Assembly: GCF_001646655.1 (NCBI RefSeq)
Contig: NZ_LPZN01000050.1
Coordinates: forward strand, 1-64,000
Direction: 5' to 3'
From: Rhodococcus gordoniae
Lineage (GTDB): Bacteria; Actinomycetota; Actinomycetes; Mycobacteriales; Mycobacteriaceae
DNA length: 64,000 nucleotides
Below, piece by piece: positions 1-64,000 of this stretch (position 1 is the stretch's first letter; the number at the start of each line of letters is the position of its first letter). Both the position numbers and the translations under genes were made by a program. The notes under the pieces are model-generated. The model searched no databases and was not told the origin of the DNA. It saw nothing but the letters and a program-made list of their open reading frames with translations.

Positions 1-2847
1 CTCGACGGTGCCGCCGCGGCGCGATCACGGGCCGAAGCCGCGGCGGTGCGTGCCCGCGCGCAACGCGACACCGCGTCGGCCGCGGTGGAGACTGCCGAGA
101 CCATCGTCGAGCTGTCCCGCAGCGAGATCGCCGCCGAGCTGGGCCGGTGGTGGTCCGATCGCGCCGAGACCTTCGCGGCCGTGGGTCTGTCCACTCCGGT
201 CTTCGAAGCGCTCGACACCGCCTTCGGAACCGTCGGTCAGGACGATGCGCCGGCTCCGGCGGCGGTGTTCGCCGAGCACACCGGCCCGGTGCTCGACGAC
301 CTGCGGTTCCGGCGTCGCGTATGCGGCTCGGAGATCGAGTCGCTCGGCACCCGCATCGCCGAACTCGAGACCGAACGCGCCGCCGTCGCGGCCGAACGCG
401 ACGACGCTCCCCCGGTATTCCCCGCTCGCACCGGCAACCGTGACGATCTTGTCGGCGCCCCGCTGTGGCAGCTCGTCCGGTTCCGCGACGACGTGTCGAC
501 ACAGGACGCCGCCGGTATCGAAGCGGCATTGCAGGCCGCGAACCTGCTCGACGGGTGGATCACCGATGGCGACCTGCCGGACATCGAGTCGGAGCAATTG
601 TTGGTGCCGTTGGCGCCCGAGCACCGGCCGAGCGGTCCCACGCTCGCGGATGTACTCGTTCCCGAGCCCGATACGGCCGTCCCCGAGGAACGGGTCGCCG
701 CGGTGCTGTCGTCGATCGCGTGGGCCACCGACCCCGGACCGGGCGCGCGGGTGTCGGTCGATGCGCACGGCGGGTTCCGGCAAGGAGTGCAGCTCGGTCG
801 CCACGTCAAGGAGCAGGTCGAGTTCATCGGGGCCACCGCCCGCGCCCGGCGTCGGCAGCGTCGCATCGTCGAACTCGAGACCACCATCGCCGAATGCCGC
901 GCCGACGTGGAGTCGCTGCGCGAGCAGGATCGCGAGATCGGCGACCGGCTCACCGCACTCGACGACGCCGCGAAGTCGTTGCCGCGCACCGGATCCGTGC
1001 TCGCGGCGCTGCGCAAGGTTACCGAATGCGCCGGCGCGCTGCGGACCGCATCCGAGTCCGCGGCCGCCGCCGACCGCGACCTGGACCAGGCGATCGCCGC
1101 GATCGCCACCAAGGAACAGCACCTGCGATCGACGGCCGGCCGGCACCGGGCACCGCTCACTGCGACGGAACTCGACAGTCTCGACGCGGCCGTGCGGCAC
1201 TTCCGCTCGCAGGCTCAGGCCCTGCAGCGCGCCCTGCGCGAACAGGTCACCTGTGGCGATCGGCTCCGTGACACCGATCTTCGCCTCGAGGAAGCACGGG
1301 CCTCCGCCGAGAACGCGGCCGAACTCGCCGCGGAGAACGCCGAAAGACTGGCCGACGAACAGCAGAAACTCGCGACGCTGCGCGAGTCCATCGGGGCGAG
1401 CGCCGACCGCCTCGACACCCAGCTCGACGAGGCGCGGCGCAGGATCGAGATGACGAAGACCGCCGAACGGACCGCCCGCAAGGCCCACGAAGCGGCGCTC
1501 GAACGAATCGGCAAGGCCGACGCGGCCCATACGGGCGCCGAGACCGCCCTGCGCTCGGCGCTCACCGAGGCCCGGGCCGACGCCGACACACTCGCGCCGT
1601 TCGCCCGCCGCGACCTGCTGATACTGCTCGGTGTGGACACCGAACACGTCTGGCCGTCCAGCGCGGCCGCGTGGCTCGACGCCGATCAGCTCGCCTATCG
1701 GATCCGGCAGTCCCCCGACAACCCGGTCGACGTACTGCCCACCGAGGTCCTCGCACTGTTCCGTGCCCTCGACACCGCCACCGAATCGGTCACGACCTCC
1801 GAGTCCACTCGCAAGTCCACCGCCTCGGCGCTGACGTCCGCACTGCAGGAGTTCGACGCCGAACTCGCCCGGGGCCGCGACTACCGGCTGCACTGGGACG
1901 CCGCCGAGGGCGTCACCGTCGTGCAGGTACAGGATGAACAGGGCTACACGTCCGTCGCGGCCTTCGCGCAACGTATCGCCCGAGCGCGGCAGGAACAGGA
2001 GACCCTGCTCACCGACTCCGAACGGCGCATCCTCGAAGACGCGCTCCTCACCGGTCTCGCGCAGCAGATCCACGAGCGCACCGTCGACGCCCGCGACCTC
2101 ATCGCCCGGATGGGTACCGAGATGCGGCAACGGCACATGTCCTCGGGCAACACCATCGGGGTGCACTGGGTGCTCGCCGACCATCTCGACGAGCCGGCCC
2201 GGGCGGTGTGCAAACTCCTCGACCGCGACGCGTCGATGCTGGCACCGGACGATCTCGCGGGGATCCGCGCGCATTTCGCCTCGCGGATCCGCGCGGAGCG
2301 GGCCGCGCACCCGGAACGGTCGTACCCGGAGATCCTCGCCGCGACGCTGGATTACCGCCGGTGGCGGGTGTTCTCGTTCAGTCTCGTCGGTGCGGACGGC
2401 AGCGAGGACCGCCTCACCCCGGCCCGGCACTCGGCGTTGTCCGGTGGCGAACAGTCCGTCTCCCTGCACCTGCCGTTGTTCGCGGCGGCGCACGTGATGC
2501 TCGATTCGGCCGACCCGCACGCGCCGCGCCTGCTCGCCCTCGACGAGGCCTTCGCCGGCGTCGACGACACCGGTCGCAGCGAACTGCTCGGTCTGTCCGT
2601 GCAATTCGACCTCGATCTGTTCATGACCGGTTTCGACCTGTGGATCACCTATGCGGGCGTGCCGGGGTGCGCGCACTACGACCTGTCGCATTCGGTAGCC
2701 GAGCACACCGTCGCCACCACGCTGCTGGTGTGGTCGGGGGGCGAACTGCTCGCCGAGCACGACGGGTCCGATCTGGAGAGCGCGCTGGGATCTCCGCGGA
2801 CCCGTCGGGTCGCACGCCCTGCGGAGGGGGCCTTCGAGTTCGCCTGA
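1..2847 (+). CDS. jetC: Wadjet type II ATPase JetC (TIGR02680 family), 5'-truncated by window edge
   Basis: The reading frame is open from base 1, so only the C-terminal 948 residues are visible. The middle is long and rich in Glu, Ala and Arg, as expected for SMC/Rad50-type coiled coils. It ends in a classical ABC tail: an SGGEQ signature at about 2440-2454, then Walker B LLALDEAF at about 2530-2553 and the D-loop (GVDD). The last part, with an FMTGFDLWITYAGVPG-like segment, is characteristic of TIGR02680, the SMC-like subunit of Wadjet type II. Wadjet complexes extrude and cut circular plasmid DNA with the nuclease JetD. The Walker A end lies outside the window. The next gene on the right is a glycosidase, so JetD does not follow JetC here. 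The family call is firm; activity of the system is inference. Confidence 0.85.
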   Translation, partial: LDGAAAARSRAEAAAVRARAQRDTASAAVETAETIVELSRSEIAAELGRWWSDRAETFAAVGLSTPVFEALDTAFGTVGQDDAPAPAAVFAEHTGPVLDDLRFRRRVCGSEIESLGTRIAELETERAAVAAERDDAPPVFPARTGNRDDLVGAPLWQLVRFRDDVSTQDAAGIEAALQAANLLDGWITDGDLPDIESEQLLVPLAPEHRPSGPTLADVLVPEPDTAVPEERVAAVLSSIAWATDPGPGARVSVDAHGGFRQGVQLGRHVKEQVEFIGATARARRRQRRIVELETTIAECRADVESLREQDREIGDRLTALDDAAKSLPRTGSVLAALRKVTECAGALRTASESAAAADRDLDQAIAAIATKEQHLRSTAGRHRAPLTATELDSLDAAVRHFRSQAQALQRALREQVTCGDRLRDTDLRLEEARASAENAAELAAENAERLADEQQKLATLRESIGASADRLDTQLDEARRRIEMTKTAERTARKAHEAALERIGKADAAHTGAETALRSALTEARADADTLAPFARRDLLILLGVDTEHVWPSSAAAWLDADQLAYRIRQSPDNPVDVLPTEVLALFRALDTATESVTTSESTRKSTASALTSALQEFDAELARGRDYRLHWDAAEGVTVVQVQDEQGYTSVAAFAQRIARARQEQETLLTDSERRILEDALLTGLAQQIHERTVDARDLIARMGTEMRQRHMSSGNTIGVHWVLADHLDEPARAVCKLLDRDASMLAPDDLAGIRAHFASRIRAERAAHPERSYPEILAATLDYRRWRVFSFSLVGADGSEDRLTPARHSALSGGEQSVSLHLPLFAAAHVMLDSADPHAPRLLALDEAFAGVDDTGRSELLGLSVQFDLDLFMTGFDLWITYAGVPGCAHYDLSHSVAEHTVATTLLVWSGGELLAEHDGSDLESALGSPRTRRVARPAEGAFEFA

Positions 2848-2924
2848 TCGTGACGACGGTCACTGCGGCGTGTTGCTGGTCGATCGGGGCTCCCCCCTTG
2901 CCTCGCGGTCCTACGATCCGGAAG

Positions 2925-4073
2925 ATGACGAGGCTTCGGGTATCCAGACTCATCGTCGGCGCCGCGACCGTGGTCGGCCTGCTCCTGGGCGCGGGCCCCG
3001 CGGCAGCCGCACCGGCACCGGGCGCGCGGGTGACCGCGTCGCCGGACGGTTTCATGCTCGACGGTCGGGCCTGGTGGCCCACCGGGTTCAATGCCTACCA
3101 GCTCGCCACCGATTGGTCGGTGAACTGGGGATGCGGCGCCATGGTCGACCTCGACGCCTATTTCGGCGCGCTGCCGCCGAATTCGCTCACCCGATTCAAT
3201 CTGTTCCAGGCGCTGGCCGTCAACCGGTTCACGGGACAACTCGACTTCGGACCGATGGATGCGGTCTTCGCGGCGGCCGAAGCGCACGATCAGATGCTGC
3301 TACCTGTCCTGGCACCTCAGGACGGTGCGTGTGAGGACGAGGTCTTCAAGGGCCGGCAGTGGTACGTCGACGGCTGGACCGAGTTCACCCCGGGCCACGA
3401 GCGGGTGGTGATGAGCTACCGGGACTGGATGCACACTGCCGTCGCCCGCTACCGGGATTCCCCCTCTCTCGCGGCGTGGGAGCTCGTCGGCGAGCCGGAG
3501 ACGAGTTCCTGCACCGACGCCGCGTGCTATTGGTGGACCCGGTCGTGCGAGCCCGGGGCCGCCCAGGTGCTGCGCGACTTCTTCGATACAGCCGGTGCCG
3601 AACTGCGCGCTGTCGACCCCCGCACCTTGATCACGGCGGGGTACACCGGAGGCGGCCAGTGCGGAACCCAGGGCGACGAATACCGGTTCGTCAGCGCCTC
3701 ACCGTATGTCGATGCCGTGCAGTACCACGACTACGGTGCCGACGGCGTGCCCTTGCCCGGCGATCAGTGGAACGGTCTCGCCCGGCGAGTCGCGCAGGCC
3801 ACGGCCGTCGGAAAGCCGTTGCTCGTGGCGGAGATCGGTGAGCTCGCCGGATCGTGCGGATCGCTCGTCGACCGCGCCGAGCACATCACCACGAAGATCG
3901 AAGGTCAACGCGCCGCCGGCACCGCGGGTGCACTGCTGTGGGCGTTCGTACCCGACCCACGCGAGTCCGACTGCACCTTCGACATCGGGTTCGACGATCC
4001 CCTCTGGGATGTGGTCGACAACTTCGGCTTCCTGGAACCCTCCACCGCCTCGAACCCGCAGTTCTTCCCATAG
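2925..4073 (+). CDS. secreted GH5-type glycosidase (cellulase family)
   Basis: 382 residues. The ATG at 2925 was chosen because it begins a good Sec signal peptide (MTRLRVSR, hydrophobic core, AAAAPA cleavage region near residue 29). The mature part is a TIM-barrel glycoside hydrolase of the GH5/cellulase type: WPTGFNAYQL near residue 51, a general acid/base glutamate in WELVGEPE (about residue 190), a histidine-rich strand AVQYHDYG, and a nucleophile glutamate in LLVAEIGELAG (about residue 303). Several cysteines suggest disulphides in the exported protein. It stands alone between jetC and the convergent tautomerase-like gene. The substrate (cellulose, mannan or other beta-glycan) cannot be told from the sequence. 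Confidence 0.8.
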   Translation: MTRLRVSRLIVGAATVVGLLLGAGPAAAAPAPGARVTASPDGFMLDGRAWWPTGFNAYQLATDWSVNWGCGAMVDLDAYFGALPPNSLTRFNLFQALAVNRFTGQLDFGPMDAVFAAAEAHDQMLLPVLAPQDGACEDEVFKGRQWYVDGWTEFTPGHERVVMSYRDWMHTAVARYRDSPSLAAWELVGEPETSSCTDAACYWWTRSCEPGAAQVLRDFFDTAGAELRAVDPRTLITAGYTGGGQCGTQGDEYRFVSASPYVDAVQYHDYGADGVPLPGDQWNGLARRVAQATAVGKPLLVAEIGELAGSCGSLVDRAEHITTKIEGQRAAGTAGALLWAFVPDPRESDCTFDIGFDDPLWDVVDNFGFLEPSTASNPQFFP

Positions 4074-4097
4074 ATCGACGCGGGGAGGGTGCAGTCC

Positions 4098-4298
4098 TCA
4101 CACGTCGACGGTGAAACCGAGATCCACGTCGCACGCAGCCTGCCCGCCGCGAATTCCCCAACTCGCGGCGGGGATGTCCCGGACGATGACCGTGACGTGG
4201 TCGGCGGGGATCCCCAGAACTTCGAGCCGCTCGGTGATCTCACGGTAGAGGCGCCGCTTCGCGTCCACGCTGCGCCCCGCGAAGCAGTCGACGATCAC
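4098..4298 (-). CDS. 4-oxalocrotonate tautomerase-like protein, start codon doubtful
   Basis: 66 residues from the GTG at 4298. Motifs such as VDCFAGRS, KRRLYREITERL and AASWGIRGG fit the small 4-OT/tautomerase fold. In this family the catalytic base is Pro1 directly after the initiator Met. Here codons for PELYTLV lie just upstream in frame (4316-4299), but the codon before Pro is TCA, not a start, and further upstream comes ATT and then the TGA stop of the FAD oxidoreductase. From GTG the first beta strand and Pro1 would be lost; from ATT there would be extra residues before Pro. It may therefore be inactive or mis-started. It lies directly behind and in frame with the oxidoreductase. Confidence 0.55.
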   Translation of the reverse strand: MIVDCFAGRSVDAKRRLYREITERLEVLGIPADHVTVIVRDIPAASWGIRGGQAACDVDLGFTVDV

Positions 4299-4331
4299 CA
4301 GGGTGTAGAGCTCGGGTGATGTCAGGAGAAT

Positions 4332-5735
4332 TCATCTGCGGGCGGTGAGGAAACCCTTCCGCCTCTCGTTGGGGATCGCCGCCGGTGCGCCGTCGGTTGT
4401 CCGGTGACGTCGAAGGTTGCCCGCGCACACCCGTCCCACGAGCGCAGGGTGGAACAGACAGCTCGGCGGATCCATCAGGCTGCTGACCCGCAGGAATCGG
4501 TCGACGACCACGGGATCGTTCTCGGCAGCGGCCAGGACACGCGCCACATACGCGTTGCCGAGTCGGGTCTGCACGCTGCGTGAACCTTCGACCTCGGGCA
4601 GCGCCAGATCCGCGCCGACCGCGAGCTGCCACGCGGCGCCGATGGGTTTCCTCGCGGCCCGGAAGAATCTGCGGGACAGGTCGTCCTCACCGCGCCGCAG
4701 GCAGTCCCGCAGCGACATCGCTTCGACGGCGGCTACCGTCATGCCCTGACCATAGACCGGATTGAAGCTGCAGATCGCATCGCCGAAGACCAGCAGTCCA
4801 TCCGGGAAACGGTGCATCCGCTCATAGTGTCGCCATTGGCTGGACGGGAACTTGTGCTGTGCCAGCTCACCGAGGGGTTCGGCGGTACGGAGCGCGGTCA
4901 CGACATGCTCGGGCGCGTACGCCTCCACGGCGGAGATCATGCCGTCCAGGCGCGGTGGCGGTTCACGACCAGCCATGGCGGCGACCGTGAACAGCCACGT
5001 GTCGTGCTCGTAGCCGAACAGCGCCATGCCCGCGGGGCGACCCGGCACGGCGCCGATCAACACCATCTTCTCCATCGGTGTGCCCGGCGCGAGTCGCAAC
5101 AGCTGGCTGCGATACACGACGTGGACGACGACATGCTCCTCGACCGGTCGCCCGTAACCGAGTTTCTCGAGACCCGCCGGGGTGCGGGCTCCGCGCCCCA
5201 TCGCGTCGACCACCAGATCCGCCGTCAGGCTCCGAACACCCTCGCGGCTGCCCACCTGCACTCCGGTGATCCGGCGGCGGTCGGGTGTCGTCGTCAGGTC
5301 GCCGACGTTGTGCCCGTCGAGGAGAGTGATGTTCGGGATGGCGCGCACGCGCCGCCGGACATGATGTTCGAGCAGCGGCCTGCTCGGCACGTAGGTGGCT
5401 CGGCGGTCGCGGAAGCGACCCGACGGCGCCAGCCGGTGGCCACCGAGGACGAAGTGCATCTCCGACAGGTCGCCGTCGGCGATCACCGGTGCGCCGTCGG
5501 CGATCAGTTCGTCGAGGATACCCGGGAACAATTCGTCCATGGACCGGGCGCCGCGGGCGAGAAGCCCGTGTCCGTGCCGCCCCTGCGGTACCCCGTGGCG
5601 GTTCTCCGCACCGGTCGGGAGGACGTCGCGTTCGACGACCGTCACCGCGCGGTACGAGTCGGCCAGTGCACGGGCCGCGAGCAGACCGCCGACGCTCGCG
5701 CCCAGAACGATTGCATGGTCACCGATCTTGTCCAT
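4332..5735 (-). CDS. FAD-dependent oxidoreductase (aromatic hydroxylase / geranylgeranyl reductase-like fold)
   Basis: 467 residues from the ATG at 5735 (MDKIG); an upstream in-frame start at 5771 would add 12 polar residues. The N-terminal dinucleotide fold reads AIVLGASVGGLLAARAL. The second FAD motif LVFGDAICSFNPVYGQGM (GD...P...GQG) is typical of the p-hydroxybenzoate-hydroxylase-like flavoprotein superfamily. The middle contains the substrate-facing sheet. The start is about 150 bp from the divergent FMN split-barrel gene, so the two may share a promoter region. The tautomerase-like fragment begins immediately after its stop. The substrate is unknown; epoxidation, hydroxylation or ring reduction are all possible in this family. 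Confidence 0.8.
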   Translation of the reverse strand: MDKIGDHAIVLGASVGGLLAARALADSYRAVTVVERDVLPTGAENRHGVPQGRHGHGLLARGARSMDELFPGILDELIADGAPVIADGDLSEMHFVLGGHRLAPSGRFRDRRATYVPSRPLLEHHVRRRVRAIPNITLLDGHNVGDLTTTPDRRRITGVQVGSREGVRSLTADLVVDAMGRGARTPAGLEKLGYGRPVEEHVVVHVVYRSQLLRLAPGTPMEKMVLIGAVPGRPAGMALFGYEHDTWLFTVAAMAGREPPPRLDGMISAVEAYAPEHVVTALRTAEPLGELAQHKFPSSQWRHYERMHRFPDGLLVFGDAICSFNPVYGQGMTVAAVEAMSLRDCLRRGEDDLSRRFFRAARKPIGAAWQLAVGADLALPEVEGSRSVQTRLGNAYVARVLAAAENDPVVVDRFLRVSSLMDPPSCLFHPALVGRVCAGNLRRHRTTDGAPAAIPNERRKGFLTARR

Positions 5736-5884
5736 CTCGTCATCTCCGTCGGCCGGTCGATTGTCGCGCACCTACGTGCCTGTACACGAAGTCTGGGGCG
5801 GCGATCGTCGACGGTCGCGAGTAGCGCACTACTCGATTCGGAATCCGGTTGCCCGGCCGCGGCGGCGCTGCTTCGATCGGAGCC

Positions 5885-6517
5885 ATGAACGACCGCACAC
5901 GTCTGACGCGCAAACCCGAACGCGGCACCGACGATCCCGCCGTCCTGCACCGCCTTCTCGACGAGGCCCGCATCGCGCACGTGGGATTCGTGCGTGACGG
6001 ATCGCCCGTGGTGCTGCCGATGGCGATGGGACGCGACGGAGACCGGTTGCTGCTGCACGGTTCCACCGGCGCCGGGATGTTCCTCGCCGCCCGCGCCGGA
6101 ATCGAGGTGTCCGTCGCGGTGACACACCTCGACGGACTCGTGTTCGCCCGGTCGGCCTTCGACCACAGCATGAACTACCGCAGTGCCGTGCTGTTCGGAG
6201 TGGCCACACCGGTCGTCCCGGACGAGAAGGAACGTGCGTTGAGGGTGGTGAGCGAACATCTGATGCCGGGACGCTGGGACGAGGTCCGGTCGCCGACCCC
6301 GAAGGAGCTGGCCGCCACCACCGTCCTGGAGGTGCCGCTCGCCGAGGCGAGCGTGAAGGTCCGGGCGGCCGGTCCGGGTGAGGATCGCGGGGACGGCGAG
6401 GACCACTCCGTGTGGGCGGGAGTGGTGCCCCTGCGTACCGTCGCCGACGATCCGATCCCGTCACCGATCACCGGTTCCGCGAGCGCACTACCACGTTCCG
6501 TGCGCGCACTCCTGTGA
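5885..6517 (+). CDS. pyridoxamine 5'-phosphate oxidase-related FMN-binding protein (NimA-like)
   Basis: 210 residues, starting at MNDRTRLTRKPERG. This N-terminal pattern, followed by LLDEARIAHVGFVRDGSPVVLPM and LLLHGSTGAGMFLAARAGIEVSVAVTHLDGLVFARSAFDHSMNYRS, is characteristic of the FMN-binding split-barrel proteins related to nitroimidazole reductase NimA and PNPOx-like enzymes. The gene is divergent from the FAD oxidoreductase, with about 150 bp between the starts. The likely role is flavin-dependent reduction of a small molecule; F420 binding is less likely given the motif order. No partner can be assigned from context. Confidence 0.8.
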   Translation: MNDRTRLTRKPERGTDDPAVLHRLLDEARIAHVGFVRDGSPVVLPMAMGRDGDRLLLHGSTGAGMFLAARAGIEVSVAVTHLDGLVFARSAFDHSMNYRSAVLFGVATPVVPDEKERALRVVSEHLMPGRWDEVRSPTPKELAATTVLEVPLAEASVKVRAAGPGEDRGDGEDHSVWAGVVPLRTVADDPIPSPITGSASALPRSVRALL

Positions 6518-6610
6518 TCTCGTTCGGAGTGTCCGCCGTGTCCACCCCCGATTCCGGCATCGGTGATGAAAGGATGCCCGGGTCGGGGGAACAGATCGGA
6601 GTCGCCGCGA

Positions 6611-6928
6611 GTGCCACCAACGTCCGTGTCCGTGAAAGCCGCACGCAAGCGGCTCGGTGAACTGGTCCGAGAGGTCAACGACGACACTGTCGCCGTCGAG
6701 ATCGTCGGCAAACGTGGCACGGGCGTCCTGATCTCCCAGGACCGTTACGCGGCGCTGCAGGAGGCGACCTTCCTGTTGCGCTCCCCCGAACTGATGAACA
6801 GCCTCCGCCGCGAGATGCAGCGGGCGCTGCTCGAGGACGCCGAGCCGGCGGACGAACCGCCGCTACGATCCGCTCGCCGGCGCACGAAGAACAAGAAGAA
6901 GCGGAAGAAGCGCCATCGTTCCCGCTGA
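6611..6928 (+). CDS. orphan Phd/YefM-family antitoxin-like protein with basic tail
   Basis: About 105 residues if the GTG at 6611 is used (an ATG at 6563 is also in frame but precedes an unlike-family stretch). The core VSVKAARKRLGELVREVND, followed by VAVEIVGKRGTGVLISQDRYAALQEATFLLRSP, is the Phd/YefM fold: an N-terminal beta-alpha DNA-binding dimer and a helix that would meet a toxin. The C terminus is unusual: an almost uninterrupted run of Lys and Arg (KNKKKRKKRHRSR). No toxin gene follows; the next 217 bp are non-coding and the next gene is on the other strand. It could act as a stand-alone DNA-binding protein. Confidence 0.7.
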   Translation: MPPTSVSVKAARKRLGELVREVNDDTVAVEIVGKRGTGVLISQDRYAALQEATFLLRSPELMNSLRREMQRALLEDAEPADEPPLRSARRRTKNKKKRKKRHRSR

Positions 6929-7005
6929 GCGCCGACCTGCCGAAGCGTCGTCGGTCCGTCGTCCACAACAGTTCGGGCCGGATCGACCCATCCCGTACAT
7001 CTGCA

Positions 7006-7047
7006 CACCGTCACCGTCACCGTCACCGTCACCGTCATCGTCACCGA
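7006..7047. repeat. hexanucleotide tandem repeat (CACCGT)x7
   Basis: Seven consecutive 6-bp units: five perfect CACCGT copies, one CATCGT and one CACCGA. It lies in the non-coding interval between the orphan antitoxin and selO. It is a short microsatellite that may vary in copy number between strains. No gene is placed in it. Confidence 0.85.
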
Positions 7048-7146
7048 CGACCACGGCCCGCCCGGCACCCGACTCGTCCAGGGCCGGCCGAGACGGCCGA
7101 CTCCCCGAGAGCTCCTGATCGAGCAGAGGTGCGCGGGATCGGACGG

Positions 7147-8655
7147 TCAGGTGCCGCAGAAGGTCCGGAAGGACTCGGCGAACGAACGTGGTGCCGGCAA
7201 GGCGTATTCGGCCCACTCGGCACGCATCTCGAAGGGATGCGTCACCACGTCGAGCAGTGTCGCGAACGGCGCGAGGTCGCCGGCCGTCGCGGCCTTCAGA
7301 GCTGAATCGACGTGATGATTACGGGGGATGTACAGCGGGTTCACCCGGTCCATCGCCTCGGCCCGCTCTTTCGCCCCACGGTTGTCGCTCGTCGCGGCGG
7401 CGTGCCAGCGTTCGAGCCAGGGCGCTGTGCGCTCGCGCGGCACGAGCATGTCCAGGGATGCCGGATCTCCTCGCAGTTCGTCGGCGAGGGCACGGAAGGT
7501 CGCGGTCCAGTCGGCGCCGTGCTCTTCCAGCAGGGCCAGCAGATCGTCGACCGAGACCCGGTCGAGCGCGTCCTCGGAGAGGCCGAGCTTCGCCGCCATA
7601 CCGACCCGGTAATGGTGCTCGTAGCGAACGTCGAAACTGTCGAGAACCGCGGTGACGGCGCCGATCGCCGCGTCCGGGGTGGAATCGACCAATGTGAGCA
7701 GGGTTTCGGCGAGACGTGCCAGATTCCACTTCAGGACGGCAGGCTGGTTGCCGAAGGCGTAGCGCCCACTGTGGTCGATGGAACTGAACACTGCGGCCGG
7801 ATCGAAGGCGTCGACGAAGGCACACGGACCGTAGTCGATGGTCTCTCCCGAGATGGTGGTGTTGTCGGTGTTCATCACGCCGTGGACGAAACCGACGAGC
7901 ATCCACTGCGCGACCAACGCCGCCTGGGCCTCGACCACGGCGGCGAAGAAGCCCAGGTAGCGGTTGTCCTCGCCGGTCTCCGGCCGGTCGAGCAGGTGCG
8001 GATAGTGCCGGGCGATCGCGTGGTCGGCAAGCGAGCGCACGATCTCGCCCCGTCGCACCGCGAACTCGAAGGTCCCCACCCGCAGGTGACTGGACGCGAC
8101 CCGGGCCAGCACCGCTCCGGGCTCGACACCCTCGCGGTACACCGACCGGCCGGTCGCCACCACCGACAACGAACGGGTGGTCGGGATACCGAGCGCGTGC
8201 ATGGCCTCGCTCACGAGATATTCGCGCAGCATCGGCCCGACAACCGCGAAACCGTCCCCGCCCCTGGAGAACGGCGTAGGGCCCGAACCCTTGAGATGCA
8301 GGTCGGCACGTCGGCCGTCCCCGTCGACGAGTTCGCCGAGCAGCAACGCGCGACCGTCGCCGAGCAGCGGGGCGTATCCGCCGAACTGGTGACCGGCATA
8401 CGCCATCGCGACAGGCTTGGCGCCGACCGGCACCGCCGAGCCTGCCAATACGGCTACCCCGTCGGCGCTGCGCAAGGCCGCCACGTCCAGGCCCAGTGAC
8501 ACCGCGAGCTCCTCGTTGAGCGCGAGGAGTTCGGGCTCGGGCGCCTCGGTGCCCTGCCACGGCACCGACAAGCCACTCAACTCGTCGGCGAAGGAACTAC
8601 CGAGACCGGATATCGTGGTGTTCGTGCCGACGGGGAAATCCGGAATCGCAGTCAT
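7147..8655 (-). CDS. selO: protein adenylyltransferase SelO (YdiU/UPF0061)
   Basis: 502 residues from the ATG at 8655 ([12 protein letters not shown]). SelO is a pseudokinase-fold enzyme that transfers AMP from ATP to protein Ser/Thr/Tyr residues and is linked to redox stress. Visible family motifs are [36 protein letters not shown] (nucleotide-binding loop with Lys), [21 protein letters not shown], and the catalytic/metal segment [21 protein letters not shown]. The length is normal for the family. The start is only 17 bp from the farthest possible start of the divergent MurE-like gene. Confidence 0.93.
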
Positions 8656-8672
8656 CCCTCGAGGGTAACCGT

Positions 8673-10301
8673 GTGACTCCGCCGCCTGTCGCGGGCGAAT
8701 GGAACGCCGGTGCACCCCGGTCACCGGCGGCGCATCATTTCGCCCCGGACCGGGTATCCGCCCCCGTGCATCCCGACCCGGACGATCCTGGCCGCCCCTC
8801 CCGGCAGATCCGGATCCGCGACCTCGCCGAGCACCTCCGCGATGTCCTGCGAGTCGGGCCGCCGGACGGTCACGACCGCGTGATCACCGGGATCAGCGAC
8901 GACTCCCGGACGGTGCAGCCGGGCGATCTGTACGTAGCGTTGCCCGGGCATCACGTCCACGGCCTGGACTTCGCGGCCGAAGCCGGCTCCCGCGGTGCGG
9001 TCGCGGGGCTCAGCGACCGGCCGTCGCATCTGCTGCCGACGTTCGTCGTCGATCGGCCTCGCGACGTGGTCGGTCCGCTGGCGTCGTGGATCCTCGGTCA
9101 TCCCTCCCACGACCTGCAGGTCCACGGCATCACCGGCACCAACGGCAAGACGAGCGCGACCTATCTCCTCGACACCGCGCTCTCCGCGAACGGTGTCGTG
9201 ACGGGCATGATCGGCGGTGTCGTCGTCCGCGGTCCCACCGGGGTTCGGGCCGCAACCCGCACGACCCCCGAGGCCGCGGTGGTGCACCGAACCCTCGCCG
9301 AGTTCCGCGACCAGGCTGTGCAGGCGGTGACGCTCGAGGTGTCTTCGCACGGCATCAGTCAGGGCCGCATCGACGGTGTGCGGTTCCGCACCGTCGCTTT
9401 CACCAATCTCGGACCCGACCACCTCGACTTCCACCACACGATGGAGCAGTACTTCGCCGCCAAGGCGGCACTGTTCACCGCGGATCGCGCGCAGGCCGCC
9501 GTGGTGAACATCGACGACGAGTACGGCCGACGCTTGGCGGCGTCGGCCGAGGTACCGGTGTGGACGCACTCGACCCGCGATGCCCGCGCCGACATATACG
9601 CGGACACGATCCGGTGCGACCTCCACGGCACCACCTTCACCGTGCACACGCCGGCCGGACGTGCGCCGGTGCGACTGTCTCTGCTCGGACCCCACCAGGT
9701 GGCCAATGCGCTGACGGCGCTCACCTCGGTGGCCGCCGCCGACGGAGACGTCCTGCACGCCGCGGCGGGTCTGGAAACCCTCGCGGGTGTGCCCGGACGA
9801 CTCGAACGCGTCGACGCCGGTGAAGGCGTTCTCGCGTTGGTCGACTACATGCACAACACGTCCGGGCAACGCGAACTGTTGCCGTTCCTCCGCTCGCTCG
9901 CTCCCGAGCGGCGGCTGGTTCTCGTCATCAGTGCGACCGGGGAGCGCGATCCCGGCAAGCGATCTCCGCTCGGCCACACCGCGGCGACCTACGCCGACGT
10001 CGTGGTCGTCACCGACGACAGTCCGCTCTCCGAAGACCCGCGCATTCTCCGGGAAGCGGTCGCCGAGGGTGCGCATGCCGCGCACGGTGCCCGCGTCGTC
10101 GTCGAACCCGACCGTCGCCGCGCCTTCGAGATCGCCGTCTCCCACACCGGTCCCGGAGATGTCGTCGTCGTGGCCGGGCGGGGATGCGAGCCACGCCTGG
10201 TCTCCGGGGAGAGGATTCAGTTGTTCGACGACCGGGACGAACTGCGGCGCGCGCTGCACCGCACGCACCGGAGGTCCACCTCGCGCGTGCCCCGCTGCTG
10301 A
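8673..10301 (+). CDS. MurE-like Mur ligase paralogue without the DNPR motif
   Basis: 542 residues from the GTG at 8673, or about 511 from the GTG at 8766, which removes a proline-rich, unlike-family N terminus and gives more room to the divergent selO. All ATP-ligase elements of MurE are present: the [16 protein letters not shown] domain 1, the P-loop [35 protein letters not shown] with the carbamylated lysine, and the C-terminal Rossmann domain. Two places differ from true MurE. The DNPR motif that holds the diaminopimelate carboxylate reads DSPL (within [10 protein letters not shown], about 10013-10042), and the usual DYAHTP reads DYMHNT. It therefore probably does not add meso-DAP to the cell-wall precursor. 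The gene is outside any cell-division cluster. Its substrate is unknown. Confidence 0.8.
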
Positions 10302-10315
10302 GGACTGCCGGGTTC

Positions 10316-11899
10316 CTAGGCCTGCAGGCCGGGTTGCCCGGACAGGATCGTGAACGACGCCTTCGTCGACACCGGCGCATCCGGTTCGGTGACCGTGTCC
10401 AGCACCCGGAAGTCGGCGTGCACGGCATCCGGGGTGATCGTGGTGCGCACATAGCCGCGGCGATCGTTGTAGAACCTCAGATGCGGATTCGCCTGCATAT
10501 GGCCGATCTGTGTCGCGCCGGTACCGTTGCCGTTCGACGTGATCGACGTGCACACCAGTTCCGAACCCACCACCGGGGCATCGGGGTCGGCGAAGTCGGC
10601 CTTGATGTCGTTGGCCCAGTGCCGGTGCACGTCGCCGGTGAGGACCACGGCGTTGCGTACCGGCGAGTCCACCCAGCCCTGCGTGATCCGGCGCCGCGAG
10701 GCGGCGTATCCGTCCCAGCCGTCCATGCTCACCTCGTCGGTGTCGGGGCTCGGATCCCTGTCCTGTTCGGCGAAGAACACCTGCTGGCCGAGGAAATCCC
10801 ACTGCGCGGTGGAGGTGCGGAAGCCGTCGAGCAACCACTGTTCCTGTTCGGTTCCTGTGAGTGTTCGTGCCTCATCGTGACGTTCTACAGCGTTCTTCTT
10901 CCAGCCGTCGCCGGCGGCCTGGTCGTCGCGGTACTGCCGGGTGTCGAGCATGTGGAAGTTGGCGAGATTCCCCCACCGGACCCGCCGGAAGATCTTCATG
11001 TCGTGTCCCGAGGGCGCCGACGAGGGTCGCAGCGGCATGTTCTCGTAGTAAGCCTGGAAGGCAGCTGCGCGGCGGGCGAGGAAGTTCTCGGTAGTGTCGT
11101 TACCCTCAGCGGCATCGGCATTCTCCGGAACGGGACCGGCCCAATTGTTGTCGACCTCGTGGTCGTCCCACACGACCAGCCAGGGCGCGACTGCATGGGC
11201 CGCCTGCAGATCGACGTCGGCTTTGTACTGCGCGTGACGTTGACGGTAGTTCGCCAGGGTGACGGTCTCGGGCCCGTCGAACGAACGCACGAGACCGGTG
11301 TCGCTCGTGTAGTCACCGCTGATGTACTCGTACTGATAATCCCCGAGGTGCAGAACGAGATCCGGATCGTCCTCCGCCATGCGCCGGTAGGCGGTGAAGT
11401 AACCGTGTTCGTACTGGGCACAACTCGCGAACGCCATCGTGAGGGCGGCCGGGATCTCGGTGGCGGCCGGTGTCGTCAGTGCCCGCCCCACCGCGCTCAT
11501 ATGGTTGCCGGTGCGGAACCGGTAGAAGTACTCCCGCCCGGGGCGCAGCCCGAACAGTTCGACGTGGACGGAGTGGGCGCTGTCGGGGACGGCCTGTTCG
11601 GTGCCGCGTGCGACGACGCGGGTCATCTTCTCGTCTTCCGCGACTTCCCATTGCACCGGAACGTTCCGATTCGGCATTCCACCGAGTCCGTCCTCGGCAA
11701 TCGGGTCGAGGGCGAGCCGCGTCCAGATGACGAATCCGTCCGGCGCGGGGTCGCCGGAGGCGACACCCAGCAAAAAGGGGTCGCCCTTCACTCCCGGTGC
11801 GGAGGCGCGCCCGTATCCGGTGACGCCGATGGAGGTAGCTGCGGTGACGACGGTGATTCCGAGTCCGGCCGTGAGGAACGATCTACGCGACAAAGGCAT
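10316..11899 (-). CDS. phoD: Tat-exported PhoD-type alkaline phosphatase
   Basis: 527 residues from the ATG at 11899, chosen because it begins a twin-arginine signal (MPLSRRSFLTAGLGITVV). PhoD enzymes hydrolyse phosphomono- and diesters using Ca/Fe centres. The N-terminal PhoD domain (FLLGVASGDPAPDGFVIWTRL) is followed by metal-ligand motifs HLGDYQYEY, VVWDDHEVDNNW and VLTGDVHRHWANDI. It acts outside the cytoplasm, presumably in phosphate scavenging. It converges on the Mur ligase gene with only 14 bp between stop codons. No recognisable Pho box was found in the short upstream gap before the VOC gene. Confidence 0.9.
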   Translation of the reverse strand: MPLSRRSFLTAGLGITVVTAATSIGVTGYGRASAPGVKGDPFLLGVASGDPAPDGFVIWTRLALDPIAEDGLGGMPNRNVPVQWEVAEDEKMTRVVARGTEQAVPDSAHSVHVELFGLRPGREYFYRFRTGNHMSAVGRALTTPAATEIPAALTMAFASCAQYEHGYFTAYRRMAEDDPDLVLHLGDYQYEYISGDYTSDTGLVRSFDGPETVTLANYRQRHAQYKADVDLQAAHAVAPWLVVWDDHEVDNNWAGPVPENADAAEGNDTTENFLARRAAAFQAYYENMPLRPSSAPSGHDMKIFRRVRWGNLANFHMLDTRQYRDDQAAGDGWKKNAVERHDEARTLTGTEQEQWLLDGFRTSTAQWDFLGQQVFFAEQDRDPSPDTDEVSMDGWDGYAASRRRITQGWVDSPVRNAVVLTGDVHRHWANDIKADFADPDAPVVGSELVCTSITSNGNGTGATQIGHMQANPHLRFYNDRRGYVRTTITPDAVHADFRVLDTVTEPDAPVSTKASFTILSGQPGLQA

Positions 11900-12052
11900 G
11901 GTCACGAAAGGTAATGGTCGAATCTCTTTCTCACGGAATGCGTTACCGAACGCGGGGAGAACTCTCGGAAACATTTGGGGATTCGCCGACAGGGGTGGGC
12001 ACAATCGCCTCGAGGTCTACGATGAGGAGGGCTTCGGACGGAGGAAACTGTC

Positions 12053-12448
12053 ATGGCTTTTCCTGCACTCACCCACGTCGCCGTCACCGTCTCGGATCTG
12101 GCTGCGAGCACCGCGTGGTACTCGAATCTCTTCGACGCCATGCCCGCCCTCGACGAGGACGACGAATCGGGCACCTTCCACCACGCGGTCTTCGCGCTCG
12201 ACGGCGGCACGCTGTTCGGCTTGCACACCCATTCCGGGTCGCCACCGCAGGGGTCTTTCGACGAACGGAACACGGGGCTCGACCATATCGCGTTCGGTTG
12301 CACGGCGAGCGAGCTCGAGAAGTGGCGCGAGCGGCTCGACAGTCTAGGAATCCCGCACGGGGACATCAAGAACGCGGCGTACGGCTCCGGGCTGTCGTTC
12401 CGCGATCCCGACAACATCGCGCTCGAATTCTTCGCGCCACCGAGCTGA
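12053..12448 (+). CDS. VOC-family (glyoxalase/dioxygenase fold) protein
   Basis: 131 residues. A paired beta-alpha-beta-beta-beta fold can be read: FPALTHVAVTVSDLAASTAWYSNLF at the start, and TGLDHIAFGCTASELEKW with LSFRDPDNIALEFFAP at the end. The two histidines (in LTHVAV and LDHIAF) and the terminal glutamate (in ALEFF) are at the usual metal-ligand places of vicinal-oxygen-chelate enzymes. A GGA-rich ribosome site precedes the ATG. It could be a glyoxalase, a fosfomycin-type thiol transferase or a ring-cleavage enzyme; no context decides this. Confidence 0.8.
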   Translation: MAFPALTHVAVTVSDLAASTAWYSNLFDAMPALDEDDESGTFHHAVFALDGGTLFGLHTHSGSPPQGSFDERNTGLDHIAFGCTASELEKWRERLDSLGIPHGDIKNAAYGSGLSFRDPDNIALEFFAPPS

Positions 12449-12462
12449 TCGTCCCTGCACGT

Positions 12463-12478
12463 CGGTGGATATCCACCG
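12463..12478. promoter_or_regulatory. perfect 16-bp palindrome, candidate protein-binding site
   Basis: CGGTGGATATCCACCG is a perfect palindrome without a loop, 15 bp after the VOC stop and just beyond the end of the UGA-interrupted small frame on the other strand. The lack of a spacer argues for a dimeric regulator site rather than a terminator. No regulator can be assigned. Confidence 0.35.
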
Positions 12479-12498
12479 CGGCTACATACTCTCCGGCG

Positions 12499-12741
12499 TC
12501 ATCTCCGCCGCGGACGATAGATCGACGTCGCCCACCGAACAGCGTCCTCGAGTCGCCGTTCGCTCATCTCGAACACGTCGTCGAACTCCGGCTTCACCGA
12601 CTCACACGGGCAGTAACCGTTGGCAGGGCCGGCGCAGGTGGAGAGGACGGCCCCACCATCGACGACGAAGGCCTCGGAGTAGATCTCGCATGCGAGTCAC
12701 CGATTCGCCAGGACCCTGTGGGTAGCCTTCACTTCGTACAC
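12499..12741 (-). pseudogene. small reading frame interrupted by one in-frame TGA
   Basis: A strong ribosome site AGGAGG (12755-12750) lies 8 nt before a GTG at 12741. The frame reads YEVKATHRVLANR, then TGA (12699-12697, codon 15), then continues without a further stop for 65 codons to the TGA at 12499. The downstream part looks protein-like: CEIYSEAFVVDGG, a cysteine group STCAGPANGYCPCES, and a helical end DDVFEMSERRLEDAVRWATS. The simplest reading is a nonsense mutation (TGG to TGA) in a small gene of unknown family. UGA decoding as selenocysteine is possible but unsupported. I do not recognise a family. Confidence 0.35.
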
Positions 12742-13595
12742 CTTCATCACCTCCTCGCAGGCCCGAATGTTCGAACCGGTACTTCGCAAACTTGCAGACC
12801 CCCGCTGCGAACCTCTCGAGTCGAATAGTCGCGCCCGCCGACCGATTGTCCGGCCGCGCGTCTCTCGGCGTCACTCTGCATCGCGTCTCGCAGGCAGCCA
12901 TGGGAGCGAGGCCGAGCAGTTGCAGCGAGTTTCCGACAATGCGACGGCATGTACGCCGTACCGCACCGACTCGGCGAGCAACGCGTTCAAGAGCGGTATC
13001 TGTCGCGGAACACCGACATTTCTACGCCACGGACCTGTTCCTCGACGAGTTCGAAGGGAGCATCCGGCGCAGTGGCTTCCGCACGCGCGTGGGGAGACCG
13101 GTGGAGGTCGAGCATCCATCACGCCTTTCCGAAGAAGGTTCGATCTGCACGGGCCGTCGCTTCTCGGACAGCGGTGCCGACCGATCACCGTCGATGTTCG
13201 ACGGGCCGGCCGTTCACCGCGCAGCCACTCTCCGAGCGGCCACCGAGCTGTTCATTGCATCCGTCGTCGTAGGTCGTCGATGTCGAGAGCTTGTTTCTTG
13301 ATATCGGGGCGATGCTCACGCTGTGGTTCAGGTCTCACTGGGCGGCAGCACAGCGTCGGGTTGCAGTGACTTCGGGCGTCCGCAACACAACCGGCGGAAG
13401 ACCGCCGATGATGGACTCCGGGTAGCGACTCGTCGAGAACTGTTCCTGGACTTGAACTCCCCGGCCATCCCACCCGAATCCTGGCTACCGGGAATGCAAC
13501 CGAAGTGATGGCGACCACCTGACTACTCTTCCACCGACAAGCTCCGGCCTCACACCGAAGGCCGAGCGTGACGGCGAGTAGTGGAGAGCTTTCAG

Positions 13596-14357
13596 ATGAG
13601 TGAACTGGACGGGAAGATCGCGCTCATTACCGGCGCAGGCCAGGGTGTCGGGCAGGGAATTGCGTTTGCGTTGGCCAAGCAGGGCGCGTCGATCGCGGTG
13701 GTCGGTCGCACCGAATCGAAGTTGATCGAGACCTGCGAGCAAATCCGGCAGTTCGGTGGTCGGGGCGAGCCGATCGTCGCCGACATTGCGGACGGCGACC
13801 AGATCACAAGGTCGGTCGCCGAAACGGTCGACTTGTTCGGTGGCATCGACATCCTGGTCAACAATGCCAGTCTCAATCCGCTCGGCGACATCCTCGACCT
13901 CGATCCCGAGAGACTTGCGGCCGGGCTGAACTCAGGTCCTGTGGCGACGTTGCGAACCATGCAAGCCTGCTATCCGCACATGAAGGCACGCGGTGGCGGA
14001 GCGGTGGTCAACATGGTCAGTTCCGTCGCAGTGCGCTGGGACGCCAGCAACTACGGTGGTTACGCGGCCGTCAAAGAGAGTGTGCGCGCTTTGACGCGAG
14101 CGGCTGCGTGCGAGTGGGGCAAGGATGGCATCCGGGTCAACGCAGTCGCCCCACACGCCCGGACACCAGGCCTCGAGCGATGGATCGCCGCCCGTCCCGA
14201 GGAGGCGGCAGCATTCATTGCGAGCATTCCGATGCGGAGAATCGGTGATGCCGAAAGCGATATCGGCCGGGCAGTGGCATTTCTGGTCGGCCCGGATGCC
14301 GGATACCTCACCGGTGCGACGATTCCGCTCGACGGCGGCCAGTCCCGCTGGGGCTGA
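13596..14357 (+). CDS. SDR-family oxidoreductase
   Basis: 253 residues from the ATG at 13596, which has GGAGAG about 7 nt upstream; a GTG at 13581 is the alternative. It is a classical short-chain dehydrogenase: cofactor loop ALITGAGQGVGQGIAFAL, NNAS, catalytic serine in VNMVSSVAV, YAAVK (YxxxK), and the C-terminal YLTGATIPLDGGQSRWG. It probably oxidises or reduces a hydroxy/keto group of a CoA-bound or free intermediate of the pathway encoded in this region. It is the first gene of the accessory catabolic block and is followed after about 330 bp by an enoyl-CoA hydratase on the same strand. Confidence 0.88.
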   Translation: MSELDGKIALITGAGQGVGQGIAFALAKQGASIAVVGRTESKLIETCEQIRQFGGRGEPIVADIADGDQITRSVAETVDLFGGIDILVNNASLNPLGDILDLDPERLAAGLNSGPVATLRTMQACYPHMKARGGGAVVNMVSSVAVRWDASNYGGYAAVKESVRALTRAAACEWGKDGIRVNAVAPHARTPGLERWIAARPEEAAAFIASIPMRRIGDAESDIGRAVAFLVGPDAGYLTGATIPLDGGQSRWG

Positions 14358-14689
14358 CCCTGGAAGGGTCGCCGTTCGACCGGCGGTGTCGAGGCAGATG
14401 GCGCTGCCCCCGTCGAGAGGATCAAGTCGAGTCGCGGATAGCGGTGTAACGCGGCCCTCGCACCCCCGGCTCTGATGGGGGGTCCGCTTCCGGCGAACAT
14501 GTCTCGGTCTGCCGTCATCGGGTAGGTTGTCGTCGCCGGCGCGCCGACCATCATCGTCGGACAGGTCCGTTCTGCAGGTATGTTCAGCGCTCGGTTTCGA
14601 ATGCCGGTCTTCAAGAGTCGGATTGTCACCTGACCGTCGCCCCTGATGTTGTGACGAGATCTTTGACGATAGATGGAATGGGAAGTGCT

Positions 14690-15484
14690 ATGGCAACGCC
14701 AGACGAAGAAAAGAATGTCGTACTGCTCCACCGCGATGGACCCGTAGGAGTTATCACCCTGAATCGGCCGCAGGTGCTCAATGCCGTCAACGCTGCGGTG
14801 TCCGATGCACTGGGCGCTGCTCTCGACGAGATCGATCGTGACCCCGACCTGCGAGTCGGCGTCCTGACGGGATCGGGACGGGCGTTCTGTGCCGGTGCCG
14901 ATCTGAAGGCCTTTGCCGATGGCGGATCCGTACTGCCGACGAACCATCCCGAGTGGGGATTTGCCGGCTTGGTCGAGCACTACGTGTCCAAGCCCCTGAT
15001 CGCCGCCGTCAACGGCGTGGCGGCCGGCGGCGGTACCGAAATCGTGCTCGCCTGTGACCTCGCCGTGCTCAGTTCTGAGGCCACGCTCGGATTGCCGGAG
15101 GTCAAACGCGGTCTCATCGCCGGAGGCGGTGGGCTCATCCGCCTCCCCAATCAGATCCCTCCCAAGATCGCTGCGCACGCAGTATTCACCGGCGAACCGA
15201 TCTCGGCCGAGACGGCACTTCGCTGGGGATTGGCCAACGTCGTCGTTTCACCCTCGGAGGTGCTGCCCGAAGCCTTACGTCTGGCCCACGCCATCGCTGC
15301 CAACGCACCCATCGCGGTACAGGCGAGCAAGAAGATCATCTCGCAGGGACAAGCGTCCGGACTCGAAAACACGATCTGGAAAGTCAATTCGGCAGAGTCC
15401 GACGCCGTGTGCGCCAGCGAGGACGCGCTGGAAGGCGCCGCCGCGTTCACCGAGAAACGACCGCCCGTGTGGCGGAACTGCTGA
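14690..15484 (+). CDS. enoyl-CoA hydratase/isomerase family protein
   Basis: 264 residues from the ATG at 14690 (MATPDEEKN), with GGGAA 8 nt upstream; starts at 14678 and 14651 are in frame but less likely. Crotonase fold: VGVITLNRPQVLNAVNAAV at the N terminus, oxyanion hole segment GRAFCAGADLKAFA, GVAAGGGTEIVLACDLAV, and a catalytic glutamate in GLPEVKRGLIAGGGG. It likely hydrates a trans-2-enoyl-CoA in the catabolic pathway of this block. The gene stands alone, followed by about 750 bp without a recognised gene. Confidence 0.88.
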   Translation: MATPDEEKNVVLLHRDGPVGVITLNRPQVLNAVNAAVSDALGAALDEIDRDPDLRVGVLTGSGRAFCAGADLKAFADGGSVLPTNHPEWGFAGLVEHYVSKPLIAAVNGVAAGGGTEIVLACDLAVLSSEATLGLPEVKRGLIAGGGGLIRLPNQIPPKIAAHAVFTGEPISAETALRWGLANVVVSPSEVLPEALRLAHAIAANAPIAVQASKKIISQGQASGLENTIWKVNSAESDAVCASEDALEGAAAFTEKRPPVWRNC

Positions 15485-16234
15485 CCGCACAACGTCCTGC
15501 TGCGCACCCGTTCGTGAAACGCCTCGGAGTCGCGAGGAGGCACCACGACTCCGAGGCGAGCGACGTCCGCTCCCCAGGATTCCCTCGCCGTTGAACGAAT
15601 CGAGCTGCGCGACCGACCGATCGGGAGTCGTGGTCTCAGTGTCGATTCGGCAGAATCAAGCTGTCGATGACGGGCGTGTCGCGCACTTCCTACTTCCGTC
15701 GTACTCGGGAATGTACCCGCACGTGTTCGACCCTCGAGGTCCCATCGGCATGTCGGCCTTCGAGGTCGTCCCCAGCAGGTCGTCGTCCGAGGCCGACGTG
15801 GAAACTGGTCGATACCTTCCCGACTGCGTGAACTCTCGCAGACCGCACTGCCGGATGCAGCGCTTCATACTTTCCTCAGGGACGGCTACAGCAAAGCCGG
15901 CGCCGAAGCGCCTGCCGTCCTCCCTCTCCGCAGGGGCGCCACTGCGCCTGTGCCCTCGGCATGGGATGCAGACCACAGATGCTTTCTATCGGGTCGACGG
16001 TCCTCTCAGCACACCCGACATCCGGTAAACGCAGTCGTTCTGATCACCGACGGTGCACCCTGCGCCGGCAGGTCACGCCGCCGCACTCGACTGTCGAGAA
16101 CGAGCTCTACAGCTGCCGTCGACACCGTGCCCGACACCGTTCCTGACTGCCACCCATCACGGCGAACTCATTCCGAAACAGTCAGTGAGTAAACGTTATC
16201 GAGGCCGGATCAGGCTCGGACGGCGTATGCGGTC
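15485..16234. other. 750-bp interval without a recognisable gene
   Basis: Between the enoyl-CoA hydratase (+) and the convergent acyl-CoA dehydrogenase (-). Open frames of up to about 100 codons exist on both strands, but none shows a consistent protein pattern or a family motif. No clear hairpin terminator was found. It is probably decayed sequence. Confidence 0.4.
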
Positions 16235-18439
16235 TTATCGGGGCAATCCGAGTACGCGACGGGCGATCACGTTGAGCTGAATCTCGATGGTACCGCCGCC
16301 GAACAGGACTGCAGGCAGGCCGATGTGGTCGATCATGTGCCCGCCCTCGTCGACGGCTCCGGCCGGGCCGAGTAGCGAGACAAGCGCTCGCGAACCGTCC
16401 CGTTGCGCGATCGCACTGAAAACTTTCTGCACGCTGATCTCCGCGCCGACGTCGAGACCGGACAGACGACCCTGCACACTACGCAAGTTCATTGCCGACA
16501 AAGCCATCTCGCGGGCGGTGTTACGCCCGAGAGTACGCAGCGCCGCGTCGTCTCCTGCAGCGTGCCGGCCGGACTCGACGAGACCGCGTACGCGTGCGGC
16601 GGAGCCGTGCGCGAGTTCGGTCCCCATGTTGAGTCTCTCGTTGGCCAGCGTCGTGGCCGCGAGCCGCCAGCCCTGACCCGGTTCGGCGACGAGGCAGTCG
16701 TCGGGCACGAAGACATCGTCGAAGAACACCTCGTTGAACTCGGCTTTTCCGGTCGCCTGTCGCAGCGGCCGCACATCGAGTCCCTCGCTCTGCATGTCGA
16801 TGAGGAAGTAGGAGATGCCTTCGTGTTTCGGCACATCGGGATTCGTTCGCGCAAGACAGATACCCCAGTCAGCCTGATGCGCAAGCGAATTCCATACCTT
16901 CTGACCTGCGATCACCCAGCCGCCGTCCACCTTGCGGGCGCGGGTGGACAATCCTGCCAGGTCCGAGCCGGCGCCCGGCTCGCTGAACAACTGACACCAG
17001 ACGATCTCGCTCCGGAGCGTGGGAGCAACGAACCGCCGCTGTTGGTCCTCGGTGCCGTGGAGCAACAGTGTCGGCAGGACCCATTCCCCGATCACAGTGG
17101 TGGGTTGTTCGAGTCCGCGGCGCGCGAATTCGTCCGCGATCACGGCCTGTTCGTGCGGCGTGGCTGCCAACCCGTACGGCAGAGGGTAGTGCGGCGCGAC
17201 GAAACCGGCTTCGGCCAATCGGGCTCGGCGTGCACCGCCGCGCGCCGGCGCCCACCCCTCGGTGTACACCGCGTCGTCCGGAAGCGAGAGCACTTCGTCG
17301 AGGACCTCCCCGACGCGCTCTCGCAGTTCCGGAAGGGCGTCCGTACCGACCAGCGAGAAATCGCGAGCGCTGGACATCGCGAGCTCGCCGAGCCGGCGGG
17401 CCCAGACCTCTTCCGGGCCGACGATCGAGGTGATCGACAGCGCTCGCCGCCAGTACAGGTGCGCATCGTGCTCCCAGGTGAAGCCGATACCGCCGAGCAG
17501 AGTGACACACTCCAGAGCGATGTCGACGGCAGCCGGCACAGCCGTCACGGCTGCCTGTGCGGCCGCGAGCCGCTGCTGTTCTCGACCGTGCAGTTCCGAT
17601 CGCGCGGCATCCCATGCAGCGGCAGCAGCGATGTCACGCCGTACCAGCATCATCGCCGCCTTGTGCTGCACGGCTTGGAAGCTCCCCACCGGCCGGCCGA
17701 ACTGGTGCCGGTTGCGGACGTGGTCGACGGCCGTGTCCAGCGCCCACGCTGCGATCCCGGCGGCCTCGGCACCGAGCAAGGTGTTGACGATCAGGTGCAC
17801 ATCGTCCCTCTCGACCGGCGGCAGCAGGTGCTCGGCGGTCACCACCTCGCCGGAGAGTCGCAACCGCCCGATCGATCGAGTGAGGTCCACACCCTCGGCA
17901 ACTTCGATCTCTCCGGCAGTCGAGGGAAGCCGGAACCACACCCACGCGCCATCGGCGGTGGTGGCACACACGATCACCTCGTCGGCGCCCGGCAATCCGA
18001 GCACCGGTTCGGAAAGGCCCGTTACGGTCCATCCCTGCTCGACGGGCGTCGCGACGAGTCCGGGCACGGTGACTGCGGCACCGGTCGCACCGTCGACGAA
18101 CCGGCGCAGGAGATCCGTGACGACCTCGCCCGAAGGGAGTGTGGCGATCAGTGCGCTGGCGATGACGGTAGATACCCACGGACCCGGCGCAAGGGCACGA
18201 CCGAACTGCTCGGCCACGACGGCGAGCTCCGGGAGACCGGCGCCGGCACCGTGATCTTCCTCGGCCAGATGCAAAGCATGCAGGCCTTGCTGGACGCATG
18301 CGTCCCAGATCTCGGGCCGTTTCCCCTCCGCAAGTTCCGCGAATGTCTCACGGGTGCGTGCGATCGGTGCGTGACGGCGGGCCAGGCCGGCAACGGCGTC
18401 GGCAAGGTCACGATGGTCTGCGTCAAGAGCGATGGCCAT
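16235..18439 (-). CDS. fused double-domain acyl-CoA dehydrogenase (FadE34/ChsE3-like)
   Basis: 734 residues from the ATG at 18439, 2 bp after the thiolase stop, so the two genes are translationally coupled. It is about twice the normal acyl-CoA dehydrogenase length and contains two tandem modules: residues 1 to about 340 (ending LLGGIGFTWEHDAHLYWRRAL) and about 370 to 734 (LFSEPGAGSDLAGLSTRARK, GQKVWNSLAHQADWG, final FGGGTIEIQLNVIARRVLG). This layout is that of FadE34/ChsE3, which gives one FAD site per chain and acts on branched steroid side-chain acyl-CoAs. In the block it would introduce the 2,3 double bond before hydration by a MaoC or crotonase enzyme. The exact substrate is not known. 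Confidence 0.88.
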   Translation of the reverse strand: MAIALDADHRDLADAVAGLARRHAPIARTRETFAELAEGKRPEIWDACVQQGLHALHLAEEDHGAGAGLPELAVVAEQFGRALAPGPWVSTVIASALIATLPSGEVVTDLLRRFVDGATGAAVTVPGLVATPVEQGWTVTGLSEPVLGLPGADEVIVCATTADGAWVWFRLPSTAGEIEVAEGVDLTRSIGRLRLSGEVVTAEHLLPPVERDDVHLIVNTLLGAEAAGIAAWALDTAVDHVRNRHQFGRPVGSFQAVQHKAAMMLVRRDIAAAAAWDAARSELHGREQQRLAAAQAAVTAVPAAVDIALECVTLLGGIGFTWEHDAHLYWRRALSITSIVGPEEVWARRLGELAMSSARDFSLVGTDALPELRERVGEVLDEVLSLPDDAVYTEGWAPARGGARRARLAEAGFVAPHYPLPYGLAATPHEQAVIADEFARRGLEQPTTVIGEWVLPTLLLHGTEDQQRRFVAPTLRSEIVWCQLFSEPGAGSDLAGLSTRARKVDGGWVIAGQKVWNSLAHQADWGICLARTNPDVPKHEGISYFLIDMQSEGLDVRPLRQATGKAEFNEVFFDDVFVPDDCLVAEPGQGWRLAATTLANERLNMGTELAHGSAARVRGLVESGRHAAGDDAALRTLGRNTAREMALSAMNLRSVQGRLSGLDVGAEISVQKVFSAIAQRDGSRALVSLLGPAGAVDEGGHMIDHIGLPAVLFGGGTIEIQLNVIARRVLGLPR

Positions 18440-18441
18440 GT

Positions 18442-19578
18442 CTACATCCGTTCCAGAATTACGCACGTGGTGGCTGCGGAGGCACAGATGGCGATCATCG
18501 CGATCTCCTTGTCCCGACGCTCGAGCTCGTCGATTGCCGTGGCCAGCAAACGAATACCCGTTGCGCCTGCTGGATGACCGAGAGCAATGGCACCACCGCC
18601 GACATTGAGCACCTCCGGATCGACCTTGTGGACCTGTGCGAACGACATGGGCACGGCAGCGAATGCTTCGTTGACCTCGAACAGGTCCACGTCGGCGACG
18701 GTCATCCCTGTGCGCTCGAACAGGGTATGCGCCGCGGCAACCGGGCCGTCCAGCATGAACTCGGTATCGCCGCCGATGACACACTGCGCGAGCAATCTGG
18801 CCCGCGGCCTCACGCCGAGGTCACGAGCCTTGTTCTCGGACATCAGCACGGCTGCGCTCGCACCGTCGGACACCTGCGACGACGTGCCGGCGGTGTGGAG
18901 GCCGCCGTCGATCGTGGGGCGCAGCCGGGCAAGCGCCTCCATGCTCGTCTCGCGCAGGCCCTGATCCTGGGTGACTCGCGTACCGAGCCCGTCGCCGGGG
19001 ATTGCGACAGGAATGATCTGCCGATCGAACCAACCGTTGTCCCAGGCGGCGCGAGCGCGTTGCTGCGAACGCAGTCCGAATTGGTCGAGTTCCTCGCGCG
19101 TGAACCCACGGTGTCGCGCGATCCGATCGGCGGCAGTGTACTGATCGGGCATGTCCACCGACCAGGTCTCCGGTCGAGGCGTCCCGGCTCCGGTCCCGAC
19201 CTTGGCGGTCAGCGGTACCCGCGACATCAGTTCGACGCCACACGCCAACCCCACCTCGAGGGTGCCGAGGGCGATCTGACCGGCGACGAGAAGAACCGAC
19301 TGAAGGGCGGTGCTGCACTGGGCGTCGATCGTGGATGCCCCTGTATGTGAGGGTAGACCGGCATGCATCCACGCGGTGCGGGTGATGTTGCCGAACTGCT
19401 CTCCGATCGGAGTGACACATCCGCCGACAGCCTGCTCGACGAGGGAAGGATCCAGATCGAGTCGGTCGAGCACTCCGCGCTGCGCCAGCCCGAGCAATTC
19501 AGCGGCGTGCAGACCGGAGACCCAGCCGTCGCGCTTGCCGAACGAGGTGCGCGCGGCATCGACAATCACGGGTTTCAT
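18442..19578 (-). CDS. thiolase (acetyl-CoA acyltransferase), steroid-type FadA-like
   Basis: 378 residues from the ATG at 19578, preceded by GAGAGAGG. The nucleophilic cysteine lies in TIDAQCSTALQ (Cys88). The NEAFAAVP and GGGAIALGHPAGATG motifs, with the catalytic His, are intact. The C-terminal catalytic-cysteine loop, normally CxGGGxG or the CEAGGQA of steroid thiolases, reads ICASAATTCVILER here. The Cys is kept but the glycines are gone. It would cleave a 3-ketoacyl-CoA, releasing acetyl- or propionyl-CoA. It forms a two-gene operon with the fused acyl-CoA dehydrogenase. Confidence 0.88.
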   Translation of the reverse strand: MKPVIVDAARTSFGKRDGWVSGLHAAELLGLAQRGVLDRLDLDPSLVEQAVGGCVTPIGEQFGNITRTAWMHAGLPSHTGASTIDAQCSTALQSVLLVAGQIALGTLEVGLACGVELMSRVPLTAKVGTGAGTPRPETWSVDMPDQYTAADRIARHRGFTREELDQFGLRSQQRARAAWDNGWFDRQIIPVAIPGDGLGTRVTQDQGLRETSMEALARLRPTIDGGLHTAGTSSQVSDGASAAVLMSENKARDLGVRPRARLLAQCVIGGDTEFMLDGPVAAAHTLFERTGMTVADVDLFEVNEAFAAVPMSFAQVHKVDPEVLNVGGGAIALGHPAGATGIRLLATAIDELERRDKEIAMIAICASAATTCVILERM

Positions 19579-19837
19579 TTGCAGAACCTCTCTCTGTGAA
19601 TCTGCCTGGAGCAGTGCAAAAGACGTGGATGTAGTTCTTCGGTTGCAGGGGCCGGAGCCACCGACCGGACGCTGCCACGCGTGCGCGAAATCGGTCGGAC
19701 CACGTCGGCATCGAGGAGGCAACGCGCTCGATCAGCGACCTGATCCCCTACGCGACCGCTCTTCTACTCGGCTCCGAAGCGCTGTTCTCAGGAACAATTG
19801 TCCTGCAGCAGTTGGCTATTACAAATCGGGGCCGAGA

Positions 19838-21280
19838 TTACGCGTTCGTGTAGACGCTGCCCCGCCGGATCATCAACGTCAAGCCGATCGTCAGCAAGCC
19901 TGCAAGAATCATCATGGTGGCAACCAGATTCAACCCGCCGACGGCGCCGGCTGCTGTCGATGCCAGCAGCACCGTTGCGACCGAGGTGCCGATTCCTTGA
20001 CCGGCGGTGCGCAGCACCGCGTTGGTGCCGGTCGCCTCGCTGGTGTTGCTTTCCGGAACCGCCTCGATGATGAGGTTCGGGAGTGCGGTGTAGGCGAATG
20101 CGGTCGCGACCGAGACGGTGATGATCATCGCGGTCATGCCGACGATCGAGTCGTGGAATACGATGATCATCGCGCTACCGATGGTGAACAGGGCTGAACC
20201 GAGCAGCATCGATACCCGCGAACCCACAGCGCGCGTGATGCGCCCGCTCAGCGGAGTGCAGACGAAGCCGAACATCGAACCGATGAACGACAGCCAACCG
20301 GCATTGGTCGCCGAGACGCCCAAGCCGAACGGTCCTGTGGTCGGAGACTGCAGGACCAGCGGAATGATCATCGTACTGATACCCATCGGGCCGGCGGCGA
20401 TCACCACCGTCGCACACATCGTGAGCGCAAACTTACGGTCCGCGAACATCCGGACGTTGACGATCGGATCGGTCACGCGCAGTTCCCACATCACCCACAG
20501 CGCAAGGACTCCGGAGCCACCGAGCACGAGACCGAGCGTGCGGAGATCACTCCAACCCCATGCGCCGGCTTTGTTGATGCCGAGCAGTACCGCCGCGATG
20601 GCAGGGGCGAACGTGATCGCACCGACGTAGTCGACTCGTTGCGTGGTGGCGGTAGGAACCTGCCAGGGCAGGACGAACAGCACCAGAAGGAGAGCAAAGA
20701 TTGCGTACACCGCCGCCACGATGAAGATCATGTGCCAGCTCGCGTAGTCGATCATGACACCGGCGACGAGCAGCGAGGCCGAGCCTGCGGCAATCGCCGA
20801 GCCGGAGATGAGAGCAATGGCAACGGGCACCTTCACGGTCGGAAGGTGCGCACGGGCCACCCCGATACACAACGGGAGAATTGCGCCTGCGACACCCTGT
20901 ATGGCGCGGCCGACGATGATACTGCCGATGCTGTCGCCGATCGCACTGATGAACGAGCCGACGGCGGCGGCGGCAAGCAACACCACGAGCACACGCTCGC
21001 GCCCGTACATATCACCCAGACGTCCACACACTGCAGCGGACGCGGCAGCGACGAGAAGGAAGGCAGTCACCGCCCAACCCACGGTGGCGGCGTCGCTGTC
21101 GAACTCACGAATGAATGTCGGAATTGCGGCGAAGACCATCGACGTCTCGAAGGCGCTGATGATCTCGACCGCCACCAGAACTGCGATGATGACCCATGCG
21201 GGGCGTTGGCGAGCGAAACGTCCGCGTGGAACGGATTGCGCCGCAACAGGCAGGTCGTGACTGTCTGTCGTACTTGTCAT
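19838..21280 (-). CDS. MFS transporter, DHA2-like (14-TM type)
   Basis: 480 residues from the ATG at 21280 (MTSTTDSH). Many hydrophobic segments run through the protein, with the MFS loop GRLGDMYGRERVLVV, the motif GRAIQGVAGAILPL, and RVDYVGAITFAPAIAAVLLG in the central part, as in the drug:H+ antiporter-2 family. Proteins of this type export drugs or take up and export organic acids. Its place between thiolase and regulator genes suggests transport of the pathway substrate or a toxic intermediate, but this is inference. A short hairpin (21301-21320) lies in the upstream interval. Confidence 0.85.
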   Translation of the reverse strand: MTSTTDSHDLPVAAQSVPRGRFARQRPAWVIIAVLVAVEIISAFETSMVFAAIPTFIREFDSDAATVGWAVTAFLLVAAASAAVCGRLGDMYGRERVLVVLLAAAAVGSFISAIGDSIGSIIVGRAIQGVAGAILPLCIGVARAHLPTVKVPVAIALISGSAIAAGSASLLVAGVMIDYASWHMIFIVAAVYAIFALLLVLFVLPWQVPTATTQRVDYVGAITFAPAIAAVLLGINKAGAWGWSDLRTLGLVLGGSGVLALWVMWELRVTDPIVNVRMFADRKFALTMCATVVIAAGPMGISTMIIPLVLQSPTTGPFGLGVSATNAGWLSFIGSMFGFVCTPLSGRITRAVGSRVSMLLGSALFTIGSAMIIVFHDSIVGMTAMIITVSVATAFAYTALPNLIIEAVPESNTSEATGTNAVLRTAGQGIGTSVATVLLASTAAGAVGGLNLVATMMILAGLLTIGLTLMIRRGSVYTNA

Positions 21281-21626
21281 GAACTGATCTCCAGACTTGG
21301 GCAGCCCCGGTACGGGCTGCACTGTTGGAAGTCGGACAGTCGCGAGGGCCGGCCCCCAGGCATGTCGCCACGGGCAGCCCGACGGCTGTTCGGGGATTCG
21401 ACAAAGTGTGGCGAATCACTTTCCGATACATGACGGTTTGACCACTCAGTGAGACCTCGAAGTGATCCGGATTACTCGGCCGTCCAGCTTTCCTCGTACG
21501 ACGGCGCACCGAGCGGGTTCACGGTCGTGAGCCGGTCGAACAGCGGTCGCGACGACCGAACCGTGAATCTCCGCCGTTGCGAAGAGGATCGAGAGATTCT
21601 CGAGCGGAAACGGTCCCGATTCGACA
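21281..21626. other. interval upstream of the MFS gene; hairpin and possible small frame
   Basis: 346 bp between the MFS start and the TetR-type regulator stop, both on the minus strand. A hairpin with 7-bp arms (GCAGCCC / GGGCTGC) lies at 21301-21320 close to the MFS start and could be part of its leader. A minus-strand frame of 80 codons (21688-21446, MDKFPVSHPH...) overlaps the regulator end by about 60 bp. Its codon use is plausible but it has no recognisable family or clear ribosome site, so it is not called as a gene. Confidence 0.4.
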
Positions 21627-22547
21627 TCAACGGATTCGAGCCAGAAGGTCGGCTCGCTGTGAGGGTGCGAGACCGGAAATTTGTCCACTTTCTGCGATTC
21701 CGACGGATTCTGCGATACCGCGAGCCTTGGATTTGCCGATCTTCGGTAGCGACTCCAGCACGTACATCACGTTCGTCGTCCCGAGGAGTTCATCCGTGTC
21801 TGCTCTTCGAAATACCTCGCCGAGTGTGAGCCGGCCGGATTTGAGGTCCGCTCTCAGTTCGGACCGGAACTTGCCGGCGACAGCCGGTTCCTCACCGGAT
21901 TCGATACGACGGCCGTTGCCGCGAGAAGGGCGTGACAATACGAAGCCGTCGAAGAAGAGTGTAGTCAGCAGATCGGTAAACGCTTCGGTGGTGTACTCGG
22001 CGCGGCTCGGCCAGTGCATGCTCGCCCACAACGAGTCACGCACGGCTCGGTAGAAGATGTCGGTGGGAACGTCGGACCGGAAGGTGCCGTCGGCGACCCC
22101 GGCGGACAGTGCGCGAAGCCAGTGGTTGCGCATCTCGCGCGAAGCGGTGTCCACTGCCTCGAGCAGTCCGTGCTCACGCAGGTACTGACGGTTCTGCTGA
22201 TAGATGGCTGTCGGATGAGGATGTGTCTCGATCACCTCGAGAGTCTCGTGGATCAACCCCCGCACTGTGTCCCACGGAGTGCGGGCTTCCTCGACCACTC
22301 GGCCGAACCTGCGTTCGATATCGGCCATGTATCGGCTCAGGATCTCCTGAACCAGAGCATCTTTCGAGGGGAAATAGTGGTACAGGCTCCCGGAGAACAC
22401 ACCGGCCCGCTCACCGATCTCGCGGACAGTGGTTCCTCCGACCCCTTTTTCCGCGAAGAGTTCGGCCGCGAAATCCATGATCTGCTCACGCCTGGCCGTC
22501 GCCTTTGCCACCGCGCCTCCTGTGTCACTCGAATCGGCTTTCGACAC
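21627..22547 (-). CDS. KstR2-like TetR regulator fused to an mIHF-like DNA-binding domain
   Basis: 306 residues from the GTG at 22547, about 100 more than a normal TetR protein. Residues 20-65 are the helix-turn-helix (FAEKGVGGTTVREIGERAGV, FSGSLYHYFPSK). The stretch to about residue 205 follows KstR2, the TetR repressor of steroid C/D-ring degradation (AIYQQNRQYL; FYRAVRDSLWASMHW). After a polar linker, residues about 226-306 match the pattern of actinobacterial integration host factor: RSELRADLKSGRLTLGEVF, ADTDELLG, VLESLPKIGKSKARGI and SGLAPSQRADLLARI. The gene is divergent from the MaoC operon; a KstR2-type palindrome lies between them. The fusion is one uninterrupted frame. Operator control of the operon is inference from the site. 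Confidence 0.85.
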   Translation of the reverse strand: MSKADSSDTGGAVAKATARREQIMDFAAELFAEKGVGGTTVREIGERAGVFSGSLYHYFPSKDALVQEILSRYMADIERRFGRVVEEARTPWDTVRGLIHETLEVIETHPHPTAIYQQNRQYLREHGLLEAVDTASREMRNHWLRALSAGVADGTFRSDVPTDIFYRAVRDSLWASMHWPSRAEYTTEAFTDLLTTLFFDGFVLSRPSRGNGRRIESGEEPAVAGKFRSELRADLKSGRLTLGEVFRRADTDELLGTTNVMYVLESLPKIGKSKARGIAESVGIAESGQISGLAPSQRADLLARIR

Positions 22548-22611
22548 CGCCGCGCTCCAACTCAGTGGGAGCGGTCGGCCGGGACGGACTTACCCCTGGT
22601 TAGCGTACCGC

Positions 22612-22625
22612 ATCAAGCGCTTGCT
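22612..22625. promoter_or_regulatory. KstR2-type operator between TetR-mIHF gene and the MaoC operon
   Basis: ATCAAGCGCTTGCT fits the published KstR2 consensus AnCAAGnnCTTGnT at every fixed position. It lies 65 bp before the regulator start on one side and 20 bp before the MaoC start on the other, a suitable place for autoregulation and repression of the operon. The repeat CAAG continues just downstream (CTCAAG). Confidence 0.75.
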
Positions 22626-22644
22626 CAAGAAAGGTTTCCGGGCT

Positions 22645-23199
22645 ATGAACACCTTGGACCAGCAATTCGAACAGTTCATCGGACAGCAGGCCGAACCCCC
22701 GCGGGTGGCTCGATACCCCGTCAACGAGGCCATGATCCGCAACTGGGCAGAGGCGCACGACGACGTCAACCCCATCTACGTCGATCGAGAAGCGGCCCGC
22801 GCCACAGGCCGCGACGATGTGATCTGCCCGCCGGCCATGATCTCGACCTGGGTGATGGCCGGGTACCGCCGCTGGCGCGAGGTGCATCGCCTCCGTGCAG
22901 CGAAGATCACCGAGGACTCCGCATATTCGCGACTGCTCGCCCTTCTCGACGAGCACAAGTTCACCTCGGTCGTCGCCACCGACGTTCAGCACGAGTACCA
23001 CCGGGAAACGATTCCCGGCGACCACGTCACCGCGCACTTCACCATCGAGTCGATCTCCCCGGTCAAACGCACGGCACTCGGTGACGGATGCTTCATCACC
23101 CTGCACAAACGCTACGAGAACCAACACGGCGAGTTGCTCGTCGAAGAACGGTTCCGTTTGCTCCGCTTCGATCCCACCGTCGTCAAGGAGACCCGATGA
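22645..23199 (+). CDS. MaoC-like hydratase, N-terminal (non-catalytic type) hot-dog subunit
   Basis: 184 residues from the ATG at 22645. A hot-dog fold of the MaoC N-terminal / FAS1-DH type: VNEAMIRNWAEAHDDVNPIYVDREAARATGRDDVICPPAMIS, then VQHEYHRETIPGDHVTAHFTIESISPVKR. This matches the ChsH2-type half of the split hydratases of steroid side-chain degradation, where a second hot-dog protein (here the MaoC gene at 23603) supplies the active site. It is the first gene of a tightly packed seven-gene operon and ends in an ATGA overlap with the DUF35 gene. Confidence 0.82.
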   Translation: MNTLDQQFEQFIGQQAEPPRVARYPVNEAMIRNWAEAHDDVNPIYVDREAARATGRDDVICPPAMISTWVMAGYRRWREVHRLRAAKITEDSAYSRLLALLDEHKFTSVVATDVQHEYHRETIPGDHVTAHFTIESISPVKRTALGDGCFITLHKRYENQHGELLVEERFRLLRFDPTVVKETR

Positions 23200-23606
23200 C
23201 TGCCGTCCCCCGATTGACCGTCACCCAGGACAACGAGTTCTGGTTCGCCGCGGCGAAGGAGGGACGGCTCGAAATACAACGCTGCGCCGACTGCAAGACG
23301 TTGCGTCACCCCCCAGGACCCGCCTGCCCCGCCTGCCGGTCGTTCTCCTGGGACACCGTCGAATCCGCTCGCCGAGGAACCCTGCACAGCTGGACCGTGA
23401 TCCACCACCCGCAGGATCCGGCCTTCGAGTACCCGCTCGCCGTCGGACTGATCGACCTCGAGGAAGGCACCCGGATCGTCGCCGACATCGCAGGTGTCGA
23501 ACACGATCGGCTCGACATCGGAATGGAGCTCGAAGTCTGCTTCGCCGAACACGCACACGGCGAGATCCTGCCGCAACTGAGACTCCCGAACGGAGGTGCC
23601 GCATGA
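23196..23606 (+). CDS. DUF35/OB-fold zinc-ribbon protein (aldolase partner)
   Basis: 136 residues, the start overlapping the MaoC stop (ATGA). The N terminus holds a rubredoxin-like zinc ribbon, Cys30/Cys33 (RCADC) and Cys44/Cys47 (ACPAC), followed by an OB-fold (GTLHSWTVIHHPQDPAFEYPLAVGLIDLEEGTRIVADI). In the igr pathway the DUF35 domain of ChsH2 is needed by the aldolase Ltp2; here it is a separate protein between the two MaoC halves and directly upstream of the Ltp gene. It probably docks to and activates the Ltp protein and may channel acyl-CoA from hydratase to aldolase. Confidence 0.87.
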   Translation: MTAVPRLTVTQDNEFWFAAAKEGRLEIQRCADCKTLRHPPGPACPACRSFSWDTVESARRGTLHSWTVIHHPQDPAFEYPLAVGLIDLEEGTRIVADIAGVEHDRLDIGMELEVCFAEHAHGEILPQLRLPNGGAA

Positions 23607-24013
23607 GCTTGCCCGAATGTTCGGTAGGCACCATGTTGCCCGACCTCGACCTATCCTTGGACCGGACCACCATCGTGGCCGGAGCAATGGCCTCCCAGGA
23701 TTTCGAAGACGTACACCACGATCCCGGCGCGGCGAACAAGCGCGGAACCCCCGACATCTTCATGAGCATCAATTCGACCAACGGGTTCGTGGACCGCTAC
23801 ATCACCGACTGGGCGGGACCGTCCTCGCGCATCCGGCGGGTCTCCCTGCGGCTCGGCGTCCCGAACTTTCCCGGCGACACCATGCGTATGACCGGCGAAG
23901 TTACCGCAATCGGCGACGACACGATCACGGTCAAGGTGCTCGGCACCAACGATCGCGGTGTCCATGTGACCGCCGAGGTCTTCGTGACGCCGCACGAAGG
24001 AGGAACACGATGA
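23603..24013 (+). CDS. MaoC-like dehydratase, catalytic subunit (ChsH1-like)
   Basis: 136 residues, ATGA overlap with the DUF35 gene. A single hot-dog domain with the catalytic pair of R-hydratases visible as an Asp and His in SQDFEDVHHDPGAANKRGTPDIF. The second half reads RIRRVSLRLGVPNFPGDTMRMTGEVTAI. It most likely pairs with the MaoC protein at 22645 to hydrate an unsaturated side-chain CoA ester, as ChsH1-ChsH2 does. Overlapping stop and start codons imply equal expression of the subunits. Confidence 0.85.
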   Translation: MSLPECSVGTMLPDLDLSLDRTTIVAGAMASQDFEDVHHDPGAANKRGTPDIFMSINSTNGFVDRYITDWAGPSSRIRRVSLRLGVPNFPGDTMRMTGEVTAIGDDTITVKVLGTNDRGVHVTAEVFVTPHEGGTR

Positions 24014-25194
24014 GCATCGGAGGCTTCTCACGCGCAGCCGCCATCGCAGGTATCGGTGCCACCGAATTCTCCAAGAACTCCGGTCGCAGCGAATGGCAAC
24101 TCGCCTGCGAAAGCGTGCTCGCCGCGCTGGACGACGCCCGGATCGGCGTCGAGGAAGTGGACGGCTTCGCCCTCTTCACCATGGAAACCAACCCGGAGAT
24201 CGCCGTCGCGCGTGCACTGGGAATCCCTGAACTGAAGTTCTTCAGCCGTATTCCACACGGCGGCGGTGGCGCCTGCGCCCCGGTGCAGCAGGCCGCGCTC
24301 GCAGTTGCGAGCGGAGTCGCGGACGTCGTCGTGGTGTACCGGGCGTTCAACGAACGTTCCGGACACCGGTTCGGGGCGGGGCCCCCGCCGTTCGCCTACA
24401 ACGCGAACACCGACCAGGAATACCGCAACTGGATCAATCCGTACGGGCTACTCACGCCGGCACAACAGGAGGCGTTCCTCGCGCGCCGCTACATGCAGCA
24501 GTACGGCGTCACTAGTGCCGACTTCGGGCAGATCTCCGTACTGTCCCGCAAGCACGCGGCGAACAATCCGAAGGCGTGGTTCTACGGCCGGCCGATCACC
24601 ATCGAGGACCACCAGAACTCGAAGATGATTGCCGACCCACTGCGCCTGCTCGACTGCTGCCAGGAGAGCGACGGCGGTCAGGCGCTGGTGATCGTGAGCA
24701 CCGAGCGAGCCAGGGATCTGCCCCACCCCCCTGCCGTAATCTCTGCGGCGGCGCAGGGCGTGGGTCCTCAGCAGATCTCGATGAGCAGCTACTACCGCGA
24801 CGACATCGACGTGATGCCCGAGGTCGAACTGGTGGCGAAACAGTTGTGGGCACAGTCCGGTGTCGATCCCGGAGGTATCGACGCTGCAGTGCTGTACGAC
24901 GCCTTCACACCGATGGTGCTGCTCCAGTTGGAGGAGTACGGGTTCTGCGGCCGCGGTGAGGCCAAGGATTTCATCGCGGACGGCAACCTCGAACTCGACG
25001 GCCGCCTGCCGATAAACACCAACGGTGGCCAGCTGGGCGAGGGATATATCCACGGCGTCAACGGCATCGCCGAAGGCGTCCGGTTGATCCGCGGCGCATC
25101 GGTGAACCAGCCTGCGAAGACCCTCGACAACGTGCTGGTTACCGGCGGCTCTCCCGTGCCGCACAGCGCCATTGTGCTTTCCGTCGACCGCTGA
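24010..25194 (+). CDS. lipid-transfer/thiolase-like protein, probable Ltp2-type acyl-CoA aldolase
   Basis: 394 residues, ATGA overlap with MaoC. A thiolase fold without the thiolase nucleophile pattern: AAIAGIGATEFSKNSGRSEWQLACESVLAALDDA, PHGGGGACAPVQQAALAVASGVADVVVVYRA, then VLYDAFTPMVLLQLEEYGFC and LPINTNGGQLGEGYIHGVNG. These conserved Tyr and His segments are those of Ltp2-type enzymes, which cleave a 3-hydroxyacyl-CoA by retro-aldol reaction together with a DUF35 partner. Its position after the DUF35 and MaoC genes supports this. The product would be a ketone or aldehyde and propionyl- or acetyl-CoA. Confidence 0.85.
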   Translation: MSIGGFSRAAAIAGIGATEFSKNSGRSEWQLACESVLAALDDARIGVEEVDGFALFTMETNPEIAVARALGIPELKFFSRIPHGGGGACAPVQQAALAVASGVADVVVVYRAFNERSGHRFGAGPPPFAYNANTDQEYRNWINPYGLLTPAQQEAFLARRYMQQYGVTSADFGQISVLSRKHAANNPKAWFYGRPITIEDHQNSKMIADPLRLLDCCQESDGGQALVIVSTERARDLPHPPAVISAAAQGVGPQQISMSSYYRDDIDVMPEVELVAKQLWAQSGVDPGGIDAAVLYDAFTPMVLLQLEEYGFCGRGEAKDFIADGNLELDGRLPINTNGGQLGEGYIHGVNGIAEGVRLIRGASVNQPAKTLDNVLVTGGSPVPHSAIVLSVDR

Positions 25195-25236
25195 CGCAGC
25201 GGTCGAATACCCCCTATACAGAAAGTGGAATCGAAC

Positions 25237-26442
25237 ATGACTGATCGCATCACCTATGCCCGTGCCACCCATGGCGAAGAAGAGATCCAGGCCGTCGTCG
25301 ACGTTCTGCGCGGCGGCCACCAGGCTCTGCGGATCGGTAAGAACGTTCTCGAGCTCGAACGCCGGGTGCCCGCCATCTCCGGCAAGAAATTCGGCGTGAT
25401 GTGCAACTCCGGTTCCTCGGGCCTGTACCTGGCCATCGAACTTCTCGGCCTGCCGAAGGGCAGCGAGGTGATCACCTCGCCGCTGACGTTCTCCACCGAT
25501 GTTGCGCCGATCGTGCGCGCCGGCCTCATCCCCGCCTTCGTCGACGTGGAGCCGAACACGTTCAACGTCGACGTGAGCAAGATCGAGGCGATGGTCACGA
25601 GCCGCACCAGTGCCATTCTGATCCCCAACCTGGCCGGTAACTGCCCCGACTGGGACGCGATTCGCGCGGTCGCCGACCGGCACGGCCTCAAGGTCATCGA
25701 GGACACCTGCGACACTCTCGGCGCGACCCTGCGAGGCACACCGACCGGAGCCCGCGCAGACCTGAGCGTGACCAGCTTCTCGATGGCTCACATCATCACC
25801 TGTGCGGGTACCGGCGGCATGGTGATGATGGACGACGAGGAAACGCGCGACCGGGCCTTGTTGCTGCGCCGTTGGGGTCGCCGCTCGGAGCCGAATCTCT
25901 TCGGCAACGGTAAGGGTCGCGTCTTCCGCGAGCAGCTCGACGGCGTCGACTACGACAACGATTTCATCTTCGACCTCATGCCGTGGAACTTCGAGCCTTC
26001 CGAGCTCGGTGCTGCCTACGGAGTAGTCCAGCTCGACAAGCTGGCACAGAACTACGAGCGTCGCCGGAAGACCTTCGCGTCCTACACTTCTGCGTACGGA
26101 GCCTTCCCGGAGTTCTTCACGACGCCGGTCGAGCCCGAAGGTCTCGACACCGCGTGGCTGTGCTACCCGGTGATGATCAACGCCGATGCGCCCTTCACAC
26201 GTAGCGATATCCAGGAGTACATCGAAGGACAGGGTATCGACACCCGAACGGTGTGGAGCGGCAACATCACTCGTCATCCGATGATGTCCGGGATCGAGTT
26301 CCGCCAGCCCGAAGACGGGTTGCCCGAAGCTGATGCCGTGTTCGAACGGGGCATGACCCTCGGTATGAGTCACGGACTCACGGACAGCGAAGTGGAGCGA
26401 ATTTTCACGGTCATCAACGACTTCGCTGCTCAATGGCGTTGA
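25237..26442 (+). CDS. RfbH/ColD-like DegT-family PMP enzyme with His in place of the PLP lysine
   Basis: 401 residues from the ATG at 25237. DegT/DnrJ/EryC1/StrS fold type I enzyme: CNSGSSGLYLAIELLGLPKG, LTFSTDVAPIVRAGLIPAFVDVEPNTFNV, the cofactor aspartate in IEDTCDTLG (Asp156). The segment that normally carries the Schiff-base lysine reads TSFSMAHIITCAGTGG, with His185 at the lysine place, as in the 3-dehydrases RfbH/AscC (SFYPAHHIT) and ColD. Such enzymes use PMP to remove a C-3 hydroxyl instead of transaminating. The [2Fe-2S] cysteine group of RfbH, after the conserved RxWGR, is absent (RRWGRRSEPNLFGNG), as in ColD. It sits inside an acyl-CoA operon, not in a sugar cluster. Its reaction there is unknown; deoxygenation or dehydration of a keto-intermediate is a possible role. 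Confidence 0.82.
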   Translation: MTDRITYARATHGEEEIQAVVDVLRGGHQALRIGKNVLELERRVPAISGKKFGVMCNSGSSGLYLAIELLGLPKGSEVITSPLTFSTDVAPIVRAGLIPAFVDVEPNTFNVDVSKIEAMVTSRTSAILIPNLAGNCPDWDAIRAVADRHGLKVIEDTCDTLGATLRGTPTGARADLSVTSFSMAHIITCAGTGGMVMMDDEETRDRALLLRRWGRRSEPNLFGNGKGRVFREQLDGVDYDNDFIFDLMPWNFEPSELGAAYGVVQLDKLAQNYERRRKTFASYTSAYGAFPEFFTTPVEPEGLDTAWLCYPVMINADAPFTRSDIQEYIEGQGIDTRTVWSGNITRHPMMSGIEFRQPEDGLPEADAVFERGMTLGMSHGLTDSEVERIFTVINDFAAQWR

Positions 26443-26468
26443 TCGAGACTCGAATCGCAGGAGGCGAC

Positions 26469-27677
26469 ATGCATCCCGAACTGTCCGAGAAGTCACGGCG
26501 GCTACGTACCGAGCTGCGGGAGTACTTCGCGCGCACCATCGATGAAGAAGACCGACGTGCACTCGTGGACCAGACCGAAGGAGGGCCGGTCTTCGACCGG
26601 ATCTTTCGGCAGATGGGCGCGGACGGCTGGCTCGGGCTCGGCAGGCCCGAGGAGTACGGCGGCAGCGGCGACGATCCCGAGGCGTTGTACGTGTTCTACG
26701 ACGAAGTGATTCGAGCCAATGCCCCCCTGTCGCTGGTCACACTCAACACTGTCGCCCCCGCACTGATGAAGTACGGCACACAGGAACAGAAGGATTTCTT
26801 CATCCCCAAGATCCTGTCCGGCGAGTTGATCTTCGCGATCGGCTACACCGAGCCCGGTGCCGGAACCGATCTTGCTGCGTTGCAGACTCGCGCTCGAATC
26901 GAGGGTGACGAGCTGGTCATCAACGGCAACAAGATCTTCACGAGCGCCGGAGTCTACGCCGACTGGGTGTGGCTCGCGGTAAGGACGGATCCCGACGTGG
27001 CCCGCCACAAGGGCATCTCCGTGGTCCTGGTTCCCACGACCGCACCGGGCTTCTCGGTCACCGAGATTCACACGGTCGGCGGGATCAGCACCTCGGCGAC
27101 CTACTACGAAGACGTGCGGGTGCCACTGACCAACGTGGTCGGCGAACTCAACGGCGGCTGGGGCCTGATCACCGATCAGCTCAACCACGAGCGAGTGGCG
27201 CTCGCTGCGCGTGGCGGTATCGCGAACCAGCTGTACGACGAGGTCCTCGACTGGGCGAAGAAGGAGCCGGCGGGGTCCGGAGCGGTGTACGACCTTCCCT
27301 GGGTTCGTAGCACGCTGGCCGAGGTTTATACATTGCTCGGCGCGGCCGATCTGATAAATCTGCGGCTGGTCGCGGACGTTGCCGCGAACACTCTCGGAGG
27401 CGGTGACTCCGCGGCAGCGAAGGTGTTCGGCACGGAGGCGGTCGTCACCGTATACGGGCGGCTGCAGGAAGTTCTGGGCGCGGTCGGGTTACTACGGCCG
27501 GGAACGCCCGGAGCAGCGATCCAAGGCCGGGTCGAAACGCTCGCGCGCAGAGCACAGAACAACACCTTCGGTGGCGGCACGAACGAGGTGATGCGGGAGA
27601 TCGTGGCGGCCAAGTGCCTGGGCATGACACTCGCCGCTCGGCGTCGTCCTGAGGCCCAGTCCAGCACGAGGAGCTGA
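26469..27677 (+). CDS. acyl-CoA dehydrogenase, first subunit of a probable heteromeric pair
   Basis: 402 residues from the ATG at 26469, which has AGGAGG 4-5 nt upstream; an earlier in-frame ATG at 26433 overlaps the DegT gene. Full acyl-CoA dehydrogenase fold: FAIGYTEPGAGTDLAALQTRARIEGDELVINGNKIFTSAG (FAD and substrate loop), VGELNGGWGLITDQLNHERVALA, and C-terminal NNTFGGGTNEVMREIVAAKCLG. The YEGT-type catalytic glutamate is a glycine here, so the base must be elsewhere or in the partner. Directly followed, 2 bp after its stop, by a second, more degenerate acyl-CoA dehydrogenase, the arrangement of ChsE1-ChsE2 (FadE28-FadE29). Confidence 0.88.
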   Translation: MHPELSEKSRRLRTELREYFARTIDEEDRRALVDQTEGGPVFDRIFRQMGADGWLGLGRPEEYGGSGDDPEALYVFYDEVIRANAPLSLVTLNTVAPALMKYGTQEQKDFFIPKILSGELIFAIGYTEPGAGTDLAALQTRARIEGDELVINGNKIFTSAGVYADWVWLAVRTDPDVARHKGISVVLVPTTAPGFSVTEIHTVGGISTSATYYEDVRVPLTNVVGELNGGWGLITDQLNHERVALAARGGIANQLYDEVLDWAKKEPAGSGAVYDLPWVRSTLAEVYTLLGAADLINLRLVADVAANTLGGGDSAAAKVFGTEAVVTVYGRLQEVLGAVGLLRPGTPGAAIQGRVETLARRAQNNTFGGGTNEVMREIVAAKCLGMTLAARRRPEAQSSTRS

Positions 27678-27679
27678 CA

Positions 27680-28810
27680 ATGGATTTCGAATTCGATGAT
27701 GACCGATCGGCACTCGGCGACCTGGCCGGTCAGATCTTCACTTCGCTCGCCACGGTGGATCGTGTGGTCGAGGTCGAGACCCGAGAGAACGGGTTCGACC
27801 GTGTCTTGTGGCAGGCGCTGGCCGAAGCCGGGTTGCTCGGGGTCGCACTCCCGGAGAAGTCCGGAGGCGCGGGGATGGGGATGCTCGGTCTCGTTTCGCT
27901 GCTCGAACAGCAGGGGCGGCGAGTAGCACCGATACCGTTGTGGTCTGTGGTGGCCGGCGCCGCGCTACCGATTGCCGAGTTCGGCAGCGCCGAACAGATC
28001 GATCGACTACTGCCGGGGTTGCTCGATGGCACCACGCTGCTCACTGGCGCATTCGAGTCCGCGCCCGGCGGACACTCGACCCTCTCGGCGATCCGGAAGG
28101 GGGACACCCTGGTCGTGAACGGGGCGATCACCGCCGTGTCCGGCGGTGCCGTGGCTGCGGGGATCGTTGCTCCTGTGGTCTGCGACGACGGTTCGGTCGT
28201 CGTCGCAGTGCTTCCCACCGATTCGGCCGGCGTGACCGTCGAACCGCTCGCTGTGACCAGCCGCGAAAACGCCGCCGCCGTCCGATTCGGAGATGCCGAA
28301 ATTCCTGCCCACGACCAGCTTTCGGGTGACGGAACCGAAATTGTTGCGTGGGTCCGACGACGCCTCCGGGTCGCACTTGCCGCTTTCCAGTTGGGTGTGT
28401 GTGCAGAGGCGCTCCGCATGACGGCGTCGTACACCTCGGAGCGAGTTCAGTTCGGCCGGCCCCTTTCCACCAATCAGGCTGTCGCTCTGCGTGCCGCCGA
28501 CGCGTACCTCGACACAGAGTCGATCCGCCTTACCACATATCGGGCCGCATGGCTGCTCGATGCCGGTCGTGAGGACGAGGCGGAGGCGGCGTGCCTGACC
28601 GCGAAGTGGTGGGCTTCGCGTGGCGGGTTGCGCGTCGTACACGCCACGCAGCACCTGCACGGCGGAATCGGCGCAGACGTCGACTTCCCCATCCATCGCT
28701 ACTTCCTTTGGGGGCGGCAGGCCGCCTTCACCCTGGGAAGCGCCGATGCGATCGCTGCCGAACTCGGCAGCCAACTCGATTCCGCACCGCCGATCGGGTC
28801 CTCGGCCTGA
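27680..28810 (+). CDS. acyl-CoA dehydrogenase, second subunit of the pair
   Basis: 376 residues, ATG 2 bp after the previous stop with a GAGGAG ribosome site inside the upstream gene's end. It has the acyl-CoA dehydrogenase N domain (LLGVALPEKSGGAGMGMLGLVSLLEQQG) and C domain (SYTSERVQFGRPLSTNQAVALRAADAYLD; ATQHLHGGIGADVDFPIHRYFLW), but the FAD-binding TEPxxGSD loop of the middle domain is replaced by a short ESAPGGHSTL stretch. This is typical of one half of the alpha2beta2 dehydrogenases of steroid side-chain degradation. It is the last gene of the operon; a strong hairpin follows at 28857. Confidence 0.86.
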   Translation: MDFEFDDDRSALGDLAGQIFTSLATVDRVVEVETRENGFDRVLWQALAEAGLLGVALPEKSGGAGMGMLGLVSLLEQQGRRVAPIPLWSVVAGAALPIAEFGSAEQIDRLLPGLLDGTTLLTGAFESAPGGHSTLSAIRKGDTLVVNGAITAVSGGAVAAGIVAPVVCDDGSVVVAVLPTDSAGVTVEPLAVTSRENAAAVRFGDAEIPAHDQLSGDGTEIVAWVRRRLRVALAAFQLGVCAEALRMTASYTSERVQFGRPLSTNQAVALRAADAYLDTESIRLTTYRAAWLLDAGREDEAEAACLTAKWWASRGGLRVVHATQHLHGGIGADVDFPIHRYFLWGRQAAFTLGSADAIAAELGSQLDSAPPIGSSA

Positions 28811-28856
28811 TGGCGTGCGCCGGATAGGTCAGCGGCGTCGAAATACAGGAGAGTGT

Positions 28857-28888
28857 TCGTCCCGGGCGACTTCTGCCGCCCGGGACGA
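28857..28888. terminator. 12-bp-stem hairpin between convergent genes
   Basis: Perfect inverted repeat TCGTCCCGGGCG / CGCCCGGGACGA with an 8-nt loop, about 45 bp after the acyl-CoA dehydrogenase stop and 40 bp after the IclR stop on the other strand. No T-run follows, as is common in actinobacteria. It probably ends transcription in both directions. Confidence 0.75.
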
Positions 28889-28929
28889 CAGCTCCGAAGC
28901 CGACCCGGGTGGCGCGGCGATTCCGCGCG

Positions 28930-29754
28930 TCAGTAAAGATCGTTCGAGGAGCGGTGGACTGTCCGTAACCGACGTTCTGCCGAGGTCGGAAACAGCAGTT
29001 CGGAGGTGCGCCGAGCGGCCGATCTGACCAGCGGGGCCATCCTGCCGAGTTCGACCACGCCGCGGCATGCGAGCGAGATGGCGGCGATCGCGCCGTCCGG
29101 GCCGCGCACCGGTGTTGCTACGGCACTGATGGTCAGCGGGCACTTCTCGCCGGGTACGTGCGACACACCGCGTTGTTGCCGCACCCGATTCAGTTGCGCG
29201 TGCAGAGCCGACAGTCTGTCGGTAGGGAGGGGATGTTCACCCAGGGACATGAGCAGCTCTACCTGCTCGGGCATCAGACAGGCAAGGAGGGCTCGCCCAC
29301 TGACCGTGTCCTGAGCCGGCACCCGTACCGCAACCCGAGACGGAATCCCGTTGCGTGCTACGCCGCCGATCCTGTCCAGGAAATGGACCGACGTGCCTTC
29401 GAGAACAGTCAAGTGCGCGACCCCACCGGTTCTCGATTGCAGCTCGTTGAGAACGTCGTAGGCGGCCGCACGGAGCTCGGAATAATCGCCCACACGCCCA
29501 CTGATCCGCTGCACCCGGACGCCGAGGCGGTAGCCCCGAGATCCGCGCTCGAGCCAGTGCAGATCGACAAGCTGGGTCAAGAGGCGAAATGCGGTGGAGC
29601 GGGGCAGTCCCGTGGCCCGGGTGATGTCTTCGAGCAGCATGTGCTGGGGGCCGTCGGCAAAGGCGTCGAGGATCTGCGTGAGGCGTTCCACCACGCCAGG
29701 GCGAGGCACACGCGCGGGTCCACTCGCCACACCTTGGTCCATCCGAATTGTCAC
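28930..29754 (-). CDS. IclR-family transcriptional regulator
   Basis: 274 residues from the GTG at 29754, which has AGAGGAG 5-6 nt upstream; the ATG at 29742 is the alternative. N-terminal winged helix: VVERLTQILDAFADGPQHMLLEDITRATGLPRSTAFRLLTQL, then GYRLGVRVQRI. The C-terminal effector domain (VAHLTVLEGTSVHFLDRIGG, LLACLMPEQVELLM, VATPVRGPDGAIAAISLACRG) is complete. It is divergent from the CoA-ligase gene, so it probably responds to a pathway acid or CoA ester. The shared upstream region also holds KstR2-type sites, so control by two regulators is likely. Confidence 0.88.
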   Translation of the reverse strand: MTIRMDQGVASGPARVPRPGVVERLTQILDAFADGPQHMLLEDITRATGLPRSTAFRLLTQLVDLHWLERGSRGYRLGVRVQRISGRVGDYSELRAAAYDVLNELQSRTGGVAHLTVLEGTSVHFLDRIGGVARNGIPSRVAVRVPAQDTVSGRALLACLMPEQVELLMSLGEHPLPTDRLSALHAQLNRVRQQRGVSHVPGEKCPLTISAVATPVRGPDGAIAAISLACRGVVELGRMAPLVRSAARRTSELLFPTSAERRLRTVHRSSNDLY

Positions 29755-29775
29755 GACAACTCCTCTCGCGAGTTT

Positions 29776-29793
29776 ACCTAGCACTTGCTTGGT
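29776..29793. promoter_or_regulatory. imperfect KstR2-type half-palindrome upstream of the IclR gene
   Basis: On the plus strand ACCTAGCACTTGCTTGGT. The CTTGnT half is intact while the CAAG half is degenerate (CTAG). It lies about 22 bp before the IclR start. It may be a weak site or the remains of one. Confidence 0.4.
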
Positions 29794-30093
29794 GGGGACG
29801 ATACGCGACTTTTTCGGCGAACGCTCCCGCTGGATGGAACACGCGCCGGCGACCTGGCCCGCGGCGGACGGTGGGGTTACCGGCACTGCGCACGCCTCGC
29901 GTCGGTGTCGACGTACAAGCCTATGCAGCAACGATTTCCGTCCAGAGCTGGCGTTCTACTCCCCCGCCGGGACTCGACCGTCCCCCGGTGGCCGGGGTGA
30001 CGGAACGGCGCCGAATGTCGTACCCCGACAACGGCTCTACAAGACCGCGCGAAGTTGACAGTGGGACGCGCCACATCTACGGTCGGAATATAA

Positions 30094-30107
30094 ACCAAGC
30101 GCTTGCT
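30094..30107. promoter_or_regulatory. KstR2-type operator upstream of the CoA-ligase gene
   Basis: ACCAAGCGCTTGCT fits AnCAAGnnCTTGnT at all fixed positions and shares the string CAAGCGCTTGCTCAA with the site in front of the MaoC operon at 22612. It is 65 bp before the ligase start. The shared string links this gene to the TetR-mIHF regulator. Confidence 0.75.
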
Positions 30108-30172
30108 CAACTGCTCTGCGGTTGGCATTGTGGTGCGCACTTACCGGTCCGAACTCACGAGGGAGACGGTTG

Positions 30173-31870
30173 ATGGAGACGTTCGCCAAGGTGGTCAGAT
30201 CTCGAATCGGGGACGATCACGAGGGTTTGCGATTCGAAGGCTCGACCTGGAGCTGGGACGAAATAGTGCGGGAAGCGGCCGTTCGCGCCTCGCTGTTGCA
30301 CGATTTCGTCCAGCCACGCCCCGGACGCACCCAACGACACGTGGGAGTTCTTCTGCAGAACGTGCCGGACTACGTGTTCTGGCTGCTCGCTGCGGCACTG
30401 AGCGGTGATGTGATCGTCGGCATCAACCCGACCCGACGGGGCACCGAGCTTCGACACGACATCGCCCATGCCGAATGCGATCTCGTGGTCACCGAACCCC
30501 TCCACTTGAACAGCATCGATCCGGATCACCTGGCCGTGCCGGCAGACCGTGTCCTGGACGTGGCCTCCGCGGAGTACGCCGAGTTGTTGAACACTCATTC
30601 CGGTGCCGCTGTCCCCGATCTCCGCCTCGACCCGCAGTCGATCTATCTACTGCTGTTCAGCTCGGGATCGACCGGAGCACCGAAAGCGGTCATCTGCTCA
30701 CAGGGCAGGCTCGGAAGGCTCACGGAGAAGATGTCCGACCGCATCTCGCTGCACCGCAATTCGGTCTCCTACCTGATGCTGCCGCTGTTCCATGGCCACG
30801 CGATCATGATGAACCTGGCCGCCGCCGCGCAGGAGGGTTCGACGGTGGTGATGGTGCGAAAGTTCTCGGCCAGCGCCTTCAGCAAGGATATCCGCGAACA
30901 CAAGGTCACGTATTTCAACTATGTCGGACGCGCACTGAGTTACATCCTGGCCGTACCGGAATCGCCCGACGACAGCGTCAACGATCTGGAGGTCGCCTTC
31001 GGGTCGGAGGCCTCCCCCGCCGAAGTCGATGCGTTCCGCGCCCGATTCGGCTGCGAAGTGCGGGAGGGCTACGGCGCGAGTGAAGGTGCGATCAGGATCG
31101 TGCCGGTTCCCGGTTCGCCACGTAACTCTCTCGGGCTCCCCGCATCCGGAGCAGTCGCAGAGGTACGAAACGACGACAACATCGAATGTCCGCGTGCCCG
31201 CTTCGACGAAAACGGCGCCCTGATCAACGGCGAGGAGGCCACAGGTGAAATCGTGGTCCTCGGAGGGGGCAAGTCGTTCGAAGGGTATTACAACAATCCG
31301 GAAGCGATGGCAGACCGACTCAAGTTCGGTGGCGAAGACTTCTGGACAGGAGACCTTGCGTATCGGGATTCGGACGGATACTTCTACTTCGCAGGCCGGG
31401 ACTCGGACTGGATGCGCGTGGACGGAGAGAACTTCGGTGCCGCCCCACTGGAGCGGATCATGGCGCGGTACCCCGAATTCTCGGGCGCACACGCTTACGC
31501 CGTGCCCGACCCCAAGACGGGCGATCAGGTCATGTGCGTGGTCGTGATGGCCGGAGACGCCACCTTCGACCCCGCCGATTTCGCCACCTTCATCGACGCT
31601 CAACCGGATCTCGGCACCAAATGGCGACCGACCTACATCCGCGTGGTCGACGAGGTTCCGACCACCGGGAGCGGCAAGATTCACAAGGGCCCCTTGCGCG
31701 CCACCGCGTGGGAGGCCGACCGAGTCTGGTACGCCGCCACTCGTACGAGCGAGTACTCGCTGCTCACGGAGGACGACAAGCATCGCATTCGGACTCAATT
31801 CGTCGAGAGTGGCCGCGCAAACAACCTTCCGATCGCTTCTCGCAGGATCCTCGCCGGCATCGGTTCCTGA
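30173..31870 (+). CDS. acyl-CoA ligase (AMP-forming, FadD-type)
   Basis: 565 residues from the ATG at 30173, after GAGGGAG. ANL superfamily: the AMP-binding loop LLLFSSGSTGAPKAVICSQG, the LPLFHGHAI substrate segment, REGYGASEGAIRIVP, the FWTGDLAYRDSDGYFYFAGRDSDWMRVDGEN hinge, and the catalytic lysine in TTGSGKIHKGPL. It would activate the free acid substrate, or a later acid intermediate, to its CoA ester so that the dehydrogenase/hydratase/aldolase operon can shorten the chain. The KstR2-type site upstream and the divergent IclR gene suggest substrate-induced expression. The residues that define substrate length cannot be read with confidence. Confidence 0.88.
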   Translation: METFAKVVRSRIGDDHEGLRFEGSTWSWDEIVREAAVRASLLHDFVQPRPGRTQRHVGVLLQNVPDYVFWLLAAALSGDVIVGINPTRRGTELRHDIAHAECDLVVTEPLHLNSIDPDHLAVPADRVLDVASAEYAELLNTHSGAAVPDLRLDPQSIYLLLFSSGSTGAPKAVICSQGRLGRLTEKMSDRISLHRNSVSYLMLPLFHGHAIMMNLAAAAQEGSTVVMVRKFSASAFSKDIREHKVTYFNYVGRALSYILAVPESPDDSVNDLEVAFGSEASPAEVDAFRARFGCEVREGYGASEGAIRIVPVPGSPRNSLGLPASGAVAEVRNDDNIECPRARFDENGALINGEEATGEIVVLGGGKSFEGYYNNPEAMADRLKFGGEDFWTGDLAYRDSDGYFYFAGRDSDWMRVDGENFGAAPLERIMARYPEFSGAHAYAVPDPKTGDQVMCVVVMAGDATFDPADFATFIDAQPDLGTKWRPTYIRVVDEVPTTGSGKIHKGPLRATAWEADRVWYAATRTSEYSLLTEDDKHRIRTQFVESGRANNLPIASRRILAGIGS

Positions 31871-32280
31871 ATGGTCCGCGACGCGGCACCCAGGATCTGC
31901 GTCGGAAAACTGCGGACGGCAACGACAGCGGATTCACGCCGAAGTTGACGAGGATGCGCACGGCGTCGGCTTCGATGTCCTCGAAGGTCCCGTCTACAAA
32001 GACGAAGGTCACCGCCCGGATCCGCGGGGACATCGAAGCCGAGCAGGTAGTAGACGAAGGCGAGTACGGCGACGTCGGTTCCGGCTGCGATGCGCATTCT
32101 CCGCGCACCGCACCGCACCGCACCACACCACACCGCACCGGTCGTCGGCCGCGGCCGGAAGAACCGAATTCTCCTGGCCCGGTGCATTATCCGTGAGATG
32201 CGGATACCTCTTTTCCCGGTCAGGGCAGGGCCGCGGTCGAGGTCGGTGTGTCGAGAAGATCACCGGCCTCGACCGACGTC
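31871..32280. other. 410-bp interval with pentamer repeat and a possible frameshifted remnant
   Basis: Between the CoA ligase (+) and the thioesterase (-). On the minus strand a protein-like stretch MRIAAGTDVAVLAFVYYLLGF (about 32095 downwards) runs into nonsense unless the frame is changed, after which TFVFVDGTFEDIEADAVRIL continues (about 32018 to 31959). This suggests a small frameshifted gene remnant of unknown family. The 5-bp repeat at 32105-32139 lies just upstream of it. Confidence 0.35.
32105..32139. repeat. pentanucleotide tandem repeat (GCACC/ACACC)x7
   Basis: Seven 5-bp units: four GCACC, two ACACC and one GCACC, non-coding. Such tracts may slip and vary in length. Confidence 0.85.
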
Positions 32281-32910
32281 CTATCCGGGCACAGGCGCGG
32301 TCACGACGGGCATGACGCTGACGAAAATGCCCCGCGCCTCCACGGTGCGTTCACCGTTGCACTCGATCCAACCTTCGGCGATGGTCTTGCGGCCGACGGT
32401 GTCGACGATGCGCGAATACAGATCCAGCGGCTCTCCCAGCGGTGTAGGCCGGGGGTATTGCAGCTCGAGCGACGCCGTCACGGAACGGACTCCACGCGCC
32501 TGCATCAACGTGCCCAGCATGCAGTCGAGCAAATGCGCGGCAAACCCGCCGTGCATGATGTCCGGCGGTCCCTCGTGCAGCGCGTTCGGCACAAGCCTGG
32601 CTCGTGCGTCATCGTCACCGAAATAGATCGCCAGAGGAATACCCATGGGGTTGTGGCTGAATTGCGTCCATGGCACCTGCCCGCCGGTCTCTCGGGACCG
32701 TGCCGGCCCGTCCAACGCCGGACGCAACGGGCGACTCCGCGGCCGCGCGCCGAGAATATCGGCCACTTCCGTAATCGAGGTGCTCGCAGCGCGGATGGCG
32801 TCGATATCTGCTGTGGTAGTCGCCGCCGCCAACATCAGCGTGCGCGTTGCAGCGACGAGAGCCGCGGTTGCCTCGGTCAACTCCGGGGGGATGTCGGTGA
32901 TTCGGGTCAT
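32281..32910 (-). CDS. PaaI-family hot-dog thioesterase
   Basis: 209 residues from the ATG at 32910 (MTRITDIPPE). The C-terminal two thirds are a hot-dog domain of the PaaI/YigI type: DIMHGGFAAHLLDCMLGTLMQARG (HGG loop and catalytic Asp) and SVTASLELQYPRPTPLGEPLDLYSRIV. The N-terminal 80 residues are helical and less conserved. It would hydrolyse a CoA thioester, either to rescue CoA from dead-end intermediates or as a pathway step. It is followed on the same strand, upstream in the genome, by an SDR gene about 210 bp away. Confidence 0.83.
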   Translation of the reverse strand: MTRITDIPPELTEATAALVAATRTLMLAAATTTADIDAIRAASTSITEVADILGARPRSRPLRPALDGPARSRETGGQVPWTQFSHNPMGIPLAIYFGDDDARARLVPNALHEGPPDIMHGGFAAHLLDCMLGTLMQARGVRSVTASLELQYPRPTPLGEPLDLYSRIVDTVGRKTIAEGWIECNGERTVEARGIFVSVMPVVTAPVPG

Positions 32911-33123
32911 CGAAGTCCTACCTTCTTGTGTACGGGTGGATCCGGTCATTCGTAGGACCGGGGAGCCCAAATGCCCCGGGTCCGACTGCGCGGTTACGAA
33001 AGCGGGCCAAGAAGATCGCTATCGGGGAGGCATGATCCAGGACCCGCCTCCCCGACCGTCCACAACTGGTGGACGACACGATGGAGGCGCCTTTTCCAGC
33101 GCCTCCGCGTTGATGGAGCCGCG

Positions 33124-34098
33124 TCACCTACGAAGCGACTCGGGTACGGATGGTGCAGGCGCAAAATGCAGGTAATCGGGAAGGAAGCCGGACTCGTCCA
33201 GCTCGTGCGGCTGCCACCCCTCTACCAGCCCGCGCCCGTCGAGTGTGCGCACGGCGCGGTCGTGCTCGTGCAGCAGCGGCAGACTGTAAGTTACCTTCCC
33301 GGTGAGCAGCGAGGGATCGGACATACACAGGAGCAGCGCCGCTTCCGCCATCGTCTCCTCCGGTTCCGACGGCCATCCCGGCACGGCCGAGGCAGCGTGC
33401 TCGGTAGCGACGCCGCGGTTGGGGGCAAGGCTGTTCACCGCGATGTTGTCGGGATACAGCTCCATCGCTGCGCCGGTGGTGAGCCGATCGAGCATGGCCT
33501 TGGTGCCGCCGTACAGCACTGAGCCGGCGAGCGGATGGAACTGGAACGGAGGACCGACGCGCGGTCCTGCCTGCCGCGAGGAAATGTTGACGATCCACCC
33601 GGCGCCACGCTCACGCATACCCGGGACCACGGCTTTGACGAGGTCCCAGGTGTTCCACACGTTGGTTTCCACGGAATCGAGGAACCACTCCCTTCGCATC
33701 TCCGTGAAGGGAATGTCGTAACGTCTTTCTGCGGCGACATTGTTGACGAGAATGTCGGCACGACAACCCATGACATCTTCGATCCGGGCAACAAGTTCTG
33801 CCCGGTCGAGGTCGGGCCGGCCGAGATCGGCGACAAAGGGCTCAGCACGGCCGCCATCGTGTCGTATGCACGCCACGGTCTCCTCGAGGGACCCGGTGAA
33901 TTCGCCGTCACCTGCACGCATTGTCCGTGAAACCGCGGCTACAGCAATGCCTTCCGACGCAATGCGTCGCGCGATCGCACGCCCGATCCCACGACTCGCC
34001 CCGGTGACGATGGCCAGTTGACCGCGCGGGGCTCCAGTGCGATCGGACTCTCGATCCCGGTCGGGAAAGCCGCGGTGGCTCTCGTCTTTCGCCTGCAT
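33124..34098 (-). CDS. SDR-family oxidoreductase, long C-terminal extension
   Basis: 324 residues from the ATG at 34098. Cofactor loop AIVTGASRGIGRAIARRI, NNVA, catalytic Ser in VNISSRQAG, YGGTK (YxxxK), then NSLAPNRGVATEHA. It is about 60-70 residues longer than a classical SDR, with a C-terminal extension LLHEHDRAVRTLDGRGLVEGWQPHEL that appears in a subgroup of actinobacterial SDRs. It probably acts on a hydroxyl of the pathway substrate or an intermediate. It lies between the thioesterase and a 660-bp gap. Confidence 0.85.
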   Translation of the reverse strand: MQAKDESHRGFPDRDRESDRTGAPRGQLAIVTGASRGIGRAIARRIASEGIAVAAVSRTMRAGDGEFTGSLEETVACIRHDGGRAEPFVADLGRPDLDRAELVARIEDVMGCRADILVNNVAAERRYDIPFTEMRREWFLDSVETNVWNTWDLVKAVVPGMRERGAGWIVNISSRQAGPRVGPPFQFHPLAGSVLYGGTKAMLDRLTTGAAMELYPDNIAVNSLAPNRGVATEHAASAVPGWPSEPEETMAEAALLLCMSDPSLLTGKVTYSLPLLHEHDRAVRTLDGRGLVEGWQPHELDESGFLPDYLHFAPAPSVPESLRR

Positions 34099-34762
34099 CC
34101 CTACCTGCTTCCATGGTGCGAACGTATTCTTTCGTACCGTAGATGGGACACATGCAGGCGACCGGGCTACTCCCGCACAGTTGGAGCACATTGCAGGAAT
34201 CACGACGGGAGTCCGCTCGGTCGTCAGAGTTGTATTCCTACTGTAAACGCAGATCTGTGCCCGGACGGTAAGAGCTCGAGGAACTGCGGGAGCAGAGCAG
34301 CCGGCACGGGCAGCTACCTACCGGCCCCATACAGATGTCGGAACGGTTTGTGTGCACGGTTGACCTGGCTCACCATAAGGTTTCCGAATCCGGTGACGAG
34401 TCTTCACCGTCGGCGATCCGGTCGACCGCAAGTTCCATCGGGCGCGGCCGAACGAGCTGTGGGTCAACGACATTCCCCGAGCATTTCGTGCACGGTGGTG
34501 CCCCCACCGAACATCCGACGTGCGAGGATCGTACATGTCGATCAAGGAGTTCCTTTTACCTCGAGGTTTTCGGCGTCGAGGTCCGTGCTGCTGGGCTCAT
34601 GCCGTCCTCCGGAAGTATTGACGACAGACCGGACAACGCGATGAGGGATTCGTTTTGATTGTCGATGCAGGTCGAGTTGCTCGGCCTGTTTCCTGCAGCA
34701 GTTCTTCTCGTTCACCCCACCGCCTGAGTCCGACCGAACCCTCGGACTCAGGCGACTCGGCC
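34099..34762. other. 664-bp interval with a short acyl-CoA dehydrogenase-like remnant
   Basis: Between the SDR start and the MHS-transporter stop, both minus strand. On the minus strand, at about 34533-34468, a frame reads TILARRMFGGGTTVHEMLGECR and stops. This resembles the C-terminal end of acyl-CoA dehydrogenases such as the one at 26469 (FGGGTNEVMREIV), but an in-frame stop lies seven codons upstream. The rest shows no protein pattern. It suggests that a further dehydrogenase gene was lost here. Confidence 0.35.
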
Positions 34763-36112
34763 CTAGTTTTCCGCAGAAGCGTGGACGTTTTCGGACTCAC
34801 CTGCAGGGGTGACGTCCCCGAGCGCTACGCCGCGAGTTTCGGCGGTCAGCGCCATGGCGCCGACCGAGATCCCAGCGGTCACGACGATGATCAGGCTCAG
34901 CGGCCAACTGCCCCCACCGAGCGTGGCGAGCAGGGTGCTGGCGATCAGCGGCGTGAAGCCGGCTCCGATCAGACTTGCGCCCTGATAGCCCAACGATGCT
35001 CCCGTGTACCGCACTGTGGCACCGAACATCTCCGACAGCAGCGGCACCAGCGGTGCGAACATGACGTTCTGGATGACCTGCCCGATGACCAGGCCGACCA
35101 CCAGCAACATCACCGAGCCGGAGTCCACCAGCATGTACAACGGAAACGCGAACAGCATCGCCGCGACGGCGCCGGTGAGCACGATCGGTCGACGACCGAC
35201 ACGATCGGACAACGCCGACGCCAGTGGAACGACGAGCAGTGAGACCGTCGACAGCAGCACCAGCACCTGCATCACGGTGGATCGTTCGTAACCGATCCCG
35301 GTCGTGTACGAGATGATGTGCGAGGTGATCAGCGCCGTCATCGCGAACGGCGCGATACCGATACCACAGGCGAGCAGTACGGGACGCGGCGTCCTGAGTA
35401 CCTGCGCCAACGGTATGCGGTCGGCAGTGGTGGCCACCTCCTTCTTGACCGCCTCCTTCTTGACCGCCTGCTCGAAGACCGGGCTTTCGGCGACCTGGGA
35501 ACGAATGTAGAGGCCGACCACCACCAGCAGTGCGCTGAACAGGAATGGCACGCGCCAGCCCCACGTCTCCAGGTCTTCGTCGGGTAGCAGACTGACGATC
35601 GCCACCGCGACGGTTGCCATCAGAAAGCCGATGGGCGAGCCGAGATTCATTACGCCGGCCCACTTGCCGCGGTTGTCGGCATCAGCGTGCTCGACGACCA
35701 TCAAGGCGGCGCCACCCCATTCGCCGCCGATGGCAATCCCCTGCACGAGCCGCAGGACGACGAGCAGTACCGGGGCTGCCATGCCGATGCTCGCGTAGCC
35801 GGGTAGCAGGCCGATGATGAAGCTCGCGCTACCCATCAGGGCCATCGTCACGAACAGGATGTGTTTGCGGCCCACGCGGTCACCGAAGTGACCGAAGATG
35901 AGCCCGCCCAACGGCCTCGCAATGTATCCCACGGCCAGGGTTCCGAAGGCGGCTATCGTCGATACCGCCTGGTTCTCCCCGGGAAAGAACACGTCGCCGA
36001 ACACCAGCGCGGCCATCGTGCTGTACAGCAGGAAGTCGTAGTACTCCAGCACCGTTCCGAACAGGGCCGACAGTGCGACCTTCCGGATGTGCTTGTCGCT
36101 GCCGTCGGTCAT
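34763..36112 (-). CDS. MHS-family (metabolite:H+ symporter) MFS transporter
   Basis: 449 residues, ATG overlapping the stop of the preceding gene (ATGA). Typical MHS start: IRKVALSALFGTVLEYYDFLLYSTMAALVF, then RPLGGLIFGHFGDRVGRKHIL (MFS motif A) and RLVQGIAIGGEWGGAALMVVE. About twelve hydrophobic segments. The central loop holds a tandem repeat EAVKK/EAVKK caused by a 15-bp duplication at 35437-35466. Members import dicarboxylates, shikimate, aromatic acids or betaine. In operon with an epimerase-like gene and an SDR under probable IclR control, it presumably imports the substrate of that small module. Confidence 0.88.
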   Translation of the reverse strand: MTDGSDKHIRKVALSALFGTVLEYYDFLLYSTMAALVFGDVFFPGENQAVSTIAAFGTLAVGYIARPLGGLIFGHFGDRVGRKHILFVTMALMGSASFIIGLLPGYASIGMAAPVLLVVLRLVQGIAIGGEWGGAALMVVEHADADNRGKWAGVMNLGSPIGFLMATVAVAIVSLLPDEDLETWGWRVPFLFSALLVVVGLYIRSQVAESPVFEQAVKKEAVKKEVATTADRIPLAQVLRTPRPVLLACGIGIAPFAMTALITSHIISYTTGIGYERSTVMQVLVLLSTVSLLVVPLASALSDRVGRRPIVLTGAVAAMLFAFPLYMLVDSGSVMLLVVGLVIGQVIQNVMFAPLVPLLSEMFGATVRYTGASLGYQGASLIGAGFTPLIASTLLATLGGGSWPLSLIIVVTAGISVGAMALTAETRGVALGDVTPAGESENVHASAEN

Positions 36113-37032
36113 GCCAGGCTCTGTTCGTACTCGCGGACAGTTTTCACGAGGCCGTGGATCGCGCGGGTGCAGTCCTCGCGGGGATAATCGAGCACTCGCA
36201 ATGTCTCGGCGCTGGGCTCATAGGAAATGGTGTTCCCGCGCCCCTGCATGATCGCCGCATCCGGTAAGAGCGGGTGCGGTTCGTTACGTTCGACGATGGT
36301 GCGCCCGCCACCAGCGGCGTCGACAAGACGCTGGAAGAACTCGCGGTACGGAAGGTTCTCGTCGCCGACCAGGTACGCAGCACCGGGCGCGGCGTTGCGC
36401 AGTGCTCCAGCGACCGCGTGCGCCAGCGACTCGGCGGACATGTAGTTCGTGCCGCCCGGCGGGGCGAAGTCCGGGATCTGCGGCTCATTGCCGGCCGCCC
36501 ATGAGACCAAGCGGCGATACCGCTCGGCGGAAGGGCCGGGCACGGCTCCGATGATCGACGGCGGGTTCAACGTGCACGCGACGAACGAATCGTCGGCAAG
36601 TGCCCGGGTCCGTTCGTCCGCTTCCTTACGCGCCGTGACGTAGGGATTGCCGTCGGCGAATCGTTCGTCGAATTGATGGTAATAACTGCCTACCTGCACG
36701 AAACGGCGCACACCCGCTTCCTTGGCGAGAGCGGCGAAGCGAGGCACGCCGGCACTCTGGGCGTCGCGCCAGAAGCTTCGGTCGTCGCTTTCCCGCGGCT
36801 TGTGCCGCACGTCCTGGCCTGCGGCGAACACGATGCCCTCGAACGCCGACAGCTGTTCCGCGGTGAAGGTGGGGACTGTGTAGTCACCGATCAAAACCGG
36901 GAAGTCGGCCACCGGCGACGTACTGGCTATCGAGCCGCGCGCTGCAACGGTGACATCATCTCCCGACTGCTCGAGCAGAGTCGCGGTAGCGGCGCCGATC
37001 ATGCCGGTGCCACCGACAACAAGGATCTTCAT
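36109..37032 (-). CDS. NAD(P)-binding epimerase/reductase-like protein (extended/atypical SDR)
   Basis: 307 residues from the ATG at 37032. Rossmann start KILVVGGTGMIGAATATLLEQSG (GxxGxxG), then VRRFVQVGSYYHQFDE, NPYVTARKEADE and TLNPPSIIGAVPGP, as in NAD-dependent epimerase/dehydratase-like proteins. The YxxxK spacing is not exact (Y-V-T-A-R-K), so it may be an atypical SDR. It overlaps the MHS transporter start by 4 bp and is 47 bp downstream of the SDR gene, so the three form one operon. The reaction is unknown. Confidence 0.8.
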   Translation of the reverse strand: MKILVVGGTGMIGAATATLLEQSGDDVTVAARGSIASTSPVADFPVLIGDYTVPTFTAEQLSAFEGIVFAAGQDVRHKPRESDDRSFWRDAQSAGVPRFAALAKEAGVRRFVQVGSYYHQFDERFADGNPYVTARKEADERTRALADDSFVACTLNPPSIIGAVPGPSAERYRRLVSWAAGNEPQIPDFAPPGGTNYMSAESLAHAVAGALRNAAPGAAYLVGDENLPYREFFQRLVDAAGGGRTIVERNEPHPLLPDAAIMQGRGNTISYEPSAETLRVLDYPREDCTRAIHGLVKTVREYEQSLA

Positions 37033-37079
37033 TACTGGGCATCCTCCGGAAAGGTGGGTGAGTTCGGGGGTCGGGGTGA

Positions 37080-37892
37080 TCAGGGGTTGCGGGGGCGATT
37101 GGTCCATCCGGCTCCCCGCGGCACCCAGCCGCCGGCCGCGTGAGTGCCGCCGTCGACGTGAATGGTTCCGCCGGTGATGAATCGCGCCAGATCGCTGGCC
37201 AGGAACAAGACCGCTCCGGCGACGTCCTCGGGCTGCCCGGGGCCGCCGAGTGGCGACCAGTTGGGCCACAACGGTACGTCGTCGCGCGGGACGAGGGTGG
37301 TGTACGGGACCTGCGGCGTTTCGATGAGGTCGGGCGCGACGGCGTTGACCCGGACCCCCGATGGGCCGACCTCTGCGGCCAACGACCGGGTGAATTGTGT
37401 GAGCGCCGCCTTGTATGCCGAGTACACGGACTGCCCGGGAATGGCCCGGTGTGATTCGACCGTCGTCAGGTTGACGATCGATCCACCGCCGCGCTCTATC
37501 AGCCCCGGCAGCAACGTCCGAGTCAAGCGCAGGACGTGCGCGAAATTGATCTCGTGCAGCTCGTCCCACAGCGACGCGGCGTTGTCCGTGAACGGCTGCT
37601 GTGGGTGCAGGAAGTGCCCGACGTTGTTGACGACGACGGATGGGCGGTGATCGACGACTTCGGCCGGGCACGGCGAGGTGCGCACGTCCCAGTGGAGGGT
37701 CGTGACGGTACCTCCGGCGCCGAGGTCGAAGGCGGGAGGCGGCGCCGGCGCGTTGTCTACCACGAGGACGTGCGCGCCGTGTGAGGCGAACGCGGCGGTG
37801 ATCGCGGCACCGATACCCGCCGACCCACCGGTGACGAGGGCGCGCTGCCCGGCGAGTAGTGCTGTGGGTGTAAACCGCTGTGTTCCCGTCAT
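37080..37892 (-). CDS. SDR-family oxidoreductase, first gene of the IclR-linked operon
   Basis: 270 residues. ALVTGGSAGIGAAITAAF cofactor loop, NNVG (for NNAG), VNLTTVESHR with Thr/Glu at the usual serine region, YSAYK (YxxxK), VNAVAPDLIETPQVP and the end FITGGTIHVDGG. The exact catalytic serine position is occupied by a threonine-rich stretch; activity is still likely because Tyr and Lys are present. The gene is divergent from the IclR regulator at 38042, with a perfect inverted repeat between them. It starts the three-gene operon SDR, epimerase-like, MHS transporter. Confidence 0.86.
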   Translation of the reverse strand: MTGTQRFTPTALLAGQRALVTGGSAGIGAAITAAFASHGAHVLVVDNAPAPPPAFDLGAGGTVTTLHWDVRTSPCPAEVVDHRPSVVVNNVGHFLHPQQPFTDNAASLWDELHEINFAHVLRLTRTLLPGLIERGGGSIVNLTTVESHRAIPGQSVYSAYKAALTQFTRSLAAEVGPSGVRVNAVAPDLIETPQVPYTTLVPRDDVPLWPNWSPLGGPGQPEDVAGAVLFLASDLARFITGGTIHVDGGTHAAGGWVPRGAGWTNRPRNP

Positions 37893-37930
37893 GCCCCGAT
37901 TACAGGCTCCTCAACGGTATAGCCCCAACC

Positions 37931-37953
37931 ATTCTTCCGGTGAATGGAAGAAT
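37931..37953. promoter_or_regulatory. inverted repeat, candidate IclR operator
   Basis: ATTCTTCC GGTGAAT GGAAGAAT: perfect 8-bp arms with a 7-nt spacer, about 39 bp before the SDR start and 89 bp before the IclR start. Its place between divergent regulator and structural genes is what is expected of an IclR-family site. Confidence 0.6.
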
Positions 37954-38041
37954 CGGCGATGCGGGACACATGAACTGCTATTACTCGAATGGCAGCACAG
38001 ATCGCTCGGCGATTTTCTCTACTCGGTGCGAAGGACACGGA

Positions 38042-38803
38042 ATGAACTCGAGAGAACCGGGGGGACACGACCCGGGCCGGCCGCCGACCGGAGTCCTGCG
38101 GCGGGCGGCTCGGATCCTCGATGTCTTCGCGGCCGAGGCAGGCACGTCCCCGGCGGGGTTGACCCTGACCCAGGTCGCTCTGGTCACCGGTCTCCCGCAG
38201 GCATCGGTGCACCGGACGTTGGAGCAGTTGGTGGCCCTGGATTGGCTCCGACGCGAGGGCATGAGGTATCGGCTGGGGATGCGTATGGTCGAGCTGGGCT
38301 CGGCAGCTGTCAACGACGACGCTCTGCGCCTGGCGGCCCTGCCCAGTCTGCGGTGGCTTCATCAGCAGACCGGCTGCATCGTCCAGCTGGGGGTTCTCGA
38401 CGGTGACGACGTCGTCTATCTGGAACGGATCGGCGGTGAGTCCGTCCCCACGATCAAGACGCGGGCAGGCAGCAGAACGCCGGCACGACAATCCACCATC
38501 GGCACGGCTCTGCTTGCACTCGCATCGTCACCGTGCGTTGTCGACCTCGAAATCATGCGTGTGCGGGAATCCCGCATTGCCTACAAGCGCGACGGCTGTC
38601 TGGAAGGGTTCGCGTGTCTGGCGGCTCCTATCGGCCCACAGGGATACGGCCGGGCCGCCGCCGTCTCGGTGTTCGGACCGGCGCGGCGGGTCGACAACGA
38701 GCAACAGGTCCGCATACCGTTGCAAAGCGCTGCCGCCGCCATCTGGCAACGGCTCAACGCACCGGTAACGCCCCGCAACATGTCTGAGAAAGCACGGGCC
38801 TGA
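38042..38803 (+). CDS. IclR-family transcriptional regulator
   Basis: 253 residues from the ATG at 38042 (MNSREPGGHD). Winged helix at residues about 20-80 (LRRAARILDVFAAEAGTSPAGLTLTQVALVTGLPQASVHRTLEQLVAL), followed by MRYRLGMRMVELGS and the effector-binding domain (GCIVQLGVLDGDDVVYLERIGG, KRDGCLEGFACLAAPIGP). Divergent from the SDR/epimerase/MHS operon and most likely its regulator, and its own. This ends the catabolic block on the right; more than 1 kb of decayed DNA follows before mshC. Confidence 0.88.
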   Translation: MNSREPGGHDPGRPPTGVLRRAARILDVFAAEAGTSPAGLTLTQVALVTGLPQASVHRTLEQLVALDWLRREGMRYRLGMRMVELGSAAVNDDALRLAALPSLRWLHQQTGCIVQLGVLDGDDVVYLERIGGESVPTIKTRAGSRTPARQSTIGTALLALASSPCVVDLEIMRVRESRIAYKRDGCLEGFACLAAPIGPQGYGRAAAVSVFGPARRVDNEQQVRIPLQSAAAAIWQRLNAPVTPRNMSEKARA

Positions 38804-39850
38804 CCTTCATGTCGCGACCTGATGCTCGCCCCGGCCGCAGAGTCGGCGAAGTACGACATCCCGGTTGCCGGTCCGGACAGCCGGCCGCTTCGAACACCGC
38901 GGGGCGCCTCCCCCTGAGATGTGGACACCAATTCCTTTGGCGGCGAGCGATGTAGACGATCGCTGCTCGAAATCGATCGAACAAACTCTCCGAGAGGGGA
39001 ATGCCCCCTTCGAGGAAGCGCACGATCCGACCGAAGACCCGGCATACGCCTCGTCCACACCCCTCCGACGCATCCGAACGGATGGCGAGCAGTCCGGTAG
39101 TACCCACGCAAACGCGCGGCGCACGATGCGCAGACTCTCAACCTGCAGGAAACTCGGGCCCGCGCTGTCATCGACGCCACCAAGCCCGCGAAGCGACCCG
39201 CTTCGTCACCGTCACCACGAAGGGCTGGCCCTGGACACTGCGAGCGTCGAACGGTCCCGTTCCCTCATCGGGTCGAAGGGATACGTTTGGAGTTTTTCTG
39301 CCATGGATTCATGGGATGCCGGCGGTAGATCAGCCTTGCACGTGAAGCAAAGTGTGCCGCCTCCACTCTCACATGCGTTCAACCCCGGCACCGAGAAGAG
39401 CATGATGAATGGCTGATGGCGAGAACACACCGAGGCCATCGCGGGCTTCCTCGGTGATGACCGCGGTCAGCGCCGCAGTGACGTCCGGGTCGAGCATCGC
39501 GGTCACCTCGTCGCAGATCAGTTATCCCGGCCGCCGAACGAAGATGCCTGCGAGACAGGAAAATTGAAGCTGTCGTCGGAGACCTGATGCGGACGACGGT
39601 CGAGGAGATCGTCGGTCGACCCGACCCGCTGCGCAGTCCCCCAACGTCAGCACGAACCGCTGTCCGGCATCCGTCCAGGTGGGAGCGGTGCGGGCCACCA
39701 GATGCACGGAACCTGTTCCGATGCCACGTTCACAGGAGGCGCCGGTGCTTCTCGTCGGCATCGACCGCCGAGGACATCCGTGCAGTGTCGGCGTAACCGC
39801 CCTATGCGCGGTTGTGGTGACGTGTGCCACCCCAACCACGCACGGGCGCG
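38804..39850. other. 1-kb decayed interval at the right border of the catabolic block
   Basis: From the IclR stop to the mshC stop. 38804 to about 39420 holds only short incoherent frames on both strands. The rest contains the ABC-ATPase remnant (39420-39730). No intact gene, tRNA or clear attachment site is seen. Together with 12449-13595 it brackets the accessory region and separates it from the conserved mshC locus. Confidence 0.5.
39420..39730 (-). pseudogene. ABC transporter ATPase remnant
   Basis: On the minus strand one frame reads FVRRPG, a TAA stop, then LICDEVTAMLDPDVTAAL and TAVITEEARDGLGVF. This is the Walker B and D-loop region of an oligopeptide/nickel-type ABC ATPase (family pattern RRPGLLICDEVTSALDP). 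Further upstream, HLVARTAPTWTDAGQRFVL continues in the same frame family, but the SGGQ signature and Walker A are gone. Truncation and an in-frame stop show that it is non-functional. Confidence 0.6.
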
Positions 39851-41092
39851 TCAGCGCAACGGCACGCCGAGCAGCGCGTCGACCGCGTCGGCGAACAGAC
39901 CCGGCGCCGATGCGTCGTCTCCCCCGCGTTCGACGGCGAACGTCGCCCACCCGTCCAGGGCGTGGAGGGCCTTGGGGGTGTCGAGATCGTCGGCGAGGTG
40001 CTGCCGCAGACGCGCGATCACATCGTCGGCCGACGCTGCCGACGACAACCCCGCTGCCTGCCGCCACAAGGCCAGTCGCGCCTGCGCGGTCTCGAGAACC
40101 TCGGCCGTCCACGGCCGGTCGACGCGGTAGTGGCCCGACAGCAGGCCGAGGCGGATCGCGGCCGGGTCGACACCTTCCCCGCGCAGCTTGGAGACGAACA
40201 CCAGGTTGCCGCGAGACTTGGACATCTTCTCGCCGTCGAGGCCGATCATGCCGGTGTGCACATAGTGCCGGGCGAACCGCCGGTCGCCGGTGACGGCTTC
40301 GGCATGCGCGGCGGAGTACTCGTGGTGCGGGAAGATCAGGTCGCTGCCGCCGCCCTGCACGTCGAAACCGGAGCCGATACGGTTGAGAGCGATGGCCGCG
40401 CATTCGATGTGCCAACCGGGACGTCCGTCGCCGAAGGGCGACGGCCACGCCGGTTCGCCGGGACGCTGCGCGCGCCACAGCAGGGCGTCGAGCGGGTCGC
40501 GCTTGCCGGGACGTTCCGGGTCGCCGCCGCGCTCGGCGAAGAACCGCATCATCGTGTCGTGGTCGTAGCCGGACTCGTAGCCGAACTGCTCGGTGGCATC
40601 GGTCCGGAAATAGACGTCGGGGTACTCGGCGTCGTCGACGATGTACGCCGCACCGGAGGCGACGAGCTTCTCGACGAGCTCCACGACCTCGTTCACCGAC
40701 TCCACGGCACCGATGTAATCGCGCGGAGGCAGCACCCGCAGGGCTTCCATGTCCTCGCGGAACAGCGCGGTCTCGCGCATGCCGAGGACGACCCAGTCCT
40801 CACCGTCGCGCTCGGCGCGTTCGAACAGCGGGTCGTCGACATCGGTGACGTTCTGCACGTAGTGGACGTCGTGGCCGGCGTCGCGCCAGATGCGGTTGAC
40901 CAGATCGAAGGTCAGGTAGGTGGCGGCGTGGCCGAGGTGCGTGGCGTCGTAGGGGGTGATACCACACACGTACATCGTCGCGGTGTCACCCGGGGTGACC
41001 GGACGCACCGCTCGGTCCGCGGTGTCGAACAACCGCAGCGGAGGCCCCTGGCCGGGGACGGACGGGATCGCGACGTCGGACCAAGATTGCAT
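39851..41092 (-). CDS. mshC: cysteine:GlcN-Ins ligase MshC (mycothiol biosynthesis)
   Basis: 413 residues from the ATG at 41092, the normal length of MshC. It joins cysteine to 1D-myo-inosityl 2-amino-2-deoxy-glucopyranoside with ATP, the third committed step of mycothiol synthesis. It is a cysteinyl-tRNA-synthetase homologue: [14 protein letters not shown] with zinc ligand Cys43 and the HxGH motif (residues 52-55), zinc ligands Cys231 and His256, and KMSKS at 289-293. It lacks the anticodon-binding domain of CysS. The downstream order (on this strand, upstream in sequence) matches the conserved mycobacterial mshC locus. It marks the organism as a mycothiol-making actinobacterium. Confidence 0.95.
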
Positions 41093-41166
41093 GACCACGA
41101 GCCTAATGGAGTCGGAGAAGTGCTCCGCGCGGGCACCCGGGGCGGGACGGGCGAAGCGCGGATGCC

Positions 41167-41973
41167 TCAGAACGCCGGCCAGGGAATGCGCCGGTCGCCG
41201 CGCGGATGCGGCATCACAGGATGCTCGAGCAGCCGGGTGATCCGGCGCTGCAATGCGCGGACCTCGACGCCGGTGATGTGCTCGCGCAGCTCCTCGGCGA
41301 ACCCGCCGTCGAACCGGCGCAGCAACTTGTCGAGATCGGCGAGCAGGACCGGATCGACCGTCTCGCCGCTCCACCCCCACAGCACGGTGCGCAGCTTGTC
41401 GTCCTGGTGCAGGCAGATGCCGTGATCGACGCCGTAGACGTGTCCGTCGAGACCTTCGAGGACGTGCCCACCTTTGCGGTCGGCGTTGTTGAGGACGACG
41501 TCGAGCACCGCCATGCGCTGCAGGCGCGGATCGTCGGCGTGGACGAGCACCACCTCGGCGCCGTCCAGATCACGGGCACGCAGGATCGGCAGCCACCCCT
41601 GTGCGACCGCGCCCGCCGGGCACAGATCCACCAAGTCCAGTCGTTCCGTGGCGCCTTGCACCGAGTCGACCGTGTCGATCCAGCGCTGCACCATGCCGGG
41701 TCCGTACGGCCCGTCGCGCAGCACCGTGAGCGGAACGACGTCCCAGCCGAGCGCCTCGGAGATCAGGTACGAGGCGACCTCGCGTCCGGCGAGGGTGCCG
41801 TCGGGGAAGTCCCACAGTGGCCGCTCGCCCCGGACGGGCTTGTAGACGCACCGCACGACGGTGTCGCCGTGCCGCGCGTCGCACACGAGGGTGGCGTTGC
41901 TCGCGTGCACGATCTGTCCGACGACGGTGAGGTCGCCGTCGGTCAGCGCGGTCCGCACGTCCGGCGTCGTCAC
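41167..41973 (-). CDS. SCO1664-family protein (kinase-like fold)
   Basis: 268 residues from the GTG at 41973, 4 bp after the DUF3090 stop. The SCO1664 family has a phosphatidylinositol 3/4-kinase-like fold. Visible are [39 protein letters not shown] (ATP lysine and helix), [20 protein letters not shown], and the catalytic-like [48 protein letters not shown]. Its substrate is unknown. It is always near DUF3090 and the phosphomutase gene in actinobacteria, so the three probably work in one process. Confidence 0.88.
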
Positions 41974-41977
41974 GTGG

Positions 41978-42568
41978 TCAGCTTTCTTCCTCGCCGAACC
42001 ACGAGGCCGGATCGAATCCGGGGGTGCGCAGATAGCCGTTGGTGCGGATGCAGATGTGCCCGTCGGCACCGATCGGTTCGCCGCACAGCGGGCACGGAGT
42101 GCGACCGGCCGAGACGACGAGTTCGGAGCGGGCCGCGAACTCGCGGGCCTGGACCGGGGTGAGGAACACCCGCACGGCGTCGGGGCCTTCCTCGGTGTCG
42201 TCGAGCACCACCGATTCGTCGAGTTCGGTGTCGGTGACCGCGAGCAGTTCGACCACCACCGAGCCGGCATCGGCGTCCCAGCCCAGACCCATCGTGCCGA
42301 CGCGGAACTCCGCCTCGATCGGTGTCACCAGCGGGCTGACGTCGACCTCGGGGTAGTCGGGGATCACGGTGCCGAACCGGCGCTGCACCTCTTCGAGGAG
42401 CAGGCCCATCCGGTCGGCCAGGATCTGCACCTGCTGCTTTTCCAGCAGCACGCTCACGACACGGGACTCGTGCACGGCCTGCAGGTAGAACACCCGGTCG
42501 CCCGGTTCACCGACGGTGCCGGCGATGAACCGATCGGGGGTTCGAAACACGTGTATCGCGCGGGCCAT
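41978..42568 (-). CDS. DUF3090 family protein
   Basis: 196 residues from the ATG at 42568 (MARAIHVFRTPDRF), preceded by GAGGAGGTG. Conserved in actinobacteria with a C-terminal zinc-ribbon-like CPLCGEPIGADGHICIRTNGY (two CxxC-type pairs: CPLC and HIC). The first part (FIAGTVGEPGDRVFYLQAV, SVLLEKQQVQILADRMGLLLEEV) is typical of the family. Function unknown. It forms a small operon with the SCO1664 protein and the phosphomutase. Confidence 0.9.
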   Translation of the reverse strand: MARAIHVFRTPDRFIAGTVGEPGDRVFYLQAVHESRVVSVLLEKQQVQILADRMGLLLEEVQRRFGTVIPDYPEVDVSPLVTPIEAEFRVGTMGLGWDADAGSVVVELLAVTDTELDESVVLDDTEEGPDAVRVFLTPVQAREFAARSELVVSAGRTPCPLCGEPIGADGHICIRTNGYLRTPGFDPASWFGEEES

Positions 42569-42613
42569 CACACCTCCTCGAGTCCCCACACTCTGCCATG
42601 ACGGTCACTGCCA

Positions 42614-43342
42614 TTATCCGCGCGCCGTCTCCTGCCGGTGCCCTCGAGGCGGGTCGCCGGGTTCCTCCACCGCACCGGGGACCTCCCCGCCGGGCACGGA
42701 CTTCGGTTCGGACGGGCCGGCGAGCCCGGACAGGTCCGAACCGGTGTCGTTCACGCGCAGCACGAACGGCCGGGTGTCGGTGTAGCGGACGATGCTGATC
42801 GACGCCGGTTCGGCGACGATCCGCTGGAACGCATCGAGGTGGGTCGCGAGCGCGTCGGCGAGGATCGACTTGATCACGTCGCCGTGACTGCAGGCGATCC
42901 ATACGACGTCCTTGCCGTGCGTCTCGCGCAGACGCCGGTCGTGTTCGCGGATCGCGGCGACCGCACGGGACTGCACCTGCGCAAGCCCTTCGCCGCCGGG
43001 GAAGACCACCGCGGACGAGTGCTGCTGCACGACCGCCCACAACGGTTCCTTCACCAGTTCTTTCAGCTCGCGTCCGGTCCACTGCCCGTAGTCGACCTCG
43101 GCGAGCCGCTCGTCGACGACCGGTTCGAGTCCGCGATCGGTCGCGAGCGGCTGCACCGTCTGCCGACAGCGCAGCAAGGGCGATCGCACGATCTCGGTGA
43201 TCTCGAGCCCGGCGAAGCGGGTGACGAGATTCTTCGCCTGCACGTGGCCGACCTCGTCGAGTTCGACACCGGGCGATCGACCTGCCAACACGTGCGAGGT
43301 GTTCGCGGTCGAACGTCCGTGCCGCAGCAGGATGACCGTCAT
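42614..43342 (-). CDS. MSMEG_4193-family histidine phosphatase (phosphoglycerate-mutase-like)
   Basis: 242 residues. Histidine-phosphatase superfamily: phosphohistidine motif ILLRHGRSTAN, second Arg in VRSPLLRCRQTV, Glu in LAEVDYGQWTGREL, and the second His in WIACSHGDVIKS. The last 40 residues are a polar, proline-rich tail. It corresponds to Rv2135c in the conserved locus. Hydrolysis of a small phosphate ester or a mutase activity is possible; the physiological substrate is not known. Confidence 0.9.
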   Translation of the reverse strand: MTVILLRHGRSTANTSHVLAGRSPGVELDEVGHVQAKNLVTRFAGLEITEIVRSPLLRCRQTVQPLATDRGLEPVVDERLAEVDYGQWTGRELKELVKEPLWAVVQQHSSAVVFPGGEGLAQVQSRAVAAIREHDRRLRETHGKDVVWIACSHGDVIKSILADALATHLDAFQRIVAEPASISIVRYTDTRPFVLRVNDTGSDLSGLAGPSEPKSVPGGEVPGAVEEPGDPPRGHRQETARG

Positions 43343-43378
43343 GCGCCCAGCCTAGAGGTACGGCCTGCCGGCAGTCTG

Positions 43379-44227
43379 TCAGGTGGCGGAGACCACGCCC
43401 GTGGCGAGCAGCGCCAGCACGACCGCACCGAGGATCACCCGGTAGCCGACGAACCAGTACATCGAGTGGTTGACGACGAAGCGCAGCAGCCACGCGATCG
43501 CCGCGTAGCCGACCGCGAACGCGATCACAGTCGCGACGAGCAGCTGCGCCCCCGAGGCGTCGAGTCCCTCGCCGGCCGGTTCGAAGGCGTCGGGCAGGCT
43601 GAACAGACCGGACGCGACGACCGCGGGAATGGCGAGCAGGAACGAGTATCGGGCCGCGGCCTCGCGGGTGAGTCCGAGGAACAGGCCCGCGGAGATGGTT
43701 CCGCCGGAGCGGGACACGCCGGGGATCAGGGCCAGCGCCTGCGCCGAACCCATGATCAGACCGTCCTTGAGCGTGAGTTGACTCACATCGCGCCGCTGCT
43801 TACCGAAGTACTCGGCGGCGGCGATGACGATCGAGAACACGATGAGCATCGTCGCGACCAGCCACAGATTGCGGGCGACGGTGCGGATGTCGTCCTTGAA
43901 CAGCACACCGAGGATGCCGATCGGGATGGTGCCGAGGATGACGTACCACCCCATCTTGTAGTCGTGGTCGGCACGGTGCTCGCGATGGAACAGACCGCGG
44001 AACCAGGCCTTCATGATCCGCCAGATGTCGCCGGCGAAGAAGACCAGCACGGCCGCCTCGGTGCCCAGCTGGGTGACCGCCGTGAAGGACGCGCCCGCAT
44101 CCTCACCGAAGAAGATCTCCGAGACGATCCGCAGGTGGCCGGACGAGGAGATCGGCAGGAACTCCGTGAGCCCCTGCACGATGCCGAGCACGATCGTCTG
44201 CAGCCAGGTCATCGATTCGCCGATCAT
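43379..44227 (-). CDS. uppP: undecaprenyl-diphosphatase UppP (BacA)
   Basis: 282 residues from the ATG at 44227, which has GGAG 7 nt upstream; the ATG at 44212 gives 277 residues, also normal. It recycles undecaprenyl pyrophosphate to the lipid carrier of peptidoglycan synthesis in the membrane. Active-site motifs [14 protein letters not shown] and [19 protein letters not shown] are intact, with about eight hydrophobic segments. Overexpression gives bacitracin resistance in other bacteria. It corresponds to Rv2136c in the conserved block and is transcribed towards the phosphomutase. Confidence 0.93.
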
Positions 44228-44435
44228 GCGGCGACTCCCGGCACGGAGGCTGCGGTGGGGGCGGGTCGACGGTCTCGGATGCAGGGAGCAATTCTCACTC
44301 GGCGAAGGGTACGTGGTGACCGATCGGTCGGCGCGCCGGACGCTGTACGGCGGGTCGCGCGCATTAGGGTGCAATACCGGGGTCGTGGCCGAGCGCGGCG
44401 ACGTCCCGTCGTGTCGGGAGGAAACGCGGACGGTT

Positions 44436-45374
44436 ATGGAATACAGGACAGTCGGTGCGAGCGGCCTGCGGGTTTCACGGCTCGGCCTGGGCACCTTGAC
44501 GTGGGGTCGCGGAACGGACGGCGACGAGGCCGCGGCGCAGCTGTCGGCCTTCGTCGATGTGGGAGGCACGCTCGTCGACACCTCCCCCGCCTACGGAGAC
44601 GGGGTCGCGCAGCGGATCCTCGCCGAACTGCTCGACGACGTGGTGCCCCGCGACCAGCTGGTGCTCTCGGGCAGCTCCGGCATCGACACCACCACCCTCG
44701 GCTCCGGCCGGGTGGACTGCTCCCGTTCGGGGCTGCTCAACCAGCTCGACGCGACGCTGCGCGAACTCGGCACCGACCACCTCGACGTGTGGCAGGTCGC
44801 GACGTGGGATCCGCACACCCCCGTCGACGAGGTGATGGACGCCCTCGAGTTCGCGGTGACCAGCGGGCGCGTGCGCTACGTCGGGGTGCGCGGTTATCTC
44901 GGCTGGCAGCTCGCGACCGCGGCGGCCGCGGCGCGGCGCCCGGCTCCGCTGATCAGCACGCAGGTCGAGTACTCCCTGCTCGCCCGCGGTGTCGAGGAGG
45001 AACTGATCCCGGCGGCCGCACATCACGGAGTGGGTGTCTTCGCAGCGGTCCCGCTCGCCGGCGGTGTGCTCACCGGTAAGTACCGGTCGGGTGTGCCGGC
45101 GGATTCGCGGGGCGCCGACGATGTGCACACCGAGGAAGTGCGCCGTTATCTCACCGAATCCGCGGTGCGGGTGGTCGACGCGGTGGCCACGGCCGCCGAC
45201 GGCCTCGGCACGTCGCCACTGGCGGTGGCCCTGGCCTGGGTGCGCGATCGACCGCATGTGGCGTCGACGCTCGTGGGCGCACGGGATCTCGCGCAACTGA
45301 CCGGAGTGCTGGTCGCGGAGGAGTTGGCCTTGCCGCCGGCGATCGCCGCGGCGCTCGACGACGTGAGCGCGTGA
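44436..45374 (+). CDS. aldo/keto reductase-fold protein with degenerate catalytic tetrad
   Basis: 312 residues from the ATG at 44436 ([20 protein letters not shown]), divergent from uppP. The AKR barrel is clear: Asp48 and Tyr53 of the catalytic tetrad lie in [11 protein letters not shown]. However the Lys place (usually IATK) is Ser80 in LVLSGSSG, and the His place (usually YQVHWPD) is Ala122 in VWQVATWD. The NADP-binding C terminus ([17 protein letters not shown]) is kept. It may bind a cofactor or ligand without redox activity, or use another mechanism. It sits between uppP and the lppL-like gene. Confidence 0.85.
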
Positions 45375-45636
45375 TCCCGGCAACACCGATCACACCTCGC
45401 TCCTTTCCCGAAGGTGGGCACGACGAACATGCCGTGGTGGTCGTGCTGCCCCCGCCGTCCGAGCCGCGACCTGCCTGCCTCGGCGCAGAGCTGAGCAGCA
45501 GGTCACATCCGGCCCGGCGGGCGGCGTCCTGATTTCTTTCCCGCGACCGGCATCAGGAACACTGAGGGTCGGCGCGCCGGTCGCCGGGAGGCGTCCGGCA
45601 GGTGCGGATCGAATCCGAGGACGAGGAGCAGCAACG

Positions 45637-46644
45637 ATGGGCAGAGCGGGCATCCGGGCGGTCACGATGGTGGGTGCGATCGCGCTGGTCGCGCTGGCGG
45701 GTTGCTCGTCGGAGAGCACCCCGGACGTACTGCAGACCATCGAACCCGCCACGCCGGCGGCCGCGCCCGAGGTCGGCCCATCCCCCGCCGGCGATGTCCG
45801 CCCCCTCGACCTGCAGGTCGACGCCCTGATCGTCGAACCGTCCACCGGTACCTTCGCCGCGCTCGTCGACGACGGAGCACGGGTGGCGCTGTTCGACGAC
45901 GCCGAGTCCGAACCGCGTCTGGTGGACCTGCCGTCGTCCGCGGCGACCGTCGTGGCCGGACCCGACGGCAGTGTGCTCGCTCCCGCATCCGGTGCCGTGC
46001 TGCGTATCGACGCTGCCGCGGGCACGCTCACCGAGGTTCCGGTCGACGGCACCGCATCGTCGGCGGCCGTGCTGTCCGACGGTCGCTGGGCCGTCGGGAC
46101 CGACGACGGCCGCGTGCTGGTCGTCGACCCCGGCTCCGGTGAGGTAAGCACCACGGTCGGTGGCCTCGCCTCCGTCGACGCCCTCGCCGTCACCGGGGAC
46201 GCCGTCGCGGCGCTCGACCGCCGGCAGACCTCGCTCACCGAACTCGACCTGGCCGACGCCCATCTCGGTCCCGCGCTGCGCGCCGGTGAAGGAGCGACGC
46301 AGCTGACCACCGACCCGTTCGGGCGCGTGATGGTCACCGACACCACCGGGGACGAGCTGCTCGTCTACACCCTCGACGCGATCGTCCTGCGGCAGCGCTA
46401 TCCCGTCGGTCCCGCCCCGTACGCTGTGACCTACGACGAAACACGGGATCTGGTCTGGGTGACTCTGACCGGCAGCAACGAGGTCGTGGGCTACGATCTT
46501 TCGACCGGGATCCCGCGAGAACGCCACCGCTTCGCAACGGTGCGGCAACCGAACTCGATCGCCGTCGATCCGGTCGACGCGGCTCTGGTGATCGCATCGG
46601 CGACCGGTGACGGTCTGCAACGGATCCCGATCGAAGGACAGTGA
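45637..46644 (+). CDS. LppL-like lipoprotein with beta-propeller repeats
   Basis: 335 residues, ATG after GAGGAG. Signal peptide with lipobox LVALAGC (Cys about residue 23), so the protein is a membrane-anchored lipoprotein. The mature part is built of repeating strands like a PQQ/NHL beta-propeller ([56 protein letters not shown]). It corresponds by position to LppL (Rv2138). Function unknown; ligand binding at the cell surface is likely. The stop overlaps the start of the DUF5703 gene and pyrD follows. Confidence 0.88.
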
Positions 46645-46898
46645 TGGCGAACGAGCGACTCGGCCGGTTCACCCGGTTACCTGTCGGCTGGGACACCAGC
46701 AACGACGAATACGAGTACGTGCCGCTGAAACTTCCCCGGGACGTCTCCCGGGTGAGTGCGTCGATGCGGCTGGCGATCTCCGCGGAATTCCACGGCTGGG
46801 AACTCACCCGGGTGCGCCTGTACCCGGACGGAAGCCGCCGCGTGCTGCTCCGGCGCCGCAAGACGCTCCATCACGTCCCCGAACCCACCGTCCGCTGA
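46644..46898 (+). CDS. DUF5703 family protein
   Basis: 84 residues; the ATG shares its A with the lipoprotein stop (TGATG). Sequence [57 protein letters not shown] is typical of this small actinobacterial family found next to pyrD. Function unknown. Translational coupling with the lppL-like gene is likely. Confidence 0.85.
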
Positions 46899-46939
46899 TC
46901 ATCACCCCGGGCCTCGCCCGGGCCTGCAGGGAGTTGTCC

Positions 46940-48010
46940 GTGTACCGCTTGCTTCTTCGGCTCATGTTCCTGTTGTCGCCGGAACGAGCCCACCATCTCG
47001 CCTTCCTGGCGATGCGCTGGGCGACCAGGTTCGAGCCGGTGCGGACCGTGGTGTCGAAGATCCTCGTCGTCGACGACCCGGTGCTGCGCAATTCGGTGTT
47101 CGGCGTCGAGTTCCCCAACCCGGTGGGCCTGGCCGCGGGCTTCGACAAGGACGCCACCGGTGTGGACGTCTGGGGTCCGCTCGGCTTCGGGTTCGCCGAG
47201 GTCGGCACCGTGACCGCGCAGGCGCAGCCGGGTAATCCGCAGCCGCGCCTGTTCCGCCTGCCCGAGGATCGGGCGATCGTGAACCGGATGGGGTTCAACA
47301 ACCACGGGGCCGGTGAGGCCGCCAACCGGCTGCGGCAGCGCCGCCGCACCGTGCCGATCGGCGCGAACATCGGCAAGACCAAAGTGGTGCCCGCCGAGCA
47401 GGCGGCGCAGGACTACACCGACAGCGCACGGCTCCTCGGTCCTCTCGCGGACTTCGTGGTCGTCAACGTCTCGTCGCCGAACACCCCGGGTCTGCGCGAT
47501 CTGCAGGCCGTCGAGTCGCTGCGCCCGATCCTCGCCGCGGTCCTCGACACCGTGACGGTGCCGGTGCTCGTCAAGATCGCCCCGGATCTGTCGGACGAGG
47601 ATGTCGATGCGGTGGCCGACCTGGCGCTCGAACTCGGCCTGGCCGGCATCGTCGCCACCAACACCACCATCCGCCGCGACGGATTGAACACCCCACAGAG
47701 CCGGATCGAGGAGATCGGCGCGGGTGGTCTGTCGGGTGCGCCGGTGGCCGAGCGATCGCTCGAGGTGCTGCGCCGGCTGCGCTCACGGGTCGGCGACCGG
47801 TTCACGCTGATCTCGGTCGGCGGCATCGAGACGCCCGAGCAGGCCTTCGAGCGCATCCTGGCAGGTGCGTCCCTGGTCCAGGGCTACACCGGGTTCATCT
47901 ACGGCGGCCCGTTCTGGGCGCGCCGCATCAACAAGGGCATCGCCCGCAAACTGCGCGCGCACGGTTACCGGTCCATCGCCGACGCGGTGGGCGCCGCAGC
48001 ACGAGTCTGA
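46940..48010 (+). CDS. pyrD: dihydroorotate dehydrogenase (quinone), class 2
   Basis: 356 residues from the GTG at 46940, with GGGAG upstream. It oxidises dihydroorotate to orotate in pyrimidine synthesis with FMN and membrane quinone. The N-terminal amphipathic extension ([21 protein letters not shown]) is the class 2 membrane-binding helix pair. The core has [33 protein letters not shown], the catalytic serine in [16 protein letters not shown], and the FMN phosphate site [28 protein letters not shown]. Synteny with Rv2139. Confidence 0.95.
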
Positions 48011-48014
48011 TCGT

Positions 48015-48068
48015 CACACGGATCGGGGGCCCGGGACGCCAGTGGTCCCGAGCCCTCGATCCGTTGTG
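48015..48068. terminator. long hairpin between pyrD and the convergent PEBP gene
   Basis: CACACGGATCG...GGGAC with a loop of about 7 nt and GTCCC...CGATCCGTTGTG on the other arm, with small mismatches. It fills almost the whole gap between the two stop codons, so it can stop transcription from both sides. Confidence 0.7.
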
Positions 48069-48611
48069 TCAGCGCACCTCGTAGGTGCCGGTCAACAGAC
48101 CGCGGGCGATGGCGTGCCCGAAGACGTTGAAGCCGAGGAAGGCCGGGCTCGAGTCGGGCGTGACGCCGTCGAGCACCTCGACGTCGAGTGCGTGCACCGC
48201 GACGATGTAGCGGTGGTGGCCGTGACCGGCCGGCGGAGCGGCGCCGATGAAGCCGTGGGCTCCGCCGTCGTGGCGCAGCGTCACGGCCTGCTCCGGAAGA
48301 GCGTCCGAGTCGGCGCTACCGGCACCCGTCGGCAACTCCGTGACGGAAGCAGGGATGTTCGCGACGGCCCAGTGCCAGAAACCGGAGCCCGTCGGGGCAT
48401 CCGGGTCGAACACCGTGACGACGAAGCTCTTCGTCTCGGCGGGGAAACCCGACCAGGACAGCTGTGGGGAGACGTCGCCGCCCCCGGGGATTCCGAACGC
48501 ACCGCTGGCCTGCGGGAGTTTCCATTCCTCGCCCTCGGCGAAGTCTGCACTGGTCACCTCGAAGGTGGGCAACTCGGGCAGGAACGTGTACGGATCGTAA
48601 TCGAAAGCCAT
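48069..48611 (-). CDS. YbhB/YbcL-type phosphatidylethanolamine-binding (PEBP) family protein
   Basis: 180 residues. PEBP fold: [45 protein letters not shown] (the DPDAP and GFWHW ligand-site motifs), then [19 protein letters not shown]-like [23 protein letters not shown]. It corresponds to Rv2140c. These proteins bind anionic or small hydrophobic ligands; the precise role is unsettled. It is separated from the M20 peptidase gene by 30 bp on the same strand, so they are probably cotranscribed. Confidence 0.92.
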
Positions 48612-48641
48612 TCCGGTCCTTTCGTGACGGTGTCGAGTGTT

Positions 48642-49994
48642 CTAGGCGTGCAGGAGGAAGTGTTCCATGACACGGGTGCCGAAGCGCAGCGCGTCGACGG
48701 GGACACGCTCGTCGACGCCGTGGAACAGGGCCGCGAAGTCCAGGTCGGGCGGCAACTGCAGCGGCGCGAACCCGAAGCAACGGATCCCGAGCCTGGCGAA
48801 CGCTTTGGCGTCGGTGCCGGCCGAGAGCATGTACGGCACGGTCCGGCCGATCGGATCGTGCGCGAGGATCGCGGCGTTCATCGCGTCCACGAGCTCGCCG
48901 TCGAAGGTGGTCTCGTACGGCTCGAGTCCGGTGATCCACTCGCGGGTGACGTTCGGGCCGATCAGCTCGTCGACGGTGCGTTCGAACTCGGCGAGCCGGC
49001 CGGGCAGGATGCGGCAGTCGACGACGGCGTGCGCGGTGCGCGGGATGACGTTGGCCTTGTAGCCGGCGTCGAGCATGGTGGGGTTCGCGGTGTCGCGCAG
49101 GGTCGCGCCCACGATGCGGGCGATCGAGCCGAGCTTGGCGAGTGCCCCCTCGAGATCGGGTGAGGCCGGATCGAAGTCCAGCCCGGTCTCCTCACTCACG
49201 ACGGAGAGGAACTCGGCTACGGAATCGTTCACCACGAGCGGGAAGGTGTGGGAACCGAGCCGGGCCACGGCGCGGGAGAGCACGGTGACGGCATTGTCCT
49301 CGTGCAGGAACGAGCCGTGCCCGGCGACACCGGTCGCGGTCAGGCGCATCCAGCGCATGCCCTTCTCCGCGGTCTCGACCATGTACAGGCGCCGTTCGGT
49401 GCCGTCGGGACGTGGCACGGTCAGGGAGAACCCACCGACTTCCCCCACAGCCTCGGTGACGCCCTCGAACAGGTCGGGCCGGTGCTCCACCAGCCATTGC
49501 GAACCGAACTTGCCCCCGGCCTCCTCGTCGGCGACGAACGCGAACACCAGATCACGCGGGGGCACGATGTTCTCGACCTTGAAGTAGCGGGCGACGGCGA
49601 TCATCATGCCGACCATGTCCTTCATGTCGACCGCTCCGCGTCCCCACACGTAGCCGTTCTCGACGGCACCGGAGAACGGGTGCACGCTCCAGTCCGCGGC
49701 CTCGGCAGGCACCACATCGAGATGGCCGTGGAGCATCAGCGCACCGCGACTCGGGTCTTCGCCCGCCAGCCGGGCGAAGACGTTGCCGCGGCCCGGCGCG
49801 CCGGATTCGACGTAGGTCGTCTCGTAGCCGACCTCCTCGAGCACGGAGGCCACCCATTCGGCGCACTCGCGTTCGCCCCGGGTCGTGGTGGGTTCGCCGG
49901 TGTTCGAGGTGTCGAACCGGATGAGGCGGGAGACGAGGTCGACGACCTCCTCCTCTGCTCGGGACGGCTGGTGGGCACTCGTGTCAATGGCCAT
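48642..49994 (-). CDS. M20-family metallopeptidase (dipeptidase / acylase type)
   Basis: 450 residues. Metal ligands of the M20 family are visible: ALMLHGHLDVVPAE (His, Asp), GRGAVDMKDMVG, ADEEAGGKFGSQWL (catalytic Glu-Glu) and the C-terminal FHGVDERVPVD (His). A dimerisation domain lies between (AGHGSFLHEDNAVTVLS). It likely cleaves dipeptides or N-acyl amino acids in the cytoplasm. It corresponds to Rv2141c and follows the tRNA-Leu gene on the opposite strand. Confidence 0.92.
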   Translation of the reverse strand: MAIDTSAHQPSRAEEEVVDLVSRLIRFDTSNTGEPTTTRGERECAEWVASVLEEVGYETTYVESGAPGRGNVFARLAGEDPSRGALMLHGHLDVVPAEAADWSVHPFSGAVENGYVWGRGAVDMKDMVGMMIAVARYFKVENIVPPRDLVFAFVADEEAGGKFGSQWLVEHRPDLFEGVTEAVGEVGGFSLTVPRPDGTERRLYMVETAEKGMRWMRLTATGVAGHGSFLHEDNAVTVLSRAVARLGSHTFPLVVNDSVAEFLSVVSEETGLDFDPASPDLEGALAKLGSIARIVGATLRDTANPTMLDAGYKANVIPRTAHAVVDCRILPGRLAEFERTVDELIGPNVTREWITGLEPYETTFDGELVDAMNAAILAHDPIGRTVPYMLSAGTDAKAFARLGIRCFGFAPLQLPPDLDFAALFHGVDERVPVDALRFGTRVMEHFLLHA

Positions 49995-50127
49995 GGCCGT
50001 ATGTCTACCACCGCCCGCCCACCCTCACGACAGTTCGGATCAGTGCAGGTGGAGGCGGCGATTTGGGACCGTCGGCGCGGTGGGTTACTCTTTCACAGCG
50101 CCCACGACGAGCGGGCGCGAGTATCAG

Positions 50128-50213
50128 GTCCGAGTGGCGGAATGGCAGACGCGCTAGCTTGAGGTGCTAGTGTCCTATTAACGGACGTGGGGGTTCAAGT
50201 CCCCCCTCGGACA
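50128..50213 (+). tRNA. tRNA-Leu, anticodon GAG
   Basis: 86 nt with a class II long variable arm. Acceptor stem GTCCGAG / CTCGGAC with discriminator A, D-arm TGGCGGAATGGCAGACGC, anticodon stem CTAGC / GCTAG with loop TTGAGGT (anticodon GAG, reads CUC and CUU), T-arm GGGGGTTCAAGTCCCCC. CCA is not encoded. A perfect 18-bp hairpin follows 9 bp downstream. Confidence 0.95.
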
Positions 50214-50222
50214 CTCCGAAAC

Positions 50223-50260
50223 CCGAAGGCCCCGAACCGAAATCGGTTCGGGGCCTTCGG
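50223..50260. terminator. 18-bp perfect-stem hairpin after tRNA-Leu
   Basis: CCGAAGGCCCCGAACCGA / TCGGTTCGGGGCCTTCGG with a 2-nt loop. It lies between the tRNA and the convergent small membrane-protein gene and serves as a terminator for both. Confidence 0.88.
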
Positions 50261-50278
50261 CTCGTCCGGGCAGACCGC

Positions 50279-50512
50279 TCAGTCCCGGCGGCCTTTGCGG
50301 AAGTAGCGGATCGGCCCGAAGAAGTTCACCGCGATCGTCAGCGCCCAACGCAGCTTGCTGCCGTTGACCTTCTCGGCCGGCCGAGTCGCCAGATCGGCCC
50401 AGGCCGCCACGGCGAGCGACAACTGCACCGCCGCGAGCAGGAGCACGAGCACCTGCTGGAAGCGGCCGAGTTCCGCGAACTTCTTCTTGGACAGGAGCGA
50501 GTTCGGACTCAT
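50279..50512 (-). CDS. small PLDc_N-type membrane protein
   Basis: 77 residues from the ATG at 50512, with GGAGG just upstream. Two hydrophobic segments: FQQVLVLLLAAVQLSLAVAAW and LRWALTIAVNFFGPIRYF, joined by DLATRPAEKVNGSK. This is the PLDc_N (phospholipase D/cardiolipin synthase N-terminal) pattern common as a stand-alone small protein in actinobacteria. Function unknown. About 90 bp separate it from the divergent zinc-ribbon SDR. Confidence 0.78.
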   Translation of the reverse strand: MSPNSLLSKKKFAELGRFQQVLVLLLAAVQLSLAVAAWADLATRPAEKVNGSKLRWALTIAVNFFGPIRYFRKGRRD

Positions 50513-50599
50513 CTTTCCTCCGGTACCTCCGTAGGGAATGCGGACACGATCATCCTGCCCGATACGATCGGGCCCACAGCAGCACACGGAAAAAGGCAG

Positions 50600-52069
50600 A
50601 TGAACCTCCACAGCGACACCACGGCCGAACCAGAGACAGACGGCTTCGCCCGCATCGACCCCGACGACCTGGCCACCTGCCTGCGGGTGCTCGATCAAGC
50701 GGCCGCTCTCGCCGCCGAGCATCCCGATGCGATCACCGTGCAGCGGGCCGTGGGACACATGTTCAAGAAGTTCAAGCGGCGGCGCCGCAACGAGGTCCGT
50801 AAACAGCGCGCCGACGCCGACCGTCAGGTGCTGTCCGCGACCGCCACGGCCTCTCCCACCCGCATCGACGACGAGACCGCCGGCCTGCCGCTGGCCTCGG
50901 CGAGCCGCGGCACGAGCGCGGGCACGCTGCTGCGACCGCGGCCCTGCTACGTCTGCAAGGACAAGTACACCCGGGTGGACTCCTTCTACCACCAACTGTG
51001 CCCGACCTGCGCGGAGGAGAACCACGCGAAGCGGGACGCCCGCACCGATCTGCGGGGCCGGCGCGCCCTGCTCACCGGCGGACGGGCCAAGATCGGCATG
51101 TACATCGCGCTGCGGTTGCTCCGCGACGGCGCACACACCACCGTCACCACGCGGTTCCCCAACGACGCCATCCGCCGCTTCAGCGCGATGGAGGACAGCG
51201 GCGACTGGCTGCACCGGCTACGCATCGTCGGCATCGACCTGCGTGATCCCGCCCAGGTGGTCGCCCTCGCCGACGACCTCGCCGCGCAGGGCCCGCTGGA
51301 CATCCTCATCAACAACGCGGCGCAGACGGTGCGCCGCTCCCCCGGCGCCTATTCGGCGCTGGCCCAGGCGGAGGCCGATCCGTTGCCCGCCGGCCCACGC
51401 CCCGAGGTCCTGACCTTCGGCAAGCCGTCGGATGCCCACCCGGCCGCACTGGCCGGATCGCTGCCCGTCGACCTGTCGGCGCACTCGCTGACCTCGCTGG
51501 CGTTGGTGGCCGGTTCGGCGACACCCGAGCGGGTCGCGGCCGGAGTCGCCGTCGACGCCGGCGGGTTGCTGCCGGATCTCGTGCACACCAACAGCTGGGT
51601 GCAGACCGTCGGCGAGGTCGAGCCGCTCGAACTGCTCGAGGTCCAGCTGTGCAACTCGGTGGCGCCGTTCATCCTGGTCAACCGTTTGCGTCCTGCGCTT
51701 GCCGCGTCGTCGGCCCGCCGTAAGTACATCGTGAACGTCTCCGCGATGGAAGGGCAGTTCGGCGGTCGCCGTTACAAGGGCGCCGGGCATCCGCACACCA
51801 ACATGGCCAAGGCGGCGCTGAACATGCTCACCCGTACCAGCGCCGAGGAGATGCTCACCGACGGCATCCTCATGACCGCCGTCGACACCGGGTGGATCAC
51901 CGACGAGCGGCCGCACCACACCAAGATGCGCCTCGCCGAGGAGGGCTTCCACGCCCCGCTCGACCTCGTGGACGGCGCGGCGCGCGTGTACGACCCGATC
52001 GTGCAGGGCGAGGCCGGTACGGATCTGTACGGATGTTTCCTCAAGGACTTCCGCCCGGCGCCCTGGTGA
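50600..52069 (+). CDS. SDR-fold protein with N-terminal zinc ribbon, catalytic Tyr missing
   Basis: 489 residues, nearly twice an ordinary SDR. Residues 15-75 are helical and strongly basic (FKKFKRRRRNEVRKQR). Cys116/Cys119 (CYVC) and Cys134/Cys137 (CPTC) form a zinc ribbon. From about residue 155 an SDR Rossmann fold follows: RALLTGGRAKIGMYIALRLL, LDILINNAAQTVRR, and a catalytic-like serine in VNVSAMEGQFGG. At the YxxxK place the sequence is TNMAK (in HPHTNMAKAALNM): Lys kept, Tyr replaced by Thr. A long insert lies between NNAAQ and the serine. Role unknown; a regulatory or nucleic-acid-linked function is possible. Confidence 0.82.
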   Translation: MNLHSDTTAEPETDGFARIDPDDLATCLRVLDQAAALAAEHPDAITVQRAVGHMFKKFKRRRRNEVRKQRADADRQVLSATATASPTRIDDETAGLPLASASRGTSAGTLLRPRPCYVCKDKYTRVDSFYHQLCPTCAEENHAKRDARTDLRGRRALLTGGRAKIGMYIALRLLRDGAHTTVTTRFPNDAIRRFSAMEDSGDWLHRLRIVGIDLRDPAQVVALADDLAAQGPLDILINNAAQTVRRSPGAYSALAQAEADPLPAGPRPEVLTFGKPSDAHPAALAGSLPVDLSAHSLTSLALVAGSATPERVAAGVAVDAGGLLPDLVHTNSWVQTVGEVEPLELLEVQLCNSVAPFILVNRLRPALAASSARRKYIVNVSAMEGQFGGRRYKGAGHPHTNMAKAALNMLTRTSAEEMLTDGILMTAVDTGWITDERPHHTKMRLAEEGFHAPLDLVDGAARVYDPIVQGEAGTDLYGCFLKDFRPAPW

Positions 52070-52193
52070 TCCGGGGAGATCGGCGCGACACGACCGGGGC
52101 GGTGGAGACCGGTTCCACACCGACCCTCGTCGCCCGGATGCCGCGTCGCGGCGATAATGGAGGACGTCGCCCGGTGCCCGCACGAGGAGAGTC

Positions 52194-52562
52194 ATGACTG
52201 TCGCTGTCGTTCACGCCGATACCCCCGAAGGCCGGATCGCTCTCGAGGCCGCGGTGCGGGAGGCCGCCGACCGGCAGCAGTCGCTGGTGGTGCTCCATCC
52301 GCTCGACGAACCCGACGAGGTGGAGGACGTGCGGGCACAGGTGAGCGAGGTGGCGGGAGCCGACGGCTGGGAACTGCTCTCGGCCGTCCACGACGGTGAT
52401 CCCGTCGGCACGACCGTCGAGTTGCTCGCGCGCAGCGGCGCGGAGCGGGTGGTCATCGGCAGCCGCGGGCGCACCGCGACCGGCAAGTTCCTCGTCGAGC
52501 GGGCGGTGCAGCGTCTGATCACCGAGTCGTCGGTGCCGGTGCTCGTCATCAAGGCGGGCTGA
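52194..52562 (+). CDS. universal stress protein (UspA) family
   Basis: 122 residues. USP fold: VAVVHADTPEGRIALEAAVREAADRQQSLVVLHPL, then GTTVELLARSGAERVVIGSRGRTATGKFLVERAVQRLITESSVPVLVIK. The ATP-binding G-2x-G-9x-G(S/T) motif is only partly kept (GSRGRTATGKFLVERAV), so ATP binding is uncertain. The gene is short for the family and stands between the zinc-ribbon SDR and DUF2784, all on the plus strand. Confidence 0.85.
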   Translation: MTVAVVHADTPEGRIALEAAVREAADRQQSLVVLHPLDEPDEVEDVRAQVSEVAGADGWELLSAVHDGDPVGTTVELLARSGAERVVIGSRGRTATGKFLVERAVQRLITESSVPVLVIKAG

Positions 52563-52628
52563 CGCCCATCCGACTCACCGCACTGCGGGCTCTGTCCGTT
52601 CCACGGCCGAGCGTTCTACTCTGGACAC

Positions 52629-53009
52629 ATGGCGTTCCGGGTGGTCGCCGACCTCACGGCCTTCGTGCATCTGCTGTTCGTGCTCTACGTCGTGTTCGGT
52701 GGTTTCCTCGCGTGGCGGTGGCCCCGCACCATCGTCGCGCATGTCGTCGCCGTGGCATGGGGAGCCGCCTCGGTGGCCGTAGGGTTCGACTGTCCGTTGA
52801 CGGCAATGGAGAACTGGGCGCGCCGCAACGCCGGCCGGGAGGGTCTGCCGCCGAGCGGATTCATCGATCACTACCTGACCGGCGTGATCTACCCGGAATC
52901 CGCACTCGGGGCCGTCCGTGCCCTCGCCGCGGCCGCTGTGGTGGTGTCGTGGGTGGTGCTGTGGCACCGGATTCGTGTGACGAAGGTCGCCCCCGTGACT
53001 TACTCCTGA
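52629..53009 (+). CDS. DUF2784 membrane protein
   Basis: 126 residues with about four hydrophobic segments: FRVVADLTAFVHLLFVLYVVFGGFLAWRW, VAHVVAVAWGAASVAVGF, CPLTAMENWARRNAGREGLPPSGFIDHYLTGVIYP (the signature of the family), and ALGAVRALAAAAVVVSWVVLW. Function unknown. Only 13 bp separate it from the downstream reductase-like gene, so they are probably cotranscribed. Confidence 0.88.
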   Translation: MAFRVVADLTAFVHLLFVLYVVFGGFLAWRWPRTIVAHVVAVAWGAASVAVGFDCPLTAMENWARRNAGREGLPPSGFIDHYLTGVIYPESALGAVRALAAAAVVVSWVVLWHRIRVTKVAPVTYS

Positions 53010-53022
53010 GTAGGGTGGGGGC

Positions 53023-54258
53023 ATGACTGTCTCCCGGGATCTCGACATCGTCGTCTACGGCGCCACCGGCTTCGTCGGGCGCCTCACCGCCGCCTATCTC
53101 GCCGAGAATCTCCCCACCGGCGTCGCCGTCGGACTCGCAGGGCGCTCACGCACCAAACTCGAGAAGCTCGCCGCCGACCTCGGAACAGACTGGCGCCTGA
53201 TCGAGGCGAACGCCGACGACCCTGCCTCACTGACGGCGCTCGCCGAATCCACGCGCGTGGTGATCACCACCGTCGGCCCCTATGCCGCGTACGGACTGCC
53301 GCTCGTGCAGGCGTGCGCCGAGGCGGGCACCGACTATGTCGACCTCACCGGCGAGGTCCTCTTCCACCGCGAGAGCATCGACCGGTTCGACGACGTGGCC
53401 CGGCGCACCGGTGCCCGCATCGTCCACTCGTGCGGTTTCGACTCCGTGCCGTCCGATCTCGGCGTCCATGCTCTCTACCGCGCCGCGGAGGCCGACGGCA
53501 ACCTGCCCCTCACCGACACCACCTTCGTGCTCGGCTCCTTGCGCGGCGGGGTGAGCGGTGGAACCATCGATTCGCTCCGCAGGCAGCTCGATGCGGTCCG
53601 CAAGGATTCCACCGCCCGGAAGATCGCCGCGCGACCGTATTCTCTGTCCCCCGACCTGTCGAAGGAACCCGATCTCGGTCGCCAGAACGATTTTGCATTC
53701 GTCGACGGCAGATCCGTCGCCCCCGGCGTCTCGGGCCGGCTGGCCCCGTTCTTCATGGCCTCCTACAACACCCGAATCGTGCGCCGCAGCAACGCGCTGC
53801 GCGACTGGGCCTACGGACGCCGGTTCCGGTACCGGGAGACCATGAGCGTCGGCTCCTCGCCGCTGTCCCCCGTCCTCGCCGGACTCGTCGGACTCGGTAC
53901 AGGCGCTCTCGCCGCCGGCCTGTCGTTCGCACCCACGCGGTTCGTCCTCGACAAGATCCTGCCCGCCCCCGGGGAGGGGCCGTCGGAGAAGACACGGGAG
54001 AACGGCTACTTCACCGTCGATCTGTATGCCTCGACCGAGTCGGGCGCCCGATACACCGCCCGCTTCGCAGCGCAGGGCGACCCGGGTTACAAGGCCACGG
54101 CCGTGATGCTCGCCGAGTCCGCCCTGTCGCTCGCGCTCGGCGGTGAGGCACTGCACGCCGGAGGCGGCGTCCTGACCCCTGCGGTGGCGTTCGGTGACGT
54201 ACTGACCGAACGCCTTCGCGCGGCCGGCTTCGAGATCATCGCCCGTCGCCTCGGCTGA
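53023..54258 (+). CDS. saccharopine-dehydrogenase-like / trans-acting enoyl reductase family protein
   Basis: 411 residues. N-terminal Rossmann domain DIVVYGATGFVGRLTAAYLAENL, AGRSRTKLEKL, VVITTVGPYAAYGLPLVQACAEAGTDYVDLTGEV, then HSCGFDSVPSDLG. Mycobacterial Rv2449c/Rv2953-type trans-acting enoyl reductases have this layout. In those the enzyme reduces double bonds in polyketide-derived lipids; here no polyketide synthase is near, so the role is open. The C-terminal part (PLSPVLAGLVGLGTGALAAGLSFAPTRFVLDKILPAPGEGPSEKTRENGYF) is typical. A strong hairpin follows. Confidence 0.88.
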   Translation: MTVSRDLDIVVYGATGFVGRLTAAYLAENLPTGVAVGLAGRSRTKLEKLAADLGTDWRLIEANADDPASLTALAESTRVVITTVGPYAAYGLPLVQACAEAGTDYVDLTGEVLFHRESIDRFDDVARRTGARIVHSCGFDSVPSDLGVHALYRAAEADGNLPLTDTTFVLGSLRGGVSGGTIDSLRRQLDAVRKDSTARKIAARPYSLSPDLSKEPDLGRQNDFAFVDGRSVAPGVSGRLAPFFMASYNTRIVRRSNALRDWAYGRRFRYRETMSVGSSPLSPVLAGLVGLGTGALAAGLSFAPTRFVLDKILPAPGEGPSEKTRENGYFTVDLYASTESGARYTARFAAQGDPGYKATAVMLAESALSLALGGEALHAGGGVLTPAVAFGDVLTERLRAAGFEIIARRLG

Positions 54259-54267
54259 CATCGCGCC

Positions 54268-54297
54268 GCGGGCCCGGACCGGACGCGCCGGGCCCGC
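54268..54297. terminator. 10-bp-stem GC-rich hairpin
   Basis: GCGGGCCCGG / CCGGGCCCGC with a 10-nt loop, 9 bp after the reductase stop and 81 bp before the leader peptide start. It separates the reductase operon from the TauE leader region. Confidence 0.75.
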
Positions 54298-54378
54298 CGA
54301 GTGCGATTCCGTCGCGAGTACGGGCTATGCTCGACCGCACCGAACGATCCGCGCGCAACGAGACCTGAGGACGAGAAC

Positions 54379-54495
54379 ATGGAAGCGACGAGTACCGAGG
54401 TGGCTCCGGCCGCTCGTCTCGCGCTCATGTCGTTCTGGCCCACCCGCCGCGGCGCCTGCTTCGATTGTCTGTGTTGCACCCCGGAGTGTCGCTGA
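54379..54495 (+). CDS. cysteine-rich leader peptide upstream of tauE, candidate attenuator
   Basis: 38 codons from the ATG at 54379 (GAGGACGAG upstream), or 22 codons from the internal ATG at Met17. The last 12 residues, CFDCLCCTPECR, contain five cysteines, ending 54 bp before a sulphite/organosulphonate exporter gene. Cysteine-rich short frames of this kind are known in mycobacteria as cysteine-responsive attenuators of sulphur genes: ribosomes stall when cysteine is short. A weak hairpin (GAGCG / CGCTC, 54494-54509) starts at the peptide's stop codon. Regulation of tauE by cysteine is inference. Confidence 0.65.
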   Translation: MEATSTEVAPAARLALMSFWPTRRGACFDCLCCTPECR

Positions 54496-54549
54496 GCGCT
54501 CTGCCGCTCGTCCATCTTCTCGGGTTCTTCCAGCTTTCGGAGCAGACAT

Positions 54550-55587
54550 ATGTTCAATTTGCTCATTTTCACGCTCGTCGGTGTGGGCGCACAGCTCGTC
54601 GACGGCGCTCTCGGCATGGCCTTCGGCGTCACCGCGACGACCCTGCTGCTGTTCAGCGGTGTCGGTCCGGCACACGCGAGCGCCGCGGTGCACCTCGCCG
54701 AGGTGGGCACCACGCTCGTATCGGGCGCATCGCACTGGCGTTTCCGCAACATCGACTGGAAGGTCGTGTTGCGGCTCGGCGTTCCCGGAGCCATCGGGGC
54801 CTTCCTCGGCGCGACGGTCCTGTCGGGACTGTCGACCGAGGCCGCCGAACCGGTGACCGCCGGCATTCTGCTGGCCATCGGTGTGTACGTCGCGCTGCGC
54901 TTCTCGGTGCGGCCCCCGGCGGTCGCGCATGCCCGTACCTCTCCGCACACCGCGAAGTTCTTGTCGCCGCTGGGTTTCTTCGGCGGGTTCATCGACGCGA
55001 GCGGCGGTGGCGGATGGGGACCGATCACCACCAGCACCCTGCTCTCCCGCGGCAAGACGGCACCGCGCACCGTGATCGGATCGGTGAGCGCGTCGGAGTT
55101 CCTCGTCGCGGTCGCGGCGAGCCTGGGTTTCCTGTTCGGGCTCGGTCACGACTCGCTCGGCAATCTCGTGATCGTCGCCGGCCTCGCTCTCGGCGGTGCC
55201 CTTGCGGCGCCGATCGCGGCCTGGCTGGTCAGTCGTGTCCCCGCAACTCTGCTCGGTACCGGCGTCGGCGGGGTCATCGTGCTGACCAACGCGCACAAGC
55301 TCGCCGGGACGTTCGGGCTCTCCGGCGCGGCACTGGCCGCGCTCTACCTCTTCATCGTCGCCACGTGGCTCACGCTGCTGATCGTGTCGTGGAAGCGTTC
55401 GCGCCTCACTCCCGCGGAGAAGAGCGGATCGCTCGAACCGTTGACGCAACCGACCCCGGTGACCTTGCTCGAAGACACCGACCGGGCCCCCTTCGCGGGC
55501 GGTCGTCCGGAGCTTCGAAACGTACCCGGGCACAACGACACTCGCTTGAATTCCACCCCGTCACCATGGTCTCCCGACGAGGCATGA
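54550..55587 (+). CDS. TauE/SafE-family sulphite/anion exporter
   Basis: 345 residues with about eight hydrophobic segments. FTLVGVGAQLVDGALGMAFGVTATTLLLFSGVGPAHASAAVHLAEVGTTLVSG at the N terminus and GGFIDASGGGGWGPITTSTLLSRGK in the second half are the two repeats of the TauE/SafE (DUF81) permease family. These permeases move sulphite, sulphonates or related anions across the membrane. The C-terminal 60 residues are a polar tail. The cysteine-rich leader peptide in front supports a role in sulphur metabolism. Confidence 0.9.
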   Translation: MFNLLIFTLVGVGAQLVDGALGMAFGVTATTLLLFSGVGPAHASAAVHLAEVGTTLVSGASHWRFRNIDWKVVLRLGVPGAIGAFLGATVLSGLSTEAAEPVTAGILLAIGVYVALRFSVRPPAVAHARTSPHTAKFLSPLGFFGGFIDASGGGGWGPITTSTLLSRGKTAPRTVIGSVSASEFLVAVAASLGFLFGLGHDSLGNLVIVAGLALGGALAAPIAAWLVSRVPATLLGTGVGGVIVLTNAHKLAGTFGLSGAALAALYLFIVATWLTLLIVSWKRSRLTPAEKSGSLEPLTQPTPVTLLEDTDRAPFAGGRPELRNVPGHNDTRLNSTPSPWSPDEA

Positions 55588-55606
55588 CAACCGCTATCAT
55601 GCCCGC

Positions 55607-56185
55607 GTGCGACAAAAGCGAATACATAAGAGTGCCTTCGTCTTCTTCACTGCCGGTGTGGCTCTGACGGCCTGCTCCTCCGAGGATTCCACGGTCGACA
55701 TCCGCAATGCAGCCGATATCGGTTCTCCGACGTCCGCCGCCGCCGAATCGCCGTATCTGGTGAAGATCACACAGAACTACCCGAGTTGCGAGGCCATCGG
55801 CGCACCCCTCGAGCGCTACATCGACGGGCTGACCCCCGCCCCCGGCGGCATCGTGAGCACCCGACGGGTGAACTGTGTATGGGAGGCCGAAGCCGGTGAA
55901 CCGCCCTCCGGGCTCCGTTCCGTCGCGGTCGTCGTCGAACCCGAGACCGTCACCCCCGCCACCGCCGCGAAGACCGGCCTCGTGGTGCTTCCCGACACTG
56001 CCATCGAGGCGGCCGGGGGATTCGCGCACAGCATGCCGATCAACCTGGCCGGCACCGCCTTCACCGCGACCGGCGTCGAACTTCCGCAGGCGTCGGTGTC
56101 GATCACCGTCGGCGGCCGCGACGCCGCGTCGGTCCTCGATCCGGCGGGCGGCGTGGCGGTCGCCAAACAGCTTCTCGGGCTGTAG
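55607..56185 (+). CDS. DUF3558-like lipoprotein
   Basis: 192 residues from the GTG at 55607, 19 bp after the tauE stop. Signal peptide with lipobox ALTAC (Cys about 23). The mature part has two further cysteines (YPSCEAIGAPLERYIDGL and RVNCVWEAE), which could form a disulphide, and the segment IEAAGGFAHSM shared with the next gene. Function unknown; this type of lipoprotein is frequent in mycolic-acid actinobacteria. Confidence 0.75.
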   Translation: MRQKRIHKSAFVFFTAGVALTACSSEDSTVDIRNAADIGSPTSAAAESPYLVKITQNYPSCEAIGAPLERYIDGLTPAPGGIVSTRRVNCVWEAEAGEPPSGLRSVAVVVEPETVTPATAAKTGLVVLPDTAIEAAGGFAHSMPINLAGTAFTATGVELPQASVSITVGGRDAASVLDPAGGVAVAKQLLGL

Positions 56186-56254
56186 CACCCGGTGTCGCGG
56201 CCGTCGATCGCCCCTGTGGAACCAAGATCACATACAACTCGTACGAACGCTACG

Positions 56255-56884
56255 ATGCGCCGTGTGAATCCCACCCGTTACGCGGTCGCATCCGCGACCC
56301 TCGCCGGCGCCCTGCTCCTCGGCGCCTGCTCCTCCGGCGACGACGCCTCGTCCGACACCGCATCGGACACCACAGCCTCGGATACTGCAACCACCGACAC
56401 CGCGCCCTTCGACGCCGACACCGTCGGCGAACCGACCGGACTCGGCAGCGACATCCTCGCCCGCTTCGGTTCGTGCGACGATGTCGCACCCGCCGTGGCC
56501 ACGTACATCGAAGGTCTGACCCTGCGTTCGTCGAGCGGTGTGGACGAGTACAGCGTCTACTGCTCGTGGGAGACCCCGGACAGCGCGACGAGCCTCGACG
56601 AGATCCGGTCGGTGGAGATCGTCCTGGCTCCGGGCTCGGGCACCGTCCCATCGGCGAGCGACCTCGAAACCGGCGGTCTCGAACTGATTCCCGACGCCGA
56701 CATCGAGGCCGCCGGGGGCATCGCCTACACCATGGGACAGGCCGTCTCCGTCGCCGCCGTCTCGGTCACGCAGATCCAGCTCCCCGAGGTGGAGGTGTCG
56801 ATCACGGGCGGTCAGTGGGGCGACCATCCATCGCTCGACGCCCCGACATCCGTGACCGTCGCCAAGGAACTGCTCGACCTGTAG
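56255..56884 (+). CDS. DUF3558-like lipoprotein, paralogue of the preceding gene
   Basis: 209 residues from the ATG at 56255 (MRRVNPTRYAVAS). Lipobox LLLGAC, then a low-complexity Asp/Ser/Thr linker (SSDTASDTTASDTATTDTA). The folded part repeats the pattern of the gene at 55607: FGSCDDVAPAVATYIEGL, a second Cys in YSVYCSWETPD, and IEAAGGIAYTM. The two genes therefore arose by tandem duplication. Function unknown; a surface role is likely. Confidence 0.75.
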   Translation: MRRVNPTRYAVASATLAGALLLGACSSGDDASSDTASDTTASDTATTDTAPFDADTVGEPTGLGSDILARFGSCDDVAPAVATYIEGLTLRSSSGVDEYSVYCSWETPDSATSLDEIRSVEIVLAPGSGTVPSASDLETGGLELIPDADIEAAGGIAYTMGQAVSVAAVSVTQIQLPEVEVSITGGQWGDHPSLDAPTSVTVAKELLDL

Positions 56885-57033
56885 GCCCGTCCGCGCCGAT
56901 CGTGCGCAATGAGCACACCGCGCACGATCAGGACCTGGACCGCGATGTACGTGAGCCGGGAGACGAGATGAGCCGCCGCGACGATCGCGAACGCACCGAG
57001 GACGGCGACGCGATCACGCGGCGGCTCATGCGG

Positions 57034-58083
57034 TCAGGAGCCCTCGCCCGAAGTTCCGGGGTCGTCCACCCCGTCGAACGCATCGAGCAACCGCCGGGCG
57101 GCGAGTGCGGCGGTGAGCGATCCGTCGCGCACCCCGGACTCGACATCCTTGCGGATCGCCCGCACGCGCGGCGACGTCTCGAGGCGACGCAACAGCTGGT
57201 CGTGCACCATCGTCCACGTCCAGTCCACCTGCTGCCGACGACGGTTCTCGTCGAACATGCCCGCCTCGGTGAGCACCTTCTTGTGGTCGAGCACCGTGTT
57301 CCAGAAGGTGTCCAGACCGTTGCCGGTCATGCCGCTCATGGTGATCACCGGCGGCTTCCAGATCGCGTCGTGCGGATGCACCATCCGCATCGCGCCGGCG
57401 AGTTCGCGGGCGGCGACCCGCGCGTCGCGTTCGAACTCTCCGTCGGCCTTGTTGACGGCGACGAGATCGGCGAGTTCGAGCACGCCCTTCTTGATGCCCT
57501 GCAGCTGGTCGCCGGTACGGGCCAAGGTCAGGAAGCAGAACGTGTCGACCATGTTCGCCACGGTGACCTCGGATTGCCCGACACCGACGGTCTCGACGAG
57601 GATCACATCGAATCCGGCGGCCTCGAGCAGCACCATCGTCTCGCGGGTGGCCTTCGCGACCCCACCGAGGGTGCCGGCCGACGGCGACGGCCGGATGTAG
57701 GCGTCCCGCTGCACCGCGAGACGCGCCATTCGCGTCTTGTCGCCGAGAATCGATCCGCCCGTGCGAGTCGACGACGGGTCGACGGCCAGCACCGCGACGC
57801 GATGCCCCTGCTCGAGCAGATACATGCCCAGCGCGTCGATGAAGGTCGACTTGCCGACCCCGGGCACACCCGTGATCCCGACACGAATTGCGTTGCCCGC
57901 CTGCGGGAGCAGGCGCAACAGCAGCTGCTGCGCCTGCTCCCGATGGTCGTCGCGGTTCGATTCGATCAACGTGATCGCCCGGGCGAGGCCGGCCCGCTCG
58001 TTGGCGAGCACGGCCCCGGCCAGGGCGTCGACGTCGACCTGACGTCGACGGGTCTGCGCGGCGCCGACCGAGGTGTCGCTCAT
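57034..58083 (-). CDS. meaB: methylmalonyl-CoA mutase-associated GTPase MeaB
   Basis: 349 residues. G3E-type P-loop GTPase: Walker A GITGVPGVGKSTFIDALG, switch region VLAVDPSSTRTGGSILGDKTRM, VILVETVGVGQSEVTVANMVDTFCFL, base-recognition NKAD. It gates loading of adenosylcobalamin onto the mutase and protects the enzyme from inactivation. The start is 7 bp downstream of the mutB stop, making a mutA-mutB-meaB operon. Confidence 0.95.
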   Translation of the reverse strand: MSDTSVGAAQTRRRQVDVDALAGAVLANERAGLARAITLIESNRDDHREQAQQLLLRLLPQAGNAIRVGITGVPGVGKSTFIDALGMYLLEQGHRVAVLAVDPSSTRTGGSILGDKTRMARLAVQRDAYIRPSPSAGTLGGVAKATRETMVLLEAAGFDVILVETVGVGQSEVTVANMVDTFCFLTLARTGDQLQGIKKGVLELADLVAVNKADGEFERDARVAARELAGAMRMVHPHDAIWKPPVITMSGMTGNGLDTFWNTVLDHKKVLTEAGMFDENRRRQQVDWTWTMVHDQLLRRLETSPRVRAIRKDVESGVRDGSLTAALAARRLLDAFDGVDDPGTSGEGS

Positions 58084-58090
58084 GCCGACG

Positions 58091-60337
58091 TCAGCCTCCG
58101 AGGTGGTGGCCGAGCTGCGCGGCGAGCTTGGTCAGCAGACCGCTCGCCGCATCGGCGATCACCGTGCCGGGCGGGAAGATCGCCGCCGCACCCGCCGCGT
58201 AGAGCTCGTCGAAGTCACCCGGCGGGATGACACCACCGACGACGACCATGATGTCCTCGCGGCCCACCTCGGCCAGTGCCTGCTTGAGAGCAGGGACCAG
58301 CGTGAGGTGACCCGCGGCCAACGACGACACGCCGATGACGTGCACGTCGTTGTCGGCCGCCTGCTGGGCGACCTCTTCGGGGGTCTGGAACAGCGGTCCC
58401 ACGTCGACGTCGAATCCGAGGTCGGCGAAGGCCGTGGCGATCACCTTCTGGCCGCGGTCGTGACCGTCCTGGCCCATCTTCGCGACGAGGATGCGCGGGC
58501 GGCGGCCCTCCTCCTCGGCGAACTTCTCGACCAGCTCGGTCGCGGCGGTGATGTTGGTGGCCTTGCCGGCCTCGTCGCGGTACACGCCGCTGATCGTACG
58601 GATCTCGGCCTGGTGGCGGCCGAAGACCTTCTCCAGGGCATCGGAGATCTCACCGACCGTGGCCTTCGCGCGCGCCGCGTCGATGGCCAGCGCGAGCAGG
58701 TTGTTCTCGAGACCCTGGCTGTGCGCACCGGCGGCGCGGGTGAGCGCCTCGAGTGCGGCGCGGGTGGCGTCCTCGTCGCGATCGGCGCGCAGCTGCTCGA
58801 GCTTGGCGAGCTGCTCCGCCCGTACACGCGAGTTCTCGACCTTGAGGACCTCGATCTCGTGATCTTCGGTCACCTGGTACTTGTTGACGCCGATCACCGG
58901 CTGGCGACCCGAGTCGATGCGCGCCTGGGTGCGGGCGGCCGCCTCCTCGATGCGCAGCTTCGGGATACCCTCCGAAATCGCCTGTGCCATACCGCCGGCG
59001 GCCTCGACCTCGGCGATATGAGCACGCGCCTTGTTGGCGAGTTCGTGGGTGAGCCATTCGACGTAGTGCGAGCCACCCCACGGATCGATCGGCCGCGTGG
59101 TGCCCGACTCCTGCTGCAGCAGCAGCTGGGTGTTACGGGCGATCCGTGCCGAGAAGTCGGTGGGCAGTGCCAGCGCCTCGTCGAGGGCATTGGTATGCAG
59201 CGACTGGGTGTGGCCCTGGGTCGCAGCCATCGCCTCGACGCAGGTACGCGCGACGTTGTTGAAGACGTCCTGCGCGGTGAGCGACCAGCCGGAGGTCTGC
59301 GAGTGGGTACGCAGCGACTTCGACTTCGGGTTCTTCGCACCGAACTTCTCGACGAGCTCGCTCCACAGCAGCCGGCCCGCACGCAGCTTCGCGACCTCCA
59401 TGAAGAAGTTCATGCCGATCGCCCAGAAGAACGACAGGCGCGGCGCGAACTTGTCGACATCCATACCCGCGTCGAGTCCGGCGCGGATGTACTCCATGCC
59501 GTCCGCGAGGGTGTAGGCGAGCTCGAGGTCGGCCGTCGCCCCGGCTTCCTGGATGTGGTAGCCGGAGATCGAGATCGAGTTGAAGCGCGGCATCTTCGTC
59601 GATGTGTACGCGAAGATGTCGGAGATGATCCGCATCGACGGCTTCGGCGGATAGATGTACGTGTTGCGGACCATGAACTCCTTCAGAATGTCGTTCTGAA
59701 TGGTTCCGGCCAACTGCTCGGGCTTGACGCCCTGTTCCTCGGCCGCCACGACGTACAGCGCCAGGATCGGCAGCACCGCGCCGTTCATGGTCATCGACAC
59801 CGACACCTGCGACAGATCGATGCCGTCGAACAGCTGACGCATGTCGAGGATCGAGTCGATCGCGACACCGGCCATACCGACGTCACCCTGCACACGCGGG
59901 TGATCGGAGTCGTAGCCGCGGTGCGTGGCCAGGTCGAAGGCCACCGACAGACCCTTCTGACCGGCGGCGAGGTTGCGTCGGTAGAAGGCGTTGGACTCGG
60001 CGGCGGTGGAGAAGCCGGCGTACTGACGGATGGTCCACGGCTGGTTCACATACATCGTCGGGTACGGCCCACGCACGAACGGCGCCAGACCCGGGTAGCT
60101 GCCGAGCGGGTACCCCTCGGCGACGACTGCGTCGCGGTCGGCCTTGGTGTAGACCGGCTTGACGTCGATGCCCTCGGGCGTCGACCACACGACGTCCTCG
60201 GTGCTGTAGTTGTTCGCCTCGGCGACGGACTCGACGAGCGCGGCGGCCTGCTCCGCGGTGGGAGCGGCGGGCGCCGGCGCGGCCGGGTCCGTCAACGGGA
60301 CGTCGGCGAAGCTGCCGATTTCGTGTTCGATGCTCAC
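58091..60337 (-). CDS. mutB: methylmalonyl-CoA mutase large (catalytic) subunit
   Basis: 748 residues from the GTG at 60337, directly after the mutA stop. It interconverts (R)-methylmalonyl-CoA and succinyl-CoA with adenosylcobalamin. The substrate barrel shows [19 protein letters not shown] and [42 protein letters not shown]. The C-terminal B12 domain has the base-off motif DGHDRG (around residue 620) in [18 protein letters not shown], and [12 protein letters not shown]. Propionyl-CoA from odd-chain, branched or steroid side chains would enter the citric acid cycle through it. Confidence 0.96.
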
Positions 60338-62203
60338 TTACGCTCCCAGAGTGTTCAGCAGGTCGGTGAGGGCGGCGACCGCGTCGATGCGCGCGGTGAG
60401 GAAGCCGTCCGGACGATCGTCGCCCTGTGCGTCCCCCACGGCCTTCTCCGGTCCGGCCAACAGCACGGTCGTGATACCCGCCGCACGCAGCGCGGCGGTG
60501 GCCGTGCCGGCCTGCTCGCCGTAGCGGGCGTCGGTGCCGCACAGCACGGCGACGGACGTTCCGGCATCGCTCACCAGCGACGACAGATCGGCATCGAGAT
60601 CCAGTGGACCGGGATTGACCGCTTCGACGCCACCGGCGGCGAGCAGGTTCGCCGCGAAGGTCGCGCGCACGTTGTGTTCGGCGATCGGTCCGAGCGGGGC
60701 GAGCAGCACCCGCGGCCGGACCCCGTGCGAAGCCAGGTAGGTGTCGGAGCGGTCGCGCAGCGCCTCGAACGGCGCGGCGTAACGCGCAGCGGACGCGCCG
60801 GCCTCGGCGACACCGACCGGCAGCGGCTTCTCGGCCAGGTTCGGGAACTCGTTGACACCGGTCACCGAGAACGTGCGGTGCGCGATGTCGGACTCGCGGC
60901 GGGCACGCGTCTGCGCGATACGCTCGGCGATCAGACCCGCATCGAGAGCGGCGCGGTATCCACCGGCCGCCTCGATCTCCTGGAAGAAGCCCCATGCCTT
61001 CTCCGCGATCTGCGCGGTCAGTTCCTCGACGTACCAGGAACCGGCGGCGGGATCGAGAACGCGACCGAGGTTGGATTCCTCGAGCAGCAGCAGCTGGGTG
61101 TTGCGGGCGATCCGGGCGGAGAACGCCTCGGACACCTCGAGCACACCGGCCGGCAGTGCGGAGTCGAACGGCAGGACCGTGACGGCGTCGGCGCCACCGA
61201 CACCCGCGCCGAAGGCGGCGAGGGTGGTGCGCAGCATGTTCACCCACGGATCGCGCTGGGCCATCATCGCCGCGGAGGTCACGGCGTGCTGCGGGGCGTT
61301 GCCGGCCTCGGGGGCACCGGCGACCTGGGCGACGCGCGCCCACACCTGACGACCCGCGCGGAACTTGGCGATGGTCTGGAACTGGTCGTCGGTCGCGGCG
61401 AGACGGAACTCGAGCTGACCGAGCGCGGCCGCGACGGGAACCCCGGCGTCGACGAGTGCTCGCACGTAATCGAGGCCGGCGGCGATCGCGGCACCGAGTT
61501 CCTCGGCGTCGGACGAACCGGCGTTGTGGAAGGCGGTGCCGTCCACGGTGAGGGCACGCACCGCTTCGGTGCGGTCGGCGGCGGCCCGGGCCAGCTCGAC
61601 GGCCTCGGCCAGGGTGACATCGGGACGCTCGGAGAACACGCTGGTGAGCGGCGCCGCACCGAGGGAGACGCGCACGGCGGCACGATCCTCGATGTCGGTG
61701 CGGTTGTCGAGCACGCCGTAGACGGCCGTGCTCGCCGCGACCGCGTCGGCGCCCGCATCGAGACGGACCGGCGCGAGATCGAGAAGTACACCGTTCAGTG
61801 CGGTGTCGAGTGCGTCGACGGGGACGGCGCCGGCGCCGACTCCGAGCCACACCGAGCTGACACCGTTGTTCAGGGCGTCGAGGATGCGCTCGTTGACCGA
61901 GGCCGCACCGGTGCCGGTGAACCGGACATCGACAAGCCATCCGCTGTTGACGTCGCGGGTGGACGAGCCGCCACGGACGAATGGGAACTCGCCGGGCAGG
62001 GGTGCTTCGTCGCGTTCGTCGCGGACGCCGTACAGCGGCGCGACGGTGATGTCGTCGTAGGTCGTGGTCGCGAGCAGACGCTGCGGCTCGGGTCCGAGTT
62101 CGGCCGGGTCGACGCGTCGGGACTTGGCCAACACCCCCGCCACCGCGTCCTGCCACTGCGCATATGCGCGCGCGGCATCCTCGGCTTCTGCAGCTAATGA
62201 CAC
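60338..62203 (-). CDS. mutA: methylmalonyl-CoA mutase small subunit
   Basis: 621 residues from the GTG at 62203, with AGGAGG about 9 nt upstream. Same barrel fold as MutB (DDITVAPLYGVRDERDEAPLPGEFPFVRGG; LLLLEESNLGRVLDPAAGSWYVEELTAQIAEKAWGFFQEIE). The C-terminal domain has lost the cobalamin-binding DxHxxG motif (the corresponding part reads VLCGTDARYGEQAG), as in all small subunits. It is the structural partner of MutB in the heterodimer. It is divergent from the VTT membrane-protein gene. Confidence 0.94.
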   Translation of the reverse strand: MSLAAEAEDAARAYAQWQDAVAGVLAKSRRVDPAELGPEPQRLLATTTYDDITVAPLYGVRDERDEAPLPGEFPFVRGGSSTRDVNSGWLVDVRFTGTGAASVNERILDALNNGVSSVWLGVGAGAVPVDALDTALNGVLLDLAPVRLDAGADAVAASTAVYGVLDNRTDIEDRAAVRVSLGAAPLTSVFSERPDVTLAEAVELARAAADRTEAVRALTVDGTAFHNAGSSDAEELGAAIAAGLDYVRALVDAGVPVAAALGQLEFRLAATDDQFQTIAKFRAGRQVWARVAQVAGAPEAGNAPQHAVTSAAMMAQRDPWVNMLRTTLAAFGAGVGGADAVTVLPFDSALPAGVLEVSEAFSARIARNTQLLLLEESNLGRVLDPAAGSWYVEELTAQIAEKAWGFFQEIEAAGGYRAALDAGLIAERIAQTRARRESDIAHRTFSVTGVNEFPNLAEKPLPVGVAEAGASAARYAAPFEALRDRSDTYLASHGVRPRVLLAPLGPIAEHNVRATFAANLLAAGGVEAVNPGPLDLDADLSSLVSDAGTSVAVLCGTDARYGEQAGTATAALRAAGITTVLLAGPEKAVGDAQGDDRPDGFLTARIDAVAALTDLLNTLGA

Positions 62204-62265
62204 GGGCGATTCCTCCTACTGCGGGTTTGCAGGCTTTGTACGGACGGCGTTGTCGGCCGGAGGTG

Positions 62266-62318
62266 GGCAACCTCGAAAAGGGTAGGTTGCCGTCGGTGTG
62301 ATGCTATCCCTACACACC
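62266..62318. promoter_or_regulatory. two inverted repeats in the mutA / VTT-gene divergent region
   Basis: GGCAACCT (62266-62273) with AGGTTGCC (62284-62291), perfect 8-bp arms and a 10-nt spacer, then GGTGTG (62295-62300) with CACACC (62313-62318). They lie about 63 bp upstream of mutA. They may be operators for a propionate/CoA-responsive regulator; no cobalamin riboswitch pattern was seen. Confidence 0.4.
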
Positions 62319-62376
62319 GTGCGGTCGTTGTGGGGATCACCACAGTTTTCCTAGCGCTCGATAATGACGTCCTCGA

Positions 62377-63159
62377 ATGAAACGGTATCGTGCGCACTTC
62401 CCGGCTCTGCTCCGGGGGAAGCGGACGCGTCGCCCGGTAGTGTGGGCGTCCGTGACGAGGCTTGCCGCATACCGCAGAGTGCTCGGAATTCTAGCCCTGG
62501 TGGCGGCACTCGTCGTTGCAGCTCTCGTGGTGCCACATCCGTCGATCGCCCAGATCCGGCAGTGGTCCGAATCGGTGCACGGCCCCGCCCTGGTCCTGAC
62601 GTTCTTCGCTGTCCACGCGCTCGTGACGATCGCCCCGGTGCCGCGCACGGTGTTCACGCTCAGCGCCGGCGTGCTGTTCGGCAGCGCCGTCGGCATCGGC
62701 GTAACGGTCGCTGCGAGCACGGTCAGCGCTGTCCTGGCGTTCCTGCTCGTGCGCGCGGTCGGACGCAAGGTCGTAGAGTCGCGGCTCACGCACTCGGCGG
62801 CGAGGGCGATCGATCTACGTCTCGCGCGTCGCGGATGGCTTGCGGTCGGCTCGCTACGGCTGATCGCCGCCGCCCCGTTCTTCGTCGTGAACTGTTGTTG
62901 CGCCGTCTCGGCGGTCCGCCTCGTGCCCTACACGCTCGCCACGGTCGTGGGCATCCTGCCGGGCACCGTAGCGGTCGTGCTCCTCGGCGACGCTCTCACC
63001 GGGCAGACCGATCCGCGGCTGATGGTGATCACGGGCGTATGCATCGCGCTCGGTGTGGCGGGATTGCTCCTCGAAGCGCGCCTACCCGCACCTGCGGGCT
63101 CCGCACTCGATGCCGCCGGTACGGCAGCACCCACCACGAGGTCAAGCATGGAGGCTTGA
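62377..63159 (+). CDS. TVP38/TMEM64 (VTT-domain) membrane protein
   Basis: 260 residues. Basic N terminus, a first hydrophobic helix (RVLGILALVAALVVAALVV), then the VTT/SNARE-associated fold: VLTFFAVHALVTIAPVPRTVFTLSAGVLFGSAVGIGVTVAASTVSAVLAFLLVRAVG, and LRLIAAAPFFVVNCCCAVSAVRLVPYTLATVVGILPGTVAVVLLG. Two or three re-entrant and membrane segments at the end. Members are linked to lipid scrambling and membrane homeostasis. The precise role here is unknown. Confidence 0.88.
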   Translation: MKRYRAHFPALLRGKRTRRPVVWASVTRLAAYRRVLGILALVAALVVAALVVPHPSIAQIRQWSESVHGPALVLTFFAVHALVTIAPVPRTVFTLSAGVLFGSAVGIGVTVAASTVSAVLAFLLVRAVGRKVVESRLTHSAARAIDLRLARRGWLAVGSLRLIAAAPFFVVNCCCAVSAVRLVPYTLATVVGILPGTVAVVLLGDALTGQTDPRLMVITGVCIALGVAGLLLEARLPAPAGSALDAAGTAAPTTRSSMEA

Positions 63160-63190
63160 TTTTCAGGAGTCAAGGCTCCACGATTGACCT

Positions 63191-63772
63191 ATGTTCGTGC
63201 TTACCGTCGATCAGCGCGGAAGCCGGCGAGACGTGGATCGGGTCGAGGACCTGCTCATGGCCCTCGACGACCTGCCGCTGGTCCGCCGGTTCGATCGCAC
63301 CGCAGGCGACGAGGTCCAGGCCGTCGCCGACGATCCCGCCCTCGTCGTCGATCTCGTCCTCGAGCTGCTCCGCCGGGAACACTGGAGCATCGGGGTGGGG
63401 ATCGGCGCGGTGGAGACCCCCCTGCCCGAACAGACCCGAGCGGGTCGCGGGCGCGCGTTCGAACACGCCCGCACCGCGGTCGAACGGGCCAAGAACGCCC
63501 CTGGGCAGGTCGCGGCCGAGGGCGACGACACCGCGGCCACCGCAGATGTCGATGCCGCGCTCACCCTGCTCGCCACCGTCGTCCTGCGCCGGTCCGAACA
63601 GGGGCATCAGGCGATCGTCCTGGCCCGAGAGGGCCTGTCGCAGGCACGGATAGCCGAACACCTCGGCATCAGCAAGCAAGCGGTATCCCAGCGCCTCGCC
63701 ACCGCCGGATGGCAGGCCGAACTGGCCGGGCGCGAACTCGTGCGCCGACTCCTGGAAAGGGCCGACCGTTGA
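63191..63772 (+). CDS. SatD-like protein with C-terminal helix-turn-helix
   Basis: 193 residues. The N-terminal part follows the SatD family pattern (FVLTVDQRGSRRDVDRVEDLLMALDDLPLVRRFDRTAGDEVQAVADDP, WSIGVGIGAVETPLPEQTRAGRGRAFEHARTAVERAK). The C terminus has a sigma-like HTH: LSQARIAEHLGISKQAVSQRLATAGW. Its stop overlaps the TTG start of the next gene. It may sense a ligand and regulate itself and the membrane protein behind it; this is inference. Confidence 0.75.
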   Translation: MFVLTVDQRGSRRDVDRVEDLLMALDDLPLVRRFDRTAGDEVQAVADDPALVVDLVLELLRREHWSIGVGIGAVETPLPEQTRAGRGRAFEHARTAVERAKNAPGQVAAEGDDTAATADVDAALTLLATVVLRRSEQGHQAIVLAREGLSQARIAEHLGISKQAVSQRLATAGWQAELAGRELVRRLLERADR

Positions 63773-64000
63773 CCGTCCTCTCACTGATGTGCCTGGCCGT
63801 CGCCGCCCTCGCACCCGCGCTCGTCCTGCGGCCGAGCCTGCCGGTGTGGCCGACCGCGTCGCTGAGCATTGCGGGTCTCGCCGGTTCCGCACTCGCCGCC
63901 ACCGCGACCACACCGGTTCAGGGCGTCACACTCGCGGCAACACTCGTTCTCACGGCGACGGCTGCGATCACCGGAGGTGGGCCCGCCGTCCTCGTCGCGT
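63769..64000 (+). CDS. membrane protein, cut by right window edge
   Basis: Open from a TTG at 63769, which overlaps the SatD-like stop (TTGA), with GGAAAGGG upstream, to the window end (77 codons). Strongly hydrophobic: VLSLMCLAVAALAPALVL, SIAGLAGSALAATA, LAATLVLTATAAITGG. It is coupled to the SatD-like gene and probably encodes its membrane partner. The remainder is outside the window. Confidence 0.6.
   Translation, partial: MTVLSLMCLAVAALAPALVLRPSLPVWPTASLSIAGLAGSALAATATTPVQGVTLAATLVLTATAAITGGGPAVLVA

Follow-up and report, generated by a model that had tools for sequence, protein, structure and literature searches.

An in-frame fusion of a KstR2-like TetR regulator and an actinobacterial IHF domain in Rhodococcus gordoniae

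A gene of Rhodococcus gordoniae encodes, in one uninterrupted frame, a KstR2-like TetR regulator followed by an actinobacterial integration host factor (IHF) domain. On balance, the product is probably an inherited KstR2-like repressor carrying an in-frame tail of the mIHF2 type, i.e., a folded accessory domain and not a full IHF-like bending module. The fusion looks unique so far, being seen in one genome; both of its families are well known, and their combination in one protein is new. Its features are collected in Table 1, together with those of its surroundings in the window (the whole stretch of DNA analysed, 64,000 nucleotides).

Table 1. Coordinates of the fused gene, of the predicted operators and of the neighbouring genes in the window.
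Feature	Coordinates	Strand	Basis or remark
Thiolase + double acyl-CoA dehydrogenase block	16230..19580	-	blastn blocks vs. L037, L038, L039, L223
IHF H2TH core, residues 228-306 (IHF 25-103)	21630..21866	-	Pfam, NCBIfam, alignment, models
Former IHF N-terminal helix, residues 204-227, now largely disordered joint	21867..21938	-	gapless register, pLDDT
KstR2-like TetR part, residues 1-203	21939..22547	-	likely start GTG at 22511, codon 13
Predicted KstR2-type operator ATCAAGCGCTTGCT	22612..22625	.	between fusion gene and divergent operon
MaoC-type dehydratase, first gene of divergent operon	22645..23199	+	Pfam FAS1_DH_region 2.1e-20
ChsH2-like DUF35 protein	23202..23606	+	Pfam OB_ChsH2_C and zf-ChsH2
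Thiolase-like protein (frame longer than gene)	23596..25194	+	Pfam Thiolase_C_1 1.1e-26
DegT-type aminotransferase family protein	25225..26442	+	Pfam 6.7e-80
Acyl-CoA dehydrogenase	26433..27677	+	Pfam
Acyl-CoA dehydrogenase	27680..28810	+	Pfam
IclR regulator	28930..29931	-	Pfam
Second predicted KstR2-type operator ACCAAGCGCTTGCT	30094..30107	.	before acyl-CoA ligase gene, 7,482 bp from first
AMP-binding acyl-CoA ligase behind second operator	30122..31870	+	Pfam

Frame, domains and origin of the fused gene

The frame 21627-22547 on the minus strand consists of 306 open codons. It contains three Pfam domains, i.e., TetR_N at residues 23-69 (E 1e-17), TetR_C_24 at residues 90-181 (E 1.2e-6) and H2TH_5, an S13-like H2TH domain, at residues 235-304 (E 1.1e-16). 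The NCBIfam profile actino_IHF (NF041260) matches residues 219-305 with 70.1 bits, above its curated cut-off of 60. The nearest PDB sequence is KstR2 (4w97, E 1.4e-34) for residues 15-180 and mIHF (6tob, E 1.8e-12) for residues 206-304. The one-frame fusion proposed by the sequence-only reading is thus borne out by the open codons and by the profile and PDB matches. The true start is probably the GTG at codon 13, because it stands 4 nt after AGGAGG; the protein would then have 294 aa.

The full-length model (pTM 0.61) has two confident parts, residues 21-200 (pLDDT 86-96) and 231-306 (pLDDT 86-93), and a disordered joint at residues 201-220 (pLDDT 46 and 38). The TetR part has the helix-turn-helix of TetR_N and the fold of the TetR family. 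The tail is modelled with the mIHF/sIHF fold, in agreement with its profile score; it is not a small free-standing nucleoid protein, since it is fused behind the TetR part without a stop codon.

The alignment of the tail with IHF is gapless over 103 residues: IHF residue k is residue k+203 of the fusion, and codon 204 (TTG) faces IHF Met1. The first 24 tail codons have on average 31.6 of 72 nucleotides identical to 16 paralogue genes (P 0.0003 by nucleotide shuffling and 0.002 by protein shuffling). When ungapped offsets against the mIHF2 gene L145 are compared across residues 181-240, the best is exactly 204. Because the register is gapless from IHF Met1 and this offset is the best tried, a whole IHF gene appears to have been joined in frame. 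The IHF part had been proposed at residues 226-306; its identity as IHF stands, and its extent has to be enlarged to residues 204-306. A frameshift joining two separate genes is ruled out: the first 24 tail codons are homologous to IHF codons 1-24 with neither frame nor register altered, so that the IHF frame continues the TetR frame from codon 1, and no Shine-Dalgarno sequence is seen by eye before codon 204.

The nearest relatives of the tail are the stand-alone mIHF2 proteins (L145-L164), with at most 62% identity over the domain and at most 69% over residues 226-305. They occur in genera g10, g22 and some of g24. The stand-alone IHF of the same genome, the only other IHF found there, is 40% identical to the tail. 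It must be mentioned that Prescottella-type genomes and some other Rhodococcus-like ones carry mIHF2 as a free-standing second IHF paralogue in addition to the core mIHF, and that the N-terminal helix of mIHF2 is near-invariant (13 compared). Elsewhere, four equal-scoring IHF matches lie on both strands within 35 kb (G188:C1:2014647-2049451), which suggests that a segment was multiplied or that the assembly is at fault there.

Against four relatives (L037, L038, L039 and L223), the blastn match of the DNA ends at 21941-21943, i.e., at TetR residue 202-203. The thiolase and acyl-CoA dehydrogenase block is inside the operon in these four relatives; here it follows the fusion gene, from which an MFS transporter separates it. 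Since the similarity ends at the end of the TetR part and the neighbouring block is relocated behind the gene, we infer that the join is a rearrangement breakpoint. A two-gene ancestor, with IHF beside TetR, is absent from the 24 orthologous loci described below and from 17 stretches around IHF paralogues; these stretches (16 of about 16 kb and one of 5 kb) contain no relative of the TetR part at E 1e-8.

No second fusion was found in the collections searched. Among 401 genomes of the family, 22 match the whole protein at 1e-50, its own included, and the other 21 have no tail at the DNA level. The genome G081 has one of the two TetR proteins closest to the TetR part of the fusion; the 28 genomes of its genus gave 10 matches, all among those already examined, and no further fusion. 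Short peptide patterns, which reach close relatives only, gave no fusion in named species among the best 80 of 193 relatives. Of 351 matching plasmid records, none covers 80% of the protein, and the tail alone matches 57 plasmid records. The tail has no match in phages, and peptide patterns gave no viral contig with the tail. Of the IHF matches listed, 20 with a long open frame were chosen, and each is a free-standing gene with its own start. Among the papers listed on IHF, KstR2, paralogues and such fusions, no title or abstract opening names a TetR-IHF fusion. The view that no TetR-mIHF fusion had been described therefore holds for the genomes and literature searched.

Among the 80 loci, the IHF part matches one place only, in Arcanobacterium urinimassiliense (L080), where the matching row spans residues 35-297. 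This candidate was rejected as a fusion: a separate IHF gene (10019-10330) and an unrelated TetR gene (10568-11176) have stops between them. The two genes (L080:10019-11176) are on the same strand, 237 bases apart and in the order opposite to that of the fusion.

The TetR part, its operators and the neighbouring genes

Orthologues of the TetR part come from 21 of the family's 400 other genomes and from records of named organisms, i.e., Nocardia vermiculata, R. ruber, R. aetherivorans, Streptosporangium carneum and a Nocardioides. Two of the named ones, R. ruber and R. aetherivorans, are already among the 21; the distinct loci number 24, and all were read. The 24 orthologues are 55-74% identical to the TetR part, their frames end within about 25 residues past the place of residue 203, and reading at the DNA level found no IHF tail in any of them. 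Of the 66 columns without variation in the other 24, the TetR part of the fusion departs from only one, with D in place of E, and its branch (0.23) is ordinary, i.e., the fifth longest of 25. It is thus very likely, from this conservation, that the repressor function is inherited and intact.

The TetR part is 31% identical to KstR2 4w97 (E 5.2e-35), and the KstR2 orthologues listed in the available part of PMC3068626 are more than 50% identical to that of M. tuberculosis; it thus stands outside that orthologue group by identity. KstR3 was considered as the identity of the TetR part; its operon, as described in the available part of PMC10398937, is smaller. The same genome contains another and closer KstR2 (L002, G000:C28:40142-40699; E 8.2e-70 to 4w97).

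The KstR2 motif is given as AnCAAGnnCTTGnT in the available part of PMC3068626, and it is found beside the fusion gene at 22612-22625. Both operators proposed by the sequence-only reading, at 22612 and 30094, are confirmed as KstR2-type boxes at the level of sequence. Moreover, the 30094 box has 16 bases, AACCAAGCGCTTGCTC, in common with the KstR2 site of Rv3557c/Rv3558 (Table 3 of PMC3068626, as far as available). The palindrome CAAGCGCTTG occurs twice in the 64-kb window vs. 0.02 expected. In the whole draft genome, AnCAAGnnCTTGnT is found at these two places, with 8 matches per strand for a reversed control pattern; the looser RNCAAGNNCTTGNY is found at five places, with 50 for its control. 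No full KstR2 consensus box lies outside the window in this draft genome; since the genome also holds the closer KstR2, that protein would either use different sites or share the boxes of the fusion.

In 23 of the 24 tail-less orthologues (the exception is L236), CAAGCGCTTG precedes the TetR gene at a distance of at most 400 bp. The 482,050 bases of the 24 loci contain 32 copies, the mean for 29 other palindromes of equal composition being 0.55. Two copies are present in 8 of the 24 tail-less loci, 1.6-3.4 kb apart; the use of the operators, pairs included, thus appears independent of the tail.

The divergent operon is one which we take to resemble the sterol side-chain modules (ChsH/ChsE/Ltp), and its thiolase-like protein is presumably Ltp-type. 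In 23 of the 24 loci, the MaoC and DUF35 genes are neighbours of the TetR gene (about 2-3 kb off in L226 and L228). The DegT gene is near it in 22 of the 24, with 79.6-85.1% identity. A DegT-type aminotransferase gene is an unexpected enzyme within a ChsH2-like, sterol-like breakdown operon. The repressor would act on this ChsH2-type operon from the 22612 box, as in the tail-less orthologues; it would probably control its own gene from the same box, and the ligase gene from the 30094 box. KstR2 itself leaves DNA upon binding a C/D-ring CoA thioester.

Evolution and conserved basic residues of the tail

The fixed tree used to follow the evolution of the tail comprised 28 IHFs and the fusion; changes were counted for the N-terminal helix (IHF residues 2-24) and for the core (residues 25-101). 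The fusion branch has 2.33 changes per site in the helix and 0.40 in the core, vs. 1.38 and 3.95, respectively, for the rest of the IHF tree summed. For the core, the fusion has the longest terminal branch, somewhat ahead of L190 (0.30). Against the mIHF2 gene L145, the differences at the three codon positions are 8:8:32 in the core (IHF 25-80; pN 0.15, pS 0.67) and 13:11:15 in the helix. Because both the branch lengths and the codon-position patterns contrast, the core appears to have been constrained, i.e., under purifying selection, while the helix decayed. This holds provided that the helix is homologous to that of IHF, which the register test supports, and the contrast is one between two parts of the single fusion copy. 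The third-position GC is 0.59 for the core vs. 0.75 for the TetR part and 0.82-0.90 for four stand-alone mIHF2 genes, which could reflect weak constraint.

For the comparison of basic residues, 72 IHF loci were read; nine without a clear start motif were dropped, and the 63 kept represent 49 distinct sequences over the first 101 residues. A position was called conserved basic when Lys or Arg is present in at least 95% of these 49 free-standing IHFs; the core has nine such positions. The fusion retains five of them and has lost K54 (T257), K56 (N259), R85 (G288) and R86 (Q289), so that the tail departs here from actinobacterial IHF. Of 15 other conserved core positions it retains 14, the lost one being G91 (A294); the difference in retention is marginal (Fisher p 0.047). 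All 49 free-standing IHFs have R85 and R86; among them L190 alone has lost one of the nine basic positions, and none has lost more. Among the nine dropped IHFs, inspected by eye, eight keep both arginines. The ninth, L217 (G011:C3:63507-79758), is a divergent IHF paralogue that keeps R85 and has Ser instead of the second conserved arginine. The net charge of the core (+2) is the lowest value seen, the range for free-standing IHFs being 2 to 7 with a median of 5.

Arginines at the positions of R85 and R86 reportedly mediate DNA binding by mIHF, according to one study, and we take R85, R86 and R88 to be its DNA-binding residues. From the conservation of these residues and this supposed role, we infer that DNA binding by the tail is impaired. 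It may nevertheless survive, because the fusion still has the PKIGKSKA H2TH loop and five of the nine basic positions. A role of the tail in linking dimers is possible by analogy, because mIHF is reported, in the available part of PMC3724605, as a homodimer that bends DNA.

Explanations considered and comparison with known systems

The sequence of events favoured here would be as follows: (i) a rearrangement behind the gene fused the TetR part in frame to a complete mIHF2 gene; (ii) the IHF N-terminal helix then decayed to a flexible joint; (iii) the H2TH core was kept folded under purifying selection, with a much reduced conserved basic surface. Specific DNA binding would be due to the TetR part, and the tail would at most touch DNA weakly and non-specifically or make contact with a protein close to the operator. 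The sequence-only reading suggested that the tail could be a DNA-bending module that brings the two operators together or silences the catabolic block. Such an active tail, bending or bridging DNA to unite repressors at 22612 and 30094, is judged unlikely: R85, R86, K54, K56 and the N-terminal helix are lost, the second box is present without a tail in the eight loci mentioned above, and the fusion is a singleton. The tail is thus probably not a working DNA-bending device as far as its residues indicate. A weak accessory contact, a role in assembly or a passenger domain would fit better than a full bending role, which the loss of four of the nine most conserved basic residues makes less likely. 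Likewise, we give little credit to a gene-specific chromatin-like repressor, in which the TetR dimer would bring a pair of IHF domains to a selected operator for local bending, bridging or recruitment of nucleoid proteins.

The tail could also be a mere passenger that arose by reading on into an IHF gene, has no role of its own and has stayed folded solely because an unfolded one would damage the repressor; this reading is possible but rather improbable. It agrees with the retention of fold residues and loss of conserved basic ones, with the lower third-position GC of the core, with the single lineage and with the breakpoint at the join. However, the core branch (0.40) is not much above that of the free-standing IHF L190 (0.30), and the tail could have been lost through a stop codon anywhere in some 240 bases. 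An assembly or sequencing error that joins two genes would be in keeping with a draft genome (4.82 Mb, 114 contigs) and with a fusion seen in one genome of a single strain; it is very improbable, since the join is internal to a contig of 236 kb, the tail continues the TetR frame from IHF codon 1 without a shift, and at 40% identity to the only other IHF found in the genome the tail is not a misplaced copy of it.

The fusion amounts to an experiment made by nature, with a nucleoid protein tethered to a specific repressor. Its residue changes, with the fold kept and the N-terminal helix and conserved arginines lost, may help to tell apart the requirements of the IHF fold and those of DNA binding. 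If the tail acts, a general chromosome-packaging protein would here be put to gene-specific use; if it is inert, it would be a clear case of a regulator gaining a harmless domain through rearrangement.

The comparison with known systems leads to the following points: (i) the fusion differs from KstR2 (4w97, 4w1u) by its 31% identity, by its other operon and by the extra C-terminal IHF domain, and its genome holds a KstR2 closer to 4w97 (E 8.2e-70 vs. 5.2e-35); (ii) the tail is like mIHF/sIHF (6tob, 4itq, 6bek; NF041260, PF22525) in its full gapless 103 residues, its fold and its NCBIfam score, but differs by its place behind a repressor, its decayed N-terminal helix and the replacement of R85, R86, K54, K56 and G91; (iii) mIHF2 (L145-L164), to which the tail is closest, consists of free-standing genes of about 103 aa; (iv) Mce3R of M. 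tuberculosis, as described in the available part of PMC11667970, is likewise a TetR regulator of sterol/lipid metabolism enlarged by a second domain, but this second domain is another TetR, whereas that of the fusion is an IHF.
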